Shown piece after piece: positions 1-55,356 of a DNA stretch of 55,356 nucleotides (its first letter is position 1; each line of letters begins with the position of its first letter). The position numbers and the translations under genes are program-made. Location of the stretch: contig CACAMV010000006.1 of NCBI GenBank assembly GCA_902533695.1, forward strand, positions 1-55,356, in the 5' to 3' direction. The notes below the pieces were generated by a model. The model was not told where the DNA came from, did no database searches, and saw nothing but the letters and a program-made list of their open reading frames with translations. Source of the DNA: an uncultured SAR116 cluster alpha proteobacterium (GTDB lineage Bacteria > Pseudomonadota > Alphaproteobacteria > Puniceispirillales > Marisalimonadaceae).

Positions 1-1
1 A

Positions 2-691
2 AAACCGGAAAATATTGAGGAAGCTTATTTAGCTCAGAATTTTTTCCATGATAATATAGGAAGAGGTGTCTTAGGTGGTTATAAAATTGCTTTAGCATCG
101 AAAGTTCAACAAGAACTATGTGGTATAGACCATCCCATTGCTGGTGGTATTTTCAAAGATGAAATTTACAACTCACCGTCAGAAATTAATATAGATAATT
201 TTTATGGGCTTGGTTTAGAGTTTGAATTAGCAATGGAGATCTCACAAGAAATAACAAATGATATGGGTTCTTTTGATAAAGAGAATATAAAACAATATAT
301 ATCCAATATTTATGCAGCCTTTGAAATGATAATAGACAGAGATGCTAATTATAATGGTATAGACCCTTATAGTATGGTTGCTGACAATGCTTGGTGTGGT
401 GGCATTGTGCTTGGCAATCCTATTCAAGATTGGAAAAAAGTTAATTTTGAAGAACAAAAATCTATTTTATATTGGAATGATGAAAAACCTCAAAATGCAA
501 ATATAATTGACTCTAATCCATTTCAGTCGTTAGCTTGGGTTATAAATTTAAAGCTTTCACAAAATTCTGTTATTCCAAAAGGGAGTAAAATAATTACAGG
601 AAGTGTTATCAAAACAAGGGCTCCAAAAAAGGGTGATTCAATAACTTATGAAGTTCCTAATTTATCTTCTGTAAAAATAAAAATTATCTAA
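2..691 (+). CDS. 2-keto-4-pentenoate hydratase-like protein (FAA hydrolase superfamily), 5'-truncated by window edge
   Basis: Frame stays open from nt 2 (KPENIEEAYLAQNFFHDNIGRGVLGGYKIALASKVQQELCGIDHPIAGGIF...) through the listed 233..691 ORF; resembles MhpD/2-keto-4-pentenoate hydratase family. Confidence 0.75.
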   Translation, partial: KPENIEEAYLAQNFFHDNIGRGVLGGYKIALASKVQQELCGIDHPIAGGIFKDEIYNSPSEINIDNFYGLGLEFELAMEISQEITNDMGSFDKENIKQYISNIYAAFEMIIDRDANYNGIDPYSMVADNAWCGGIVLGNPIQDWKKVNFEEQKSILYWNDEKPQNANIIDSNPFQSLAWVINLKLSQNSVIPKGSKIITGSVIKTRAPKKGDSITYEVPNLSSVKIKII

Positions 692-1452
692 ATTAAAAAA
701 TTATAGATAGATTGAACTATCATTTTCCCGCCAGCCAAACTGAAAAAAACCAAAACTATTTTTTTAAAAATCTTTGAGTTAATTCTATCTCTAAACTTCT
801 CTCCTAATTGAAATCCAATTAAAGCAAATATAGAACCTGTAACCCCAAGATAAAGCATCTCCATTTTAAAGACTTCTGTCGAAATATAACCAATTGTTAC
901 TGGAAAACATCCTACTAAAATAAAAAAACCACTAGCATCTACAAATTGCTTTGGAGTTAGATTTTTCATTAAAAGATAGAATGTTATTGGCATGGCCCAC
1001 AAAGAAGTTGCGCCACCTAAAAAACCTGAGAAAGACCCTAAAGAAATTTGCATCAATGTGTCGTTTTTGTTTTTAATTTTGGGATTAAAGCCTAAAAAAT
1101 TTGTTAATACAAAAAATACGACAATTATACCGAATAAAAACCTTATTAAATTATCTCCCAAACTAACAGCATAAAAAGAAGTTATAAGTATAAAAATTAT
1201 CATTAACAAAGCAAAAAACTTATATTGTTTTAAAATTTTTATATGGTTTTCAGCCTTAAAAAATTGCCAAAAATTAGTAATAAACATTGGGATCAAATTG
1301 AGTCCTAAAGCGGCCAAAGGACTTACAAAAAAACTCAATATTGCCATCCCTGTTGTTGGAAGACCAATGCCAATCACTCCTTTTATTGAGCCAGCAATAA
1401 AATAAGTAAAAGCCATTAAAAAAAATAATTCCATTGTTAAAAAGTTCTGCAC
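688..1452 (-). CDS. TSUP (TauE/SafE) family sulfite/organosulfonate exporter-like membrane protein
   Basis: 254 aa, multiple TM segments, TSUP-like N-terminus and [14 protein letters not shown] repeat. Confidence 0.75.
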
Positions 1453-1526
1453 ATTATCTCTATAGTTATAATACTAAGTTAATTATACACATTTCTCATT
1501 TAAATTTATTTAATTATAATATTTTT

Positions 1527-2588
1527 ATGTTAAATAAAATAATGAAGTTAAACCTTGATAAATCAAAACTTTCTTTTTTAGATAGATACCTAACATTATG
1601 GATTTTTTTGGCCATGACTTCTGGGGTTGTAGTTGGCAGTTTTGCTAATAATGTTCCAAAATTTTTAAACTCATTTAATTATAGTGATACTAATATTCCG
1701 ATCGCAATTGGACTAATTGTTATGATGTACCCTCCACTTGCTAAAGTAAAATATGAAAAACTTTTTGAAGTTTTCAAAGATAAAAAAATCTTAGGTTTGT
1801 CTCTATTTCAAAATTGGATTATAGGACCTACATTGATGTTTTTCCTAGCTATAACTTTTCTTTCAGATAAGCCTGAGTATATGACTGGTATCATTTTGAT
1901 CGGTCTTGCAAGATGCATAGCTATGGTTCTAGTATGGAATGATTTAGCTAAAGGAAGTCCAGAGTATGCAGCTAGTTTAGTAGCTTTTAATTCAATTTTT
2001 CAAATTCTTTTTTTTGCACCTTATGCATGGTTTTTTTTAAAAGTCATGCCAGATCTTCTTGGTTTTGAAGGTCAAATTTTAAATATTTCTATATTTTACA
2101 TATCAAAGATTGTATTTATATATCTAGGAATACCTTTTTTAGCAGGTTATTTAACTAGAATTATATTAATAAAACAAAAAGGTGAAAATTGGTATAATAA
2201 GAATTTTCTACCTAAAATAAGTCCCTTAACACTCTTTGCTCTTCTTTTTACAATATTTGTTATGTTTTCACTGAAAGGTCACGAGATCTTGACCATGCCT
2301 GAGGATGTAATTTTAATATCCATTCCATTAATTATATATTTTATAGTTATGTTTTTTATAAGTTTTGGTTTGAGCAAGTGGACCAGTGTTAATTATGCTA
2401 ATGCTGTATCATTATCATTTACAGCTGCTTCTAATAATTTTGAATTAGCAATTGCGGTATCAATTGCAACTTTTGGTCTTGCCTCTCCAGAGGCTTTTTC
2501 TACTGTTATTGGACCACTGGTAGAAGTCCCTATTCTAATATTGCTAGTATCATTAGCTTTAAAATTTAAAGATAAATATTTTAATTAA
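1527..2588 (+). CDS. Arsenic resistance protein, ACR3/ArsB-type arsenite efflux transporter
   Basis: [23 protein letters not shown]..., [37 protein letters not shown] and [10 protein letters not shown] motifs typical of ACR3; ATG at 1527 preferred over 1434, which overlaps the upstream gene. Confidence 0.85.
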
Positions 2589-4041
2589 CTACTTTATGTT
2601 TTAAATTACATGAATTTGCAAAAGCTTTAAATCTTCTTTCAGAGTTATAATCAAACAGTAATTTACCTGATTCATTTAATTTACATACTAAGGTCTCGCC
2701 TTCAAGAATAAATTTCATGGTTTCCAAGTTCTTTGGGTTGCCTGCACTAAAAATGTAACAAAATCTTAGTCCCATACCTATAGTGAAGGCATCTTTTTTT
2801 TTGTCTATGGACAATAAGTTTACAATTTTATTAGAAATTGTTTTTTCCATTTTTAACCCTACATATCTAAAAGAAATAACTAATGCTATCCAAATTCTTT
2901 CATGATGAAGAAGGTTTCTTAATGGTAAAGAAAGTATTTTGTTAACAGCGATTATTCCCTTTAAATCTGTATTTTCATCCCATGCAATATCTAAAAGTTG
3001 ACATGATAATTTGAACAATTTCTTTAAAGAAGGGTCTATTAATTGATCTAATACTGGAAGAAACAATTTTTTAATTTGATTTTGCATTCCAGAAAATCTT
3101 TGATTTTCTATCATATATTTAATAATTGACTGTTTATCGGGGTTCAATGATCTGCCTGGATTTAATTTTGAAATAATCCCATCTCTAATACTTGTGCCAC
3201 TTATAATTATTTTTTTTGGTTCTGCATTAAGAATTACATTTTGCATGATGTTGGATGCATTAGAAATAGTTGACATTCTATTTTCTGGTATGCCAGGAAA
3301 TATCTTTTTTACATCAGACATTTTATCTAATAAAATGATTGCCTTTTCAACATTTAAAGTTAATCCATGGATTAAAAATAAAGGATAATCATAATATTTA
3401 ATATATGCAGAACCTAAACTTCTAAAACTACCTCCCGTTCCATATAGAGGCAAATCTTTTGATTTTTTAATCCATTTTATTTTCTTAATTATATTATAGG
3501 ATTCTTTTTCACTGATAGGAGTAAGGTGACCAATATCTATACTTACAGAATTTTTTATTTTTCCTTTTTTAATCAATATGAGTTCAAGACTTCCACCACC
3601 CAGGTCAACAACTAAACCATTTTTTATAGGCATATTACTCATCAATCCAAGTGCAGCAAGTTCAGCTTCCTCATCTTTACTCAATATTCTAATTTTGGTA
3701 GATAATATTTTTTCCGCAGGCAATACAAATTCTTTACTATTTTTAGAATTCCTGACTGCAGCAGTAGCTATTGGAATGATATGAGATACTCCAATATTTG
3801 TTATTATAATGGAAAAACGTTGCAAAGCTTTTAATGCTTTTGCAATTGATCTAATCGATAATTTTCCTGTTTGAAATAACTTTTCACCTAATTTACAATT
3901 TACCCTTTTATTAAATAGTGGGAAAGGATTTTTCCCAAAATTAGGATAAATCATTAATCTAACGGAATTGGAACCAATGTCTATGATAGCAATATTTCCT
4001 CTTTTATTATCAAAATTTAATTTTAAAACGGTTTTACTCAT
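2581..4041 (-). CDS. ppx: Ppx/GppA family exopolyphosphatase
   Basis: [16 protein letters not shown] and [14 protein letters not shown] motifs; directly downstream of ppk. Confidence 0.9.
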
Positions 4042-4051
4042 CTGTTAATTG

Positions 4052-6163
4052 CTATTTAACAATTTTGGATAGACTTCCCTGGCCAGAAAGACTTAGATTA
4101 TTCATAAAGTAAGTATGTGCACAGAAATTTTCATCATTGTTTAACTTTATATATTGTCCTTTTTCATTTAATTGCCAAGAGTTTTTAAAATCATTTATTA
4201 GTGCGGGTAAAACTTGATTTAGAATCTGACTTCTAACTGTGGGATTTTGTAAAGGTACAAAAGCTTCAACTCGATTGTATAAATTTCTGGGCATAATATC
4301 AGCCGAAGACATGAAAACTTCATTTTTTATAGATTGAAACTTGCCTCCATTTGCAAAAACATAAAATCTACCATGTTCTAAAAACCTTCCTATTATAGAC
4401 CTTACAATTATGTTTTCAGACAAGTTTTTTACATTAGGCCTTAAACAACATATTCCTCTAACAATCATAAAAACTTTAACACCTGCTTTTGAAGCTTCAT
4501 AAAATTTTTCTATCAATTTTTGGTCAATAATTGCATTACATTTTAACCATATTCCTGCCGGCTTACCCTTTATCGCAGAATCGATTTCTAAATCTACTTT
4601 CCTGTTTAACCATTGAAACGAATAATTAGGTGAGATTATAATTTTTTTCAATTTTTTAGGTTGAACGTAGTTAGTTAGAAAATTAAAAACTTTTCTAGCA
4701 TCATCACAAAAATCTTCGTCTGCTGTAAAAAAAGAAAAATCTGTATAAATCTTTGCTGTTATTGGATGATAGTTTCCTGTTCCATAGTGTGCGTAAGAAA
4801 CTAATTTTTTATTTTCTTTTCTTGTTACCAAACTTAATTTTGAGTGAACTTTTAAATCTACTAAACCATAGGCAACTTTTATCCCTGACTTTTCTAAATT
4901 TCTGGCCAATTGAACGTTATTCTCTTCATCAAATCTAGCTTTTAGCTCTATTACTGCTATTACTGACTTACCTAATTCAGCAGCTTTAATCAAAGCCTCA
5001 ACAATAGGTGATTCTGGGGTCGTTCTATATAAAGTTTGTCGAATATTTAAAACATTTGGGTCAATTGCAGCTTGATTTAAAAAACTTACTACTACATCAA
5101 AACTCTCAAATGGATGATGGACAATAATATCTTTGTTTTTAATTGCTAGAAAACAATCTCCATTGAAATCATATATTCTTTGAGGAAACCTTGGAACAAA
5201 AGGTTTATAAAAATATGACTTATTAAAATGTTTTAGTAATTCAGAAAAGTCGGCTAAATCTATGAATTCATCAGTTTTATGGATTTTTGAACTATTTAAA
5301 TTAAATTCTTTCATAAATAATTTCTCAGAAGAATTTGATAAACTCTTTGAAATTTCTAAAAAAACAACTTCACCTCTTTTTCTTGCCCTTAAAGCAGTCT
5401 CAAATTGACCAATCAAATCATCAGCTTCGTCATCAATTTCAATTTCAGAATCTCTTAATACCCTAAACATACTAGAGTTTTTTAATTTATAACCTGGATA
5501 TATCATATCCAAAAACTTAATAATTAAGTTTTCTAAAAGTACGTATTTTTGTTTATCACCTGGAAGTCTTATAAACCTTTCAATATTTTTTGGCAAAATC
5601 AACAGTGAATTAACACTTTTACCATTCACATTTTCCATCTCTAAAAACAATCCTTTACCTTGATTGCTGATGAAAGGAAATGAATGAGCCGGATCTAAAG
5701 ATGTCGGGGCTAACAAAGGCAAAATATTTTCAATATAATATTTTTTTAGCCACACATTCTCTTTCTTATTAAGATTTTTATCATCAAATATGTGAATTTC
5801 TTTTTTTTTAAATTTATTAATTATCTCATGTAAATATTCATTCTGGTATTTTTTTAATAACTTTGTGAAATAAAATATTTGTTTCATCAATTCGTCTATT
5901 CTCTTGCCTGTATGAGGAATAGTTTTGAACTTTTTAGCTATTAACTGTTGAAGCCCAGCAACTCTGACCATATAAAATTCATCGAGATTATTACAACATA
6001 TTATTAAAAAATTTAGCCTTTCAGCCAGAGGAATTTCAGGGTTAGAAGCTGTTTTTAAAACCCTTTCATTAAAAGAAAGCCAACTCAATTCTCTATCAAA
6101 ATAAATTTCATTTTGATCTTTAGAATATAACAATTCTTGAGTTGTTAATTTTGATTCCAACAC
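4052..6163 (-). CDS. ppk1: Polyphosphate kinase 1
   Basis: 703 aa; FDRELSWLSFNERVL, YAHYGTGNYHPITAKIYTDFSFFT, IVRSIIGRFLEHGR. Confidence 0.95.
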   Translation of the reverse strand: MLESKLTTQELLYSKDQNEIYFDRELSWLSFNERVLKTASNPEIPLAERLNFLIICCNNLDEFYMVRVAGLQQLIAKKFKTIPHTGKRIDELMKQIFYFTKLLKKYQNEYLHEIINKFKKKEIHIFDDKNLNKKENVWLKKYYIENILPLLAPTSLDPAHSFPFISNQGKGLFLEMENVNGKSVNSLLILPKNIERFIRLPGDKQKYVLLENLIIKFLDMIYPGYKLKNSSMFRVLRDSEIEIDDEADDLIGQFETALRARKRGEVVFLEISKSLSNSSEKLFMKEFNLNSSKIHKTDEFIDLADFSELLKHFNKSYFYKPFVPRFPQRIYDFNGDCFLAIKNKDIIVHHPFESFDVVVSFLNQAAIDPNVLNIRQTLYRTTPESPIVEALIKAAELGKSVIAVIELKARFDEENNVQLARNLEKSGIKVAYGLVDLKVHSKLSLVTRKENKKLVSYAHYGTGNYHPITAKIYTDFSFFTADEDFCDDARKVFNFLTNYVQPKKLKKIIISPNYSFQWLNRKVDLEIDSAIKGKPAGIWLKCNAIIDQKLIEKFYEASKAGVKVFMIVRGICCLRPNVKNLSENIIVRSIIGRFLEHGRFYVFANGGKFQSIKNEVFMSSADIMPRNLYNRVEAFVPLQNPTVRSQILNQVLPALINDFKNSWQLNEKGQYIKLNNDENFCAHTYFMNNLSLSGQGSLSKIVK

Positions 6164-6291
6164 ATTCCTCTATCGGAAATCTAAAGACTTTAAATGACAT
6201 GTTTAACTTAAACTCATCAACTTATCATTTAAAGCATTTAAAAAATTAGTATAGCAAACAATATTACTATTTTATTACATTATAAAATATT

Positions 6292-7053
6292 TTACATTAC
6301 CTTCCCAGCAGTCCATCCTCCATCTACAACAAGAATAGAACCGGTACAGAAACTGGCTTCATCACTTGCCAAAAACATAACCGCATTAGAAACCTCAGAA
6401 GGATTGCCAACCCTTTTCATAGCATGAATATTTTTTATTCTTTCAGCTACTTGCTCATCTTGAAAATACCTCTCTGTCAAAGGAGTCTTAATAACACCTG
6501 GCCCGACTGCATTAACTCTTATGTTATGATCCGCTAAATCTATTGCTAGCTGTTTGGTTAACCCTACAGTAGCATGCTTTGAAGTTGTATATGCGCATCT
6601 GGAATTTGCTGCACTAATCCCTAAAGTTGAAGCTGTTATAACAATATTTCCTGGTTTTTTCTGCTTAACACACATTTTTGCAAATGTTTGTGCGGTAAAA
6701 AAAACACCATTCACATTAACATCAATAACTTTCTTCCAATCTTTTACATCTAATTCTAAAGCTGATTTTATTTCTCTAATGCCTGCATTACAAAAAGCGA
6801 CATCAATTCCGCCAAACCTATCTTTTACTTTTTCCATAATAGACTGAGTATCGAAAATATTAGTAACATCTAGTTGATATGGCTCAGCTTGACCTCCGCT
6901 TTTCTTGATTTCATCCGAAACTTTTTTAGCCATTCCAATATCAATGTCAGTTACAGCTATAGAAGCACCCTCTTTTGCAAAACTCAAACAAGCATCATGC
7001 CCAATCCCACCTGCTGCACCTGTAATAAATATTATTTTATCTTTGAATCTCAT
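6292..7053 (-). CDS. SDR family oxidoreductase
   Basis: TGAAGGIG, NAG, YTTSK and FCTGSILVVDGGWTA motifs. Confidence 0.9.
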   Translation of the reverse strand: MRFKDKIIFITGAAGGIGHDACLSFAKEGASIAVTDIDIGMAKKVSDEIKKSGGQAEPYQLDVTNIFDTQSIMEKVKDRFGGIDVAFCNAGIREIKSALELDVKDWKKVIDVNVNGVFFTAQTFAKMCVKQKKPGNIVITASTLGISAANSRCAYTTSKHATVGLTKQLAIDLADHNIRVNAVGPGVIKTPLTERYFQDEQVAERIKNIHAMKRVGNPSEVSNAVMFLASDEASFCTGSILVVDGGWTAGKVM

Positions 7054-7120
7054 TTAAGCTACCTCCATAATAATTAATTCCTATAACTTATATTTTTAAA
7101 TTAACTATAAGAGGTTATCT

Positions 7121-7507
7121 ATGTCATGTGAACATTTAATATTTAACGATGGTCCAGAAAGAGTAGGACCTTTTAGTCACGCTGTTAAAGCTGGGGGGTT
7201 TTTATTTGTAACAGGACAAATGCCTACTTTCCCAAAAGATCCCAAAAAAATTGTTTCTAATGACGTGGAATTACAAACCCATCAAGTTATGGAAAACTTA
7301 TTAAATGTTTTAAATAAATCAAAAGTCAGTTGGGAAAATATTGTATTTGTAAGAATGTATTTGGTTAATTTTCAGGACTTTGACAAAGTTAACAAAATTT
7401 ATAAAACTTATTTTGCTAAAGATAAATTACCTGCTAGAACATGTATTGGTGTTACTGGGTTAGCAGTAGGATCTTTAATTGAAATAGATTTAATTGCGAA
7501 AATTTAA
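7121..7507 (+). CDS. RidA family protein (YjgF/YER057c/UK114)
   Basis: GPFSHAVKAGGFLFVTGQMP...PARTCIGVTGLAVGSLIEIDLIA. Confidence 0.9.
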   Translation: MSCEHLIFNDGPERVGPFSHAVKAGGFLFVTGQMPTFPKDPKKIVSNDVELQTHQVMENLLNVLNKSKVSWENIVFVRMYLVNFQDFDKVNKIYKTYFAKDKLPARTCIGVTGLAVGSLIEIDLIAKI

Positions 7508-7513
7508 AACTTT

Positions 7514-8221
7514 ATGGATTCTAAAACTTATTCTCCTATTAAAGCAGGTTTAAAACAAGGCTTTGGCCTTCCAGGTGTTGGTATGGGTTCGGCAATGTTA
7601 GGATTTGGTGCTCTAGCTAATGAAAATGGTCTCGATATATTTATTGGTCTGTTATCCATGTTATTTTTGTGGAGCATGCCGGCAATGTTAATTTTCGCTA
7701 CTTTAATAATTTCTGGTTCTTCTTTTTTTTTAATGTTTTTTACTATATTACTTGCAAATGTAAGAACCCTTTTTATGGTTCTTTCTGCTGCTTTGATTAT
7801 GGATTTTAAAAATAAAAGAATATCCTTTTTAGAAAAATTATTTTGGGCCCAATGGGTTAGTCCTACCGGATGGACAATAATTTCTTCAAATATTGAAAAA
7901 GTAAAAAAAGAAGATTTATTCACTTACTTTAAAGGTATAAGTGTTGGTTTAGTTTCTATGTGCATAATAGGTTTGTCAATCGGTTATTATTGCTTAGAAC
8001 ATATTCCTAAAATTCTAATTGCTATTCCAATTTTTTTTATTCCACTTTGGTTAATTATTTTGATGCTTCACGCCAAAGGAACCTTTTACAAAACTTCAAT
8101 ATTTTCTAGCGGGTTTTATTTATTTTTCCTTTATCCATATATAGAAAATTTAAGCATAATTTTAGCAGGATTTTTATCTGCTTGTACTGGTTTTATAATT
8201 GAAAGGATTTTAAAGAAGTGA
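7514..8221 (+). CDS. AzlC-family branched-chain amino acid exporter large subunit-like protein
   Basis: AGLKQGFGLPGVGMGSAMLGFGALA...LLANVRTLFMVLSAAL; followed by AzlD-like ORF with GTGA overlap. Confidence 0.75.
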   Translation: MDSKTYSPIKAGLKQGFGLPGVGMGSAMLGFGALANENGLDIFIGLLSMLFLWSMPAMLIFATLIISGSSFFLMFFTILLANVRTLFMVLSAALIMDFKNKRISFLEKLFWAQWVSPTGWTIISSNIEKVKKEDLFTYFKGISVGLVSMCIIGLSIGYYCLEHIPKILIAIPIFFIPLWLIILMLHAKGTFYKTSIFSSGFYLFFLYPYIENLSIILAGFLSACTGFIIERILKK

Positions 8222-8565
8222 ATTTGTCTATAGATAATCCAAATGTATTACTTATGTTAATCGTTGCAACTCTTGGAATTTTATCATGGAGATATTTAGG
8301 AATTATTTTATTTAAAAAAATAGAGCCGGATAGCACGGTTGCAAAATTTGTAAATGCTATTGCTTATGGAATGACTACTGCAATAGTATTCAAAATGATT
8401 TTTTTCCCAAATAGTGCAATAAAACTTTTGCCATTTTTTGAAAGAGTAATGCCATTTTTTCTGGGAATAATAGTTTTTATAATATTCCCTAAAAAACCAA
8501 ATTTAGCACTGATCACAGGAATAGGTTCTTTTGCTTTGACAATTTTTTATCAAAATTACTTATAA
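8218..8565 (+). CDS. AzlD-family small subunit-like membrane protein
   Basis: 115 aa, 3-4 TM helices, GTG start overlapping the azlC-like stop (GTGA). Confidence 0.7.
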   Translation: MNLSIDNPNVLLMLIVATLGILSWRYLGIILFKKIEPDSTVAKFVNAIAYGMTTAIVFKMIFFPNSAIKLLPFFERVMPFFLGIIVFIIFPKKPNLALITGIGSFALTIFYQNYL

Positions 8566-8574
8566 TAAAATTTT

Positions 8575-9738
8575 TTATTGAACCAATTGTTTTGCAATTA
8601 TAATTTTTTGCAATTCGTTGGTACCTTCTCCTATAGCTAAAAGAGGGGCATCTCTATAATATCGCTCTATGTTATATTCTGGGGAATAGCCAAATCCTCC
8701 ATGTATTCTCATCGCTTCAGTAGCATTAAATAATGCTGTCTCCGTTGCATGCAATTTAGCCATGCCTGCCTGAAGATCTGATCTCTTTCCGCTGTCATAA
8801 GCTTTAGCGGCTTGTTCGGTCAAAAGTCTGGAAGCCTCCAATCTTGTTGCCATTTCAGCTAATTTAATTTGGATAGATTGATGCTGAGAAATTGGTTTAC
8901 CAAAAGTTTTTCTGACTTTTGAATATTCTATTGAATCTTCTAATGCTGCTCTGCCTAAGCCAACTCCTCTAGCTGCCACATTAATTCTTCCTAATTCTAA
9001 ACCTGATAAAATCTGCTGAAGCCCTTTACCTTCTTCTTTACCTATCAAATTTTCCAAAGGTACTTCTATCTGATTAAGTTGAACTTCACCAGTATCTATA
9101 CCTCTATAACCTAGTTTTTTTAATTTTTTAGCGACATATCCTGATTTTTTTTCAACAAGAATTAAACTCATCCCTTTATGCGGTGGACTAATTTCAGAAT
9201 TAGTCTTTGCAAGAACAGCTAACACATCTCCTTGAACAGAGTTAGTAATCCAAGTTTTACTACCATTTATTGTATAGGATTGATTATTCTTTATTGCTTT
9301 AGTTTTTATTGATTGTAAATCTGTTCCACAATCAGGTTCTGTCAGAGCAATCCCACCCCTTAATTCACCTGAAGCAAATTTTGGTAGATAATTCTCTTTC
9401 ATTTCATCAGTTCCGTGTTTTTCAACGGCTGCACACATGATCAGATGTGAATTAAAAATCCCTGAAACCGACATCCAAACTGATGAAACATTTTCAACAA
9501 TCTTAGAGTATGTTACAGCAGATAATCCTAACCCCCCATATTCTTGAGAAATAGTAGCTCCAAACAAGCCTAGTTCAGCCATCTTATCTGCTATGTCTTG
9601 AGGGTATTTATCTTCTGATTCAAATTCTTTTACATATGGCTTAACATCTTTTTCTAAAAACTTATCTACACTACCTAAAATTAATTTTTCATCTTCAGTA
9701 ATATTTTTATCTAATTCTCTTAAGGTTTGCTCATTCAT
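8575..9738 (-). CDS. Acyl-CoA dehydrogenase
   Basis: ALTEPDCGTDLQSIKTKA, KTWITNS, RIHGGFGYSPEYNIERYYRDAPLLAIGEGTNEL. Confidence 0.92.
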   Translation of the reverse strand: MNEQTLRELDKNITEDEKLILGSVDKFLEKDVKPYVKEFESEDKYPQDIADKMAELGLFGATISQEYGGLGLSAVTYSKIVENVSSVWMSVSGIFNSHLIMCAAVEKHGTDEMKENYLPKFASGELRGGIALTEPDCGTDLQSIKTKAIKNNQSYTINGSKTWITNSVQGDVLAVLAKTNSEISPPHKGMSLILVEKKSGYVAKKLKKLGYRGIDTGEVQLNQIEVPLENLIGKEEGKGLQQILSGLELGRINVAARGVGLGRAALEDSIEYSKVRKTFGKPISQHQSIQIKLAEMATRLEASRLLTEQAAKAYDSGKRSDLQAGMAKLHATETALFNATEAMRIHGGFGYSPEYNIERYYRDAPLLAIGEGTNELQKIIIAKQLVQ

Positions 9739-9762
9739 AAAAATTTCCTTTAATATTTTTTA

Positions 9763-11136
9763 TTAGTTACTTAATTCAAATAAAGATTTTATTGAGTTAG
9801 CATTATCAATTCTTAGCATGAACTTTTTAAGTTCATCTGACTTGCCTTCAGACAAATAAGGGCTAGTAAGTCCATCAAACTTATCTTCAAACTCTTGATC
9901 AGTCATAAAATTCTCTGGATCACCTTTTGGAATTTTTACAAACTTTTCATACACCTTTCCAGAAACTTTAATTTTAACATTTGCACTCATGTATTTAGGA
10001 CAACATTCCTCAGCCTGTTTATCTTGAGAAACATTAACCTTTTTACAGAGATCTAAAATATCCTCATTTTTCAAATTTAATTTGTAATCATCCCAAGTAA
10101 AGCTACCATTCTTCAAAACTAAAGCAGCACAAAAAGGCATTGAGAACTGACCATCAACTACATTTTCTGGATTTTGTTTTTCTTCAAGAGGACATCCTAT
10201 AATATTTAACGCAGTCTCTGATAAACCAACGTCAACGTCTTCTAAATCATTAATATGAAAATTTATTTCTTTTTTTAATTCTAATAAACCATCAATCGCA
10301 GCATGACTGTACCTGCAAGATGGATAGGGCTTGACACCTAGGTTTAAAGTTTCAAATTTTTCTCCAAGTCCTTCTAAAGCTTTTGATAAATCTCCACCAG
10401 AAACAAAAGAATTAAGGTATCCCCACTTTCCTTCAAATGCTTCTTTCGGCCCCTTAAAACCTTCGCCTGCTAATATAGCTGAATTTAGTCCATTTTGTGC
10501 CGCTTGCCCAACATGAGATCTTTTTGTCCAAGAGCCGTCATTCAAAAACTGCATTGAGCCAGAAGACTGACTTAATGCTATTCCAAAAGCAGAAATGAAT
10601 TGTTTCTTACTCAAACCAACAATGTAACCAGCAGCAGCTGCAGCGCCAAAAATACCACAAGTTGCAGTTGGATGAAATCCTCTCTTATAATGAGCTGAAG
10701 AACCGCCTGCAAGACCTAATCGTATCTGTATCTCATAACCTAACACGCAGGCTGTAATCAATTCTTGTCCTGAACAATTCTTCATTTGAGCGGCTGCAAA
10801 AGCGGAAGCTAAAATTGGTGCACTAGAGTGAAGTGATGCTTCAGCATGAGTATCATCAAAATCCAATGAATGGGCCAAAGTACCATTTATTAATGCAGCT
10901 GCACTTGGAACATATTTACTCTTGTCTGAAAAAACTTGGCAATTTCCATTATTTAAATCAAGTTTATTTACAGCTGAAATAAGACTGTTTGTAGACTCAA
11001 CATCATGCCTAGCCCTTATAATTATGCCTACTGTATCTAATATTAAAAGTTTTGCTCTCTTTACCACTTTCTCAGGAAGTATTTCAAATTTTATTTTTTC
11101 ACAAAATTCTGCCATTGTTTCAGTTACATTTTTCAT
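9763..11136 (-). CDS. MmgE/PrpD family protein (paralog 1)
   Basis: HSLDFDDTHAEASLHSSAP, RGFHPTATCGIFGAAAAAG, SWTKRSHVGQAAQNG. Confidence 0.9.
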   Translation of the reverse strand: MKNVTETMAEFCEKIKFEILPEKVVKRAKLLILDTVGIIIRARHDVESTNSLISAVNKLDLNNGNCQVFSDKSKYVPSAAALINGTLAHSLDFDDTHAEASLHSSAPILASAFAAAQMKNCSGQELITACVLGYEIQIRLGLAGGSSAHYKRGFHPTATCGIFGAAAAAGYIVGLSKKQFISAFGIALSQSSGSMQFLNDGSWTKRSHVGQAAQNGLNSAILAGEGFKGPKEAFEGKWGYLNSFVSGGDLSKALEGLGEKFETLNLGVKPYPSCRYSHAAIDGLLELKKEINFHINDLEDVDVGLSETALNIIGCPLEEKQNPENVVDGQFSMPFCAALVLKNGSFTWDDYKLNLKNEDILDLCKKVNVSQDKQAEECCPKYMSANVKIKVSGKVYEKFVKIPKGDPENFMTDQEFEDKFDGLTSPYLSEGKSDELKKFMLRIDNANSIKSLFELSN

Positions 11137-11220
11137 GTTTAAACCTGTTATTAAAAATATTATTTATTTCATCATAAAATAAATTATAATGATTTTTTAA
11201 ATTTATTGAATTTATTTATT

Positions 11221-12501
11221 ATGTCTGAACCAAGTTTTTTGACTGCAACAGAAGCTCTAAAATTAATTAAGCAAAAAAAGTTAAGTCGCTATGAGTGGGT
11301 CCAAAGTTGTATAAAAAGAATTAAAGAAAGAGAAAGCATTACTCAAGCTTGGACTTTTGTAAATTTTGATGAAGCTTTAATACAAGCGAAAAAATTTGAT
11401 GATATGACAAGTGAAAAATTTGGCATTCCTATAGGAGCTAAAGATATTATTGATGTGGCTGGCATGCCAACACAAATGGGCACATCCTTTTACCAACACA
11501 ACATACCCGCAAGAGATGCTGCAAGCATTGCAATATCAAAGGATGCAGGATGTATTGTAATCGGCAAGACAGTTACAACTGAATTAGGACACAGACATCC
11601 AGGTCCAACTACTAATCCTCATAATCCAAAATATACTCCTGGAGGATCTAGTTCTGGTTCAGCCGCATCCGTAGCTGATTTCATGGTCCCAATTACCTTT
11701 GGAACTCAAACAACAGGTTCTATCATAAGACCCGCTGCATATTGTGGAGTCATAGGTTATAAGCCAACTTATGGTGACTTTGATAAATCAGGTATTTTAC
11801 CAAACTCTCCTTCATTAGACACATTAGGATTAATAGCTCGATCTATTGAAGATTTACAATTGATGAGAAGTATTGTGATTGAAGAAATAATAAATTCAGA
11901 AAAAAATATAGATGTTAAAAAAATAAAATTTGCTTTTGTTAGGACTCCACATTGGGAAGATCAAACTGATGAATGTACTAAAAATGAACTTGAAAAGTTT
12001 TTTGAATCATTAAAAAAACTTAATTTTGATATTCATGAACAAAACCTTGATGAATTAATTATTGAGGCAAGTGAAATACATACAAAAATAAGTGGTTTTG
12101 AATTCAAAAGATCGATATCTGCCGAAAGAATAAATCATTTTTCTAAATTAAGTGAAATTTTAAGAAATGGAAGACTAAGTGATGGAATCAATATGTCACT
12201 CCTAACATATAGAAAACTCCAAAAACAGTCAGAATACAATAAATTAAGAATTGAAGAAAAATTAAAACAATATGATTGTATTATTACGCCTAGTGCTCCT
12301 GGGGAAGCATTAAATGCCTTAGATTATACCGGATCACCAATATTTAATACAACTTGGACCTTAGCAGGGATGCCTGCTATTACTTTACCATTATTCAAAA
12401 GTAAAAATAATTTACCGATTGGATGTCAAATCATCAGTCACCGTAATAATGATGAATTTCTTCTAGAGTTAGGAAAATTTCTATTAAATGAATTTAGTTA
12501 A
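11221..12501 (+). CDS. Amidase (amidase signature family)
   Basis: GIPIGAKDIIDVAGMPTQMGTS, TPGGSSSGSAASVADFMVPITFGTQTTGSIIRPAAYCG (Ser-Ser-Lys family); ATG at 11221 preferred over TTG at 11206. Confidence 0.9.
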   Translation: MSEPSFLTATEALKLIKQKKLSRYEWVQSCIKRIKERESITQAWTFVNFDEALIQAKKFDDMTSEKFGIPIGAKDIIDVAGMPTQMGTSFYQHNIPARDAASIAISKDAGCIVIGKTVTTELGHRHPGPTTNPHNPKYTPGGSSSGSAASVADFMVPITFGTQTTGSIIRPAAYCGVIGYKPTYGDFDKSGILPNSPSLDTLGLIARSIEDLQLMRSIVIEEIINSEKNIDVKKIKFAFVRTPHWEDQTDECTKNELEKFFESLKKLNFDIHEQNLDELIIEASEIHTKISGFEFKRSISAERINHFSKLSEILRNGRLSDGINMSLLTYRKLQKQSEYNKLRIEEKLKQYDCIITPSAPGEALNALDYTGSPIFNTTWTLAGMPAITLPLFKSKNNLPIGCQIISHRNNDEFLLELGKFLLNEFS

Positions 12502-13777
12502 AATGTGAAGTTATAACCATACTCGGTAAAGTCAGAGCAAGAGCAGGAAATAACAACACTATAATTAATACAACCGTATCAGAAATACAAAATGGAAATG
12601 AACCCTTAATGACAGTAGTCACAGGTAGCCCTGTAACACCACTCACTGCAAACAAATTTAATCCTACTGGAGGAATAACACTTCCAATTTCTATAGCAAG
12701 TGCTGTCAAAATTCCTAGATGAACTGGGTCAACACCTAAAGCTAATGCAACTGGAAAATATATTGGTACAGTCAAGAGCAATATAGCTACCCCTGTTAAA
12801 AACATGGACAAAAATAATAAAGAAGCCATTAAAGTAAACAAGAAAGCATGTTTAGATAGCCCTAATGTACCAACCCATTCAGCAATTTGTTGGGGCCATC
12901 CCATATTTGCAAGATAAAACTGAAAAATACCTACACACCCTAACAAAAAGAATACTACTGCAGTTAGATTCATAGTCCTTATTGTAGTTGGCATTACTTC
13001 TTTCAGAAAAGTCTTTCTTTTAAAAACAACTCCGTAAAATAATGCATAAAAAGCAGCAATAGCTCCAGCTTCTGTCGGTGTAAATAACCCTCCATATAAA
13101 CCACCTAGAATTATAACAGGCATAAGAAGAGCAGGCCAAGCTTCCTTAAAAGACAACCAAACTTCGCACAAATCAAATTTTCCTCGAGGTAATTTTATAA
13201 ACAACGACACACTTACTATAATTACTGCATCACTAATAGCTAACATTATGCCAGGAACAACCCCGGCAAAAAATAAATCAACAATTGACCATTCAGTTAT
13301 TACACCAAATAAAATAAGGGTTATACTTGGGGGAATTAACAAAGCTATACCGCCAGCAGAAGCGATTACCCCTGCAGCCATCCATTGTGGGTAACCTCTT
13401 TTTATTAATTCAGGATACGCTATCACACTCATAGCAGCAGCCATTGCTGTGGACGAACCTGAAATAGCTCCAAACATAACAGCAGCCAGTAAAGTTGCAT
13501 AAGCAAAACCTCCAGGAACCCAGCCTATCAAAGCGTCAGCAAATTTAAAAATACCAGCAACTAAACCCGTTCTTTCCATTAAAAACCCTGCATAGATAAA
13601 AAATGGAATTGCTACTAAAGTATATTTCCCAACAAAATTAAAAAAAGCTTCAAACAAAGTACTAAAGGTAAGAAAATCATCAAAGAGAACCATCAGACAT
13701 GTGGCACCAGCTAAAGCTATGCCAATTGGTACACCAGAAAACAAAAAACCAAATAGCGAACCCCCTAATCCCCACAT
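12494..13777 (-). CDS. dctM: TRAP transporter large permease (DctM)
   Basis: 427 aa; FFIYAGFLMERTGL, GAISGSSTAMAAAMSVIAYPELIKRGYP, LFTPTEAGAIAAFYAL, IEIGSVIPPVGLNLF. Confidence 0.93.
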   Translation of the reverse strand: MWGLGGSLFGFLFSGVPIGIALAGATCLMVLFDDFLTFSTLFEAFFNFVGKYTLVAIPFFIYAGFLMERTGLVAGIFKFADALIGWVPGGFAYATLLAAVMFGAISGSSTAMAAAMSVIAYPELIKRGYPQWMAAGVIASAGGIALLIPPSITLILFGVITEWSIVDLFFAGVVPGIMLAISDAVIIVSVSLFIKLPRGKFDLCEVWLSFKEAWPALLMPVIILGGLYGGLFTPTEAGAIAAFYALFYGVVFKRKTFLKEVMPTTIRTMNLTAVVFFLLGCVGIFQFYLANMGWPQQIAEWVGTLGLSKHAFLFTLMASLLFLSMFLTGVAILLLTVPIYFPVALALGVDPVHLGILTALAIEIGSVIPPVGLNLFAVSGVTGLPVTTVIKGSFPFCISDTVVLIIVLLFPALALTLPSMVITSHFN

Positions 13778-13795
13778 AATAATTTTCCTATAAAA

Positions 13796-14347
13796 TTACA
13801 CATCAGTTGCAACCTCAACACGTGATGTAAAATGTTCACCTTTCTTATAGCTGATAATATCTTCAATTGTTTGAAGAAATGCTACTAATGCCATTAAACT
13901 GAATCCAACTAACAGCGCAAAATGGAAGGGCCATAATGGTATCCACAAACTTTGGGTTTTTTCTTCCATTTCGTATGAATATTCAACTGTAGACCAACCT
14001 GTAACGGATATAGAGAAACAAAAAATAAAAATAATCACTGAAACAAATATCTTACTAGCACCTACAGTTCTATAAAATCCTTTTGCATCTAGCAATTGAA
14101 GAAAAGCACTCATCACTAGATGATTTCTATTAATTTGTGTCACGCAAATAAATAAAGAAACAGAAAAAACCATTGCATAAATTACAGCATCTTGTCCCCA
14201 CTCGAATACTACGCCAAAAATATATCTTCTAATTATTTCAGCCAATGCAAATAAAACCATTACAATCATGGTAATCGAACTTAAACGTCCTAAAACATAT
14301 TCAACAACTGATTTAATTTTTGTAGAAATTCTTAAAAAGTCAGACAT
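13796..14347 (-). CDS. dctQ: TRAP transporter small permease (DctQ)
   Basis: 183 aa, 4 TM; located between dctP and dctM. Confidence 0.88.
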   Translation of the reverse strand: MSDFLRISTKIKSVVEYVLGRLSSITMIVMVLFALAEIIRRYIFGVVFEWGQDAVIYAMVFSVSLFICVTQINRNHLVMSAFLQLLDAKGFYRTVGASKIFVSVIIFIFCFSISVTGWSTVEYSYEMEEKTQSLWIPLWPFHFALLVGFSLMALVAFLQTIEDIISYKKGEHFTSRVEVATDV

Positions 14348-14374
14348 TTACAATTTTTTTAAATGTTTTTTAAT

Positions 14375-14403
14375 AAAGAGGGCTGAAAATTTCAGCCCTC
14401 TTT
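14375..14403 (-). terminator. Stem-loop in the dctP-dctQ intergenic region (attenuator/partial terminator/RNA stabiliser)
   Basis: Perfect inverted repeat AAAGAGGGCTGAAA-A-TTTCAGCCCTCTTT (14-bp arms, 1-nt centre). Confidence 0.75.
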
Positions 14404-14412
14404 AAATTAAAT

Positions 14413-15564
14413 TTATTTTCTTGATTTCTTTTTGTACAAAGAAGTCCCTTTTGCATATTTTGCAAAATCGGCTGCAAATGCACTACAATCAGTCTTCTCA
14501 AGCGGATCTGATCCCATCGGATTAGCTTTAACTAAGGCTTTTGCTTCAGCAGTAAACTGATCTACAAGTTTATCTCCTGCATCATCAACTTTAGTTTTAA
14601 TCCAGTCGTTAGTTGCACCACCTTCAGCTTTTGCAATCACTGCAGCTTCTGCTGGACTCATTACATAAATACCTGCAGCTGATTTATCAGTTACTTTGTA
14701 TTTATCAACTAAACGCTTATCATTACAAAAGTTTATAGCTTTTTGAAATGGAATAAAATCATTTACTACTATATCTGTAAGAGCTTTTTTCTGAGCACTA
14801 GATAATTTTGCTAACCACTTATTTGATGCGGCAAAATAATAATAGTCCCCAACGATACCATTTATACCAGCAACTGTAAAATAAGGTGCTTGTTCTTTAG
14901 TTGCATTAAAACCACCTAAGCTTGTTAACAAACCATCTATAACACCTGTTTGAAGTGCAGGAGGTACGTCACCAAAAGCCATAGTTGTTGCATTAGCGCC
15001 TAAAGCACCTAACAATGCATTCTCAGCAGGTCCCATACTTCTAACTTTTTTTCCTTTAAAGTCAGATGGTACCAAAAATCTACTTTTAACAGCACCAGCA
15101 CCCATATACATACTTAAATGCCCAGAACCCATAACTGTAATACCATGTTTTTTATTATAGATACTAGTTATAGCCTTATATGTTTTTGTGCCATCAAGTC
15201 CGTTAATTGCACCAGGTGTTGTTAACTTTCCAGCACCTGTTAAAACGCTTGATGATGGCTCAACACTAGCAGCCTTACCAAACTGTCCAGTCATCATTTC
15301 TAAATTTCCTTGTTTCAAGGCTTTCATGCCTTGAGGAACATTGTAAAGAGACTTAGCCCAGTAAATCTGAACCTTACTTCCAGGTATTTTTTTCTCTATA
15401 GTTTCAGCAAAGAACATCTCTGCTATTGCAGCTGGGTGTGGTGGACCTGAGTGGTCTGAAGCCCAACGCATTTTGATAGGCTCTACAGCTTGAGCAGAAC
15501 CAAGGGAAAAAACAGCAGCAGCAGTAGCCGCAATTGCTATTATAAATTTCTTTTCTAATCTCAT
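14413..15564 (-). CDS. dctP: TRAP transporter substrate-binding protein (DctP)
   Basis: Signal peptide MRLEKKFIIAIAATAAAVFSLGSAQA; GKKVRSMGPAENALLGALGANATTMAFGDVPPALQTGVIDGLLT. Confidence 0.92.
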   Translation of the reverse strand: MRLEKKFIIAIAATAAAVFSLGSAQAVEPIKMRWASDHSGPPHPAAIAEMFFAETIEKKIPGSKVQIYWAKSLYNVPQGMKALKQGNLEMMTGQFGKAASVEPSSSVLTGAGKLTTPGAINGLDGTKTYKAITSIYNKKHGITVMGSGHLSMYMGAGAVKSRFLVPSDFKGKKVRSMGPAENALLGALGANATTMAFGDVPPALQTGVIDGLLTSLGGFNATKEQAPYFTVAGINGIVGDYYYFAASNKWLAKLSSAQKKALTDIVVNDFIPFQKAINFCNDKRLVDKYKVTDKSAAGIYVMSPAEAAVIAKAEGGATNDWIKTKVDDAGDKLVDQFTAEAKALVKANPMGSDPLEKTDCSAFAADFAKYAKGTSLYKKKSRK

Positions 15565-15674
15565 GAATATCCTCCGAGTAATAGATCTAATTTAGAATTA
15601 TTAAAAACACTAAAACATATAATTAGCTCTAATCAAAGGTTTTTTAGTTGATATGTTATCTAAATGATAAAATA

Positions 15675-16877
15675 TTAAATAATACCTTTATTTTTCAATT
15701 GGTTAACATCTTTCTTGGACAAGCCAATTTTGTTATAAATTTCATCATTATGCTCTCCAAGAATTGGTGCCGTAGAATCACTAAATTCTTCTTGATTAAA
15801 TCTAATTGGTGTTTTTAATAATTTAATGACTTTGTCATCCTTTGTTTTGAGTTTATGTATATTATTTCTTTCTTTTACAAAATCATTTTCAAGAGCTTCC
15901 CTAACATTTAAAATTGGTGCTGCAGGGACATTTCCACCAAAAATTTCAAGCCATTCTTCAGTTTTTCTTTTCATCAACTCTTTGTCTAAAATCTCAGTAA
16001 GTAACTCCCTCTGTTCAAGCCTTAATTTAAAATTTTTAAATCTTTTATCTTTGGCTAAGTCCTCTCTATCTATGGATTTACATAAAGCTGGCCAAAAATT
16101 TTCTTTATTACACATTAAATAAACCCATCCATTTAAAGTTTTGTATAATTGACATGGAACTAACACTGGATGAGCGGATCTATCAAGTCTTTCATTTTCA
16201 TAACTTGAATTCATTGTCCATGCCGCTAAATAATTTTGATTGAATAAAGCCGTATCAAATAAACTTACATCTATATCTCTTCCAATTCCTGTATCCCTTG
16301 CAGATAATACCCCACTAATTAAACTAAATGCCATGGTTAGCCCTGACATATAATCAACAACAGATAAACCAAACCTTGCTGGTGGCCCCTCAGGCTCTCC
16401 AGTTAGGGAAAAATAGCCAGCTTCTGCCTGCATAAGATAATCAAAGCCTGGCCAATTTTTTCTAGAACCTTCCCTGCCGTATGCGGAACAATGAGCGCAA
16501 ACGATTTTGTTATTAAAAAGCTTAAGTTTATCATAAGTTATTCCAAGTTTTTCAGGAACATCTCCTCTTAAATTATTGCAAACAGCGTCAGAATATTTAA
16601 CAAGTTTTTTTAAAACTTCTTTACCTTCTTGAGACAAAATATCTAAAGTTATACTTTTTTTATTTCGGTTAAGAGCTTGAAAAAAAATGCTTGAAACAGA
16701 ATCTTTCTCTCCTTCAAGAAAATAAGGACCTACATCTCTTAGATAATCACCTGTAGTCCCAGCCGGCTCTATTTTAATAACTTCTGCCCCTAAATCAGAA
16801 AGATATTGAGTTCCAAAAGGTCCAGCCCCATACTGTTCAAATGCTAAAACTTTTAATCCTTCAAGTGGTAAACTCAT
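15675..16877 (-). CDS. CaiB/BaiF family (class III) CoA-transferase
   Basis: LPLEGLKVLAFEQYGAGPFGTQYLSDLGAEVIKIEP, DYLMQAEAGYFSLTGEPEGPPARFGLSVVDYMSG. Confidence 0.92.
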   Translation of the reverse strand: MSLPLEGLKVLAFEQYGAGPFGTQYLSDLGAEVIKIEPAGTTGDYLRDVGPYFLEGEKDSVSSIFFQALNRNKKSITLDILSQEGKEVLKKLVKYSDAVCNNLRGDVPEKLGITYDKLKLFNNKIVCAHCSAYGREGSRKNWPGFDYLMQAEAGYFSLTGEPEGPPARFGLSVVDYMSGLTMAFSLISGVLSARDTGIGRDIDVSLFDTALFNQNYLAAWTMNSSYENERLDRSAHPVLVPCQLYKTLNGWVYLMCNKENFWPALCKSIDREDLAKDKRFKNFKLRLEQRELLTEILDKELMKRKTEEWLEIFGGNVPAAPILNVREALENDFVKERNNIHKLKTKDDKVIKLLKTPIRFNQEEFSDSTAPILGEHNDEIYNKIGLSKKDVNQLKNKGII

Positions 16878-16882
16878 AATTT

Positions 16883-17419
16883 TTATTTTTTTGTTTTTTC
16901 TATTATCGCATCGACAACACTGTGTCCTTTTTTTGCCACTAAAAAAGATCTAACCATGTCCATTACAATTATATTTTCTTGGTTTTTACCTATATGTTTC
17001 ACTTTTACAATACCCTGAGTAGGTCGAGATTTTGACTCTCTTTTATCTAACACTTCTGTCTCAGAATATAAGGTGTCACCTACAAAAACTGGTTCAGGCA
17101 ATTTTATTTCTTCCCATCCCAAATTCGCTATTGCTTTTTGACTTGTTCCACTCACACACATGCCTGTAATTAAAGCCAACGTAAAGGCTGAATTAACCAA
17201 ATATTTTCCAAACTCGGTTTGAGCTGCATAATTAGCATCGAAATGAACGGGATGTGTATTCATAGTTAAATTTGTAAACCATATGTTATCAGCTTCAGTG
17301 ACTGTTCTTCCAGGCCAATGCTCATAAACATCTCCAACTTTGAAATCTTCAAAGTATCGACCAGGATCTTCCCTATATCTATTAGGTCCTACTTTTCTAA
17401 TACCATAACCTTCTGTCAT
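16883..17419 (-). CDS. MaoC family hydratase/dehydratase
   Basis: RYFEDFKVGDVYEHWPGRTVTEADNIWFTNLTMNTHPVHFDANYA...FVGDTLYSETEVLDKRES. Confidence 0.88.
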   Translation of the reverse strand: MTEGYGIRKVGPNRYREDPGRYFEDFKVGDVYEHWPGRTVTEADNIWFTNLTMNTHPVHFDANYAAQTEFGKYLVNSAFTLALITGMCVSGTSQKAIANLGWEEIKLPEPVFVGDTLYSETEVLDKRESKSRPTQGIVKVKHIGKNQENIIVMDMVRSFLVAKKGHSVVDAIIEKTKK

Positions 17420-18232
17420 TTAAACCTCTCTAATTATAATCATTTTTGCTCGTTCTAAAACAGGAGCGTCAACCATTTTACCCTCATAGTTAAATGCTCC
17501 TGTTCCAGCAGTTTTTGAGGCTTCAACTACCCCTTTTGCCCAAATCAATTCTTCATCAGTTGGTTTATAAGCATCATGAATAGGTTTGATCTGATCTGGA
17601 TGAATAGCAAATTTACCCTTAAAACCCATAGACTTTATGAGTTTAGTCTCCTCAAAACACCCTTCCGGATCTTTGAAATTCAGCCACACACCATCTAGGG
17701 CAATAGTATTATATAATGTTGCCGCATTTACAATTTTTCCTCTAGAATATGAAAGGCTTGCCACACCCATATCTCCTCCAGTCATTGCAGTATAATCTGC
17801 AGAACCAAAACCAATTCCAGAAAAATTTATACCCTGAAAATCCCATCTATCTATATCAGCTATACCTCTGGGCGTTTCTATCTGAGGCAAAATTAAAACA
17901 GAATGCCCCAAATCTGACAAAAACTTTTTACACTCTAATGATGATTCGATTTTTGGAATAGCAACAGAATATGGTAAATACGAAATTGATTTTAACATTT
18001 TTATATCTTTCTTATAATCCTCTGTATCTAAACCATTTATCCTTATTAAAAACTTTTCTTGTTGATTATTAAAATTTGAATTAGCAAAATTTATAAAATT
18101 TGCTCTTCCTATATCTTTTTTGTCCTTAGCCAAACCATCTTCCAAGTCAAAAATAACTTTGTCTGCCCCAGAAGTTATGGCTTTAGGTATTCTTTCAGGT
18201 TTGTCTAGAGGTAAAAATAAAATACTTCTCAT
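17420..18232 (-). CDS. HpcH/HpaI aldolase / CitE-like CoA-ester lyase
   Basis: RSILFLPLDKPERIPKA, DLEDGLAKDKK, LPQIETPRGI, GSADYTAMTGG, GKFAIHPDQIKPIHDAY. Confidence 0.88.
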   Translation of the reverse strand: MRSILFLPLDKPERIPKAITSGADKVIFDLEDGLAKDKKDIGRANFINFANSNFNNQQEKFLIRINGLDTEDYKKDIKMLKSISYLPYSVAIPKIESSLECKKFLSDLGHSVLILPQIETPRGIADIDRWDFQGINFSGIGFGSADYTAMTGGDMGVASLSYSRGKIVNAATLYNTIALDGVWLNFKDPEGCFEETKLIKSMGFKGKFAIHPDQIKPIHDAYKPTDEELIWAKGVVEASKTAGTGAFNYEGKMVDAPVLERAKMIIIREV

Positions 18233-18241
18233 AAAATTCCT

Positions 18242-19564
18242 TTAATTGATTAATAAATTCAATATATCCTTAGCAAAAAACTTTTTTGGATTTTCTAAAA
18301 TTGAAGAAAGTTTTTTTGAAACATTCTCAGACAAAAGTGAAGTGGATTTAGCTTTTATTTTATTTTGTATAGTTTCATTTTCTATTTTATCTGATAAATT
18401 ATGTTTATTTTCAAAAACATTTGTATCATTTTTTATCCTTATTAAAGCCTCAGTATTAGACAAAGTTTCATTTGGTATAACCTCAACTTTATCTCTTGTT
18501 TTTATAAGGTTTGGATCAAAACACATTTTGTCATTGTAACTATCCAATCTTGCAGTATCAATTCCATGTAAAGACATAGCAGCTGTCAATCTGTAAGAAA
18601 ATTTAGACTCTAGTCCAGTTTTAGGGCTTTCTATATTACATACCTTTAACCATGAAGGTTGAGTTTCAATAGAAATTTTCTCAATAGATTCAGGGTTAAA
18701 ATTGTTTTTAATTTTTAATTCATCTAATGCTTCAAGAAACGCGTGCAGCCCATGACAGCAAGCATGAAATTTATACTTAATTTCTGGAAATAAATAATTA
18801 TTTCCTAAACCTTCTATAGCTTCATCAGGATATTTTTCATTCCAGCCATGTGTTTTAAGGAAGCCCTGTGAACACTCAATTCCATCCTCACAACTAATAA
18901 AACCTAACTTTGAAAGTTTTGCCGCTTCAATTCCATTTGATGCTGCAATACCAGCATGAAAAGGTTTTCCCATAGTTCCAAATTGTGATTTCAAACCAGA
19001 CGCTCTAGTTGAAACTATTCCAAACGCATTCTCAATTTGCTCTAAATTAAGCTTCAACAATTTTGAAGCAACAGCTGTAGCTCCAAAAGCTCCGCTGGTA
19101 GCAGTCTGATGGAATCCCTTATTATAGTGAGAATAACCAAGTATATGTCCTAATCGGGTAGAAACTTCTACCCCACACATATAAGCAAAAATCATTTCAT
19201 CTATAGTTGAGTTCAGCTCTTCTCCAATTGCTAGAGCAGTTGGAAAAGCGCTTGCGGTAGGATGCCCGGTAAATAGAAAATGAGTATCATCATAATCCAA
19301 AGCATGACCAATAGTGCCATTCACTAAAGCTGCATATTTTGAGGACATAGCTAGCCCATTACTAATAATTTTAGAGTTTCCACATGAACTTTCATCTTCA
19401 ACTAATTTAGTCACTATTTGAGAAACTGGTTCTTTTCTCCCTGCATAAGCAACTCCAGCCCAATCCAACATAGACATTCTTGAAAAAAAAATCATTTCTT
19501 CATTAAAATCATCTGCTTTTGCATTATACACAAACTCACTAAATTTTTTAGTCAATGAAACCAT
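18242..19564 (-). CDS. MmgE/PrpD family protein (paralog 2)
   Basis: HALDYDDTHFLFTGHPTASAFP, KGFHQTATSGAFGATAVASKLL, TMGKPFHAGIAASNGIEAAKL. Confidence 0.9.
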   Translation of the reverse strand: MVSLTKKFSEFVYNAKADDFNEEMIFFSRMSMLDWAGVAYAGRKEPVSQIVTKLVEDESSCGNSKIISNGLAMSSKYAALVNGTIGHALDYDDTHFLFTGHPTASAFPTALAIGEELNSTIDEMIFAYMCGVEVSTRLGHILGYSHYNKGFHQTATSGAFGATAVASKLLKLNLEQIENAFGIVSTRASGLKSQFGTMGKPFHAGIAASNGIEAAKLSKLGFISCEDGIECSQGFLKTHGWNEKYPDEAIEGLGNNYLFPEIKYKFHACCHGLHAFLEALDELKIKNNFNPESIEKISIETQPSWLKVCNIESPKTGLESKFSYRLTAAMSLHGIDTARLDSYNDKMCFDPNLIKTRDKVEVIPNETLSNTEALIRIKNDTNVFENKHNLSDKIENETIQNKIKAKSTSLLSENVSKKLSSILENPKKFFAKDILNLLIN

Positions 19565-19580
19565 TTGTAACTCCTATTAT

Positions 19581-20441
19581 CTAAAATTTTGCTTCAGCTT
19601 GCATTGTAACTCCAGCGCTTTCAGTTGCTCCCCAGCAACTTACTGAACCATCATCATTCTCTTTTGCGCCAATAATATATTCAGAATTTGCAAAAACCGG
19701 TGCCATAACTTTATGCGCAAAAGATTTTACAGTTTTGCCAGTCAATTTTTCTGCAGCTCTAAGAAGATAAGTAGCTTGTAAAGGTCCATGAACAATTAAG
19801 TCATGATAATTTTCTTCATTTACAGAATAAGGATGGTCGTAGTGAATTCTATGACCTACAAACCCTATAGCTGAGTATCTAAACAAAATAGTTGGATGCA
19901 TAAATATTTTCTCAACAAAGTCTGCGTTTTCAGGTATTGTGTTTGAAAACCCTGATCCACCTCCAGCTTTACTAACATCTCTATAAACAATATTATGTTT
20001 TTCATGAAGGGCTAAATTACCTTCTACCAAATAATCATATTCTGCAGTAACGAAACAAAGTAACCCTGTTCTTCCTTCTTTTAATTTTATATCTCCAACA
20101 GTAGATTTTTTTATTACCTTGTCACCAACTCTAATTGGACTAGAGACTTCAATCTGGCTTCCTGCCCACATTCTTCTGGGCAAGGGAACTGGAGGCAAAA
20201 ACTCTCCTCTTGCTGGATGAGAGTCAACTCCCAATTCGTCGTTTTTAACTAAATTCCATCCTAACATCCAATGCAAACCAGAAGTAACAGGTTCGCCTAA
20301 TTCAGGTTTACCTGGATCCATGTTTAAAGTTGCACGATATCTTTGCTCTACAATTGGGGTTACATAATCTGTGACAAGATCTTCCTTGCCTAACCATTTG
20401 TTTAAATGGTTTATATCAATTTTATCTGTATTTACTGACAT
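19581..20441 (-). CDS. HTD2/FAS1-like hydratase (mesaconyl-C4-CoA hydratase-like, MaoC N-terminal domain type)
   Basis: 286 aa; LHWMLGWNLV, SHPARGEFLPPVPLPRRMWAGSQIEVSSPIRVGDKV, FRYSAIGFVGHRIHYDHPYS, LIVHGPLQATYLL. Confidence 0.8.
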   Translation of the reverse strand: MSVNTDKIDINHLNKWLGKEDLVTDYVTPIVEQRYRATLNMDPGKPELGEPVTSGLHWMLGWNLVKNDELGVDSHPARGEFLPPVPLPRRMWAGSQIEVSSPIRVGDKVIKKSTVGDIKLKEGRTGLLCFVTAEYDYLVEGNLALHEKHNIVYRDVSKAGGGSGFSNTIPENADFVEKIFMHPTILFRYSAIGFVGHRIHYDHPYSVNEENYHDLIVHGPLQATYLLRAAEKLTGKTVKSFAHKVMAPVFANSEYIIGAKENDDGSVSCWGATESAGVTMQAEAKF

Positions 20442-20644
20442 AATTAAATTCCTAAAATAAATTATAAATCAAACTTAATTTTAATCTGAAATCTTAACAA
20501 GAAAACCATAATTATTACTAGTGCAAAATTTCACTTATTTTATAAAATTTATGTTTCTAAATCAGAAAAAAAATTATAATTTCTTTTTCTATTATAAAAC
20601 AAAAATGTAAACTAAGTTAAACCAAATCATATGCGGAAAATAAA

Positions 20645-21433
20645 ATGAAAGATATAATTTTGTATAAAATTGATAAAAGAGGCTTGGCAGAAGTTAAACT
20701 GAACCGCCCTGAAAAGAATAATGCATATAATTCTGATATGATAAATCAATTAATAGATGTTTTTAAAAAACTAAATTTAGATCAATCTGTAAGAGTTGTA
20801 ACTATTAGCGGAAATGGAAAACATTTTCAAGCTGGGGCAGATCTTGAATGGCTTAAATCAATAGGGAAATTAAGCCCTGAAAAAAATTATGAAATATCAA
20901 AAAATACAGCTGAAGCCATTAGAGGCTTAACTCTTTTTCCTAAACCAGTAATATCTATAATACATGGTGGTTGTTTTGGAGGAGGAACAGGCATTGCTGC
21001 TGCATCAGATATTGTTTTAGCATCAAAAAACTCAATCTTTTCTATATCTGAAGCAAGATGGGGTGTAACGGCAGGAATAATAATACCTCATTTAAACAAA
21101 TCAATTCAACTAAGAAACGTTAGAAGATATGCCTTAACATGTGAAAGGTTTGACGCCTATGAAGCCAAAAGAATTGGTTTGGTACATGAAGTGTTTGAAG
21201 AACATGAAATTGATGAAAAGAAAAATATGATCATCGAACAATTATTATTATCCGAACCTAAAGCTGTTGCTTTAACAAAAAAAAGAAGTTTAATAGAAGC
21301 AGGCTTGGTGTTAAGTGATGAAAAATTTCATGAATTAGTTCAAGAACATTCTGAAAAAAGAATGACTGATGAAGCCTACGAGGGATTAATGAGTTTTACC
21401 GAAAAAAGAAACCCCAACTGGTATAAATCCTAA
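20645..21433 (+). CDS. Enoyl-CoA hydratase/isomerase family protein
   Basis: LNRPEKNNAYN, GNGKHFQAGADLEWL, IHGGCFGGGTGIAAASDIVLAS. Confidence 0.92.
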   Translation: MKDIILYKIDKRGLAEVKLNRPEKNNAYNSDMINQLIDVFKKLNLDQSVRVVTISGNGKHFQAGADLEWLKSIGKLSPEKNYEISKNTAEAIRGLTLFPKPVISIIHGGCFGGGTGIAAASDIVLASKNSIFSISEARWGVTAGIIIPHLNKSIQLRNVRRYALTCERFDAYEAKRIGLVHEVFEEHEIDEKKNMIIEQLLLSEPKAVALTKKRSLIEAGLVLSDEKFHELVQEHSEKRMTDEAYEGLMSFTEKRNPNWYKS

Positions 21434-21443
21434 GAGTTTTATT

Positions 21444-22790
21444 ATGCCAGCTTTAGTTACAAATTCTAAAATATGGGGGGAGATGTTTGGCACCAAAGAA
21501 ATGCATGATATTTTTTCTGACGAAACAACAGTTCAATTATATTTAGATGTAGAAGCTGCACTTGCAAGGGCTCAATCTAAATTAGGAATAATACCAAAAG
21601 AAGCCGGAGAAAAAATTTCACATGCTGCTAATATTAAATTGATTGATTGGGATACCTTAAAAAAACGGACTGAGATTGTTGGGTACCCAATTTTACCAAT
21701 TGTAGAACAATTAAGTAAAAATGTTGCTGATGAATATGGTCAATATTGTCACTGGGGTGCTACAACACAAGATATAATGGACACTGCAGATGTTTTGCAA
21801 ATGAAAAAAGGGTTGAATTTGCTCTCTATGGATTTAAAGGCCATAGCAAATGCTTTATCTAAAATTGTTAAAAAATATATAAACACACCCATGGCAGGAC
21901 GTACACACCTTCAACACGCATTACCAATTCCATTTGGTTATAAAGCTGCCACATGGTTATCTGGTATAGATAGACATATTCAAAGATTAGATGAAATTAA
22001 AATTAGATTATTTAATATTTCTTTTTTTGGTGCTGCAGGGACACTTGCTTCCCTTGGTGAAAGAGATGGGTTAAACACACAAATTGAATTAGCAAAAGAA
22101 CTTAATTTAAAAGTTCCCGATGTTAGTTGGCACTCCATAAGAGATAATTTTTGTGAAACAACTGGTTGGTTGGCTTTAGTAGGATCTTCATTAGGTAAAA
22201 TCGCATATGACGTTATGTTAATGATGCAAACAGAAACACAAGAGGTCTCTGAACCTTTTCTTCATGGGAGAGGTTCATCTTCAACAATGCCACAAAAACG
22301 CAATCCAATATCATCAGAAGTAATACTAGCTTGTTCAAAAATTTTGAGGGAATATCACTCTTCAATGCTAGATGCTATGGTTCTTGATCATGAAAGAGCT
22401 ACAGGTCAATGGCATGTAGAATGGTCGTCTATCCCAAATGCATTTATAATTTCATCAGCATCATTAAGCTCTGCAAAATTCCTTTTAGATGGACTAAAAG
22501 TTTCTCCTAAAAATATGAAAGAAAATATGGATAAAACTAAAGGTTTGATTGTTGCTGAGTCCGTAATGATGTCTTTAGCCCCCTATATGGGAAGGCAGGT
22601 TGCTCATGATTTAGTTTACGATTGTTGCAGAAAATCTTTGAAAGATGGTGAGTCTTTTTTAGATTCTCTTTTATCCATAAAAGAAATTTCAAATATATTT
22701 GATAAAAAGAAATTAAAAAACATAATCAATCCAAAAAATTATCTGGGAGCGTCCGTGTCCATGGCTCAAAAGCTTTTAGAAAAGAGATAA
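21444..22790 (+). CDS. Class-II fumarase/aspartase superfamily lyase, 3-carboxy-cis,cis-muconate cycloisomerase (PcaB)-like
   Basis: LDVEAALARAQSKLGIIP, HWGATTQDIMDTA, GRTHLQHALPIPFGYK, HGRGSSSTMPQKRNPISSE. Confidence 0.85.
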   Translation: MPALVTNSKIWGEMFGTKEMHDIFSDETTVQLYLDVEAALARAQSKLGIIPKEAGEKISHAANIKLIDWDTLKKRTEIVGYPILPIVEQLSKNVADEYGQYCHWGATTQDIMDTADVLQMKKGLNLLSMDLKAIANALSKIVKKYINTPMAGRTHLQHALPIPFGYKAATWLSGIDRHIQRLDEIKIRLFNISFFGAAGTLASLGERDGLNTQIELAKELNLKVPDVSWHSIRDNFCETTGWLALVGSSLGKIAYDVMLMMQTETQEVSEPFLHGRGSSSTMPQKRNPISSEVILACSKILREYHSSMLDAMVLDHERATGQWHVEWSSIPNAFIISSASLSSAKFLLDGLKVSPKNMKENMDKTKGLIVAESVMMSLAPYMGRQVAHDLVYDCCRKSLKDGESFLDSLLSIKEISNIFDKKKLKNIINPKNYLGASVSMAQKLLEKR

Positions 22791-22805
22791 TCAAATAGTC
22801 TGTTA

Positions 22806-23222
22806 ATGAAAATCTTAATGCCTAAAAATGAACTAGAGATATTTATGGAAAAGGAGTTTCCCCAATTAAGCAAAAGTTTTAAAATATTAAATCTAGATTT
22901 AGGTTCGATTTCTATTGAAATGAATATTAGAAATGAACACCTTAGACCTGGCAATACCATATCTGGACCTACTATGTTTTTGCTTGCAGATATAAGTTTC
23001 TATTTAGTAACACTTAGCTTGATAGGCCCTAAAAGTTTAACTGTTACAACTAATTGCTCTATAAATTTTTTAAGAAAACCAAAAAACCATAACCTAACTA
23101 GCAAAGCAAGAATTTTGAAAATTGGAAAAACATTAAGTGTTGGTGATGTATTGATATACTCTATAGACGAAACTAAACCAGTAGCACATGCCTCTTTAAC
23201 TTATTCAATTCCAAAAAATTAA
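22806..23222 (+). CDS. PaaI family thioesterase (hotdog fold)
   Basis: RNEHLRPGNTISGPTMFLLADISFY...TTNCSINFLRKP. Confidence 0.75.
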   Translation: MKILMPKNELEIFMEKEFPQLSKSFKILNLDLGSISIEMNIRNEHLRPGNTISGPTMFLLADISFYLVTLSLIGPKSLTVTTNCSINFLRKPKNHNLTSKARILKIGKTLSVGDVLIYSIDETKPVAHASLTYSIPKN

Positions 23223-23230
23223 AATCTTTT

Positions 23231-24055
23231 TTAAATTCTATCCCTGTGCCAATTCAGATGATCTGTCATAAAAGTAGATATAAAATAGTATGAATGATCA
23301 TAATTAGGCTGCATTCTTAATTCCAAATTGATAGATGTTTTTTCACAAACTTTAGATAACAACCAAGGTCTTAAACCTTCATCCAAAAAACTATCAGCTT
23401 CACCTTGATCAATCAAAATTTCTGGAAAAGTAAATCCTTTGTTAATTAGTGCTACGCTATCATAATTTAACCAATTCTCTTTATTTTTACCCAGATACTT
23501 TTCATACGCTGCACTAGACCAACTTGCTGATGAAGGTTCCACTATTGGTGCAAAAGCTGAACAACTTTTATATTTTCTTGGATTTCTTAATGACATAATT
23601 AACGCCCCATGACCTCCCATTGAATGACCAAAAATACTTTGTCTGGACATATCAAGATCAAAATTAGATTCAATAATTTTAGGAAGCTCTATGGTTATGT
23701 AACTATACATATTGTAGTTTTTATAGTACGGATCTTGTGTGGCATCTAGATAAAATCCGGCACCAGATCCAAATTGCCAATTATCCTTTTCATCAGGAAC
23801 ATGTCCCCCTCTGGGACTTGTATCTGGACATATAATTGCAAGACCTAGATCTGCTGCTTTTTTTCTATACTCACCCTTTTCCATAACATTTTGATGAGTA
23901 CAGGTTAAACCTGACAAAAACCAAAGAACTGGTGCGTTTTTATAATTAGGTGGTAAAAAAACAGCAAAATTCATCTCACAATTATTAATTTCTGACTTGT
24001 GAGAATATACCAATTGTTGCCCGCCAAAAGAAAAAAATTCCGCTATTTTCTTCAT
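23231..24055 (-). CDS. fghA: S-formylglutathione hydrolase
   Basis: FLPPNYKNAPVLWFLSGLTCTHQN, GHSMGGHGALI; adjacent to glutathione-dependent formaldehyde dehydrogenase. Confidence 0.95.
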   Translation of the reverse strand: MKKIAEFFSFGGQQLVYSHKSEINNCEMNFAVFLPPNYKNAPVLWFLSGLTCTHQNVMEKGEYRKKAADLGLAIICPDTSPRGGHVPDEKDNWQFGSGAGFYLDATQDPYYKNYNMYSYITIELPKIIESNFDLDMSRQSIFGHSMGGHGALIMSLRNPRKYKSCSAFAPIVEPSSASWSSAAYEKYLGKNKENWLNYDSVALINKGFTFPEILIDQGEADSFLDEGLRPWLLSKVCEKTSINLELRMQPNYDHSYYFISTFMTDHLNWHRDRI

Positions 24056-25164
24056 TAAAATATTACTACTGATCTAATTGACTCGCCTTTATGCATGAGA
24101 TCAAAACCTGTATTAATTTCATCTAAACTCAAAGTATGAGTGATCATAGGATCTATATCAATTTTACCTTGAAGATACCAATCAACAATTTTCGGAACAT
24201 CTGTACGACCACGAGCTCCTCCAAAAGCAGTCCCCTTCCAACTTCTTCCAGTAACAAGTTGAAAAGGTCTGGTAGATATTTCTTTACCTGCTCCTGCAAC
24301 TCCAATGATAATACTTTCGCCCCAACCTTTATGAGCACATTCTAAAGCTTGACGCATGACATCAACGTTACCTATACACTCAAAGGAATAATCTGCTCCG
24401 CCATTAGTCATTTCTATAAGGTGATTTACCAAATCATCTTTAACATCATTGGGGTTTACAAAATGAGTCATGCCAAATTTTTTCCCCCATTCTTCTTTTG
24501 ATCTATTGGTATCTACACCAACTATCATATTTGCCCCAATCATCCTTAAACCTTGGATGACATTAAGACCAATTCCTCCAAGTCCAAAAACTACTGCTTT
24601 GCAACCGGCTTCAGCTTTAGCTGTGTTTGTGACTGCCCCTATTCCAGTTGTAACACCGCACCCTATATAACAAATTTTATCAAAAGGGGCTGATTTATTA
24701 ACTTTTGCGAGAGCAATCTCTGGAACAACTGTATGGTTAGAAAATGTCGATGTGCCCATATAGTGAAGTATAGATTTTCCATTTATAGAAAATCTACTTG
24801 TCCCATCTGGCATTACTCCTTGGCCTTGAGTAGTTCGGATGGCCTGACACAAATTTGTTTTAGGATGAAGACAATATTCGCACTGCCTACATTCTGGTGT
24901 ATATAAGGGTATTACATGATCACCTTCCTTTAAAGAAGAGACACCCTTACCTACTTCTTTTACCACTCCTGCTCCTTCATGACCTAAAATAGCAGGGAAC
25001 ATACCCTCTGGATCAGCTCCTGATAAGGTAAATTCATCCGTATGACAAATACCAGTTGCCTTTATTTCAACTAGAACCTCACCTTCTCTTGGAGCATCAA
25101 GTTCAACTTCCATTATTTCAAGTGGTTTACCTGCTGCAACTGCAACTGCTGCTCTAGTTTTCAT
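24055..25164 (-). CDS. adhC: S-(hydroxymethyl)glutathione dehydrogenase / class III alcohol dehydrogenase
   Basis: 369 aa; [49 protein letters not shown]...[37 protein letters not shown]. Confidence 0.97.
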
Positions 25165-25290
25165 AATTGATCTCCCCTTAATAAAAAAATATTTTTTATT
25201 TATTAGTTTGCAATTATGATTTAAAAATCATGACTTGCAACATTTTTTAGTATATAAAATTTTAAAAAAATTTCTTTAGGAGTTGTATAA

Positions 25291-26100
25291 ATGAGTTTTG
25301 TTGAAACTGAAATTAATGGGCAGATCATTACAATAAGATTGAATCGTCCGGAAAGATTAAATGCACTTAGCACAGTTATTAGAGAAGGTATGGCTAAAGC
25401 TTTTACCCGTTTTGATAAAGATGAAAACTTAGAAGTCGCCATTTTAACTGGAACAGGAAGAGGGTTTTGTGCTGGTGAAGACATGAAGGAATCAGTTGAA
25501 AGAGGAATTGCTGGATCTCCAAAAGAAATGGTTGAAAAAAATTTAGTGAATCCGTTTCAAAATGGAACACTTCAAAAACCTGTAATTGCTGCTGTAAATG
25601 GTTTTGCGATGGGTGGTGGATTTATGCTTGTTGAAAGAACAGATTTAAGGATTGCTGTTAAAGATGCTGTTTTCGAAATGTCTGAAGCAAAGCGCTGGCT
25701 GCTTGGAGGTTACAATCACGGTCACTACGGAAATTTACCTCACCCCATAGCAACTGAAATGGCTTTTGGGTATAGAATTTCAGCCGAAAGAATGTATCAA
25801 GTAGGCTTTGTCAATCGATTGGTGGATGAAAAAGATTTAATGAGTGAAGCCAACTCCATGGCAGAACATTTGTTAACACTTCCGCCAGCAGCAAGAGTTA
25901 ACACACTCTATATGATGAAACATATGGCTCCAAAAATTCCTACTAACATTTCAGACTTAGCGGAAAAACTTCATCTTCATGGAGACACAGAAGATAGAAT
26001 GGAAAGCAGAAGGGCTTTTGCAGAAAAAAGAAAGCCTAATTATAATGGGTGGTTAAATTCAGAAGATCGTTATAACCTTCCAAAATTAGAAGAAAAATAG
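25291..26100 (+). CDS. Enoyl-CoA hydratase/isomerase family protein
   Basis: IRLNRPERLNALS, GTGRGFCAGEDMKE, NGFAMGGGFMLV. Confidence 0.92.
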   Translation: MSFVETEINGQIITIRLNRPERLNALSTVIREGMAKAFTRFDKDENLEVAILTGTGRGFCAGEDMKESVERGIAGSPKEMVEKNLVNPFQNGTLQKPVIAAVNGFAMGGGFMLVERTDLRIAVKDAVFEMSEAKRWLLGGYNHGHYGNLPHPIATEMAFGYRISAERMYQVGFVNRLVDEKDLMSEANSMAEHLLTLPPAARVNTLYMMKHMAPKIPTNISDLAEKLHLHGDTEDRMESRRAFAEKRKPNYNGWLNSEDRYNLPKLEEK

Positions 26101-26109
26101 AGGCATGAA

Positions 26110-27321
26110 ATGATTGAAAATAATGGAGCTCTTTCAGATCTTAGAATAGTAGCTTGCTCGACAGCGCAAGCGGGCACAGTACCCTACATGCTCATGGCAG
26201 ATCTTGGTGCAGAGGTAATAAAAATTGAGACTCCTGGAAAAGGTGATATGAATAGAAAGTCTGGTTATCTAATGGGTTCAACAGGATCTTTTTTTGAAAC
26301 TAATAACAGAGGAGTAAAAAGTCTTACGCTAAACCTAAAGTCAGATAAAGGTCAAAAAATACTTCATGAGTTAGTAAAGGATGCTGACATTTTTGGACAA
26401 AACTTTAGACCTGGAGTTGCTGAAAAACTAAATTTTGATTATGAAACCTTAAGTAAAATAAACCCAAAAATAGTTTATGCTTCTGTTTCAGCATATGGAC
26501 CTGATGCTCCTGATGGTAATTTACCAGGAACTGATGCTGTCGGACAGGCTTTAAGTGGTATTGCTGAGGCATATTCAATACCCGGGATCAATTTAAGAAC
26601 AGGTGTAGCCTCAGTCGCTGATGAAAGTTGTGCTATTTTAACATTTGGAGGAATTTTAGCAGCTTACATTAATGCTCAAAAAACAGGTAAAGGACAAAAA
26701 TTAGAAACATCTCTTGTCGGAAGCGCCTTCAGACTTCTGGGCTGGACTATGACAACATCAATGTGGAGCAACAAACCCCCTATAACTGGAGCAAGGATAA
26801 ATGGAACTAGAGAAAAGCCTGGAATAGCAGCCTGCTTTAACGATATAGATGACAAACCATTTGCCCTTCAATTGAGCCCAGAAAATTGGTCAGTAGCAAT
26901 GAAAGCACTTAATTTTTATGATATTCTTGAAAAAGAAAATTTAATAGACCTTGGGCTTGCTTTTGAAGCTGAACAGAAAAAAATAGATATTTTAAACAAA
27001 CTTGCTGATTTATTTTCAAAACAGAAAAGAGATCATTGGATATCTATTTTGAGGAATGCTGACATGATTTCTACACATGTAAATACTATGCTGGAGGCCT
27101 CTAATGATCCAAATATTAAAGAAAATAATTATGTAACTGAAGTTTGGTACCCAGAATTAAACAAAAACATGAAAGTTCACGGCACACCTTGGAAGTTTTC
27201 AAAAACACCAGCAAAGATTAAAATTGCTCCTAAACTAGGCGAACACAATTCTGAAATACTTTCAAATTTAGGTTACAGTGATGAAGAAATAAAAAGTTTA
27301 AAAGAGGATAAAATTATTTAA
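26110..27321 (+). CDS. CaiB/BaiF family CoA-transferase
   Basis: LSDLRIVACSTAQAGTVPYMLMADLGAEVIKIETPGKGD; typical domain order and C-terminal LGEHNSEIL. Confidence 0.92.
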   Translation: MIENNGALSDLRIVACSTAQAGTVPYMLMADLGAEVIKIETPGKGDMNRKSGYLMGSTGSFFETNNRGVKSLTLNLKSDKGQKILHELVKDADIFGQNFRPGVAEKLNFDYETLSKINPKIVYASVSAYGPDAPDGNLPGTDAVGQALSGIAEAYSIPGINLRTGVASVADESCAILTFGGILAAYINAQKTGKGQKLETSLVGSAFRLLGWTMTTSMWSNKPPITGARINGTREKPGIAACFNDIDDKPFALQLSPENWSVAMKALNFYDILEKENLIDLGLAFEAEQKKIDILNKLADLFSKQKRDHWISILRNADMISTHVNTMLEASNDPNIKENNYVTEVWYPELNKNMKVHGTPWKFSKTPAKIKIAPKLGEHNSEILSNLGYSDEEIKSLKEDKII

Positions 27322-27844
27322 TCTTAGACATTTCTTTAACAAATTTCTTAAAATTTGTAACATAGTGCTTAGATGAATTTGTCATATTGTCTATCATTTC
27401 TTGGCTAAGCTCTCTAACAGCCTTAGCTGGGGAACCAACAATTAAAGACCCATCAGGAAATTCTTTATTTTCAGTGACCAAAGAACCTGCTCCAACCAAG
27501 CAATTATTTCCAATTTTAGCATTGTTTAATATAGTTGATCCCATTCCAATCAGAGAGTTATTCCCAATAGTACAACCATGAATTATTGCATTGTGACCAA
27601 TCGTACAATTTTTCCCTATGGTAACAGGACAACCTGGGTCTACATGTATAATCGTATTTTCTTGAATATTCGATTCGTTTCCAATTTTAATTAAATCATT
27701 ATCTCCACGTAAAACGGAGCCAAACCAAACCCCAACATCTCTTCCCAAGATAACATTACCAATAACATGAGCATCAGGGGCCACCCAATATAAACCTTCA
27801 TCCGGTAATTGAGGTTTTTTTTCACCTAAACTATAAACTGGCAT
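27314..27844 (-). CDS. Gamma-carbonic anhydrase family / PaaY-like hexapeptide-repeat protein
   Basis: VIGNVILGRDVGVWFGSVLRGDND, IGHNAIIHGCTIGNNSLIGMGSTILNNAKIGNN. Confidence 0.9.
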   Translation of the reverse strand: MPVYSLGEKKPQLPDEGLYWVAPDAHVIGNVILGRDVGVWFGSVLRGDNDLIKIGNESNIQENTIIHVDPGCPVTIGKNCTIGHNAIIHGCTIGNNSLIGMGSTILNNAKIGNNCLVGAGSLVTENKEFPDGSLIVGSPAKAVRELSQEMIDNMTNSSKHYVTNFKKFVKEMSKIK

Positions 27845-27920
27845 TTATTCTCCTTGATCAAATTAATACTAATGTTATTAAATTAAAAATGAAGATTAAT
27901 TTTTTATAAGGATCTCTTTT

Positions 27921-29012
27921 TTGTCAATCAATAATAACAAAATTAAAAATATTTCTTGTTACTATCTAAATTTAGATCTGATAAAGCCCTACAAATTATC
28001 ATATAAAACATTTTATAATTTTAAACCGTTTTTAATAAACATAATAGATAATGAAGGAAGAGAAGGGTGGGGTGAGCAACACATTTCCCCAGGTTCAAGC
28101 TTTGAAAGCAGAGAACTTGGGTGGAATTTTATCCATAATCTAGCTGAGAAAGTTCTTAATAAGAACATAGATACTGCAAAAAGAATAGTTTTACAAAATG
28201 CCAACAAAAGTCCAGTTGCCTCAACTTGTGTCTATACAGCTATTGAAATGTTAGAAGAAAATAAAATTTTAAAACAAAAGAAGACTATAAAATCTGAAAT
28301 ATTAACCTCATTCAATTCTGATGATGAAGAAGAAATTAAAGAAGAATTAGATCAATTGGAAGAGCTTGGATTTAAAACCTTTAAAATAAAAGTTGGTAAA
28401 AACCTTAACGATGACATAAAGAGAGTTCAAACAATTCAAAAACATTTGCATGATAGAGGACAAATTAGGATTGATGCTAACAGAGGCTATACTGAAAAAG
28501 AGGGATGTTATTTTGTCAAATCATTAGATCCCTTTGGCATTGAATTGTTTGAACAACCCTGTGCTTCAAAAAATTGGGAAGCAAATGCTAATGTGGCTAA
28601 AATCTCAAAAATACCTATCATGCTTGATGAACCAATTTGCAGCTTAAAAGATATCGAAAGAGCTTCAAAAATTAAGGGGATAAAATATTGTAAATTAAAA
28701 CTAAAACGATTTTATTCTCTTGAATTGCTAAAAGAAGCAATTGTGTTTGCACATAAAAAAGGAATTCAAATAGTATTGGGTGACGGACTAGGGGGTATAA
28801 TAAACTGCTGGATGGAAGCAATGGTTGCCAACAACCTTATTTTTAAAGCTGGTGAGTACAACGGCTTGATGAAAATAAAAAAAGAATTTAATTATATAAA
28901 AAATCCACTTAAATTTGAGAAAGGACAGCTAATTATTGAAAAAAACTGGCACCCCATTATTAATACAGAAAAATTATTTGCCTTGACCGACTATCAGTTT
29001 GAATTAGGATAA
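27921..29012 (+). CDS. Enolase superfamily (muconate-lactonising/dipeptide epimerase-like) enzyme
   Basis: FKIKVGK (KxK), RIDANRGYT, GIELFEQPC, IMLDEP, CKLKLKR: MLE-subgroup catalytic/metal ligand pattern; TTG start. Confidence 0.82.
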   Translation: MSINNNKIKNISCYYLNLDLIKPYKLSYKTFYNFKPFLINIIDNEGREGWGEQHISPGSSFESRELGWNFIHNLAEKVLNKNIDTAKRIVLQNANKSPVASTCVYTAIEMLEENKILKQKKTIKSEILTSFNSDDEEEIKEELDQLEELGFKTFKIKVGKNLNDDIKRVQTIQKHLHDRGQIRIDANRGYTEKEGCYFVKSLDPFGIELFEQPCASKNWEANANVAKISKIPIMLDEPICSLKDIERASKIKGIKYCKLKLKRFYSLELLKEAIVFAHKKGIQIVLGDGLGGIINCWMEAMVANNLIFKAGEYNGLMKIKKEFNYIKNPLKFEKGQLIIEKNWHPIINTEKLFALTDYQFELG

Positions 29013-29030
29013 TCCAAAAAAGGAATAATT

Positions 29031-29882
29031 GTGAAATTCAAAAATAGTAAGAGTTCACTAGGTGGCAAAATTTTAAATTTAGACCTAAATAAAAAAATTA
29101 ATTCTAAAGAAATTTATGCAATTAAAAATTTTGTTAATCAAAGATTAGTTGTTCTTATAAGAAATCAAGTTATTGATGACTATAAATTAAAAGAATTTAG
29201 TAGATTATTTGGTGATTTAGATCCCCCTGCTGCAAACCCTTATGGAGTAAACTTTCTTCCTGAGCACCCCGAAATTAACGTTATTTCTAATGTAAAAAAT
29301 GATGATGGCATTCCGATTGGGAACTTAGGTGATGGTGAAGCTACATGGCATGCTGATATGACTTATTTGGAAACCCCACCAAAATATGGCATTTTGTATG
29401 CATTAGAAGTCCCTAAAAATCAAGGTAATACTCATTTTGCTGATATGCATGCAGCTTATAAAAATTTACCAAATAATTTAAAGAATAAAATTGATGGAAA
29501 GTTTTTGATACATGATTCATCACATAATAGTGCTGGGATGTTAAGAAAAGGTTATGAAGAATTTTCAGATCCAAGAAAAACTCCTGGAGCCAGACACCCT
29601 ATAGTTTTAACTCACCCAGAAAATAATAAAAAAAGATTATTCTTAGGCAGACGACCTTATGCCTATGTATTAGGAATGAAAATCGAAGACAGTGAAAAAC
29701 TATTAGATGAAATATGGAAACACGCTACTCAAAATCAATTCACATGGACCCAAAAATGGGAAAAAGGTGACTTATTAATTTGGAAAAACTTATATTTACT
29801 TCACAAAAGAGATGCCTTCGATCCCCAAACCAGAAGAATAATGCACCGTACGCAAATAAAAGGTGATAATAAGTTAGTTTAA
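29031..29882 (+). CDS. TauD/TfdA family Fe(II)/2-oxoglutarate-dependent dioxygenase
   Basis: TWHADMTY (HxD) and RRIMHRTQI (distal His); GTG start. Confidence 0.9.
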   Translation: MKFKNSKSSLGGKILNLDLNKKINSKEIYAIKNFVNQRLVVLIRNQVIDDYKLKEFSRLFGDLDPPAANPYGVNFLPEHPEINVISNVKNDDGIPIGNLGDGEATWHADMTYLETPPKYGILYALEVPKNQGNTHFADMHAAYKNLPNNLKNKIDGKFLIHDSSHNSAGMLRKGYEEFSDPRKTPGARHPIVLTHPENNKKRLFLGRRPYAYVLGMKIEDSEKLLDEIWKHATQNQFTWTQKWEKGDLLIWKNLYLLHKRDAFDPQTRRIMHRTQIKGDNKLV

Positions 29883-29972
29883 AAACAAATTAATCTTTTT
29901 CTCCTCAAAGTATTTGTTGATTCATATAAAAAATGTGAGCATAATTTCCAGAATTAAAAAATGGAGGAAATA

Positions 29973-30956
29973 GTGAGTGTTATTTTTAAAAACTTAAAAA
30001 GAAAACTTATTGTTACTTTAGGTGGCATGATGAGTTTTCTTTTTTTATTTGGAGTTTCAGCAAATGCAGACAAATATCCCAGTAAGCCAATCGATCTAGT
30101 TATTCATGCTAAATATGGTGGTGGAACTGATACTACTGCAAGAATGGTCTCGATTAGAGCTAGAAGAATATTAAAAACTGATATCAGAATAATGTCTAAA
30201 AGAGGTGGTTCAGGAGCAAAAGCACAAAATTATGTTCTTACAAAACCAGCAGATGGTTATACTGTTATGGCTCTTACACAATCCCACCTATATACCATGG
30301 CTAGAGGAAAGTCTAACATGAAAATAGATGATATTGTCGGAATAGCTCGTGCTATGGATGACCCAACTTTTATTACTGTTTCAGGAAAAAGTAAATACAA
30401 AACTCTTAAAGATTTAATTAGTGCTTCAAAAAAGGGTCCTCTAAATTGGGGAGTGGCTCAAATTGGAGGAACTGAACATATTGGTCTAGCGCAATTTGCA
30501 AAAGAAGCTGGAATTAAGTTCAAAGTTGTTCCATTTGGATCTGGAGCTCAAATGGTTCAAGCACTTATGGCTGGAAAAATTGATGCAACTTTACCTAATG
30601 TGAGTGAAGCAACAAATCAAGTTGCTGACGGAACTTTTAGAGCCTTGGTAGTTTTGGCTGAAAAAAGACTAAAAGATTATCCCAATGTTCCATCTTCTTT
30701 TGAATTAGGAATAAAAGCTAAGTGTTCAACTACCAGAGGATATGCTGTATTAGCATCAACACCAAAAGAGATAATTGATAAAGTCTCTGAAGGCTTTGTA
30801 AAAGCCATGAAACATAAAGTCTTTGCAAATTACTTAAAAAGTGCCGGACTGACTGTAGAAGCCAGTGTTGCAGGAACAGCTGTTTGGGACAAGCATTTAA
30901 AAGAAGAGTTCAAAGTTGCTCAAAGTGCTTTGAAAGATTTGGGGCTAATTAAATAA
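29973..30956 (+). CDS. tctC: Tripartite tricarboxylate transporter substrate-binding protein (TctC/Bug family)
   Basis: YPSKPIDLVIHAKYGGGTDTTARM..., PFGSGAQMVQALMAGKIDATLPN; listed ATG at 29961 contains a GGAGG ribosome site before GTG 29973, so GTG is preferred. Confidence 0.88.
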   Translation: MSVIFKNLKRKLIVTLGGMMSFLFLFGVSANADKYPSKPIDLVIHAKYGGGTDTTARMVSIRARRILKTDIRIMSKRGGSGAKAQNYVLTKPADGYTVMALTQSHLYTMARGKSNMKIDDIVGIARAMDDPTFITVSGKSKYKTLKDLISASKKGPLNWGVAQIGGTEHIGLAQFAKEAGIKFKVVPFGSGAQMVQALMAGKIDATLPNVSEATNQVADGTFRALVVLAEKRLKDYPNVPSSFELGIKAKCSTTRGYAVLASTPKEIIDKVSEGFVKAMKHKVFANYLKSAGLTVEASVAGTAVWDKHLKEEFKVAQSALKDLGLIK

Positions 30957-30967
30957 TTAAAATAAAG

Positions 30968-31471
30968 ATGAAAGTAAGTAAGTTTAAATCTTTATTTAAT
31001 AAAACTGATACTATTATAGCAATTTTTATATTTGCTATAATAGTATTGTTATGGAATGAAACTGATAATTTTGAAGAAGTATCAGACCTTTTCGCACAAA
31101 ATATTCAAGCTGAAACTTTTCCAAAAATTTTATTGATCACTATAGGTTTAATGACATTGATGATTCCTTTTGAACATCTTTTTTTAAAGAATTCTGGCAA
31201 GGACATTGACTCTGGAAGAAAAAAGAAAGTTAGTTTTGTTACTTATGCTACCATGATCATTTTACTCATAGTTATAGCATCATCAGAGTTTTTGGGAGCT
31301 TACATTACTATTGCGGTAACATGTATTATAATACCCTTTTTTTGGGGAGAAAGAAACTTAAAAATTCTTTTGCCTTATATTATTTTATTTCCAATGGCAA
31401 TAATTTTTATTTTCAATTTTATTTTAGGGGTTTATTTTGAGCCTGGGCTTTTAGAATATTTTTATAAATAG
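30968..31471 (+). CDS. tctB: Tripartite tricarboxylate transporter small membrane subunit (TctB)
   Basis: 4 TM helices, position between TctC and TctA. Confidence 0.85.
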   Translation: MKVSKFKSLFNKTDTIIAIFIFAIIVLLWNETDNFEEVSDLFAQNIQAETFPKILLITIGLMTLMIPFEHLFLKNSGKDIDSGRKKKVSFVTYATMIILLIVIASSEFLGAYITIAVTCIIIPFFWGERNLKILLPYIILFPMAIIFIFNFILGVYFEPGLLEYFYK

Positions 31472-31479
31472 GTAATAAT

Positions 31480-32952
31480 GTGGAAGACGTAATAACGGGA
31501 TTATCACTAATTTTACAAATTGAGAACATCCTTCTTATTTTGGGTGGAGTGTTAATAGGCGTTTTAGTAGGAGCTTTGCCTGGATTAAGTTCACCTATGG
31601 CAATCGCTTTATTGATACCTTTTACAATTACACTAAACCCCGTTGCAGCAATTGCAATGATGGCAGCTTTATATTGCGCTGGAACATTTGGTGGTTCAAT
31701 TACTGCTATTTTGATTAATGCACCTGGTGCACCACCTGCTGTAGCAACAGCACTAGATGGATACCCGATGGCAAAGAATGGAGAGCCAGGAAGGGCACTT
31801 GGTTTAGCAGCGGTTTCAAGTGTATTAGGAGGAATATTTAGTTTAATTGTGTTTATTTTTGCAGCACCTATGTTAGCAAAAGTAGCTTTAGAATTTGGGC
31901 CTCAAGAATATTTCGGATTAGCAATATTTGCTTTATCTATGCTCGCAACGATGAGTGGTAAATCTTCATTAAGAAATTTAATTTCTGGTTGTGTAGGAGT
32001 TTTAATTGGAACAATTGGGATACATTTAACAACTGGCGTGGAGAGGTTTACTTTTGATATCCCTGACTTAGAAGAAGGTATAAGTTTTGTTCCCGTTTTA
32101 ATTGGTTTATTTGCAGTAAGTGAACTTTTTAAACAATCTGAAACATTGAACGCCGCAGTAGATAGAATTCATGCTAAAGCTTTAAGATTACCAACAATTT
32201 TCGAACTAAAAAAATTAAAGTATACAATATTGCGTTCATCTGGACTTGGTACTTTTATTGGGATATTACCAGCAGAGGGTTCAACTGTTGCAGCTATAAT
32301 GGGTTATAATGAAGCTAGAAGATGGTCAAAAAATAAAGAACAATTTGGTAAAGGATCACCAGAGGGCATAGCTGGACCAGAGGCTGCTAATAATGCAGCT
32401 GCTGGCGGAGCAATGGTACCAACTCTTGCGTTAGGAATTCCTGGAAGCGGCTCTACAGCGCTAATTTTAGCAGCTTTAATAATGCATGGATTTCGACCAG
32501 GACCTTATCTTATAAATGAAACCCCAGAGTTTGTTTATGCAATTTTTGGTGCTATGTTAATTGCAAATTTTGGTTTTTTATTTATTGGCTTAGTTGGGGC
32601 AAAATTCTTTTCTCTTGTAGCTTTTATTCCTAAAAAACTTTTATGGCCAGCCGTATTCATTTTTGCGATGATTGGTTCTTATTCATTTAGTTCCTCAATG
32701 TTTGATGTTTGGATAATGCTAGGTTTTGGTGTTGTTGGATATTTTATGAACAGACATGGTTTTTCGGCAGCCCCTCTAGTAATGGGTTTAATTTTAGGTA
32801 AATTAGTTGAAGAAAGTTTTTCACAATCCATGATCATTCACGATAACAATTTTTTTGCTTTACTTGAAAAACCCATTGTCGTTGTTTTTTTTATTTTGAC
32901 ATTTTTAAGTTTAAGCACACCTTTTTGGTCTAAAATATTCAAAAAAAATTAA
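31480..32952 (+). CDS. tctA: Tripartite tricarboxylate transporter large permease (TctA)
   Basis: GVLVGALPGLSSPMAIALLIPFT, GTFGGSITAILINAPGAPPAVATALDGYPMAKNGEPGRALG, AAAGGAMVPTLALGIPGSGSTALIL. Confidence 0.96.
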   Translation: MEDVITGLSLILQIENILLILGGVLIGVLVGALPGLSSPMAIALLIPFTITLNPVAAIAMMAALYCAGTFGGSITAILINAPGAPPAVATALDGYPMAKNGEPGRALGLAAVSSVLGGIFSLIVFIFAAPMLAKVALEFGPQEYFGLAIFALSMLATMSGKSSLRNLISGCVGVLIGTIGIHLTTGVERFTFDIPDLEEGISFVPVLIGLFAVSELFKQSETLNAAVDRIHAKALRLPTIFELKKLKYTILRSSGLGTFIGILPAEGSTVAAIMGYNEARRWSKNKEQFGKGSPEGIAGPEAANNAAAGGAMVPTLALGIPGSGSTALILAALIMHGFRPGPYLINETPEFVYAIFGAMLIANFGFLFIGLVGAKFFSLVAFIPKKLLWPAVFIFAMIGSYSFSSSMFDVWIMLGFGVVGYFMNRHGFSAAPLVMGLILGKLVEESFSQSMIIHDNNFFALLEKPIVVVFFILTFLSLSTPFWSKIFKKN

Positions 32953-34323
32953 ATGCTAAAAAACCAATTAAATTCTGAATCCATTTCAGAGAGCTTTGTG
33001 AACTGGTCTTCAAAAATAAAAGCTAATAATATTCCTGAAGATTTAAAAAAAAAATTAAAGTTAATTTTACTTGATTCATTCGGATTAATGATAGCTTCTA
33101 GAAATCAAAAATATATCAAATCTTTAATGTGTTCTTTTACAGAAACTGGAAATTCTATTGCTGTTGGTCATAAACTAACTTTAAGTCCTTTTGATGCAAT
33201 CATAGTTAATGGTACAGCCATTCATGGAGAAGATTTTGATGACACATTTGAAGGAACACCGGTACATATAGGTTCAGTCATGATACCTTCTATTCTTGCT
33301 TCCGCTCAACATTTTAATTTAAAATATAATGAAATAATTTCTGGTTTAGCAGTTGGTGCAGAACTTATATGCAGATTAGCCTTGGTTTCCCCAACGTCTA
33401 TTCATCGGCAAGGCTTTCACCCTACAGCCATACTTGGTGCTTTTGGAGCCAGTGTTGGAATTTCAAAAGCAATTGGCAATAATAAAAACCAAACCGTTTC
33501 AGCTTTAGGAATAGTTGGTAGCATGGCTTCAGGGATAATTGAGTACTTAGCCGAAGGAACTTGGACAAAGAGATTGCACCCAGGATGGGCGGCAGCATGC
33601 GGTTGGAAATCATCATTTTTGGGCAAAAATAAATTTATCGGACCAAGAACTATTTTTGATGGAAAACATGGAATATTTAAAGCCTTTGCTAGCAAGCAAA
33701 TTAAACCTGATTTTTCAATTATTAACAATCAATTAGGCTTAAAATGGTACTCAAGCGATTTAGCATTAAAACCATATGCCTGTGGTACAATGACCCAACC
33801 ATTTATTGATTGTGCAATTAAAGCAAAAAATAAAATAAACATAGAAAAAATTTCTGAAATCATATGTAAGGTTGGAGAAGGAACAGTTCACCGACTATGG
33901 GAGCCTCTTAATGAAAAACAAAACCCTACAACAGAATATAGTGCAAAATTCTCAGTTCCGTATTGTATAGCTATTGGACTCATGTATGGTAAGGCTGGGT
34001 TGGAAGAGTTTTCGAAAACGAAAATTAAAGATACAAAATTGTTGAAAATAGCTTCTAAAGTAAAATATGAAATTGATCCATATAACGAATATCCAGATAA
34101 TTACACTGGAACAATTATTATAAAAACTAATGACGGGAAGAAAATTACCGAACATCAAGCTGGTTTAAGAGGTGGGAAAAAAAATCCTTTGTCCGAGGAT
34201 GAAATTGTTAAAAAATTTTTTGAAAATTTAAGATTTGGGAATATTACAAATAAACAAAAGGATAAAACAAAATTGTTCGTTGACACTTTTTTTGAAAAAC
34301 CAAATTTTAAATTACTTGGTTAA
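32953..34323 (+). CDS. MmgE/PrpD family protein (paralog 3)
   Basis: HGEDFDDTFEGTPVHIGSVMIP, RQGFHPTAILGAFGASVG, TWTKRLHPGWAAACG; ATG abuts TctA stop. Confidence 0.9.
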   Translation: MLKNQLNSESISESFVNWSSKIKANNIPEDLKKKLKLILLDSFGLMIASRNQKYIKSLMCSFTETGNSIAVGHKLTLSPFDAIIVNGTAIHGEDFDDTFEGTPVHIGSVMIPSILASAQHFNLKYNEIISGLAVGAELICRLALVSPTSIHRQGFHPTAILGAFGASVGISKAIGNNKNQTVSALGIVGSMASGIIEYLAEGTWTKRLHPGWAAACGWKSSFLGKNKFIGPRTIFDGKHGIFKAFASKQIKPDFSIINNQLGLKWYSSDLALKPYACGTMTQPFIDCAIKAKNKINIEKISEIICKVGEGTVHRLWEPLNEKQNPTTEYSAKFSVPYCIAIGLMYGKAGLEEFSKTKIKDTKLLKIASKVKYEIDPYNEYPDNYTGTIIIKTNDGKKITEHQAGLRGGKKNPLSEDEIVKKFFENLRFGNITNKQKDKTKLFVDTFFEKPNFKLLG

Positions 34324-35337
34324 TTCCTTACATTCACTTCCAATTAACATATTACTAAATTTTGTCCATTTGTTTTTCAAATCACTTCTGTTTACAACCC
34401 ATTTAACATGTCCTTGATAACTCGGATCTTTGTTTATTTTTATTCCCCACAAACCATCAACCTGATTTGGGATTAAGGAGTATCTAACATCGGTAATTAT
34501 TTCTTTTTTTGAGTCATATCCCAAATAACCTTGAGAAAACCAATCGAATCTTTTAATATCGTTAAATTGTTTGCTACTAGAATGCAATTTTTCGAAATGC
34601 TTCCCAACTTCTAATTTTGTAATTTTTGTTCCAAAACAAAATTTTGGTTTTCCTATTAAATTTACAGCATCTACAAAATATTCTCCATTATATAAATATA
34701 CTATTTTCCACAAGAATAAATTTCCTATACTTGGTTTAACAGTTAAACTTTCAAAATTATGTTTTCTGAATTTAGCTAATTTAATACCTGATTTTGTGGC
34801 TTCATAATTTTGAAAAAAACCAAAACCAAGATAAATAAAAATCCAAGTAATTGTTATTACGTTATATATTTTATTTTTAAAAATAACTGTAAAAATTATT
34901 AAAATTAAAATAGGAAGCGTAAGAAAAGGATCAATGATAGAAATATTGTTCCAAGCAAACCTTTCGTTTGAAAAGGGCCATAATAATTGTGTCCCATAAC
35001 TCGTACATGTATCCAATAAACCATGAGTTGCATATCCCAAAAATGCAAAAATGTAATTTTCAGAAAAAGATAATTTTTTAAAAAAAAATATACGGCAAAA
35101 TATTGTAACTACTAGAGCGCCAATCGGAATAAAAAATAAAGAGTGTGTAATTTGTCTATGGTACTCTAGATGTAATAAAGGATCATCAGAAGAGCGAATT
35201 AATGTATCTAAATCTGGTGATAATCCAGCAATAATTCCAACTAGAGTTGCCGCAAAGATCTTTTTTCTGGATGATAAAATCAGAGCAAATGCTCCTCCAA
35301 AGGCTCCTTGACTAACTGGATCCACTATTATCTCCAA
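34312..35337 (-). CDS. YdjM/DUF457-like membrane-bound metal-dependent hydrolase
   Basis: AGLSPDLDTLIRSSDDPLLHLEYHRQITHSLFFIPIGA, GYATHGLLDTCTSYGTQLLWPFSNERFAWNNISIIDP. Confidence 0.85.
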   Translation of the reverse strand: MEIIVDPVSQGAFGGAFALILSSRKKIFAATLVGIIAGLSPDLDTLIRSSDDPLLHLEYHRQITHSLFFIPIGALVVTIFCRIFFFKKLSFSENYIFAFLGYATHGLLDTCTSYGTQLLWPFSNERFAWNNISIIDPFLTLPILILIIFTVIFKNKIYNVITITWIFIYLGFGFFQNYEATKSGIKLAKFRKHNFESLTVKPSIGNLFLWKIVYLYNGEYFVDAVNLIGKPKFCFGTKITKLEVGKHFEKLHSSSKQFNDIKRFDWFSQGYLGYDSKKEIITDVRYSLIPNQVDGLWGIKINKDPSYQGHVKWVVNRSDLKNKWTKFSNMLIGSECKELTK

Positions 35338-35428
35338 ATAAATAAATATAACTTAACAATTTTTATAGTTTTTTTTGCATTTGTGATAATCTTCTATTAA
35401 ATTATAATATAATTAGTTTTAAATAAAT

Positions 35429-37039
35429 ATGAATTCAAGCATAAAAAAAGAATATGATGCAGTAATAGTTGGAGCTGGGTTTTCTGGTTTATACCAACTT
35501 TATTGTCTTAGGAATCATCTAAAGTTAAATTGTTTAGTTTTAGAAAAAGGTGAAGGAGTTGGTGGGACATGGTACTGGAACAGATATCCTGGTGCAAGGT
35601 GTGACACTGAAAGTCATGCTTACACTTACTTTTTTTCAGATGAAATTTTTAAAGAATGGGAATGGAGTGAAAGATACCCAGGTCATGCAGAAATAAGAAA
35701 ATATCTTAATTTCGTTTCAGAAAAATTTGATCTAAAAAAGGATATTTCTTTTAAATCAGAAGTTATAAAGACCACTTATCAAGAAAATGAAAAAAAATGG
35801 AATATAGAAACTTCCATCAACAAAACTATATCAGCCAAATTTTTAATTACTGCAGTAGGTTGTATTTCCACAGCCAATATCCCAAATATTCAAGGATTAA
35901 ACAAATTCAGAGGATCATATTTTCATACTGGAAATTGGCCAAAAAATGATGTTAACTTTAATGGTAAAATTGTTGGTCAAATTGGCACCGGATCAACTGG
36001 GATTCAAGCTGTACCAGTTATAGCAGAATCTGCAAAACAGTTAACTGTGTTTCAAAGAACCCCAAATTATAGTGTGCCTGCTAGAAATAAACCTCTTACT
36101 GCTGAATTTAAAACATATGTAAAAGAAAATTATAAAAAACTCAGAAAAACTGTTAGGACAACCCCTAATGGTCATGCCTTTATTATTAGTGAAACACTTG
36201 TCCATGATGTTGATGAAATTGAACGATTAAAAAGATATGAGAAAGCATGGGAAAAGGGTGGTCTTCAATTTAGAGGAACTTTTAAAGATATTATTAGTAA
36301 TCAAGATGCTAATAAAACAGCTTCAGAATTCATTAAGCACAAAATCAGAACAATAGTTAAAAATAAAGAATATGCAAAAATTTTAACAAACTTTGATCAT
36401 CCTTATGCAGGTAAAAGACCTCCTATAGATTCAAATTATTTTGAAACATATAATAGAGATAATGTTCATTTGGTTGATATAAGATCAGATCCAATCAAAT
36501 ATATTGATGAATATGGCATATGCACTGAAAAAAACTATTTTAATTTAGATATGATAGTATTTGCTACAGGATACGATGCGATGACAGGATCTCTAATAAA
36601 ATTAAATGTTACTGGTGAAAATGGTTTAAAGTTAGAAGATTATTGGAAAGAAGGACCCAAAACATATCTTGGCATTCAAATTCCTGGTTTCCCAAATATG
36701 TTTACTATTACTGGCCCTGGGAGTCCATCTGTACTTACAAATATGCCAACTGCAATTGAACAACATGTTGAATGGGTTACTGATTGTATAAAATATATGA
36801 TTGACAATAATTATGAAACAATATGCACGACTAATAAAAAATCAGATGAATGGGGTAAAAAAGTCAATGAAGCTGCTAATAAAACCTTGCTACCTACTGT
36901 TAAACATTCGTGGTATTTAGGAGCAAATATTCCTGGGAAACCTCAAGTTTTTATGCCATATGCAGGTGGACTACCTGTCTATAAGGAAATATGTGATAAA
37001 GTTAAAGAAAGTAATTACAAAGGATTTATTCTGAGTTAA
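35429..37039 (+). CDS. Flavin-containing monooxygenase, Baeyer-Villiger type (cyclohexanone/phenylacetone monooxygenase-like)
   Basis: GAGFSGLY Rossmann motif, GGTWYWNRYPGARCDTESHAYTYFF, BVMO fingerprint FRGSYFHTGNWP (FxGxxxHxxxW[P/D]), GTGSTGIQ. Confidence 0.93.
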   Translation: MNSSIKKEYDAVIVGAGFSGLYQLYCLRNHLKLNCLVLEKGEGVGGTWYWNRYPGARCDTESHAYTYFFSDEIFKEWEWSERYPGHAEIRKYLNFVSEKFDLKKDISFKSEVIKTTYQENEKKWNIETSINKTISAKFLITAVGCISTANIPNIQGLNKFRGSYFHTGNWPKNDVNFNGKIVGQIGTGSTGIQAVPVIAESAKQLTVFQRTPNYSVPARNKPLTAEFKTYVKENYKKLRKTVRTTPNGHAFIISETLVHDVDEIERLKRYEKAWEKGGLQFRGTFKDIISNQDANKTASEFIKHKIRTIVKNKEYAKILTNFDHPYAGKRPPIDSNYFETYNRDNVHLVDIRSDPIKYIDEYGICTEKNYFNLDMIVFATGYDAMTGSLIKLNVTGENGLKLEDYWKEGPKTYLGIQIPGFPNMFTITGPGSPSVLTNMPTAIEQHVEWVTDCIKYMIDNNYETICTTNKKSDEWGKKVNEAANKTLLPTVKHSWYLGANIPGKPQVFMPYAGGLPVYKEICDKVKESNYKGFILS

Positions 37040-37048
37040 AAAAATTAG

Positions 37049-37525
37049 TCAATCATTGTTGACTTTATTAATTTCTGTGATTTTGGTTCTTAAATTAGAG
37101 ATTCGATTTGCCAGCTCATTCTGTTCACTACCTTTATTATCTTTCATTGAAGATAAAAGATCTGAAATTTCTTTTGCTAGTTTATTTGTTTTTTTATTTG
37201 CATCAATTAACCTAACTTGTGTTTTTCTAATCAAAGCATTTAGAACAACATCTGTTTTTGATAATTTTGAAAAATAATCTTTTGGGATGATGTTTGCTAA
37301 AACTTTTTTTTCTCCTGCTTTAGCAGTTACTGTTCTTTTTACACCTAGCAAAAGTGAAGTTTCACCAAAAATTTCTCCTTCACCAAGCTTACTTAATGGA
37401 AAGCCATCTTTAGTTTCCAGGCTCACAGTACCTTGGACAATTAAATAAGCCTCATCTGAGTTGCTCCCAGTAGCATAAATTAGTTCTCTGGGTTCCCAAA
37501 TAATTGTTTCCTTATTTCTTTTCAT
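37049..37525 (-). CDS. Cyclic-nucleotide-binding-domain protein without recognisable DNA-binding domain
   Basis: AYLIVQGTVSLETKDGFPLSKLGEGEIFGETSLLLGVKRTVTAKA, then a coiled-coil-like C-terminus. Confidence 0.8.
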   Translation of the reverse strand: MKRNKETIIWEPRELIYATGSNSDEAYLIVQGTVSLETKDGFPLSKLGEGEIFGETSLLLGVKRTVTAKAGEKKVLANIIPKDYFSKLSKTDVVLNALIRKTQVRLIDANKKTNKLAKEISDLLSSMKDNKGSEQNELANRISNLRTKITEINKVNND

Positions 37526-37534
37526 AAAATAAAA

Positions 37535-37696
37535 CTAATTAATAGATTGAAGAGGAGGCATCCAAAAAACATATCCCCAAAAAACAACATAACAGTAAAA
37601 TAGAAAAAATGCTAACAGACCTTTTGGTTTACTATTTTTTGTATTTTGATTATCTTCATCAAGCTGTTCTTTATAATGCTGATAATGTTTTATCAT
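37535..37696 (-). CDS. Small (53 aa) predicted membrane protein, not in the supplied ORF track
   Basis: Reverse-strand ATG...TAG encoding MIKHYQHYKEQLDEDNQNTKNSKPKGLLAFFLFYCYVVFWGYVFWMPPLQSIN; one hydrophobic helix; fills the pcaG-CNB gap. Confidence 0.5.
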   Translation of the reverse strand: MIKHYQHYKEQLDEDNQNTKNSKPKGLLAFFLFYCYVVFWGYVFWMPPLQSIN

Positions 37697-37736
37697 GTGT
37701 AATGATCTAGGCAATTTAAAATCTCATCATTAAAAT

Positions 37737-38315
37737 TTAAAAATCAAAGAAGACAGTTTCATTTGCTCCTTGAAGGAATATATTAAATAAATATTTTTTT
37801 TCATCAATTTTTTTTGCAATTAATGTTTTTTTAATTTTTTGTTTCTTAATTTTATTTAACAAATAATCGTTTTTTGTTTCTTTTTCATTAAAGTACATTC
37901 GAGTAATTAATGGTTGATTAATACCTCTAGCTACAATGAAGAAAGAAATATGCGGGCTTTGAATATTTCCATCAAAATTTTTTGTAAATCCAGGCTTGAC
38001 TGTATTGAAAGAAAATTTTCCAGATTTTAAATTAGGCATAAATCGACAAAATCCTTTGTCATGACTAAAGATACCTGCTGGATCACACTGCCAAGTTTCA
38101 ATCATCACATCAAAAACTGGACAGTTGGAACCATCAAAAATAGTGCCAGTTATATTAATCATATCTTCATCAGAAATATCTACAAAAGATTTCAAACCTA
38201 AATCGGTTTCAAAAACTTTTTTTATCCCAATTAAATTTGGCGTTAAGCCAATATGTACAAATGGACCTGCTGTCTGAGATGGGGTTTCTGGAAATATATT
38301 ATTATTATTTTTCAA
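37737..38315 (-). CDS. pcaG: Protocatechuate 3,4-dioxygenase alpha subunit
   Basis: ETPSQTAGPFVHIGLTPN..., FDVMIETWQCDPAGIF, HISFFIVARGINQPLITRMYF; adjacent to pcaH. Confidence 0.93.
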   Translation of the reverse strand: MKNNNNIFPETPSQTAGPFVHIGLTPNLIGIKKVFETDLGLKSFVDISDEDMINITGTIFDGSNCPVFDVMIETWQCDPAGIFSHDKGFCRFMPNLKSGKFSFNTVKPGFTKNFDGNIQSPHISFFIVARGINQPLITRMYFNEKETKNDYLLNKIKKQKIKKTLIAKKIDEKKYLFNIFLQGANETVFFDF

Positions 38316-38316
38316 T

Positions 38317-39042
38317 TTACATCCCTTCTAATCTATTCTCAAAAATAGTTTGGTATTTTCCTCTTAAAATTATATCAAATTTATATGATAGCATTTTATC
38401 AGTATCTGATTTTGATAAATCTAGTTTTGCAATTAAAGAATTCCTTGATTTCTTATTGGGAATTGATCTTATCATACTACACATTGGAATTAGTGGATCT
38501 CCCTCAAAATACATCTGCGTAATAAGTCTCTGTATAAAACTACTTCCAAATAATGAAAAATGTATGTGCATTGGCCTCCATGAAATACCATTATTTGGGA
38601 AAGGGTAAGCTCCAGGCTGAATTGTTTTGAAGCAGTAATAACCATCGGATGAAGTTAAAAATCTCCCACAACCAGCAAAGTTTGGGTCCAAGCTTACATC
38701 ATTAATATCTTTCTTATGTCGATATTTACCACCAGCATTAGCTTGCCAAATCTCAATTAAAATATTTTTTTGAGGTTTACCAAACTGATCTCTAACAAAT
38801 CCATACACAAAAATTTCCTGACCAATAGCTTTAGAACCATCAACAGAATAATTTAAAGTCAAATCATTATCTAGATTGGCAATTATATTCTTATCGAACA
38901 TAGGTCCTGACATTTCAGTATTTGTAGGTATGGATTTAATTAAATGTGATTTAGGTGATCTTAAAATACTTGATTCATAATCTGGAAACAATCTTCTAGG
39001 TTGATTTTTACTTTTTTTTCTTAAAATTAATAATTTTTTCAT
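38317..39042 (-). CDS. pcaH: Protocatechuate 3,4-dioxygenase beta subunit
   Basis: LIEIWQANAGGKYRHKKD, CGRFLTSSDGYYCFKTIQPGAYP, WRPMHIHFSLFGSSFIQRLITQMYFEGDPLI (Fe ligand-containing motifs). Confidence 0.95.
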   Translation of the reverse strand: MKKLLILRKKSKNQPRRLFPDYESSILRSPKSHLIKSIPTNTEMSGPMFDKNIIANLDNDLTLNYSVDGSKAIGQEIFVYGFVRDQFGKPQKNILIEIWQANAGGKYRHKKDINDVSLDPNFAGCGRFLTSSDGYYCFKTIQPGAYPFPNNGISWRPMHIHFSLFGSSFIQRLITQMYFEGDPLIPMCSMIRSIPNKKSRNSLIAKLDLSKSDTDKMLSYKFDIILRGKYQTIFENRLEGM

Positions 39043-39058
39043 ATCTTGATTAACTTCT

Positions 39059-40228
39059 CTAAAATGGCAAACCTACATAATTTTCTGCCAAAGCTTTTTG
39101 AGCCGATAATGAACCTTCTAAATATTCTATTTCAGCCTCTTGGATTTGTTGGTCAAAAGAAGATTGATCAGGAAACCTATGCAAGGTTGATGTCATCCAC
39201 CAACTAAACCTAGTGGTTTTCCAAACTCTTCTTAAAGCAAAATCAGAATAATAATTAACTGCATTTTTATCATCATTATGAAAATACTTTTTAAGAGCTT
39301 GATAAAGATAATAAACATCAGAAAAAGCCAAATTTAAACCTTTTGCACCTGTTGGTGGGACTATGTGAGCAGCATCTCCTACTAAAAATAAAGACCCAAA
39401 CTTCATCGGTTCAGAAACAAATGACCTTAAAGGTGCTATAGATTTTTCTACAGAAGGACCTATAACTAAACTTTGAGCAGCATCATTTGGTAATTTTTTT
39501 TTCAATTCATTCCAAAACCTCTTGTCAGTCCAATTCTTAACATTATCGTTGATAGAAGTTTGTAAATAATATCTACTTAAATTTTTATTTCTCATAGATG
39601 CTAAAGCGAAGCCAGTTTCGTGATTTGCATAAATTAATTCGTTATTAACTGGAGGTGTCTTAGACAAAACGCCCAGCCATCCAAATGGGTAAACTCTCTC
39701 AGAAATTTTAATTTGATTTTTGGGAATGGTTTTACGAGTGACACCATGAAAACCATCACATCCAATTATAAAATCACAATTTATTTTTTTTTCTAAACCA
39801 TCATGATAAAAACTAACAAAAGGCTTATCGGAATTAAAATTATAGGGTATTACATTTTTTGCTGAATTAAAAAGTTTTCCATTATTTTTTTTTGTTAACC
39901 CATATAAGTCTCTTGTCACCTCTGTTTGACCATAAACAGTCACAACTTTATTAACCAAAGATTTAAAATCTATCCTAAAACTATAATTTTTTGCTGACAA
40001 TAATATTCCCTCATGAGTAAAACCTTCTTTTTTTAATCTTTGATTTGCTTTTGCTTTTTTTAATAAATCTACTGACCCTTGTTCAAGAACGCCTGCTCTA
40101 ATTCTTGACAAAACATGTTTTATTGTATGTTTTTCTAAAACTATACAGTCTATTTCAGCTAAACATAAAAGTTGAAATAAAAGTAATCCTGATGGCCCAC
40201 CTCCAATAATTACTACTTGAGTTCTCAT
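39059..40228 (-). CDS. pobA: 4-hydroxybenzoate 3-monooxygenase
   Basis: 389 aa; VIIGGGPSGLLLFQLLCLAEIDCIVLEKHTIKHVLSRIRAGVLEQGSVDLL, LVGDAAHIVPPTGAKGLNLAFSDV. Confidence 0.95.
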   Translation of the reverse strand: MRTQVVIIGGGPSGLLLFQLLCLAEIDCIVLEKHTIKHVLSRIRAGVLEQGSVDLLKKAKANQRLKKEGFTHEGILLSAKNYSFRIDFKSLVNKVVTVYGQTEVTRDLYGLTKKNNGKLFNSAKNVIPYNFNSDKPFVSFYHDGLEKKINCDFIIGCDGFHGVTRKTIPKNQIKISERVYPFGWLGVLSKTPPVNNELIYANHETGFALASMRNKNLSRYYLQTSINDNVKNWTDKRFWNELKKKLPNDAAQSLVIGPSVEKSIAPLRSFVSEPMKFGSLFLVGDAAHIVPPTGAKGLNLAFSDVYYLYQALKKYFHNDDKNAVNYYSDFALRRVWKTTRFSWWMTSTLHRFPDQSSFDQQIQEAEIEYLEGSLSAQKALAENYVGLPF

Positions 40229-40234
40229 TTTTTT

Positions 40235-40636
40235 CTAAAATTCATATTGAAAAATTGTTGAGTTCAAAATTAATACAAAACATACTAATATTTGAATAAA
40301 ATTTATTATTACAGAACATCTATGTAATATTTCAAATCGTTTAATTTGATTTCTATCTCTAGCGTTATTTATAGCAGGTGTTAAAATCTGTTTTGAAAAA
40401 AGAAAAGTTACGAATAAAAACATAAATGAATAAATGAGAAGCACTGAATTTTCATATAAAGCAGATAAAAGACCAAAAAAACTCAAAAAAATGCCAAAAA
40501 TATAATATCTCGGGAAAAAAAATCTTAGCAATTTCCCAGCATTTTTTTCATTTAAAACTTTAAAAACCGAAGGAGCAACAATTGCAGGGAAAAAAACCAT
40601 GAAACTGAGTATGCTTCCTAAAAAAAATGTAGTCAA
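40235..40636 (-). CDS. DUF4149-like small membrane protein
   Basis: 133 aa, four TM helices, FFPAIVAPSVFKVL...GKLLRFFFPRYY. Confidence 0.65.
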   Translation of the reverse strand: MTTFFLGSILSFMVFFPAIVAPSVFKVLNEKNAGKLLRFFFPRYYIFGIFLSFFGLLSALYENSVLLIYSFMFLFVTFLFSKQILTPAINNARDRNQIKRFEILHRCSVIINFIQILVCFVLILNSTIFQYEF

Positions 40637-40706
40637 AATAAAATCCTTTTTCGTTATAATAAATTTAACTTTAAATGTAGTAAATATTTATTATATAGTT
40701 TTGGTT

Positions 40707-41243
40707 ATGACATTTAAATATGAAGTTGAAATATTAATTCAAGAAAATGAAATTAAAGAAAGAATTGAATCTTTAAGTAATGAAATTAATTATTTTTATA
40801 AAAATTCAAAAAAACTTTTGGTTGTTGGTTTGTTAAGAGGATCTTTTGTGTTTATAGCAGATTTGGCAAGAACAATAAAAATTCCTGTTGAAATCGATTT
40901 TATGACTGTTTCTAGTTATGGAAATGCAATGTCATCTTCTCAAAATGTTAGAATTTTAAGTGACTTAAATACAGATATTAAAAATGTAGATGTTCTTTTA
41001 GTTGAAGACATAGTTGATACTGGGCATACTTTAAATCAAGTTATAAAGTTATTGAATGGAAGAAAACCAAATTCATTGGAAATATGTTGTCTGTTAAATA
41101 AATCATCAAGAAGAGAAACTGAAATAAATCTTAAATGGAGCGGTTTTGACATACCAGATGAATTTGTTGTTGGTTATGGAATAGATTATGCCCAAAATAA
41201 TCGTAATCTGCCTTATATTGGAAAAGTTGTAAGAAAAAATTAG
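40707..41243 (+). CDS. hpt: Hypoxanthine phosphoribosyltransferase
   Basis: LLVVGLLRGSFVFIADLARTI, VLLVEDIVDTGHTL, FVVGYGIDYAQNNRNLPYIGKV; ATG 40707 chosen to remove overlap with upstream gene. Confidence 0.93.
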   Translation: MTFKYEVEILIQENEIKERIESLSNEINYFYKNSKKLLVVGLLRGSFVFIADLARTIKIPVEIDFMTVSSYGNAMSSSQNVRILSDLNTDIKNVDVLLVEDIVDTGHTLNQVIKLLNGRKPNSLEICCLLNKSSRRETEINLKWSGFDIPDEFVVGYGIDYAQNNRNLPYIGKVVRKN

Positions 41244-41245
41244 GA

Positions 41246-41569
41246 TCAATCCAGTCTTTCTTCTATCCAATTCATAAAATTCTTATACCCGTTATCAATC
41301 GGCAACAATAAAATACATGGTATATCATAAGAATGGTTTTCTATAATCAATTTTTCTAACTCTTTGTATTTTTTTTTCTTGGTTTTTAGTATTAAAACTG
41401 ATTCTTTATCAATTTGAATTTGATTGTTCCATTCATAAATTGATTGAATTTTTGGGTACAGATTAGCACATGCAGCAAGCTTACCTTCTATTGCTAATTT
41501 AGCAATGTTCATACCCTCTTTCTCATTCTTTACGGTGATATAAACTAAACTATTATTTTCAAAAGACAT
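41246..41569 (-). CDS. cutA: Divalent cation tolerance protein CutA
   Basis: EGKLAACANLYPKIQSIYEWNNQIQIDKESVLILKT, HSYDIPCILLLPI. Confidence 0.93.
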   Translation of the reverse strand: MSFENNSLVYITVKNEKEGMNIAKLAIEGKLAACANLYPKIQSIYEWNNQIQIDKESVLILKTKKKKYKELEKLIIENHSYDIPCILLLPIDNGYKNFMNWIEERLD

Positions 41570-41574
41570 TTAAA

Positions 41575-42708
41575 TTATTCTCCTGTTTTTAGAACTACTT
41601 TAATTGCATCATCAACTCTCTCTCTTGAATATTTAAGTGCAATTTTCAAATCTTCTAAATTAAAAGTATGAGTATGAATTAATTTTGCATCAAACTTCTT
41701 ATCTTTCATAAAAGACAACGCCCTGTGCGTGGCGCTTTTGCCTTCACCCCTGATCCCATACATATAAATATTGTTTATAACCATATAAGGTATGTTAATT
41801 TTAACCTTATCGTGAGGAAAAGCTGCCAAACAAATTTTTCCTCCTCTATTGGTCATCAAAATTGCATCATTTAAAGCTTGTTCAGTACCTGCACACTCCA
41901 GAACATAATCCACTCCAATATTTCCAGTAATAGATTTTACAACTTCTACTACATTTTTTTCTTTTTTTACATTTAACAAATAATCTGCACCAAGCTTTTT
42001 TCCAATTTTTAATCGTTTATTTCTTGTCCCAACCAGAATCACAGGACTTGCCCCTAAAGATTTTGCTATAGCAACACCCAGCAAGCCTATTGGACCCGGA
42101 CCTATAACAACCAAACTTTCTCCTGAGACTAAACCTCCGAGTTCTGTCAATCCATACATAGAAGTTCCTGCAGTAACAACCAAGGTTGCTTCCTCATCTG
42201 ACATTTCATCTGGAATCTTAATTAATGTATTTATATGATTGATAGCATATTCTTTAAAACCACCATCTGTTGTAAAGCCATTTGCTCGATGTCCTTTATC
42301 ATGCTCTCCATAATTTAAACCATAATTATGACATGACGTATACATTCCCATTCTGCACCTTTTACATTGACCGCACCCAGCATGGATTTCAACAGTAACT
42401 CTATCTCCAATATTAAATTCATTTACACATGGACCTAGTGCAACAATGGTTCCCATATATTCATGACCTGGGGTAAAATTTTTGTTAAATGGGAGCCCAC
42501 CCTCAATCATGGCTGGAGGGCCATGACTAATAACATCTAAGTCTGTTGCACAAATTGCTACTGCGTCTATCCTAACTAAAACTTCGGAGAAACTAGGCAT
42601 CGGTACATTTTTTTTAACCAATTTCAATTCATTAGGATTACATAAAACCCATGCTTTCATTTTTTTGGGAATTGGATAATTTTCAGAGGTTTTAATCAAA
42701 TTTTTCAT
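41575..42708 (-). CDS. Zinc-dependent medium-chain alcohol/polyol dehydrogenase
   Basis: CATDLDVISHG, GHEYMGTIVALG, structural Zn CGQCKRCRMGMYTSC, GPGPIGLLGVAIAKSLGA. Confidence 0.9.
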   Translation of the reverse strand: MKNLIKTSENYPIPKKMKAWVLCNPNELKLVKKNVPMPSFSEVLVRIDAVAICATDLDVISHGPPAMIEGGLPFNKNFTPGHEYMGTIVALGPCVNEFNIGDRVTVEIHAGCGQCKRCRMGMYTSCHNYGLNYGEHDKGHRANGFTTDGGFKEYAINHINTLIKIPDEMSDEEATLVVTAGTSMYGLTELGGLVSGESLVVIGPGPIGLLGVAIAKSLGASPVILVGTRNKRLKIGKKLGADYLLNVKKEKNVVEVVKSITGNIGVDYVLECAGTEQALNDAILMTNRGGKICLAAFPHDKVKINIPYMVINNIYMYGIRGEGKSATHRALSFMKDKKFDAKLIHTHTFNLEDLKIALKYSRERVDDAIKVVLKTGE

Positions 42709-42764
42709 AATTTAATAAACTTTTTCACCTTTATTTCGTTAAGTCAAGTTTAAGAAATTTAAAC

Positions 42765-42795
42765 ACATGGAGCATCTTTGTTTAAGGCTCCATGT
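42765..42795. other. Inverted repeat / hairpin between dapA-like and adh genes
   Basis: ACATGGAGC...GCTCCATGT (9-bp arms, 13-nt spacer with additional CTT/AAG pairing). Confidence 0.55.
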
Positions 42796-42863
42796 ATCTA
42801 AATTAATAGAGGAGGAAAATGTTTAAATTACTTATCCTATTAAACGACAAAGAACCAAAATGT

Positions 42864-43784
42864 TTAATTTAAATATTTTTTTTGAAGAGAAATTATATTT
42901 TTAATATTTAATTTTGCTTCTTCTAACTGAAACTTATCAAGATTTTGAATTTCACCTCTGCAAACACTTGTCTTAAATATACCTTCTTGAACTCTTAACA
43001 TTTTTGAAAACATTATTGAGATATTGATGTGTTGATGAGTAAATGAAATAACTGGTAATATTAAATTAAATATTTCCCTTGCTTCTCTATAATTACCCTG
43101 TGATGCGTAATTATATATTGCATTGAAAATAACTTCCATTGTAGATGGAATAAATGAATGAACTCCTCTTGAAATAGCTTCAATTAGTCCTGTTACAGCC
43201 CAACCACCACTTAAATGCAAAGAGCCATTTGTTTTTTTTATTATTCTTGAATATTTAGGTCCAGAATTTACCACTTCTATTTTTAATGCTTTAAATTTTT
43301 CTACTTCTTTAAAAATTTTAAGAATATCACCATCTGACAGACCTTCATTATGCCACGACAAATCTTGTATCATCAAATTTTCTGGACCTGATGAACTTAT
43401 TTCCTTAAAACATTCTAGTAACTTTTCACCTGAAAGATTTTCAGGTGCCTGGACCAAAAACCATCTGGCTCCTTTTGACTTAGCAGCGACAGATAATTTT
43501 ACTCTATCATTTTGATTAGAAGCACTGCAACCTATTATAACTGGAATCTTATCAGCAACATAATTTAAAGTAAAATCCATGAGCTCAATTTTTTCTTCAA
43601 AGTTTAAATTTTGTGTTTCACCAGCTACAGCACCCACAAGCATACCTGAACATTTAGATTTTATAGTGTGATCTAGTAATTTTTTTAGACTATCAAAATC
43701 AATTGATTCATCTGGATTAAATGGCGTATGTAAACTGGGTACAATTCCATTTAATTCTGAATTTAATTTTCTAATGTTTTTCAT
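42864..43784 (-). CDS. Dihydrodipicolinate synthase (DapA/NAL) family protein, divergent active site
   Basis: LNGIVPSLHTPFNPDESIDFDSLKKLLDHTIKSKCSGMLVGAVAGETQNLNFEEK; TIM-barrel DapA family layout. Confidence 0.85.
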   Translation of the reverse strand: MKNIRKLNSELNGIVPSLHTPFNPDESIDFDSLKKLLDHTIKSKCSGMLVGAVAGETQNLNFEEKIELMDFTLNYVADKIPVIIGCSASNQNDRVKLSVAAKSKGARWFLVQAPENLSGEKLLECFKEISSSGPENLMIQDLSWHNEGLSDGDILKIFKEVEKFKALKIEVVNSGPKYSRIIKKTNGSLHLSGGWAVTGLIEAISRGVHSFIPSTMEVIFNAIYNYASQGNYREAREIFNLILPVISFTHQHINISIMFSKMLRVQEGIFKTSVCRGEIQNLDKFQLEEAKLNIKNIISLQKKYLN

Positions 43785-44113
43785 CAGCCAATTATTGTTC
43801 CATTTTTAACTTTTTCATCAATAGTTAGTAATTTAATCCCACTTTTTGTAATTCCACCTAAAACAAGAACTTCTGATATAACTCCGGCAATTTGCTTCGG
43901 TGGGAAATTAGTAACTGCAATAACTTGTAAACCAACAAGTTCATTTAAATTATAATTAGTAATTTGTGCTGAAGTTTTTTTTATACCTATATTGGGACCA
44001 AAATCTATATTTAAAACAAAAGCTGGATTGGTTGCTTTTACATTTTTTTCACTAGATAAAATTGTTCCCACATTTATCTTAAATTTTATAAAATTTGCAA
44101 AACTTATTTCCAT
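43784..44113 (-). CDS. csaA: tRNA-binding domain protein, CsaA-like
   Basis: IKINVGTI, NPAFVLNIDFGPNIGIKKTSAQITNYN, QVIAVTNFPPKQIAGVISEVLVLGG. Confidence 0.93.
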   Translation of the reverse strand: MEISFANFIKFKINVGTILSSEKNVKATNPAFVLNIDFGPNIGIKKTSAQITNYNLNELVGLQVIAVTNFPPKQIAGVISEVLVLGGITKSGIKLLTIDEKVKNGTIIG

Positions 44114-44128
44114 TTTATTTTTTTCAAA

Positions 44129-44479
44129 TCAAATTAATTTGAATTTTTTAATTGATTCTTTATCTGACATTTTAACAACTTTATTTGAGTTTAAAAAAGC
44201 TCCATCTTCAATTATTAAATTTCTATAAATCAAATCACCTTTCAATTTTCCTTTTGATTTAATATGTATTTTTTCCGTTTCAACATCTGCCTGAATTTTA
44301 CCTTCAACAACTAGTGATCGTGCTACAATTTTACCAGAAAAATTTCCAGTCACGCCGACTATCAACTCATCAACACAAAATGTACCATTAACATTTCCTA
44401 AAATAAAAACTTTGCCTGATCCGCTATAATTACCTATAAATAGGTCATGAATTAAAATTTGAGTATTAAAATTTTGCAT
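44129..44479 (-). CDS. Bactofilin family polymer-forming cytoskeletal protein
   Basis: Repeating beta-helix: ILGNVNGTFCVDELIVGVTGNFSGKIVARSLVVEGKIQADVETEKIHIKSKGKLKGDLIYRNLIIEDGAFL. Confidence 0.9.
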   Translation of the reverse strand: MQNFNTQILIHDLFIGNYSGSGKVFILGNVNGTFCVDELIVGVTGNFSGKIVARSLVVEGKIQADVETEKIHIKSKGKLKGDLIYRNLIIEDGAFLNSNKVVKMSDKESIKKFKLI

Positions 44480-44501
44480 AATTTTCTCAATATTTCCTAG
44501 G

Positions 44502-44657
44502 CTACTGTTTAAACAATAATCTTAAAAATAAATTAATCAAATTTCTTACACCAATATTTGTAATTATAAAATTAAATAATTTTCTAATCTTAGGATATTT
44601 TAATGCTACAAAAAAAATAAATGATAATGTGAAGGCTAAAATTATGATTTTTGTCAT
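44502..44657 (-). CDS. Small (51 aa) predicted membrane protein, not in the supplied ORF track
   Basis: MTKIIILAFTLSFIFFVALKYPKIRKLFNFIITNIGVRNLINLFLRLLFKQ; N-terminal hydrophobic helix plus basic amphipathic tail. Confidence 0.4.
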   Translation of the reverse strand: MTKIIILAFTLSFIFFVALKYPKIRKLFNFIITNIGVRNLINLFLRLLFKQ

Positions 44658-44702
44658 CTTAAAACTTGTAAAAAATTCAATTTTATTATTACATACGATT
44701 TT

Positions 44703-44831
44703 ATGAATAGTAACACAAAATATTTAATTTGTTTTTGGGTATTCGCTGCAATTTTAATTGTTTTATTTTTGCCTTACATCGCACAACAAAACCAGATAAT
44801 TCAAAAAATATTATCTTTTTGTGGATTTTAA
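44703..44831 (+). CDS. Small (42 aa) predicted membrane protein, not in the supplied ORF track
   Basis: MNSNTKYLICFWVFAAILIVLFLPYIAQQNQIIQKILSFCGF; one TM helix; stop overlaps the cyclase gene end by 4 nt. Confidence 0.35.
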   Translation: MNSNTKYLICFWVFAAILIVLFLPYIAQQNQIIQKILSFCGF

Positions 44832-46567
44832 ACACTCTGTGAAAAATCAATTAATTTATCATTTAACAATTTGTTTGGTATGTGAAACCTGTCTACAACT
44901 TTATGCCATTCAATAGATGAAAATGAATTTTTAAACTCATTGTATTCTTTTGTTTCCAAAAAATTTTGATTTAACTTTGACCTTGCATATAAAATCAATA
45001 AACATGATCTTTCATCTATTTTTCTTAATTTTAAACTCAAATCAATTATTTTTTCATAATTTTCATCAAAGAAGTAACCAAGAATCAAATCCTTAATTCT
45101 ATTGTCCGATGTAGATTGTCCCTGTGGGATGGGGTCTAGTTCAAATGCTTTGTTAAGTAGTTCTAATCCTTGTTCAACTTTATTTACTCTAACCAAAACC
45201 TCGCCAAATCCTGACAAAACTCTTGGATCATTTGGAACCATCTTATATGCCTTTTGCCCATGATCTTCAGCTAAAACATAGTCATGGTTACTCAAATATA
45301 CTGCAGACAACATTCTATGACATTCAAAATCATTCTCATTACATTCCAAGGCTTTTTCAATATTTAACTTTGCTTCTTCCATTAATAATTCTGGATTTTC
45401 CAAATAACCTCTAAACATTGCTTGTCCAAGAGTACAAACTTTCCAAGCATAAGCTTGAGCATTGTTGGAGTCTGCCTCTATTGCTTTATCAAAATATTTA
45501 AGGGCTTCAGAATTAGATTCTTTGTTAAATAGATGATGTTTTTCTTTACCTCTTAACAAATACTCATATGAAGTCATGTTTTCAGTAGGTTTTCTTTTTG
45601 ATCTTTGTAGTGAATTTATTTCTATTTCACCCAATAAAGCAATTGAAATTTTTCGAACAATTTCGTCTTGCACATCAAAAATATCTTCAAGAACTCTATC
45701 ATATTTATTACTCCATACAACACTTTCATCTTTAGCATCACTTAATTCAATATTTATTCTTACTCTTTTCCCAGAAGCCCTAATGCTCCCATTAACAATA
45801 AAATCTATATTAAAGGATTCTGAAAATTCCTTGATATCATTATAATTTTCTTTATAGCTGACAGTTGTTTGTCTTGAAATGATATCAAATTCTTTCATCA
45901 TAGAAAATTCAGTAATTAAATCTTCTACAATGCCATCAACCAAAAAACCACTGTCCTCATCATTACTTGTATTGGCAAATGGCAATATAGCAAATTTTTG
46001 TTTTTTATCAGTTGCAACTTTAAATAATTTTTTTTCAAGTTTTTTCCCTGATCCAAGGATTGAAAATACCTCAAATTTGTCAGAAATATTTTTAAGTTCT
46101 ACCTCTCCTATGGATACGATTTTTTCATCTATCCTTTTGCTAACTTGTTGTTCGACAACCTTGGATATTAGAATTTCATCAGGAAAACACTGGCTTTCTA
46201 GACGAGAGGCAACATTGACGCCATTTCCGTAAATATTATCGCCTTCAATGATCACATCATCAACATGAACACCCACTCTCCATGATAACTTAGGCTCAAT
46301 GTCAGTTTCTTTGTTAAATTTTTTGATATCAGTTTGAAATAAAATTGCTGCCTTAATACATTCTACTGGGCTATCAAATTCAGCAATAACAGAATCTCCT
46401 GCCGTATGAAATATTCTTCCATTATTGTCTTCTATTTTTTGGTCAATGAATTTCCTGCAAGCATTTAAACTTTTTAATGTTTTTTCTTCTTGAGTTTCCA
46501 TGTGTTTGCTAAAAGAAACACAATCTGTAGCAAGAATAGTGGCTAACTTTCTTTTTATATTTGACAA
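44828..46567 (-). CDS. Class III adenylate/guanylate cyclase domain protein with C-terminal TPR repeats
   Basis: LATDCVSFSKHM, FHTAGDSVIAEF, GNGVNVASRLES catalytic motifs; central FLVDGIVEDLITEFSMMKEFDIISRQTT region; TPR-like repeats. Confidence 0.93.
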   Translation of the reverse strand: MSNIKRKLATILATDCVSFSKHMETQEEKTLKSLNACRKFIDQKIEDNNGRIFHTAGDSVIAEFDSPVECIKAAILFQTDIKKFNKETDIEPKLSWRVGVHVDDVIIEGDNIYGNGVNVASRLESQCFPDEILISKVVEQQVSKRIDEKIVSIGEVELKNISDKFEVFSILGSGKKLEKKLFKVATDKKQKFAILPFANTSNDEDSGFLVDGIVEDLITEFSMMKEFDIISRQTTVSYKENYNDIKEFSESFNIDFIVNGSIRASGKRVRINIELSDAKDESVVWSNKYDRVLEDIFDVQDEIVRKISIALLGEIEINSLQRSKRKPTENMTSYEYLLRGKEKHHLFNKESNSEALKYFDKAIEADSNNAQAYAWKVCTLGQAMFRGYLENPELLMEEAKLNIEKALECNENDFECHRMLSAVYLSNHDYVLAEDHGQKAYKMVPNDPRVLSGFGEVLVRVNKVEQGLELLNKAFELDPIPQGQSTSDNRIKDLILGYFFDENYEKIIDLSLKLRKIDERSCLLILYARSKLNQNFLETKEYNEFKNSFSSIEWHKVVDRFHIPNKLLNDKLIDFSQSV

Positions 46568-46649
46568 ATTTCTACCTCAAATTAGTAAAGTACTTATTGT
46601 ACAAAATAATTTTTAAACATATATTACAATACCTATTTCTTAAAGTTTT

Positions 46650-47246
46650 TTGCAAATGAAAAAATCGTTAAAAATACTAATATTTCTTTCTTCTTTATTT
46701 TTTTTAATTATTGTTTTTTTTTCTTCTTTTTATTTAGTAGAAAAAAATAGTAAGCTCAATATTAATGATTCCTTAAAAAATGTTAATCTTATATCGCATC
46801 AGGGTTTAGATATTAAAAATTTAAAACTTAATGATTTTCCTATTCTAATGTTTTTCGGTTTTACTCATTGCCCTGAAGTTTGTCCTACAACACTTAACAA
46901 ACTTGAAAATATTATTTCAGATGTAAATACCAATAACAAAAAGATAAAAATTATTTTTGTTACCTTAGATCCTGAAAGGGATACGGTCCAAAATCTTAAT
47001 GATTATCTGCAACAATTTGATGAACTGGTAATAGGATTAACTGGTAAAATTGATGAAATTAGAAAATTTGCAAAAAAGTGGAACATTTATTGGGAAAAAA
47101 TTTATTATGATAACAATGATTATAATATAAATCACACAGCATCTGTTTTCATGATAAATGAAAAAGGTAATTTTATAGGCACTATTGCCTGGGGTGAGAA
47201 TATGGAATCTTCAAGGTTAAAAATCAAAAATTTAATTAAAAATTAG
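46650..47246 (+). CDS. SCO1/SenC family copper chaperone
   Basis: MFFGFTHCPEVCPTTLNKL (CxxxC), INHTASVFMINEKG. Confidence 0.95.
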   Translation: MQMKKSLKILIFLSSLFFLIIVFFSSFYLVEKNSKLNINDSLKNVNLISHQGLDIKNLKLNDFPILMFFGFTHCPEVCPTTLNKLENIISDVNTNNKKIKIIFVTLDPERDTVQNLNDYLQQFDELVIGLTGKIDEIRKFAKKWNIYWEKIYYDNNDYNINHTASVFMINEKGNFIGTIAWGENMESSRLKIKNLIKN

Positions 47247-47247
47247 A

Positions 47248-48000
47248 TTAATTTTCAATTTTATAACCATATTCTTTAATTATACTTTTTACCCTAGTAG
47301 TTCTCAAAAATCTCAAAAATATTTTTGAAAATTTTTTCTTCCTCCCCATAGATAACAAAACAGCATCTTGTTTAATATTTGTAAAAAGTTTTTCAGGGAT
47401 ATCTAAAAATAATCCCTTGTTTATTCTAGTTTGAAATTTTTTCTTGTCTGAGAAAGAAATAAACCCAGAATCTGCATTTCTTGAATACAAAAATGACACT
47501 ACTTGATTTATGTTATTAGCCAAAACAATTTTTTTTTGTAATTTTTCCCAAACGTTAATGTTTTTTAATACTTCCTTAGATGCTTTTCCATATGGTGAAA
47601 ATTTTGGATTGGCTATTGCCAAAATGTTTATCTTATTTTTTTTAAAAAAATTCAAGAAATTTTCCTGAACAGAAACTTGATTGGATGTCCAAAAAACTAG
47701 TTTGCCAATAGCGTATGTAAATTGAGTTTTAGGTATGATAAAGTTTTCATCAAGTAATTTTGGAGTTTTTTGATCTGCAGACAAAAAAATGTCTAAAGGA
47801 GCTCTATTAATAATTTGAGCATAAAGATGTGAAGAAGATCCTTTAACAATTATTAATTCTACAAGATTTTCTTCTTCAAATAATCTTTTAATTTCCTTCA
47901 TTGGTTCAATAAAATTTGATGCTACAGCAATATTTATTGATTGTTTTGCATTTGTTTGAAAATTAAATAATATAATCAATAAGAAAAAAAAAAATCTCAT
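47248..48000 (-). CDS. Molybdate-type ABC transporter substrate-binding protein (ModA-like), no modBC nearby
   Basis: INIAVASNFIEPMKEIKRLFEEE, GSSSHLYAQIINRAPLDIFLSAD, SGFISFSD. Confidence 0.88.
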   Translation of the reverse strand: MRFFFFLLIILFNFQTNAKQSINIAVASNFIEPMKEIKRLFEEENLVELIIVKGSSSHLYAQIINRAPLDIFLSADQKTPKLLDENFIIPKTQFTYAIGKLVFWTSNQVSVQENFLNFFKKNKINILAIANPKFSPYGKASKEVLKNINVWEKLQKKIVLANNINQVVSFLYSRNADSGFISFSDKKKFQTRINKGLFLDIPEKLFTNIKQDAVLLSMGRKKKFSKIFLRFLRTTRVKSIIKEYGYKIEN

Positions 48001-48002
48001 TT

Positions 48003-48326
48003 TTATTTAAAATTAATTCCAAAGTCTTTAAAATCTGATGTCATTTCAACTTCGCATTGACCTTCAGTACGTGTTACCTGTCCACCCATTTCTTTTATTT
48101 CATTCCAGAATTGATTAGAATTTTCTTTTCTAGTTTTTTCTACTGATTTTTTGCTTTCAAAAACGTGAAATATATCAATCTCATTTTCTGACCTTTCCAT
48201 GAAACATCTTAAAATTAGGCCATTGCCTGATAAAAACAAATAGCTACTCCACTGTTTTAAACTAAGAACAATAGAATTCTTTGCTAGCTTGTTTTGTACT
48301 TTAATTTTTACAATTACTGCATACAT
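48003..48326 (-). CDS. Small protein, possible antibiotic-biosynthesis-monooxygenase-like alpha/beta barrel
   Basis: 107 aa; pattern only, weak family recognition. Confidence 0.4.
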   Translation of the reverse strand: MYAVIVKIKVQNKLAKNSIVLSLKQWSSYLFLSGNGLILRCFMERSENEIDIFHVFESKKSVEKTRKENSNQFWNEIKEMGGQVTRTEGQCEVEMTSDFKDFGINFK

Positions 48327-48341
48327 GAAAACCTCATTATT

Positions 48342-49121
48342 TTATAAAATTGTTTTAATCTCATCATTTTCTTTTACAACTCCATCTTTAATGACTTTAC
48401 AATATACACCTAAATCAAAATGACCAAAATGTTTGTTCAACTCGAAAGGTATATTTATATCTCTTTCCCCATTATCTGGATTTACTGTTGTTGCACGACA
48501 TCTTTGTGTTCTTTTAAAAACCTGGAACTCAGCGGTACCTATAACTATTTTTTTTCCAATCCAATCAAATTCTTCCCAAGACTCATCCCCAATAAAATTA
48601 AAATTTCCTCTAAAACGAAGAAAATTAATTTTTTTACCTATTTTTTTTTCAAAATCTTTTATAGTCTCTATATTAATTAGAGAAATTGCTTTTTCAGAAA
48701 TATCTGAAAAAGAATGTTTCGCAAATTCATTTTTTTCTGATCTGTCTTTAACTAATTTTGGTTTTTTTTTAAAGTCAATATTTAAAAAAGAACAAAAGAA
48801 TTCTGAGAGTTTGTTTAAATGATTTTTATCTGCAAGAGAACCTGAAAAACATAATTTGTTTTTGAAGTATAATTTTAAATTCTCATTTTCTATATCTAGC
48901 GAAAAGCTTAGCAAAGCAAGTTTTTCATTTTTAACTAGAGCAAGAAAATTTGTTTTTCTTAAAAATTCTGGAGAATTTTCATTTATTTGTGTTTCATACC
49001 TTGCCAAAGCGAATTTTCTATCACCCAATATCGAAGCACCTGACTTAACATTTACTTCTTTCAAAAACTCTCCAGGCAAACCTTTGATTGGATAACGAAT
49101 TATATTTTTTAATGTTCTCAT
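48342..49121 (-). CDS. MOSC domain-containing protein
   Basis: IIRYPIKGLPGEFLKEVNVKSGASILGDRKFALAR, FQVFKRTQRCRATTVNPDNGERDINIP. Confidence 0.93.
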   Translation of the reverse strand: MRTLKNIIRYPIKGLPGEFLKEVNVKSGASILGDRKFALARYETQINENSPEFLRKTNFLALVKNEKLALLSFSLDIENENLKLYFKNKLCFSGSLADKNHLNKLSEFFCSFLNIDFKKKPKLVKDRSEKNEFAKHSFSDISEKAISLINIETIKDFEKKIGKKINFLRFRGNFNFIGDESWEEFDWIGKKIVIGTAEFQVFKRTQRCRATTVNPDNGERDINIPFELNKHFGHFDLGVYCKVIKDGVVKENDEIKTIL

Positions 49122-49187
49122 TTATAATTATTTTATTTAAAAATTATTAACAAAAATGCATTTATTATTGTAGCATTAGAAAAAACA

Positions 49188-49511
49188 ATGTTAATAGAAA
49201 ATTATATGACTATTTTAAGAATAACTATAAGAACTTTCCAAAATCAAGATCATGCAGAGATGTTTTTATTGATGAGTGAGAAAATAGCAGAAGAGGCTTC
49301 AAAAACAGTTTTAAAATTTAATGTTAAAATAATACAAAGCCCAACACAAAAAAATCAGGTTACTAGCGTCTGGGAATATGATGATGAAAAACATATGCGA
49401 GAAGTTAGAAAATATTTATCAAAGAACAATAGTATACCAAACTCTTTAGCCCCTAAAGAAATTGTTTATTTAGGTGAAATAAAAGTTTCTAAATTATCTA
49501 AAGCAAGCTGA
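49188..49511 (+). CDS. Hypothetical protein, ABM-like small alpha/beta domain; start may be the internal ATG at 49206
   Basis: ORF coherent with flanking genes; weak similarity only. Confidence 0.45.
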   Translation: MLIENYMTILRITIRTFQNQDHAEMFLLMSEKIAEEASKTVLKFNVKIIQSPTQKNQVTSVWEYDDEKHMREVRKYLSKNNSIPNSLAPKEIVYLGEIKVSKLSKAS

Positions 49512-49520
49512 GAGTGTAAA

Positions 49521-50177
49521 TTGAAATTAAAAATATTAAAACCATTACCTCACTACCTTGTTCAAAGATACAAAGGTTGGAAAGCAACAACATTTGAAGA
49601 AAATAAAAGTTGGTATAAAAAATTGGCTATTGAGGGTCAAAACCCAAGAGCAATGATCATTTCTTGTTGTGATAGCAGGGTACATGTAACCTCAATTTTT
49701 GGATCTGAGGCTGGTGAATTCTTTATTCATAGAAATATAGCTAACCTTGTGCCACCTTTTAAATCAAGTTCTGACTATCACGGAACATCTGCTGCAATTG
49801 AATACGCAGTAACTATATTAAAAATTTCGCACATTATTGTTTTAGGTCATTCTTCATGTGGAGGAATCAATTCTTGCTTTAATTACTTCTCTAATAGATA
49901 CAAAATTGAAAATAAAGGCGAGAGTTTCATAAAATCTTGGCTTGAAATACTTAGACCTAGCTTTAATAATTTATCAAAAAAAATTGATGAAAAAAAACAA
50001 ATTAAATTTTTAGAGAAAAAAGCGGTTTTAGTTTCACTGGAAAATTTGATAACTTTTCCATTTGTTCAACAAGCAATTTCAAATGAAAAACTCACTTTGC
50101 ATGGTCTTTGGCATGAAATTGAATCGGGAGATTTATTTCATTACAATAGCGAAAAAGACAAGTTTGAAATCATATAA
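49521..50177 (+). CDS. Beta-class carbonic anhydrase
   Basis: IISCCDSRVH, HRNIANLVPP, GTSAAIEYAVTILKISHIIVLGHSSCGGI; TTG start. Confidence 0.95.
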   Translation: MKLKILKPLPHYLVQRYKGWKATTFEENKSWYKKLAIEGQNPRAMIISCCDSRVHVTSIFGSEAGEFFIHRNIANLVPPFKSSSDYHGTSAAIEYAVTILKISHIIVLGHSSCGGINSCFNYFSNRYKIENKGESFIKSWLEILRPSFNNLSKKIDEKKQIKFLEKKAVLVSLENLITFPFVQQAISNEKLTLHGLWHEIESGDLFHYNSEKDKFEII

Positions 50178-50201
50178 TTAGACACTTTAGAGTATCTAAT
50201 T
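50176..50201 (+). terminator. Possible hairpin after the carbonic anhydrase gene
   Basis: AATTAGACACT..AGTATCTAATT imperfect inverted repeat immediately after the stop; AT-rich, weak. Confidence 0.35.
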
Positions 50202-50318
50202 TAACATTTTGTCAAGCAAACATATGTTGCTATAAAAGAAAAAAACAAATTTTTAATTTCTTAAGTTAATTACATAACAAATCAATCATTTCCGTTAAAT
50301 ATTTGCTAATTAAAAAAG

Positions 50319-50741
50319 CTAATTTGAAACCTCAAACAAAACTTCAGGATTTGTCATGGTTTTGATTTCCAAAACATTCCCATTTGGGTCTTCTACAAAA
50401 AAAGTTTCTTGCTCAAACTTTGTTCCTTTAAACCTTCTATATGGCTTATCTAAATAATCGATTTCACTAGACTCGATTCTACGTTTTAATTCTTGAAAAA
50501 TATCTTCATCAAGATGAACGCCAAAATGAGGCACACAAACATCCCCCATATCTACATGATGTCTTTCTCTGTGTTGTCTGGTTTCTGTTTGATGTAATGT
50601 GAGTTCATTTCCCCAAAAGTTAACATCAATCCAATGTCCTTTTTCTTGATTACCCGTTTTACAACCCAAAATATCTTTATAAAACTTCAAAGCAGTAGGA
50701 ATATCTCCTGCAGGAACTGCTAAATGAAAAGTGTTTGCCAA
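50319..50741 (-). CDS. VOC (glyoxalase/bleomycin resistance) family protein
   Basis: FHLAVPAGDIPTALKFYKDILGCK...FGVHLDEDIF...FVEDPNGNVLEIKT. Confidence 0.92.
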   Translation of the reverse strand: MANTFHLAVPAGDIPTALKFYKDILGCKTGNQEKGHWIDVNFWGNELTLHQTETRQHRERHHVDMGDVCVPHFGVHLDEDIFQELKRRIESSEIDYLDKPYRRFKGTKFEQETFFVEDPNGNVLEIKTMTNPEVLFEVSN

Positions 50742-50793
50742 TTTATTCTCCTTTGATCCATATTACTTATAAAATACAAAAGTTTGTCTAAAA

Positions 50794-51216
50794 TCACAAT
50801 TTTTTTAACATTTTTTTGAAAACTTTTTTTGACTTTCCATAAAGTTTAACTTTTTTAATTTTTTTAAGATTACTTTTATCTCCGTCTACTAAAACTATTC
50901 CTATCATGCCCATGGCTTTATGAGGTGTACATTGATATAAATATATTCCTGGTTTTTTAAAAACATATTCTGCATCTTTATTAATTTTTGACTTAAACTT
51001 CTTTACGCCGTCAGGCATACCAATAAACTCTACATTGTGACCTTTAGAAACAGATTTCCATACTATTTTGTCATTTAAATTTATCTTTGCAACCTTGGTC
51101 GAATAAACCATTTTTTCTTTACCAAGCTTATTCAACATTTGAATTTCAATTGTTTCGGCAAAACTTCCATATGAAAAAAACATAAAACTCAAAACAAAAA
51201 AAACTTTTTTAATCAT
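50794..51216 (-). CDS. Pseudoazurin-like type 1 copper protein
   Basis: Signal peptide; IEIQMLNKLGKEKMVYSTKVAKINLNDKIVWKSVSKGHNVEFI; copper ligands H...C-x4-H-x3-M region YQCTPHKAMGMIG. Confidence 0.93.
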   Translation of the reverse strand: MIKKVFFVLSFMFFSYGSFAETIEIQMLNKLGKEKMVYSTKVAKINLNDKIVWKSVSKGHNVEFIGMPDGVKKFKSKINKDAEYVFKKPGIYLYQCTPHKAMGMIGIVLVDGDKSNLKKIKKVKLYGKSKKVFKKMLKKL

Positions 51217-51285
51217 TTTTATCCCTTCTTATTAAAATTTTATTCTATCATGGATGATATAGCTATTTTAAAAAATTTTTAAACC

Positions 51286-52545
51286 CTATTTTTCTGCTAA
51301 TTTTCTTGGCTCACTTTTCCCTAAAATAAAATATGAAATTAAAAACAATAAAATTACAAAAAACATTCCATATTTTTGACTTCCAAAAGACATTACAAGG
51401 CTTCCATATATCAAAGGTCCCAAAAAACTAGTTATTTTCCCAGAAAAAATTGCAATGCCAAAAAATTGAGAGCCCCTATTTTCAGGAACTATTTTAACAA
51501 GTAAAACTCTGCTAGAGGATTGCAAAGGGCCAACAAAAAAGCCTAAAAAGAAACTTACCATCCAAAAAAATATTTTATTTTCTATTGAGATTAAAATTAA
51601 TCCTGAAAATACTAAACCCAATAAAGATAGCTTAATAGTTTTAAATGGTGAAATTTTATCATCTAAATAACCCCCAAATAAAGCACCTAGAGCAGCTGAA
51701 ATATTTATTAATACTGCAAAATATAATATCTCTATTTTATCGAAGTTAAAAACTTTCGTTGCATAAATTCCTCCAAAAGCAAATAGTGTTACAAGGGCAT
51801 CAAAATAGAATATTCTTGCAATAAAATACCTCAACAAAGTTTTTGATTTAAATATCATCTTTAAACCCCGGTTGAGATAATTAAACGTATTATGTTGTGT
51901 TGGGTTTTTTTTTGGTTCTTTTACATAAAAAAATAAAGGTAGACAGAATAAAAGTAACCAAATTGATATAAAAAGCATACAAGCTCTAACATCTCCAGCG
52001 TGCTCTTTTGAAATCCCAAATGGCAAATTTTCTGGGAAAATAAATATTAAAAGACAGAAAATTAAAGAAGCTATCCCACCTAAATAACCTGCACACCATG
52101 ATAATCCAGATATCTGACCATAACTTTTTTCATCAGAAGCTTTACATAACAAAGAATTATATAACACAAAAATTAATTCCATGCATAATATAGATAAACA
52201 TGAAAAAACTGTTGCAAAAACTAAATATTCGCTTCCAGGTAATGCAAACCACAACAGAGAAGTAGAAATAAAACCAAAGATAGTTAATATAAATAAAATA
52301 AACTTTCTGTTTCCTTTTTTGTCGGAAAAACTTCCTAAAATTGGACTTAAAATTGCTGTCAAAAAGCCAGAAAAACCTAAAATACAGGCCCAAAAAAAAG
52401 TGCCATTATCAACAGCGATAGAATTTACAAAATAAACCGAAAAAATAAATGTCGTATGTATAGTTGGTATCGGTGAAGTGCCCCAATCAAATAACATGAA
52501 TGAAACAGATTTTTTATTAAATTTAGACATTGATTCTGAAACCAA
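51286..52545 (-). CDS. MFS transporter, UMF1/Atg22-like
   Basis: MLFDWGTSPIPTIHTTFIFSVYF, SPILGSFSDKKGNRKFILF; 12 TM-like pattern. Confidence 0.87.
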   Translation of the reverse strand: MVSESMSKFNKKSVSFMLFDWGTSPIPTIHTTFIFSVYFVNSIAVDNGTFFWACILGFSGFLTAILSPILGSFSDKKGNRKFILFILTIFGFISTSLLWFALPGSEYLVFATVFSCLSILCMELIFVLYNSLLCKASDEKSYGQISGLSWCAGYLGGIASLIFCLLIFIFPENLPFGISKEHAGDVRACMLFISIWLLLFCLPLFFYVKEPKKNPTQHNTFNYLNRGLKMIFKSKTLLRYFIARIFYFDALVTLFAFGGIYATKVFNFDKIEILYFAVLINISAALGALFGGYLDDKISPFKTIKLSLLGLVFSGLILISIENKIFFWMVSFFLGFFVGPLQSSSRVLLVKIVPENRGSQFFGIAIFSGKITSFLGPLIYGSLVMSFGSQKYGMFFVILLFLISYFILGKSEPRKLAEK

Positions 52546-52553
52546 ATTCCCTA

Positions 52554-52874
52554 TTAAATCACAAACATTTTATCAATTATCCAAAAAGACATCATACCAA
52601 TTATAATTGTGTAAATAACATTTTTTAATAAAATCGATATAAAAACTGATAGAATTGCTGCGTATACTTTTGAGTTTTCAACAACTAAAAATTGATTGTC
52701 AGAAATAAAAAAAACTGCCTGAAAAATAATTGGGGTAAGAACTACAATCGGAATAATTTGTATTAATCGTAAATAATGTCCTGAGACCTTAAATTTTAAA
52801 ATACCTGACAAAGGCAAAAATCTAATAGTAAAAGTGATTATGCCGCACAAAAAAATTAATATCCAAATATTCAT
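52554..52874 (-). CDS. AzlD family protein
   Basis: MNIWILIFLCGIITFTIRFLPLSGI; ATGA overlap with azlC stop at 52871; longer ORF start at 52997 rejected. Confidence 0.8.
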   Translation of the reverse strand: MNIWILIFLCGIITFTIRFLPLSGILKFKVSGHYLRLIQIIPIVVLTPIIFQAVFFISDNQFLVVENSKVYAAILSVFISILLKNVIYTIIIGMMSFWIIDKMFVI

Positions 52875-53557
52875 TCTTCGACTCCAAAGGAGATACATAA
52901 ATAACCCAGAAAAATTCCAATCAGAGCTGAAAAAATTATCCACAATTCTATATTTAATCTGTAAAGAATAAGACTTGAAATACCTGATGCTAAACATGAA
53001 ATAATTTCATGTTTTTTCCTAAGCATTGGTATTATTATACCGATAAAACTAAGTGGTATTATAAACTCAAGGTTTAAATAACTTGGAACCGCCTCTCCAA
53101 AAATAATCCCAACAAGTGATGACAGTTGCCAAGTTATAAAAAGAGTTAAACCTGAACCCAGAAGATGATAATGAAAAAAATCACTATGATTATTGCTCTG
53201 AAAATACTTAATTGAAACTGCATAAGCTTCGTCTGTTAGCAAATATGAAAGGATTATCCTCCATTTCAACGTAAGTTGTTTTAAATATTCATTTACAGAT
53301 ACCCCATACAAAAAATGGCGGAGATTAATAGCTGTGATTGAAGTCAACAATGAAGTTGGATTTACAATTAAAAAAAGTTTAGCAAATACTATTTGGCTTG
53401 CTCCTGCGAATATGACAGATGACATTACAAATGCTTGCAGAATAGTTAAACCGCTTTCAATTGCAATTACTCCATAAATAATTCCAAAGGGGAAAACCCC
53501 TATTTGGATTGGAAGTTCTTGAACAACCCCTTTTTTAAAATGATACCATTTAGTCAT
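52871..53557 (-). CDS. AzlC family branched-chain amino acid permease
   Basis: FKKGVVQELPIQIGVFPFGIIYGVIAIESGLTILQAFVMSSVIFAGASQIVFAKLF, NLRHFLYGVSV, LTDEAYAVS. Confidence 0.93.
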   Translation of the reverse strand: MTKWYHFKKGVVQELPIQIGVFPFGIIYGVIAIESGLTILQAFVMSSVIFAGASQIVFAKLFLIVNPTSLLTSITAINLRHFLYGVSVNEYLKQLTLKWRIILSYLLTDEAYAVSIKYFQSNNHSDFFHYHLLGSGLTLFITWQLSSLVGIIFGEAVPSYLNLEFIIPLSFIGIIIPMLRKKHEIISCLASGISSLILYRLNIELWIIFSALIGIFLGYLCISFGVEE

Positions 53558-53617
53558 AATTAAAAAATTATTAAATAATTATATTCTAATTTTTGAAAAA
53601 AAAATATAATATAAAAT

Positions 53618-54304
53618 ATGAATAATAAAAAAACTATTTTGATTACAGGCGCGAACCGAGGTATAGGTTTAGCGTTAACAAAAACGGCGTTGCTAAAAAA
53701 ATTTTTTGTTATTGCATGTTATAGGAATGATGATAGTAAACATGATCTCTATTCTCTTGAATGCAATACGTTGCAAATTGTCAAAGCAGATGTAACAGAA
53801 GAAGTTTCCCTTAAAAAGATGGCAGAATCTATAAATACTAATATTGATTTTTTAGTTTGTAATGCCGGGGTCAATAATGGTTATGGTTCATTTGATAGTT
53901 CTGATCACTCCATAGAAAAGATGTTGGATGTTTTTAATGTAAATGTTATTGGATCCATATTAACAGTTCGAAATTTAATAAATAAAATGAGTGAAGGAAG
54001 TAATATAATTTTTATTTCCTCAATAATGGGGGTTCAAAAACATGAAGGTTCAAGAGCAACTATATACAGAGCATCAAAAGCTGCACTAAATAATGTAATG
54101 ATATCTATTTCAAATGACTTAAGAGTAAAAGGCATTTCAGTAACAGCATTTCATCCTGGTTGGGTAAAAACTGATATGGGAGGACCAAATGCGAATCTTA
54201 CAGTTCAAGAAAGTGCTGCATCTTTAATACATAATTTTTTAAACTTAAATATGGATAATACTGGATATTTATTTAATTATGATGGTTCAAAAATGGATTT
54301 TTGA
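53618..54304 (+). CDS. SDR family oxidoreductase
   Basis: ITGANRGIGLALT, CNAGVNNGYG, YRASKAALNNVM, FHPGWVKTDMGG. Confidence 0.93.
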   Translation: MNNKKTILITGANRGIGLALTKTALLKKFFVIACYRNDDSKHDLYSLECNTLQIVKADVTEEVSLKKMAESINTNIDFLVCNAGVNNGYGSFDSSDHSIEKMLDVFNVNVIGSILTVRNLINKMSEGSNIIFISSIMGVQKHEGSRATIYRASKAALNNVMISISNDLRVKGISVTAFHPGWVKTDMGGPNANLTVQESAASLIHNFLNLNMDNTGYLFNYDGSKMDF

Positions 54305-54334
54305 TTATTTTACTTAATTACAAGGAGAAAAAAT

Positions 54335-54625
54335 ATGGCAAAAGGTTATTTTTTAAGCGCGCATAGGAGTCCTGCAAATCCTGAAAAGAGAGCAGCTTAT
54401 TTAGAGCTTGCAGGTCCAGCTTTTTTAAAAGCTGGAGGCAAAGTGTTAGCAAGTACTAATAATATAGAAGCACATGAAAATGGTAAAGTAGAACAAACGG
54501 TCCTAATTGAATTTGAAAGTCTTGAAAAGGCTTTACAAGCATATCAGAGCAAGGATTATCAAAAAGCTCTAGAAGCTCTTGATGGTGGTGCTGATAGGGA
54601 TATTAGAATCTTTGAAGGTGTCTGA
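54335..54625 (+). CDS. DUF1330 domain-containing protein
   Basis: AKGYFLSAHRSPANPEKRAAYLELAGPAFLKAGGKVLAS...DRDIRIFEGV. Confidence 0.9.
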   Translation: MAKGYFLSAHRSPANPEKRAAYLELAGPAFLKAGGKVLASTNNIEAHENGKVEQTVLIEFESLEKALQAYQSKDYQKALEALDGGADRDIRIFEGV

Positions 54626-54664
54626 ATATAAATATTTATTACTATTTAAATATTTGTTCAAAGG

Positions 54665-55354
54665 ATGGAACTTTTTAAAAATCTAAAACTGTTGTTTCCT
54701 CTTTTTTTGGTTTGTGGAATCATAGTTTTTTATTTTTTAGAATTAAATGAGTTATTATCCTTAGATATATTCCTTAACAATTATTTTAAATTCAAAGAAT
54801 TCATAACAGTAAATCCATTCTCCTCATACTTTATCTATATTTTAATTTATATTCTGGTAGTCTCATTTTCTATTCCAATTGCTTCTTTTTTAACTATTTG
54901 TGGTGGCGCGCTCTTCGGATGGTATGCATTATCTATTATCCCTTTCGCAGCAACCTTTGGTTCAATAATTGTTTTCATTGCTGCAAAAACAGTTTTTTAT
55001 GAATTTTTTAAAAACAAAACTAGTTCTTTCTACAAAACTCTAGAAAATGGTTTTAAAAAAAATGATGTTGTTTACCTCCTTTCTCTCAGATTGATACCTC
55101 TAGTTCCTTTTTGGGTTGCAAATGTTATACCTGCATTTTTTAATATGAAATTAAATTTATATATCTTAGCTACCTTTTTTGGCATTTTACCAGGTACGTT
55201 TATATACATCTGGTTTTCAATTGGTTTGGAACAAATATTAATAGAAGGTTATAAGCCAGATTTTTCTATTTACAATCATCCTGCTATTTTAGGATCATTT
55301 ACAGCGTTAGGAATCTTGATATTGCTTCCAATTTTTTTTAAAAAAAAATTATGA
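54665..55354 (+). CDS. TVP38/TMEM64 (VTT domain) family membrane protein
   Basis: SFSIPIASFLTICGGALFGWYALSIIPFAATFGSIIVFIAAKTVF, LSLRLIPLVPFWVANVIPAFFNMKLNLYILATFFGILPGTFIYIW. Confidence 0.93.
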   Translation: MELFKNLKLLFPLFLVCGIIVFYFLELNELLSLDIFLNNYFKFKEFITVNPFSSYFIYILIYILVVSFSIPIASFLTICGGALFGWYALSIIPFAATFGSIIVFIAAKTVFYEFFKNKTSSFYKTLENGFKKNDVVYLLSLRLIPLVPFWVANVIPAFFNMKLNLYILATFFGILPGTFIYIWFSIGLEQILIEGYKPDFSIYNHPAILGSFTALGILILLPIFFKKKL

Positions 55355-55356
55355 AA

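Follow-up and report, generated by a model that had tools for sequence, protein, structure and literature searches.

The window, a stretch of 55,356 nucleotides, contains eight consecutive open reading frames at 12494–20441, all on the minus strand and at exactly the coordinates given in an earlier reading made from the sequence without database searches (the sequence-only reading). In transcription order, from the HTD2-like hydratase gene to dctM, they are separated by 16, 9, 0, 5, 110, 65 and 18 bases. Pfam matches to DctM, DctQ, DctP, CoA_transf_3, MaoC, HpcH_HpaI and MmgE_PrpD, together with NCBIfam models and matches to solved structures, bore out the eight gene families that reading had named. 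The catalytic set extends past position 12494: genes for an acyl-CoA dehydrogenase (ACAD) and a second MmgE/PrpD protein (PrpD2) lie downstream, are equally conserved and are tied to the block by phylogeny (Table 1).

Table 1. Genes of the operon and its immediate surroundings, with the basis of each assignment.
Feature	Position	Strand	Basis
HTD2-like hydratase, Ich family, conserved Asn replaced by Val, RYSAIGFVGHRIHYD	19581-20441	-	PDB 8khg match, motif reading
MmgE/PrpD protein 1 (PrpD1), predicted C2 epimerase of a 2-substituted succinate	18242-19564	-	Pfam MmgE_PrpD, active-site residues
CitE-like acyl-CoA lyase, predicted citramalyl-CoA-type	17420-18232	-	PDB 8khl, NCBIfam RipC_Ccl, core motifs
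MaoC hydratase, RipB type, N-x4-H dyad intact	16883-17419	-	NCBIfam RipB_Ich, LTMNTHPVHFD motif
CaiB1, CaiB family III CoA-transferase of the MaoC module, not an Ict orthologue	15675-16877	-	Tree, AU test
TRAP substrate-binding protein (SBP)	14413-15564	-	Pfam DctP
TRAP small permease DctQ	13796-14347	-	Pfam DctQ
TRAP large permease DctM	12494-13777	-	TIGR00786 above cut-off
Amidase-signature enzyme, between the two halves of the operon	11206-12501	+	Pfam Amidase, conserved place
PrpD2 (second MmgE/PrpD), predicted C2 epimerase, partner of MaoC/ACAD/CaiB1	9763-11136	-	Identity to L217/L222, residues
Acyl-CoA dehydrogenase (ACAD) of the MaoC module, outside the PA0879 clade	8575-9738	-	ACAD tree, L217/L222 identity

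A search for conserved neighbourhoods, a check suggested in the sequence-only reading, found the block in identical order in 12 of the 12 related loci examined, which span four genera (g1–g4) of one family. ACAD, PrpD2 and the opposite-strand amidase were likewise kept in these 12 loci. An enoyl-CoA hydratase/lyase pair is encoded divergently upstream of the operon in the family loci, some of the stretches read ending before the pair. Between this genome (G000) and a congener (G002), the dN/dS values of the eight genes ranged from 0.02 to 0.25: 0.02–0.09 for the enzymes, 0.06–0.07 for DctM and DctP, and 0.25 for DctQ. The corresponding value for the amidase was 0.13. Judged by this conservation of sequence and order, the operon is real and functional.

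The locus has the layout of the PA0878-0886 cluster of Pseudomonas aeruginosa, whose members are designated Ich, Mcd, Rdo, Msi, Ict, Ccl and IctPQM. Encoded there are an HTD2-like hydratase (Ich), an acyl-CoA dehydrogenase, a lactonase, a protein of the MmgE/PrpD family, a CaiB-type CoA-transferase (Ict), a CitE-type lyase (Ccl) and a TRAP system (IctPQM) (PMC12290011). The dehydrogenase of that cluster is a methylsuccinyl-C4-CoA dehydrogenase (PMC12290011), and deletions of the genes have been reported (PMC9875883). Both loci combine HTD2, MmgE/PrpD, CaiB, CitE and DctPQM in one cluster, with an acyl-CoA dehydrogenase nearby. They differ in that CaiB1, ACAD and both MmgE/PrpD proteins of the window belong to other clades, a MaoC gene is added, Ict lies on another contig, the HTD2 Asn has become Val, and the SBP is not IctP-like. 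For the orthology tests, the cluster of P. aeruginosa PA7 (L038) served as the reference.

CaiB1 shares 27% identity with PA7 Ict, and its clade in the tree consists solely of CoA-transferases from MaoC-linked gene sets. Forcing CaiB1 into the Ict clade lowered the log-likelihood by 64 and was rejected (AU p = 0.000125). According to NCBIfam, its best curated relative is a succinate-glutarate CoA-transferase. The operons of g2 and g4 carry a true Ict, 41–42% identical to PA7 Ict, between CitE and PrpD1; those of g3 and of g1, the genus of the window, have no Ict at this place. In the present genome, an Ict 44% identical to that of PA7 is encoded at C2:19023-20150, adjoining a second HTD2 gene with a normal TFN motif, and all four genera retain an Ict somewhere in the genome. 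These placements suggest that Ict has left the operon in the window's genus.

The HTD2-like protein matched Pfam weakly (FAS1_DH_region, 36 bits), and its best solved relative was PDB 8khg, the itaconyl-CoA hydratase of P. aeruginosa (PaIch; E 1e-51). The conserved Ich site, TFNGHRIHYD, is not matched: Thr is replaced by Gly and Asn by Val. The motif reads RYSAIGFVGHRIHY in all 29 family operon copies, with GFV where Pseudomonas and the class-level relatives have TFN. The Asn is kept in 80 Pseudomonas-group loci and in the readable class-level HTD2 matches, nearly all of them having TFNGHRIHY; four class-level loci fell outside the search pattern. From its spacing, we take the Asn to occupy the catalytic Asp/Asn position of hotdog hydratases of the MaoC/PhaJ kind (D/N-x4-H). 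Its role is assigned by motif alignment, because a literature search for the catalytic residues of PaIch turned up no open structural paper. The operon HTD2 gene has a dN/dS of 0.05 (this genome against G002), which indicates strong purifying selection, so the enzyme has probably been changed and not inactivated. A modified or auxiliary role is likely for it today, since the active site is altered and Ict sits on C2 with a normal HTD2. In a 99% complete genome (G003) the operon HTD2 was the sole HTD2 found; hydration there must therefore fall to HTD2 or to MaoC. With an Asn-to-Val exchange in a hydratase under strong purifying selection, the operon offers a natural test of how the hotdog active site works.

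The best solved relative of the CitE-like protein was PDB 8khl, entered there as an acyl-CoA lyase beta chain, which we took to be P. aeruginosa Ccl (PaCcl), its residues agreeing with those of the PA7 Ccl in L038. The protein scored 163 bits against NCBIfam RipC_Ccl, the cut-off being 375. It retains the core motifs LED, R, E, D and MVDAPV, and in the tree its clade is separate and deep. It is predicted from these features to be a citramalyl-CoA-type lyase. Phylogenetic placement of the enzymes was a further check put forward in the sequence-only reading. CaiB1, ACAD and the MmgE/PrpD proteins fell outside the characterised clades; among solved structures, HTD2 was nearest PaIch and CitE nearest PaCcl.

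The MmgE/PrpD gene had been singled out as the odd element that could make the pathway new. Its Pseudomonas counterpart, PA0881, is already known as a (S)-(R)-methylsuccinate isomerase (PMC12290011, PMC9875883), which removes that novelty. PrpD1 and PrpD2 keep seven of seven PA0881 substrate-binding or processing positions, including Tyr148, with E91 present as D. His102, Tyr148 and the carboxylate-binding residues expected of a two-base epimerase occur in both proteins; PrpD3 has His at position 148. The clade of methylsuccinate isomerases (Msi; support 100/100) excludes PrpD1, PrpD2 and PrpD3. In the tree, PrpD1 groups with PrpD-HTD2-CitE-CaiB clusters of order-level relatives, and PrpD2 is 48–51% identical to the PrpD of two stand-alone operons (L217, L222) described below. 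Both PrpD1 and PrpD2 are accordingly best described as predicted epimerases of a 2-substituted succinate. That an MmgE/PrpD protein might instead be a cis-aconitate decarboxylase (CAD), making itaconate in the cell for the pathway, had also been proposed, and family resemblance is what speaks for it. We consider this very improbable: both proteins carry the His and Tyr pair, fungal CAD has Ile at the Tyr148 site in the residue alignment, CAD is a more distant relative (E 7e-25) than iminodisuccinate (IDS) epimerase (E 5e-43), and the TRAP importer points to an external substrate. An EDDS-lyase/iminodisuccinate pathway, pairing an MmgE epimerase with the lyase encoded at 21444-22790, was considered and rejected; the lyase is PcaB/PurB-like (456 bits) and scored only 81 bits as an argininosuccinate lyase, the branch to which we take EDDS lyase to be nearest.

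MaoC scored 233 bits against NCBIfam RipB_Ich (NF038241), below the curated cut-off of 340, and its LTMNTHPVHFD motif keeps N-x4-H. A gene annotated as ripB in a three-gene rip-type cluster shares 61% identity with it. The locus has in common with the RipABC system of the Yersinia pestis type a RipB-type MaoC and a CitE-like lyase, for which RipB_Ich and RipC_Ccl are the best NCBIfam models. By contrast, both scores lie under the curated cut-offs, and the CoA-transferase is of CaiB family III rather than of the acetyl-CoA hydrolase/transferase type found in the ripB locus L145. ACAD, 32% identical to a characterised enzyme, groups in the tree with MaoC-linked dehydrogenases, away from the clade of the PA0879 methylsuccinyl-C4-CoA dehydrogenase.

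In two class-level genomes (L217, L222), PrpD2, MaoC, ACAD and CaiB1 recur as operons of just these four genes, at 48–67% identity (PrpD2 48–51%, MaoC 62–64%, ACAD 63–67%, CaiB1 50–55%). Unlike the operon of the window, these have no HTD2, CitE or TRAP genes alongside. A looser set that includes CitE is found on Azospirillum and Caballeronia plasmids, and loci of Variovorax and Aminobacter hold MaoC, ACAD and CaiB1 homologues with no MmgE/PrpD within the stretch read. In kind, the enzymes of this module match the five-gene methylsuccinate pathway at each step, though they come from other clades. HMG-CoA-lyase genes lie near two copies of the module (L148, as annotated; L217, from the N-terminal sequence), and the acid handled by the module may therefore be a different one. 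A literature search found no functionally tested member of the module.

The P. aeruginosa IctPQM system is an itaconate importer (PMC12599236). The SBP of the window is 21% identical to PA7 IctP over 294 residues. Of the IctP pocket residues (Lys41, Lys94, Arg169, Gln171, Asn209, Val234), Arg169 and Lys94 align in the SBP and Lys41, Gln171 and Asn209 do not, the positions being approximate at this identity. A structure prediction of the SBP alone had a pLDDT of 32.5 and was left unused.

Overall, we favour, at a probability of roughly 55%, a hybrid TRAP-fed operon for the CoA-dependent degradation of 2-branched succinates, that is, methylsuccinate, itaconate or a close homologue. From the gene content, conservation, orthology and motif changes computed or read here, we infer this substrate and every reaction that follows. 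Two chemically parallel modules would be joined, sharing one importer and one CitE lyase. One, of the known P. aeruginosa type, would comprise HTD2/Ich, an MmgE/PrpD epimerase, Ict and CitE; the other would be the separate four-gene unit of the PrpD2 epimerase, CaiB1, ACAD and the RipB-type MaoC. The acid would enter through the TRAP importer, have its C2 configuration set by an MmgE/PrpD epimerase and be converted to a CoA ester by CaiB1, or by Ict in trans. Saturated substrates would be desaturated by ACAD, water would be added by MaoC, and cleavage by CitE would yield acetyl-CoA and a 2-oxoacid such as pyruvate.

Parts of the sequence-only reading survive in this scheme. Its pathway type, breakdown of a branched dicarboxylate by way of CoA esters, hydration and CitE cleavage, is supported by HTD2 being nearest PaIch, by CitE being nearest the Ccl entry and by the true Ict orthologue that sister genera keep within their operons. 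It does not survive in its novel role for MmgE/PrpD, in the decarboxylase or in a complete itaconate set within the stretch: the CaiB is not Ict, ACAD falls outside the P. aeruginosa clade, HTD2 lacks the Asn, and most itaconate-binding residues are missing from the SBP. The easy annotation 'itaconate cluster' is thereby corrected, as orthology puts only part of the set in that pathway.

The hybrid reading is itself weakened because no enzyme of the operon passed the curated NCBIfam cut-offs for Ict, Ich or Ccl, because CaiB1 and ACAD are only 27% and 32% identical to characterised enzymes, because the SBP lacks several itaconate-binding residues, and because PrpD1 and PrpD2 lie outside the methylsuccinate isomerase clade. 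The locus might simply be one more itaconate/methylsuccinate cluster like that of P. aeruginosa, a kind found in many Proteobacteria; MaoC would then be a surplus hydratase, and every enzyme would act on the C5 acids. The kinds of gene and the TRAP genes are alike (PMC12290011), and a true Ict occurs in sister-genus operons and elsewhere in this genome. We nevertheless judge this unlikely, given the strongly supported placement of CaiB1 and ACAD outside the Ict and Mcd clades, the HTD2 without its Asn, MmgE/PrpD proteins outside the Msi clade and an SBP unlike IctP at most ligand positions. Several of the same departures, namely the HTD2 active site and the SBP residues, would also fit another substituted dicarboxylate, in which case only ancestry would tie the operon to itaconate. 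Examples would be alkylsuccinates with longer chains, acids of the glutarate type or an acid released by the neighbouring amidase. The succinate-glutarate CoA-transferase as best curated relative of CaiB1, the amidase conserved in place, the recurrence of weak amidases near MaoC modules and the HMG-CoA-lyase genes near two module copies point the same way. Against this, the MmgE/PrpD enzymes of known function all use succinate-backbone acids (PMC12290011), and Ict is retained in every family genus examined; we regard such a substrate as likewise unlikely, if marginally less so than the plain Pseudomonas-type cluster.

The pathway class is known. Neither the combination of modules nor the second module nor the HTD2 change appears to have been described in the literature searched, and a search for papers on the use of methylsuccinate or itaconate by marine lineages gave none of help. 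We tentatively propose, at less than even odds, that PrpD2-MaoC-ACAD-CaiB1 constitutes an undescribed, independently assembled route for 2-substituted succinates, convergent at each step with the Pseudomonas methylsuccinate pathway and fused with it in this family, HTD2 having lost its Asn and been freed for a new reaction. The analysis singles out a widespread four-gene module (MmgE/PrpD, RipB-type MaoC, ACAD and CaiB) with a testable substrate class.

HTD2 relatives turned up in 45 of 142 genomes from the class, and relatives of MaoC in 37. Ten genomes, several of them draft assemblies, had an HTD2 match and a MaoC match of at least 57% identity; these lay on different contigs in nine genomes and 157 kb apart in G074, so that in none of the ten were the genes close together. 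On this sampling, the hybrid arrangement seems to be characteristic of this bacterial family. Weak amidase homologues were also seen near MaoC modules elsewhere.

In each of the 12 loci from the family, an amidase-signature gene (11206-12501) stands between the cluster's halves, and weak amidase homologues occur near MaoC modules (PrpD2, MaoC, ACAD and CaiB1) on plasmids of Tistrella, Azospirillum and Halalkalicoccus. The operon is also adjoined by three divergent genes, a trio that is kept across the family.

Further genes in the window
Feature	Position	Strand or arrangement
Crotonase	within 20645-23222	divergent trio
Aspartase/fumarase-superfamily lyase, near PcaB/PurB	within 20645-23222	divergent trio
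4HBT thioesterase	within 20645-23222	divergent trio
Enoyl-CoA hydratase and further CaiB-type CoA-transferase	25291-27321	
Mandelate-racemase-like enzyme	within 27921-34323	+
TauD-type dioxygenase	within 27921-34323	+
TctCBA tricarboxylate transporter, complete	within 27921-34323	+
MmgE/PrpD, third in window	within 27921-34323	+
Two intradiol-dioxygenase-like genes and FAD hydroxylase	37737-40228	

The further CaiB-type CoA-transferase has no relation to itaconate CoA-transferase (Ict) or to the operon's CaiB1. The plus-strand genes constitute a second catabolic set, in whose MmgE/PrpD protein the epimerase Tyr is replaced by His. The TauD of this set shares 57% identity with one adjoining a PrpD-HTD2-CitE-CaiB cluster in an order-level relative (L142, 6954-9662). 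The intradiol-dioxygenase-like pair, together with the FAD hydroxylase, suggests aromatic catabolism.

On another contig of the window's own genome (C2; L124, 9166-11163), a true Ict orthologue adjoins, on the opposite strand, a canonical HTD2 possessing the TFN motif. NAD-binding dehydrogenase-like genes lie beside this pair, and no CitE was found near it. HTD2-CitE-CaiB-ACAD clusters also occur on marine Paracoccaceae plasmids (L118 and L119), where TAXI TRAP genes accompany a second CitE/MmgE set close by; both stretches contain IS6 transposases.
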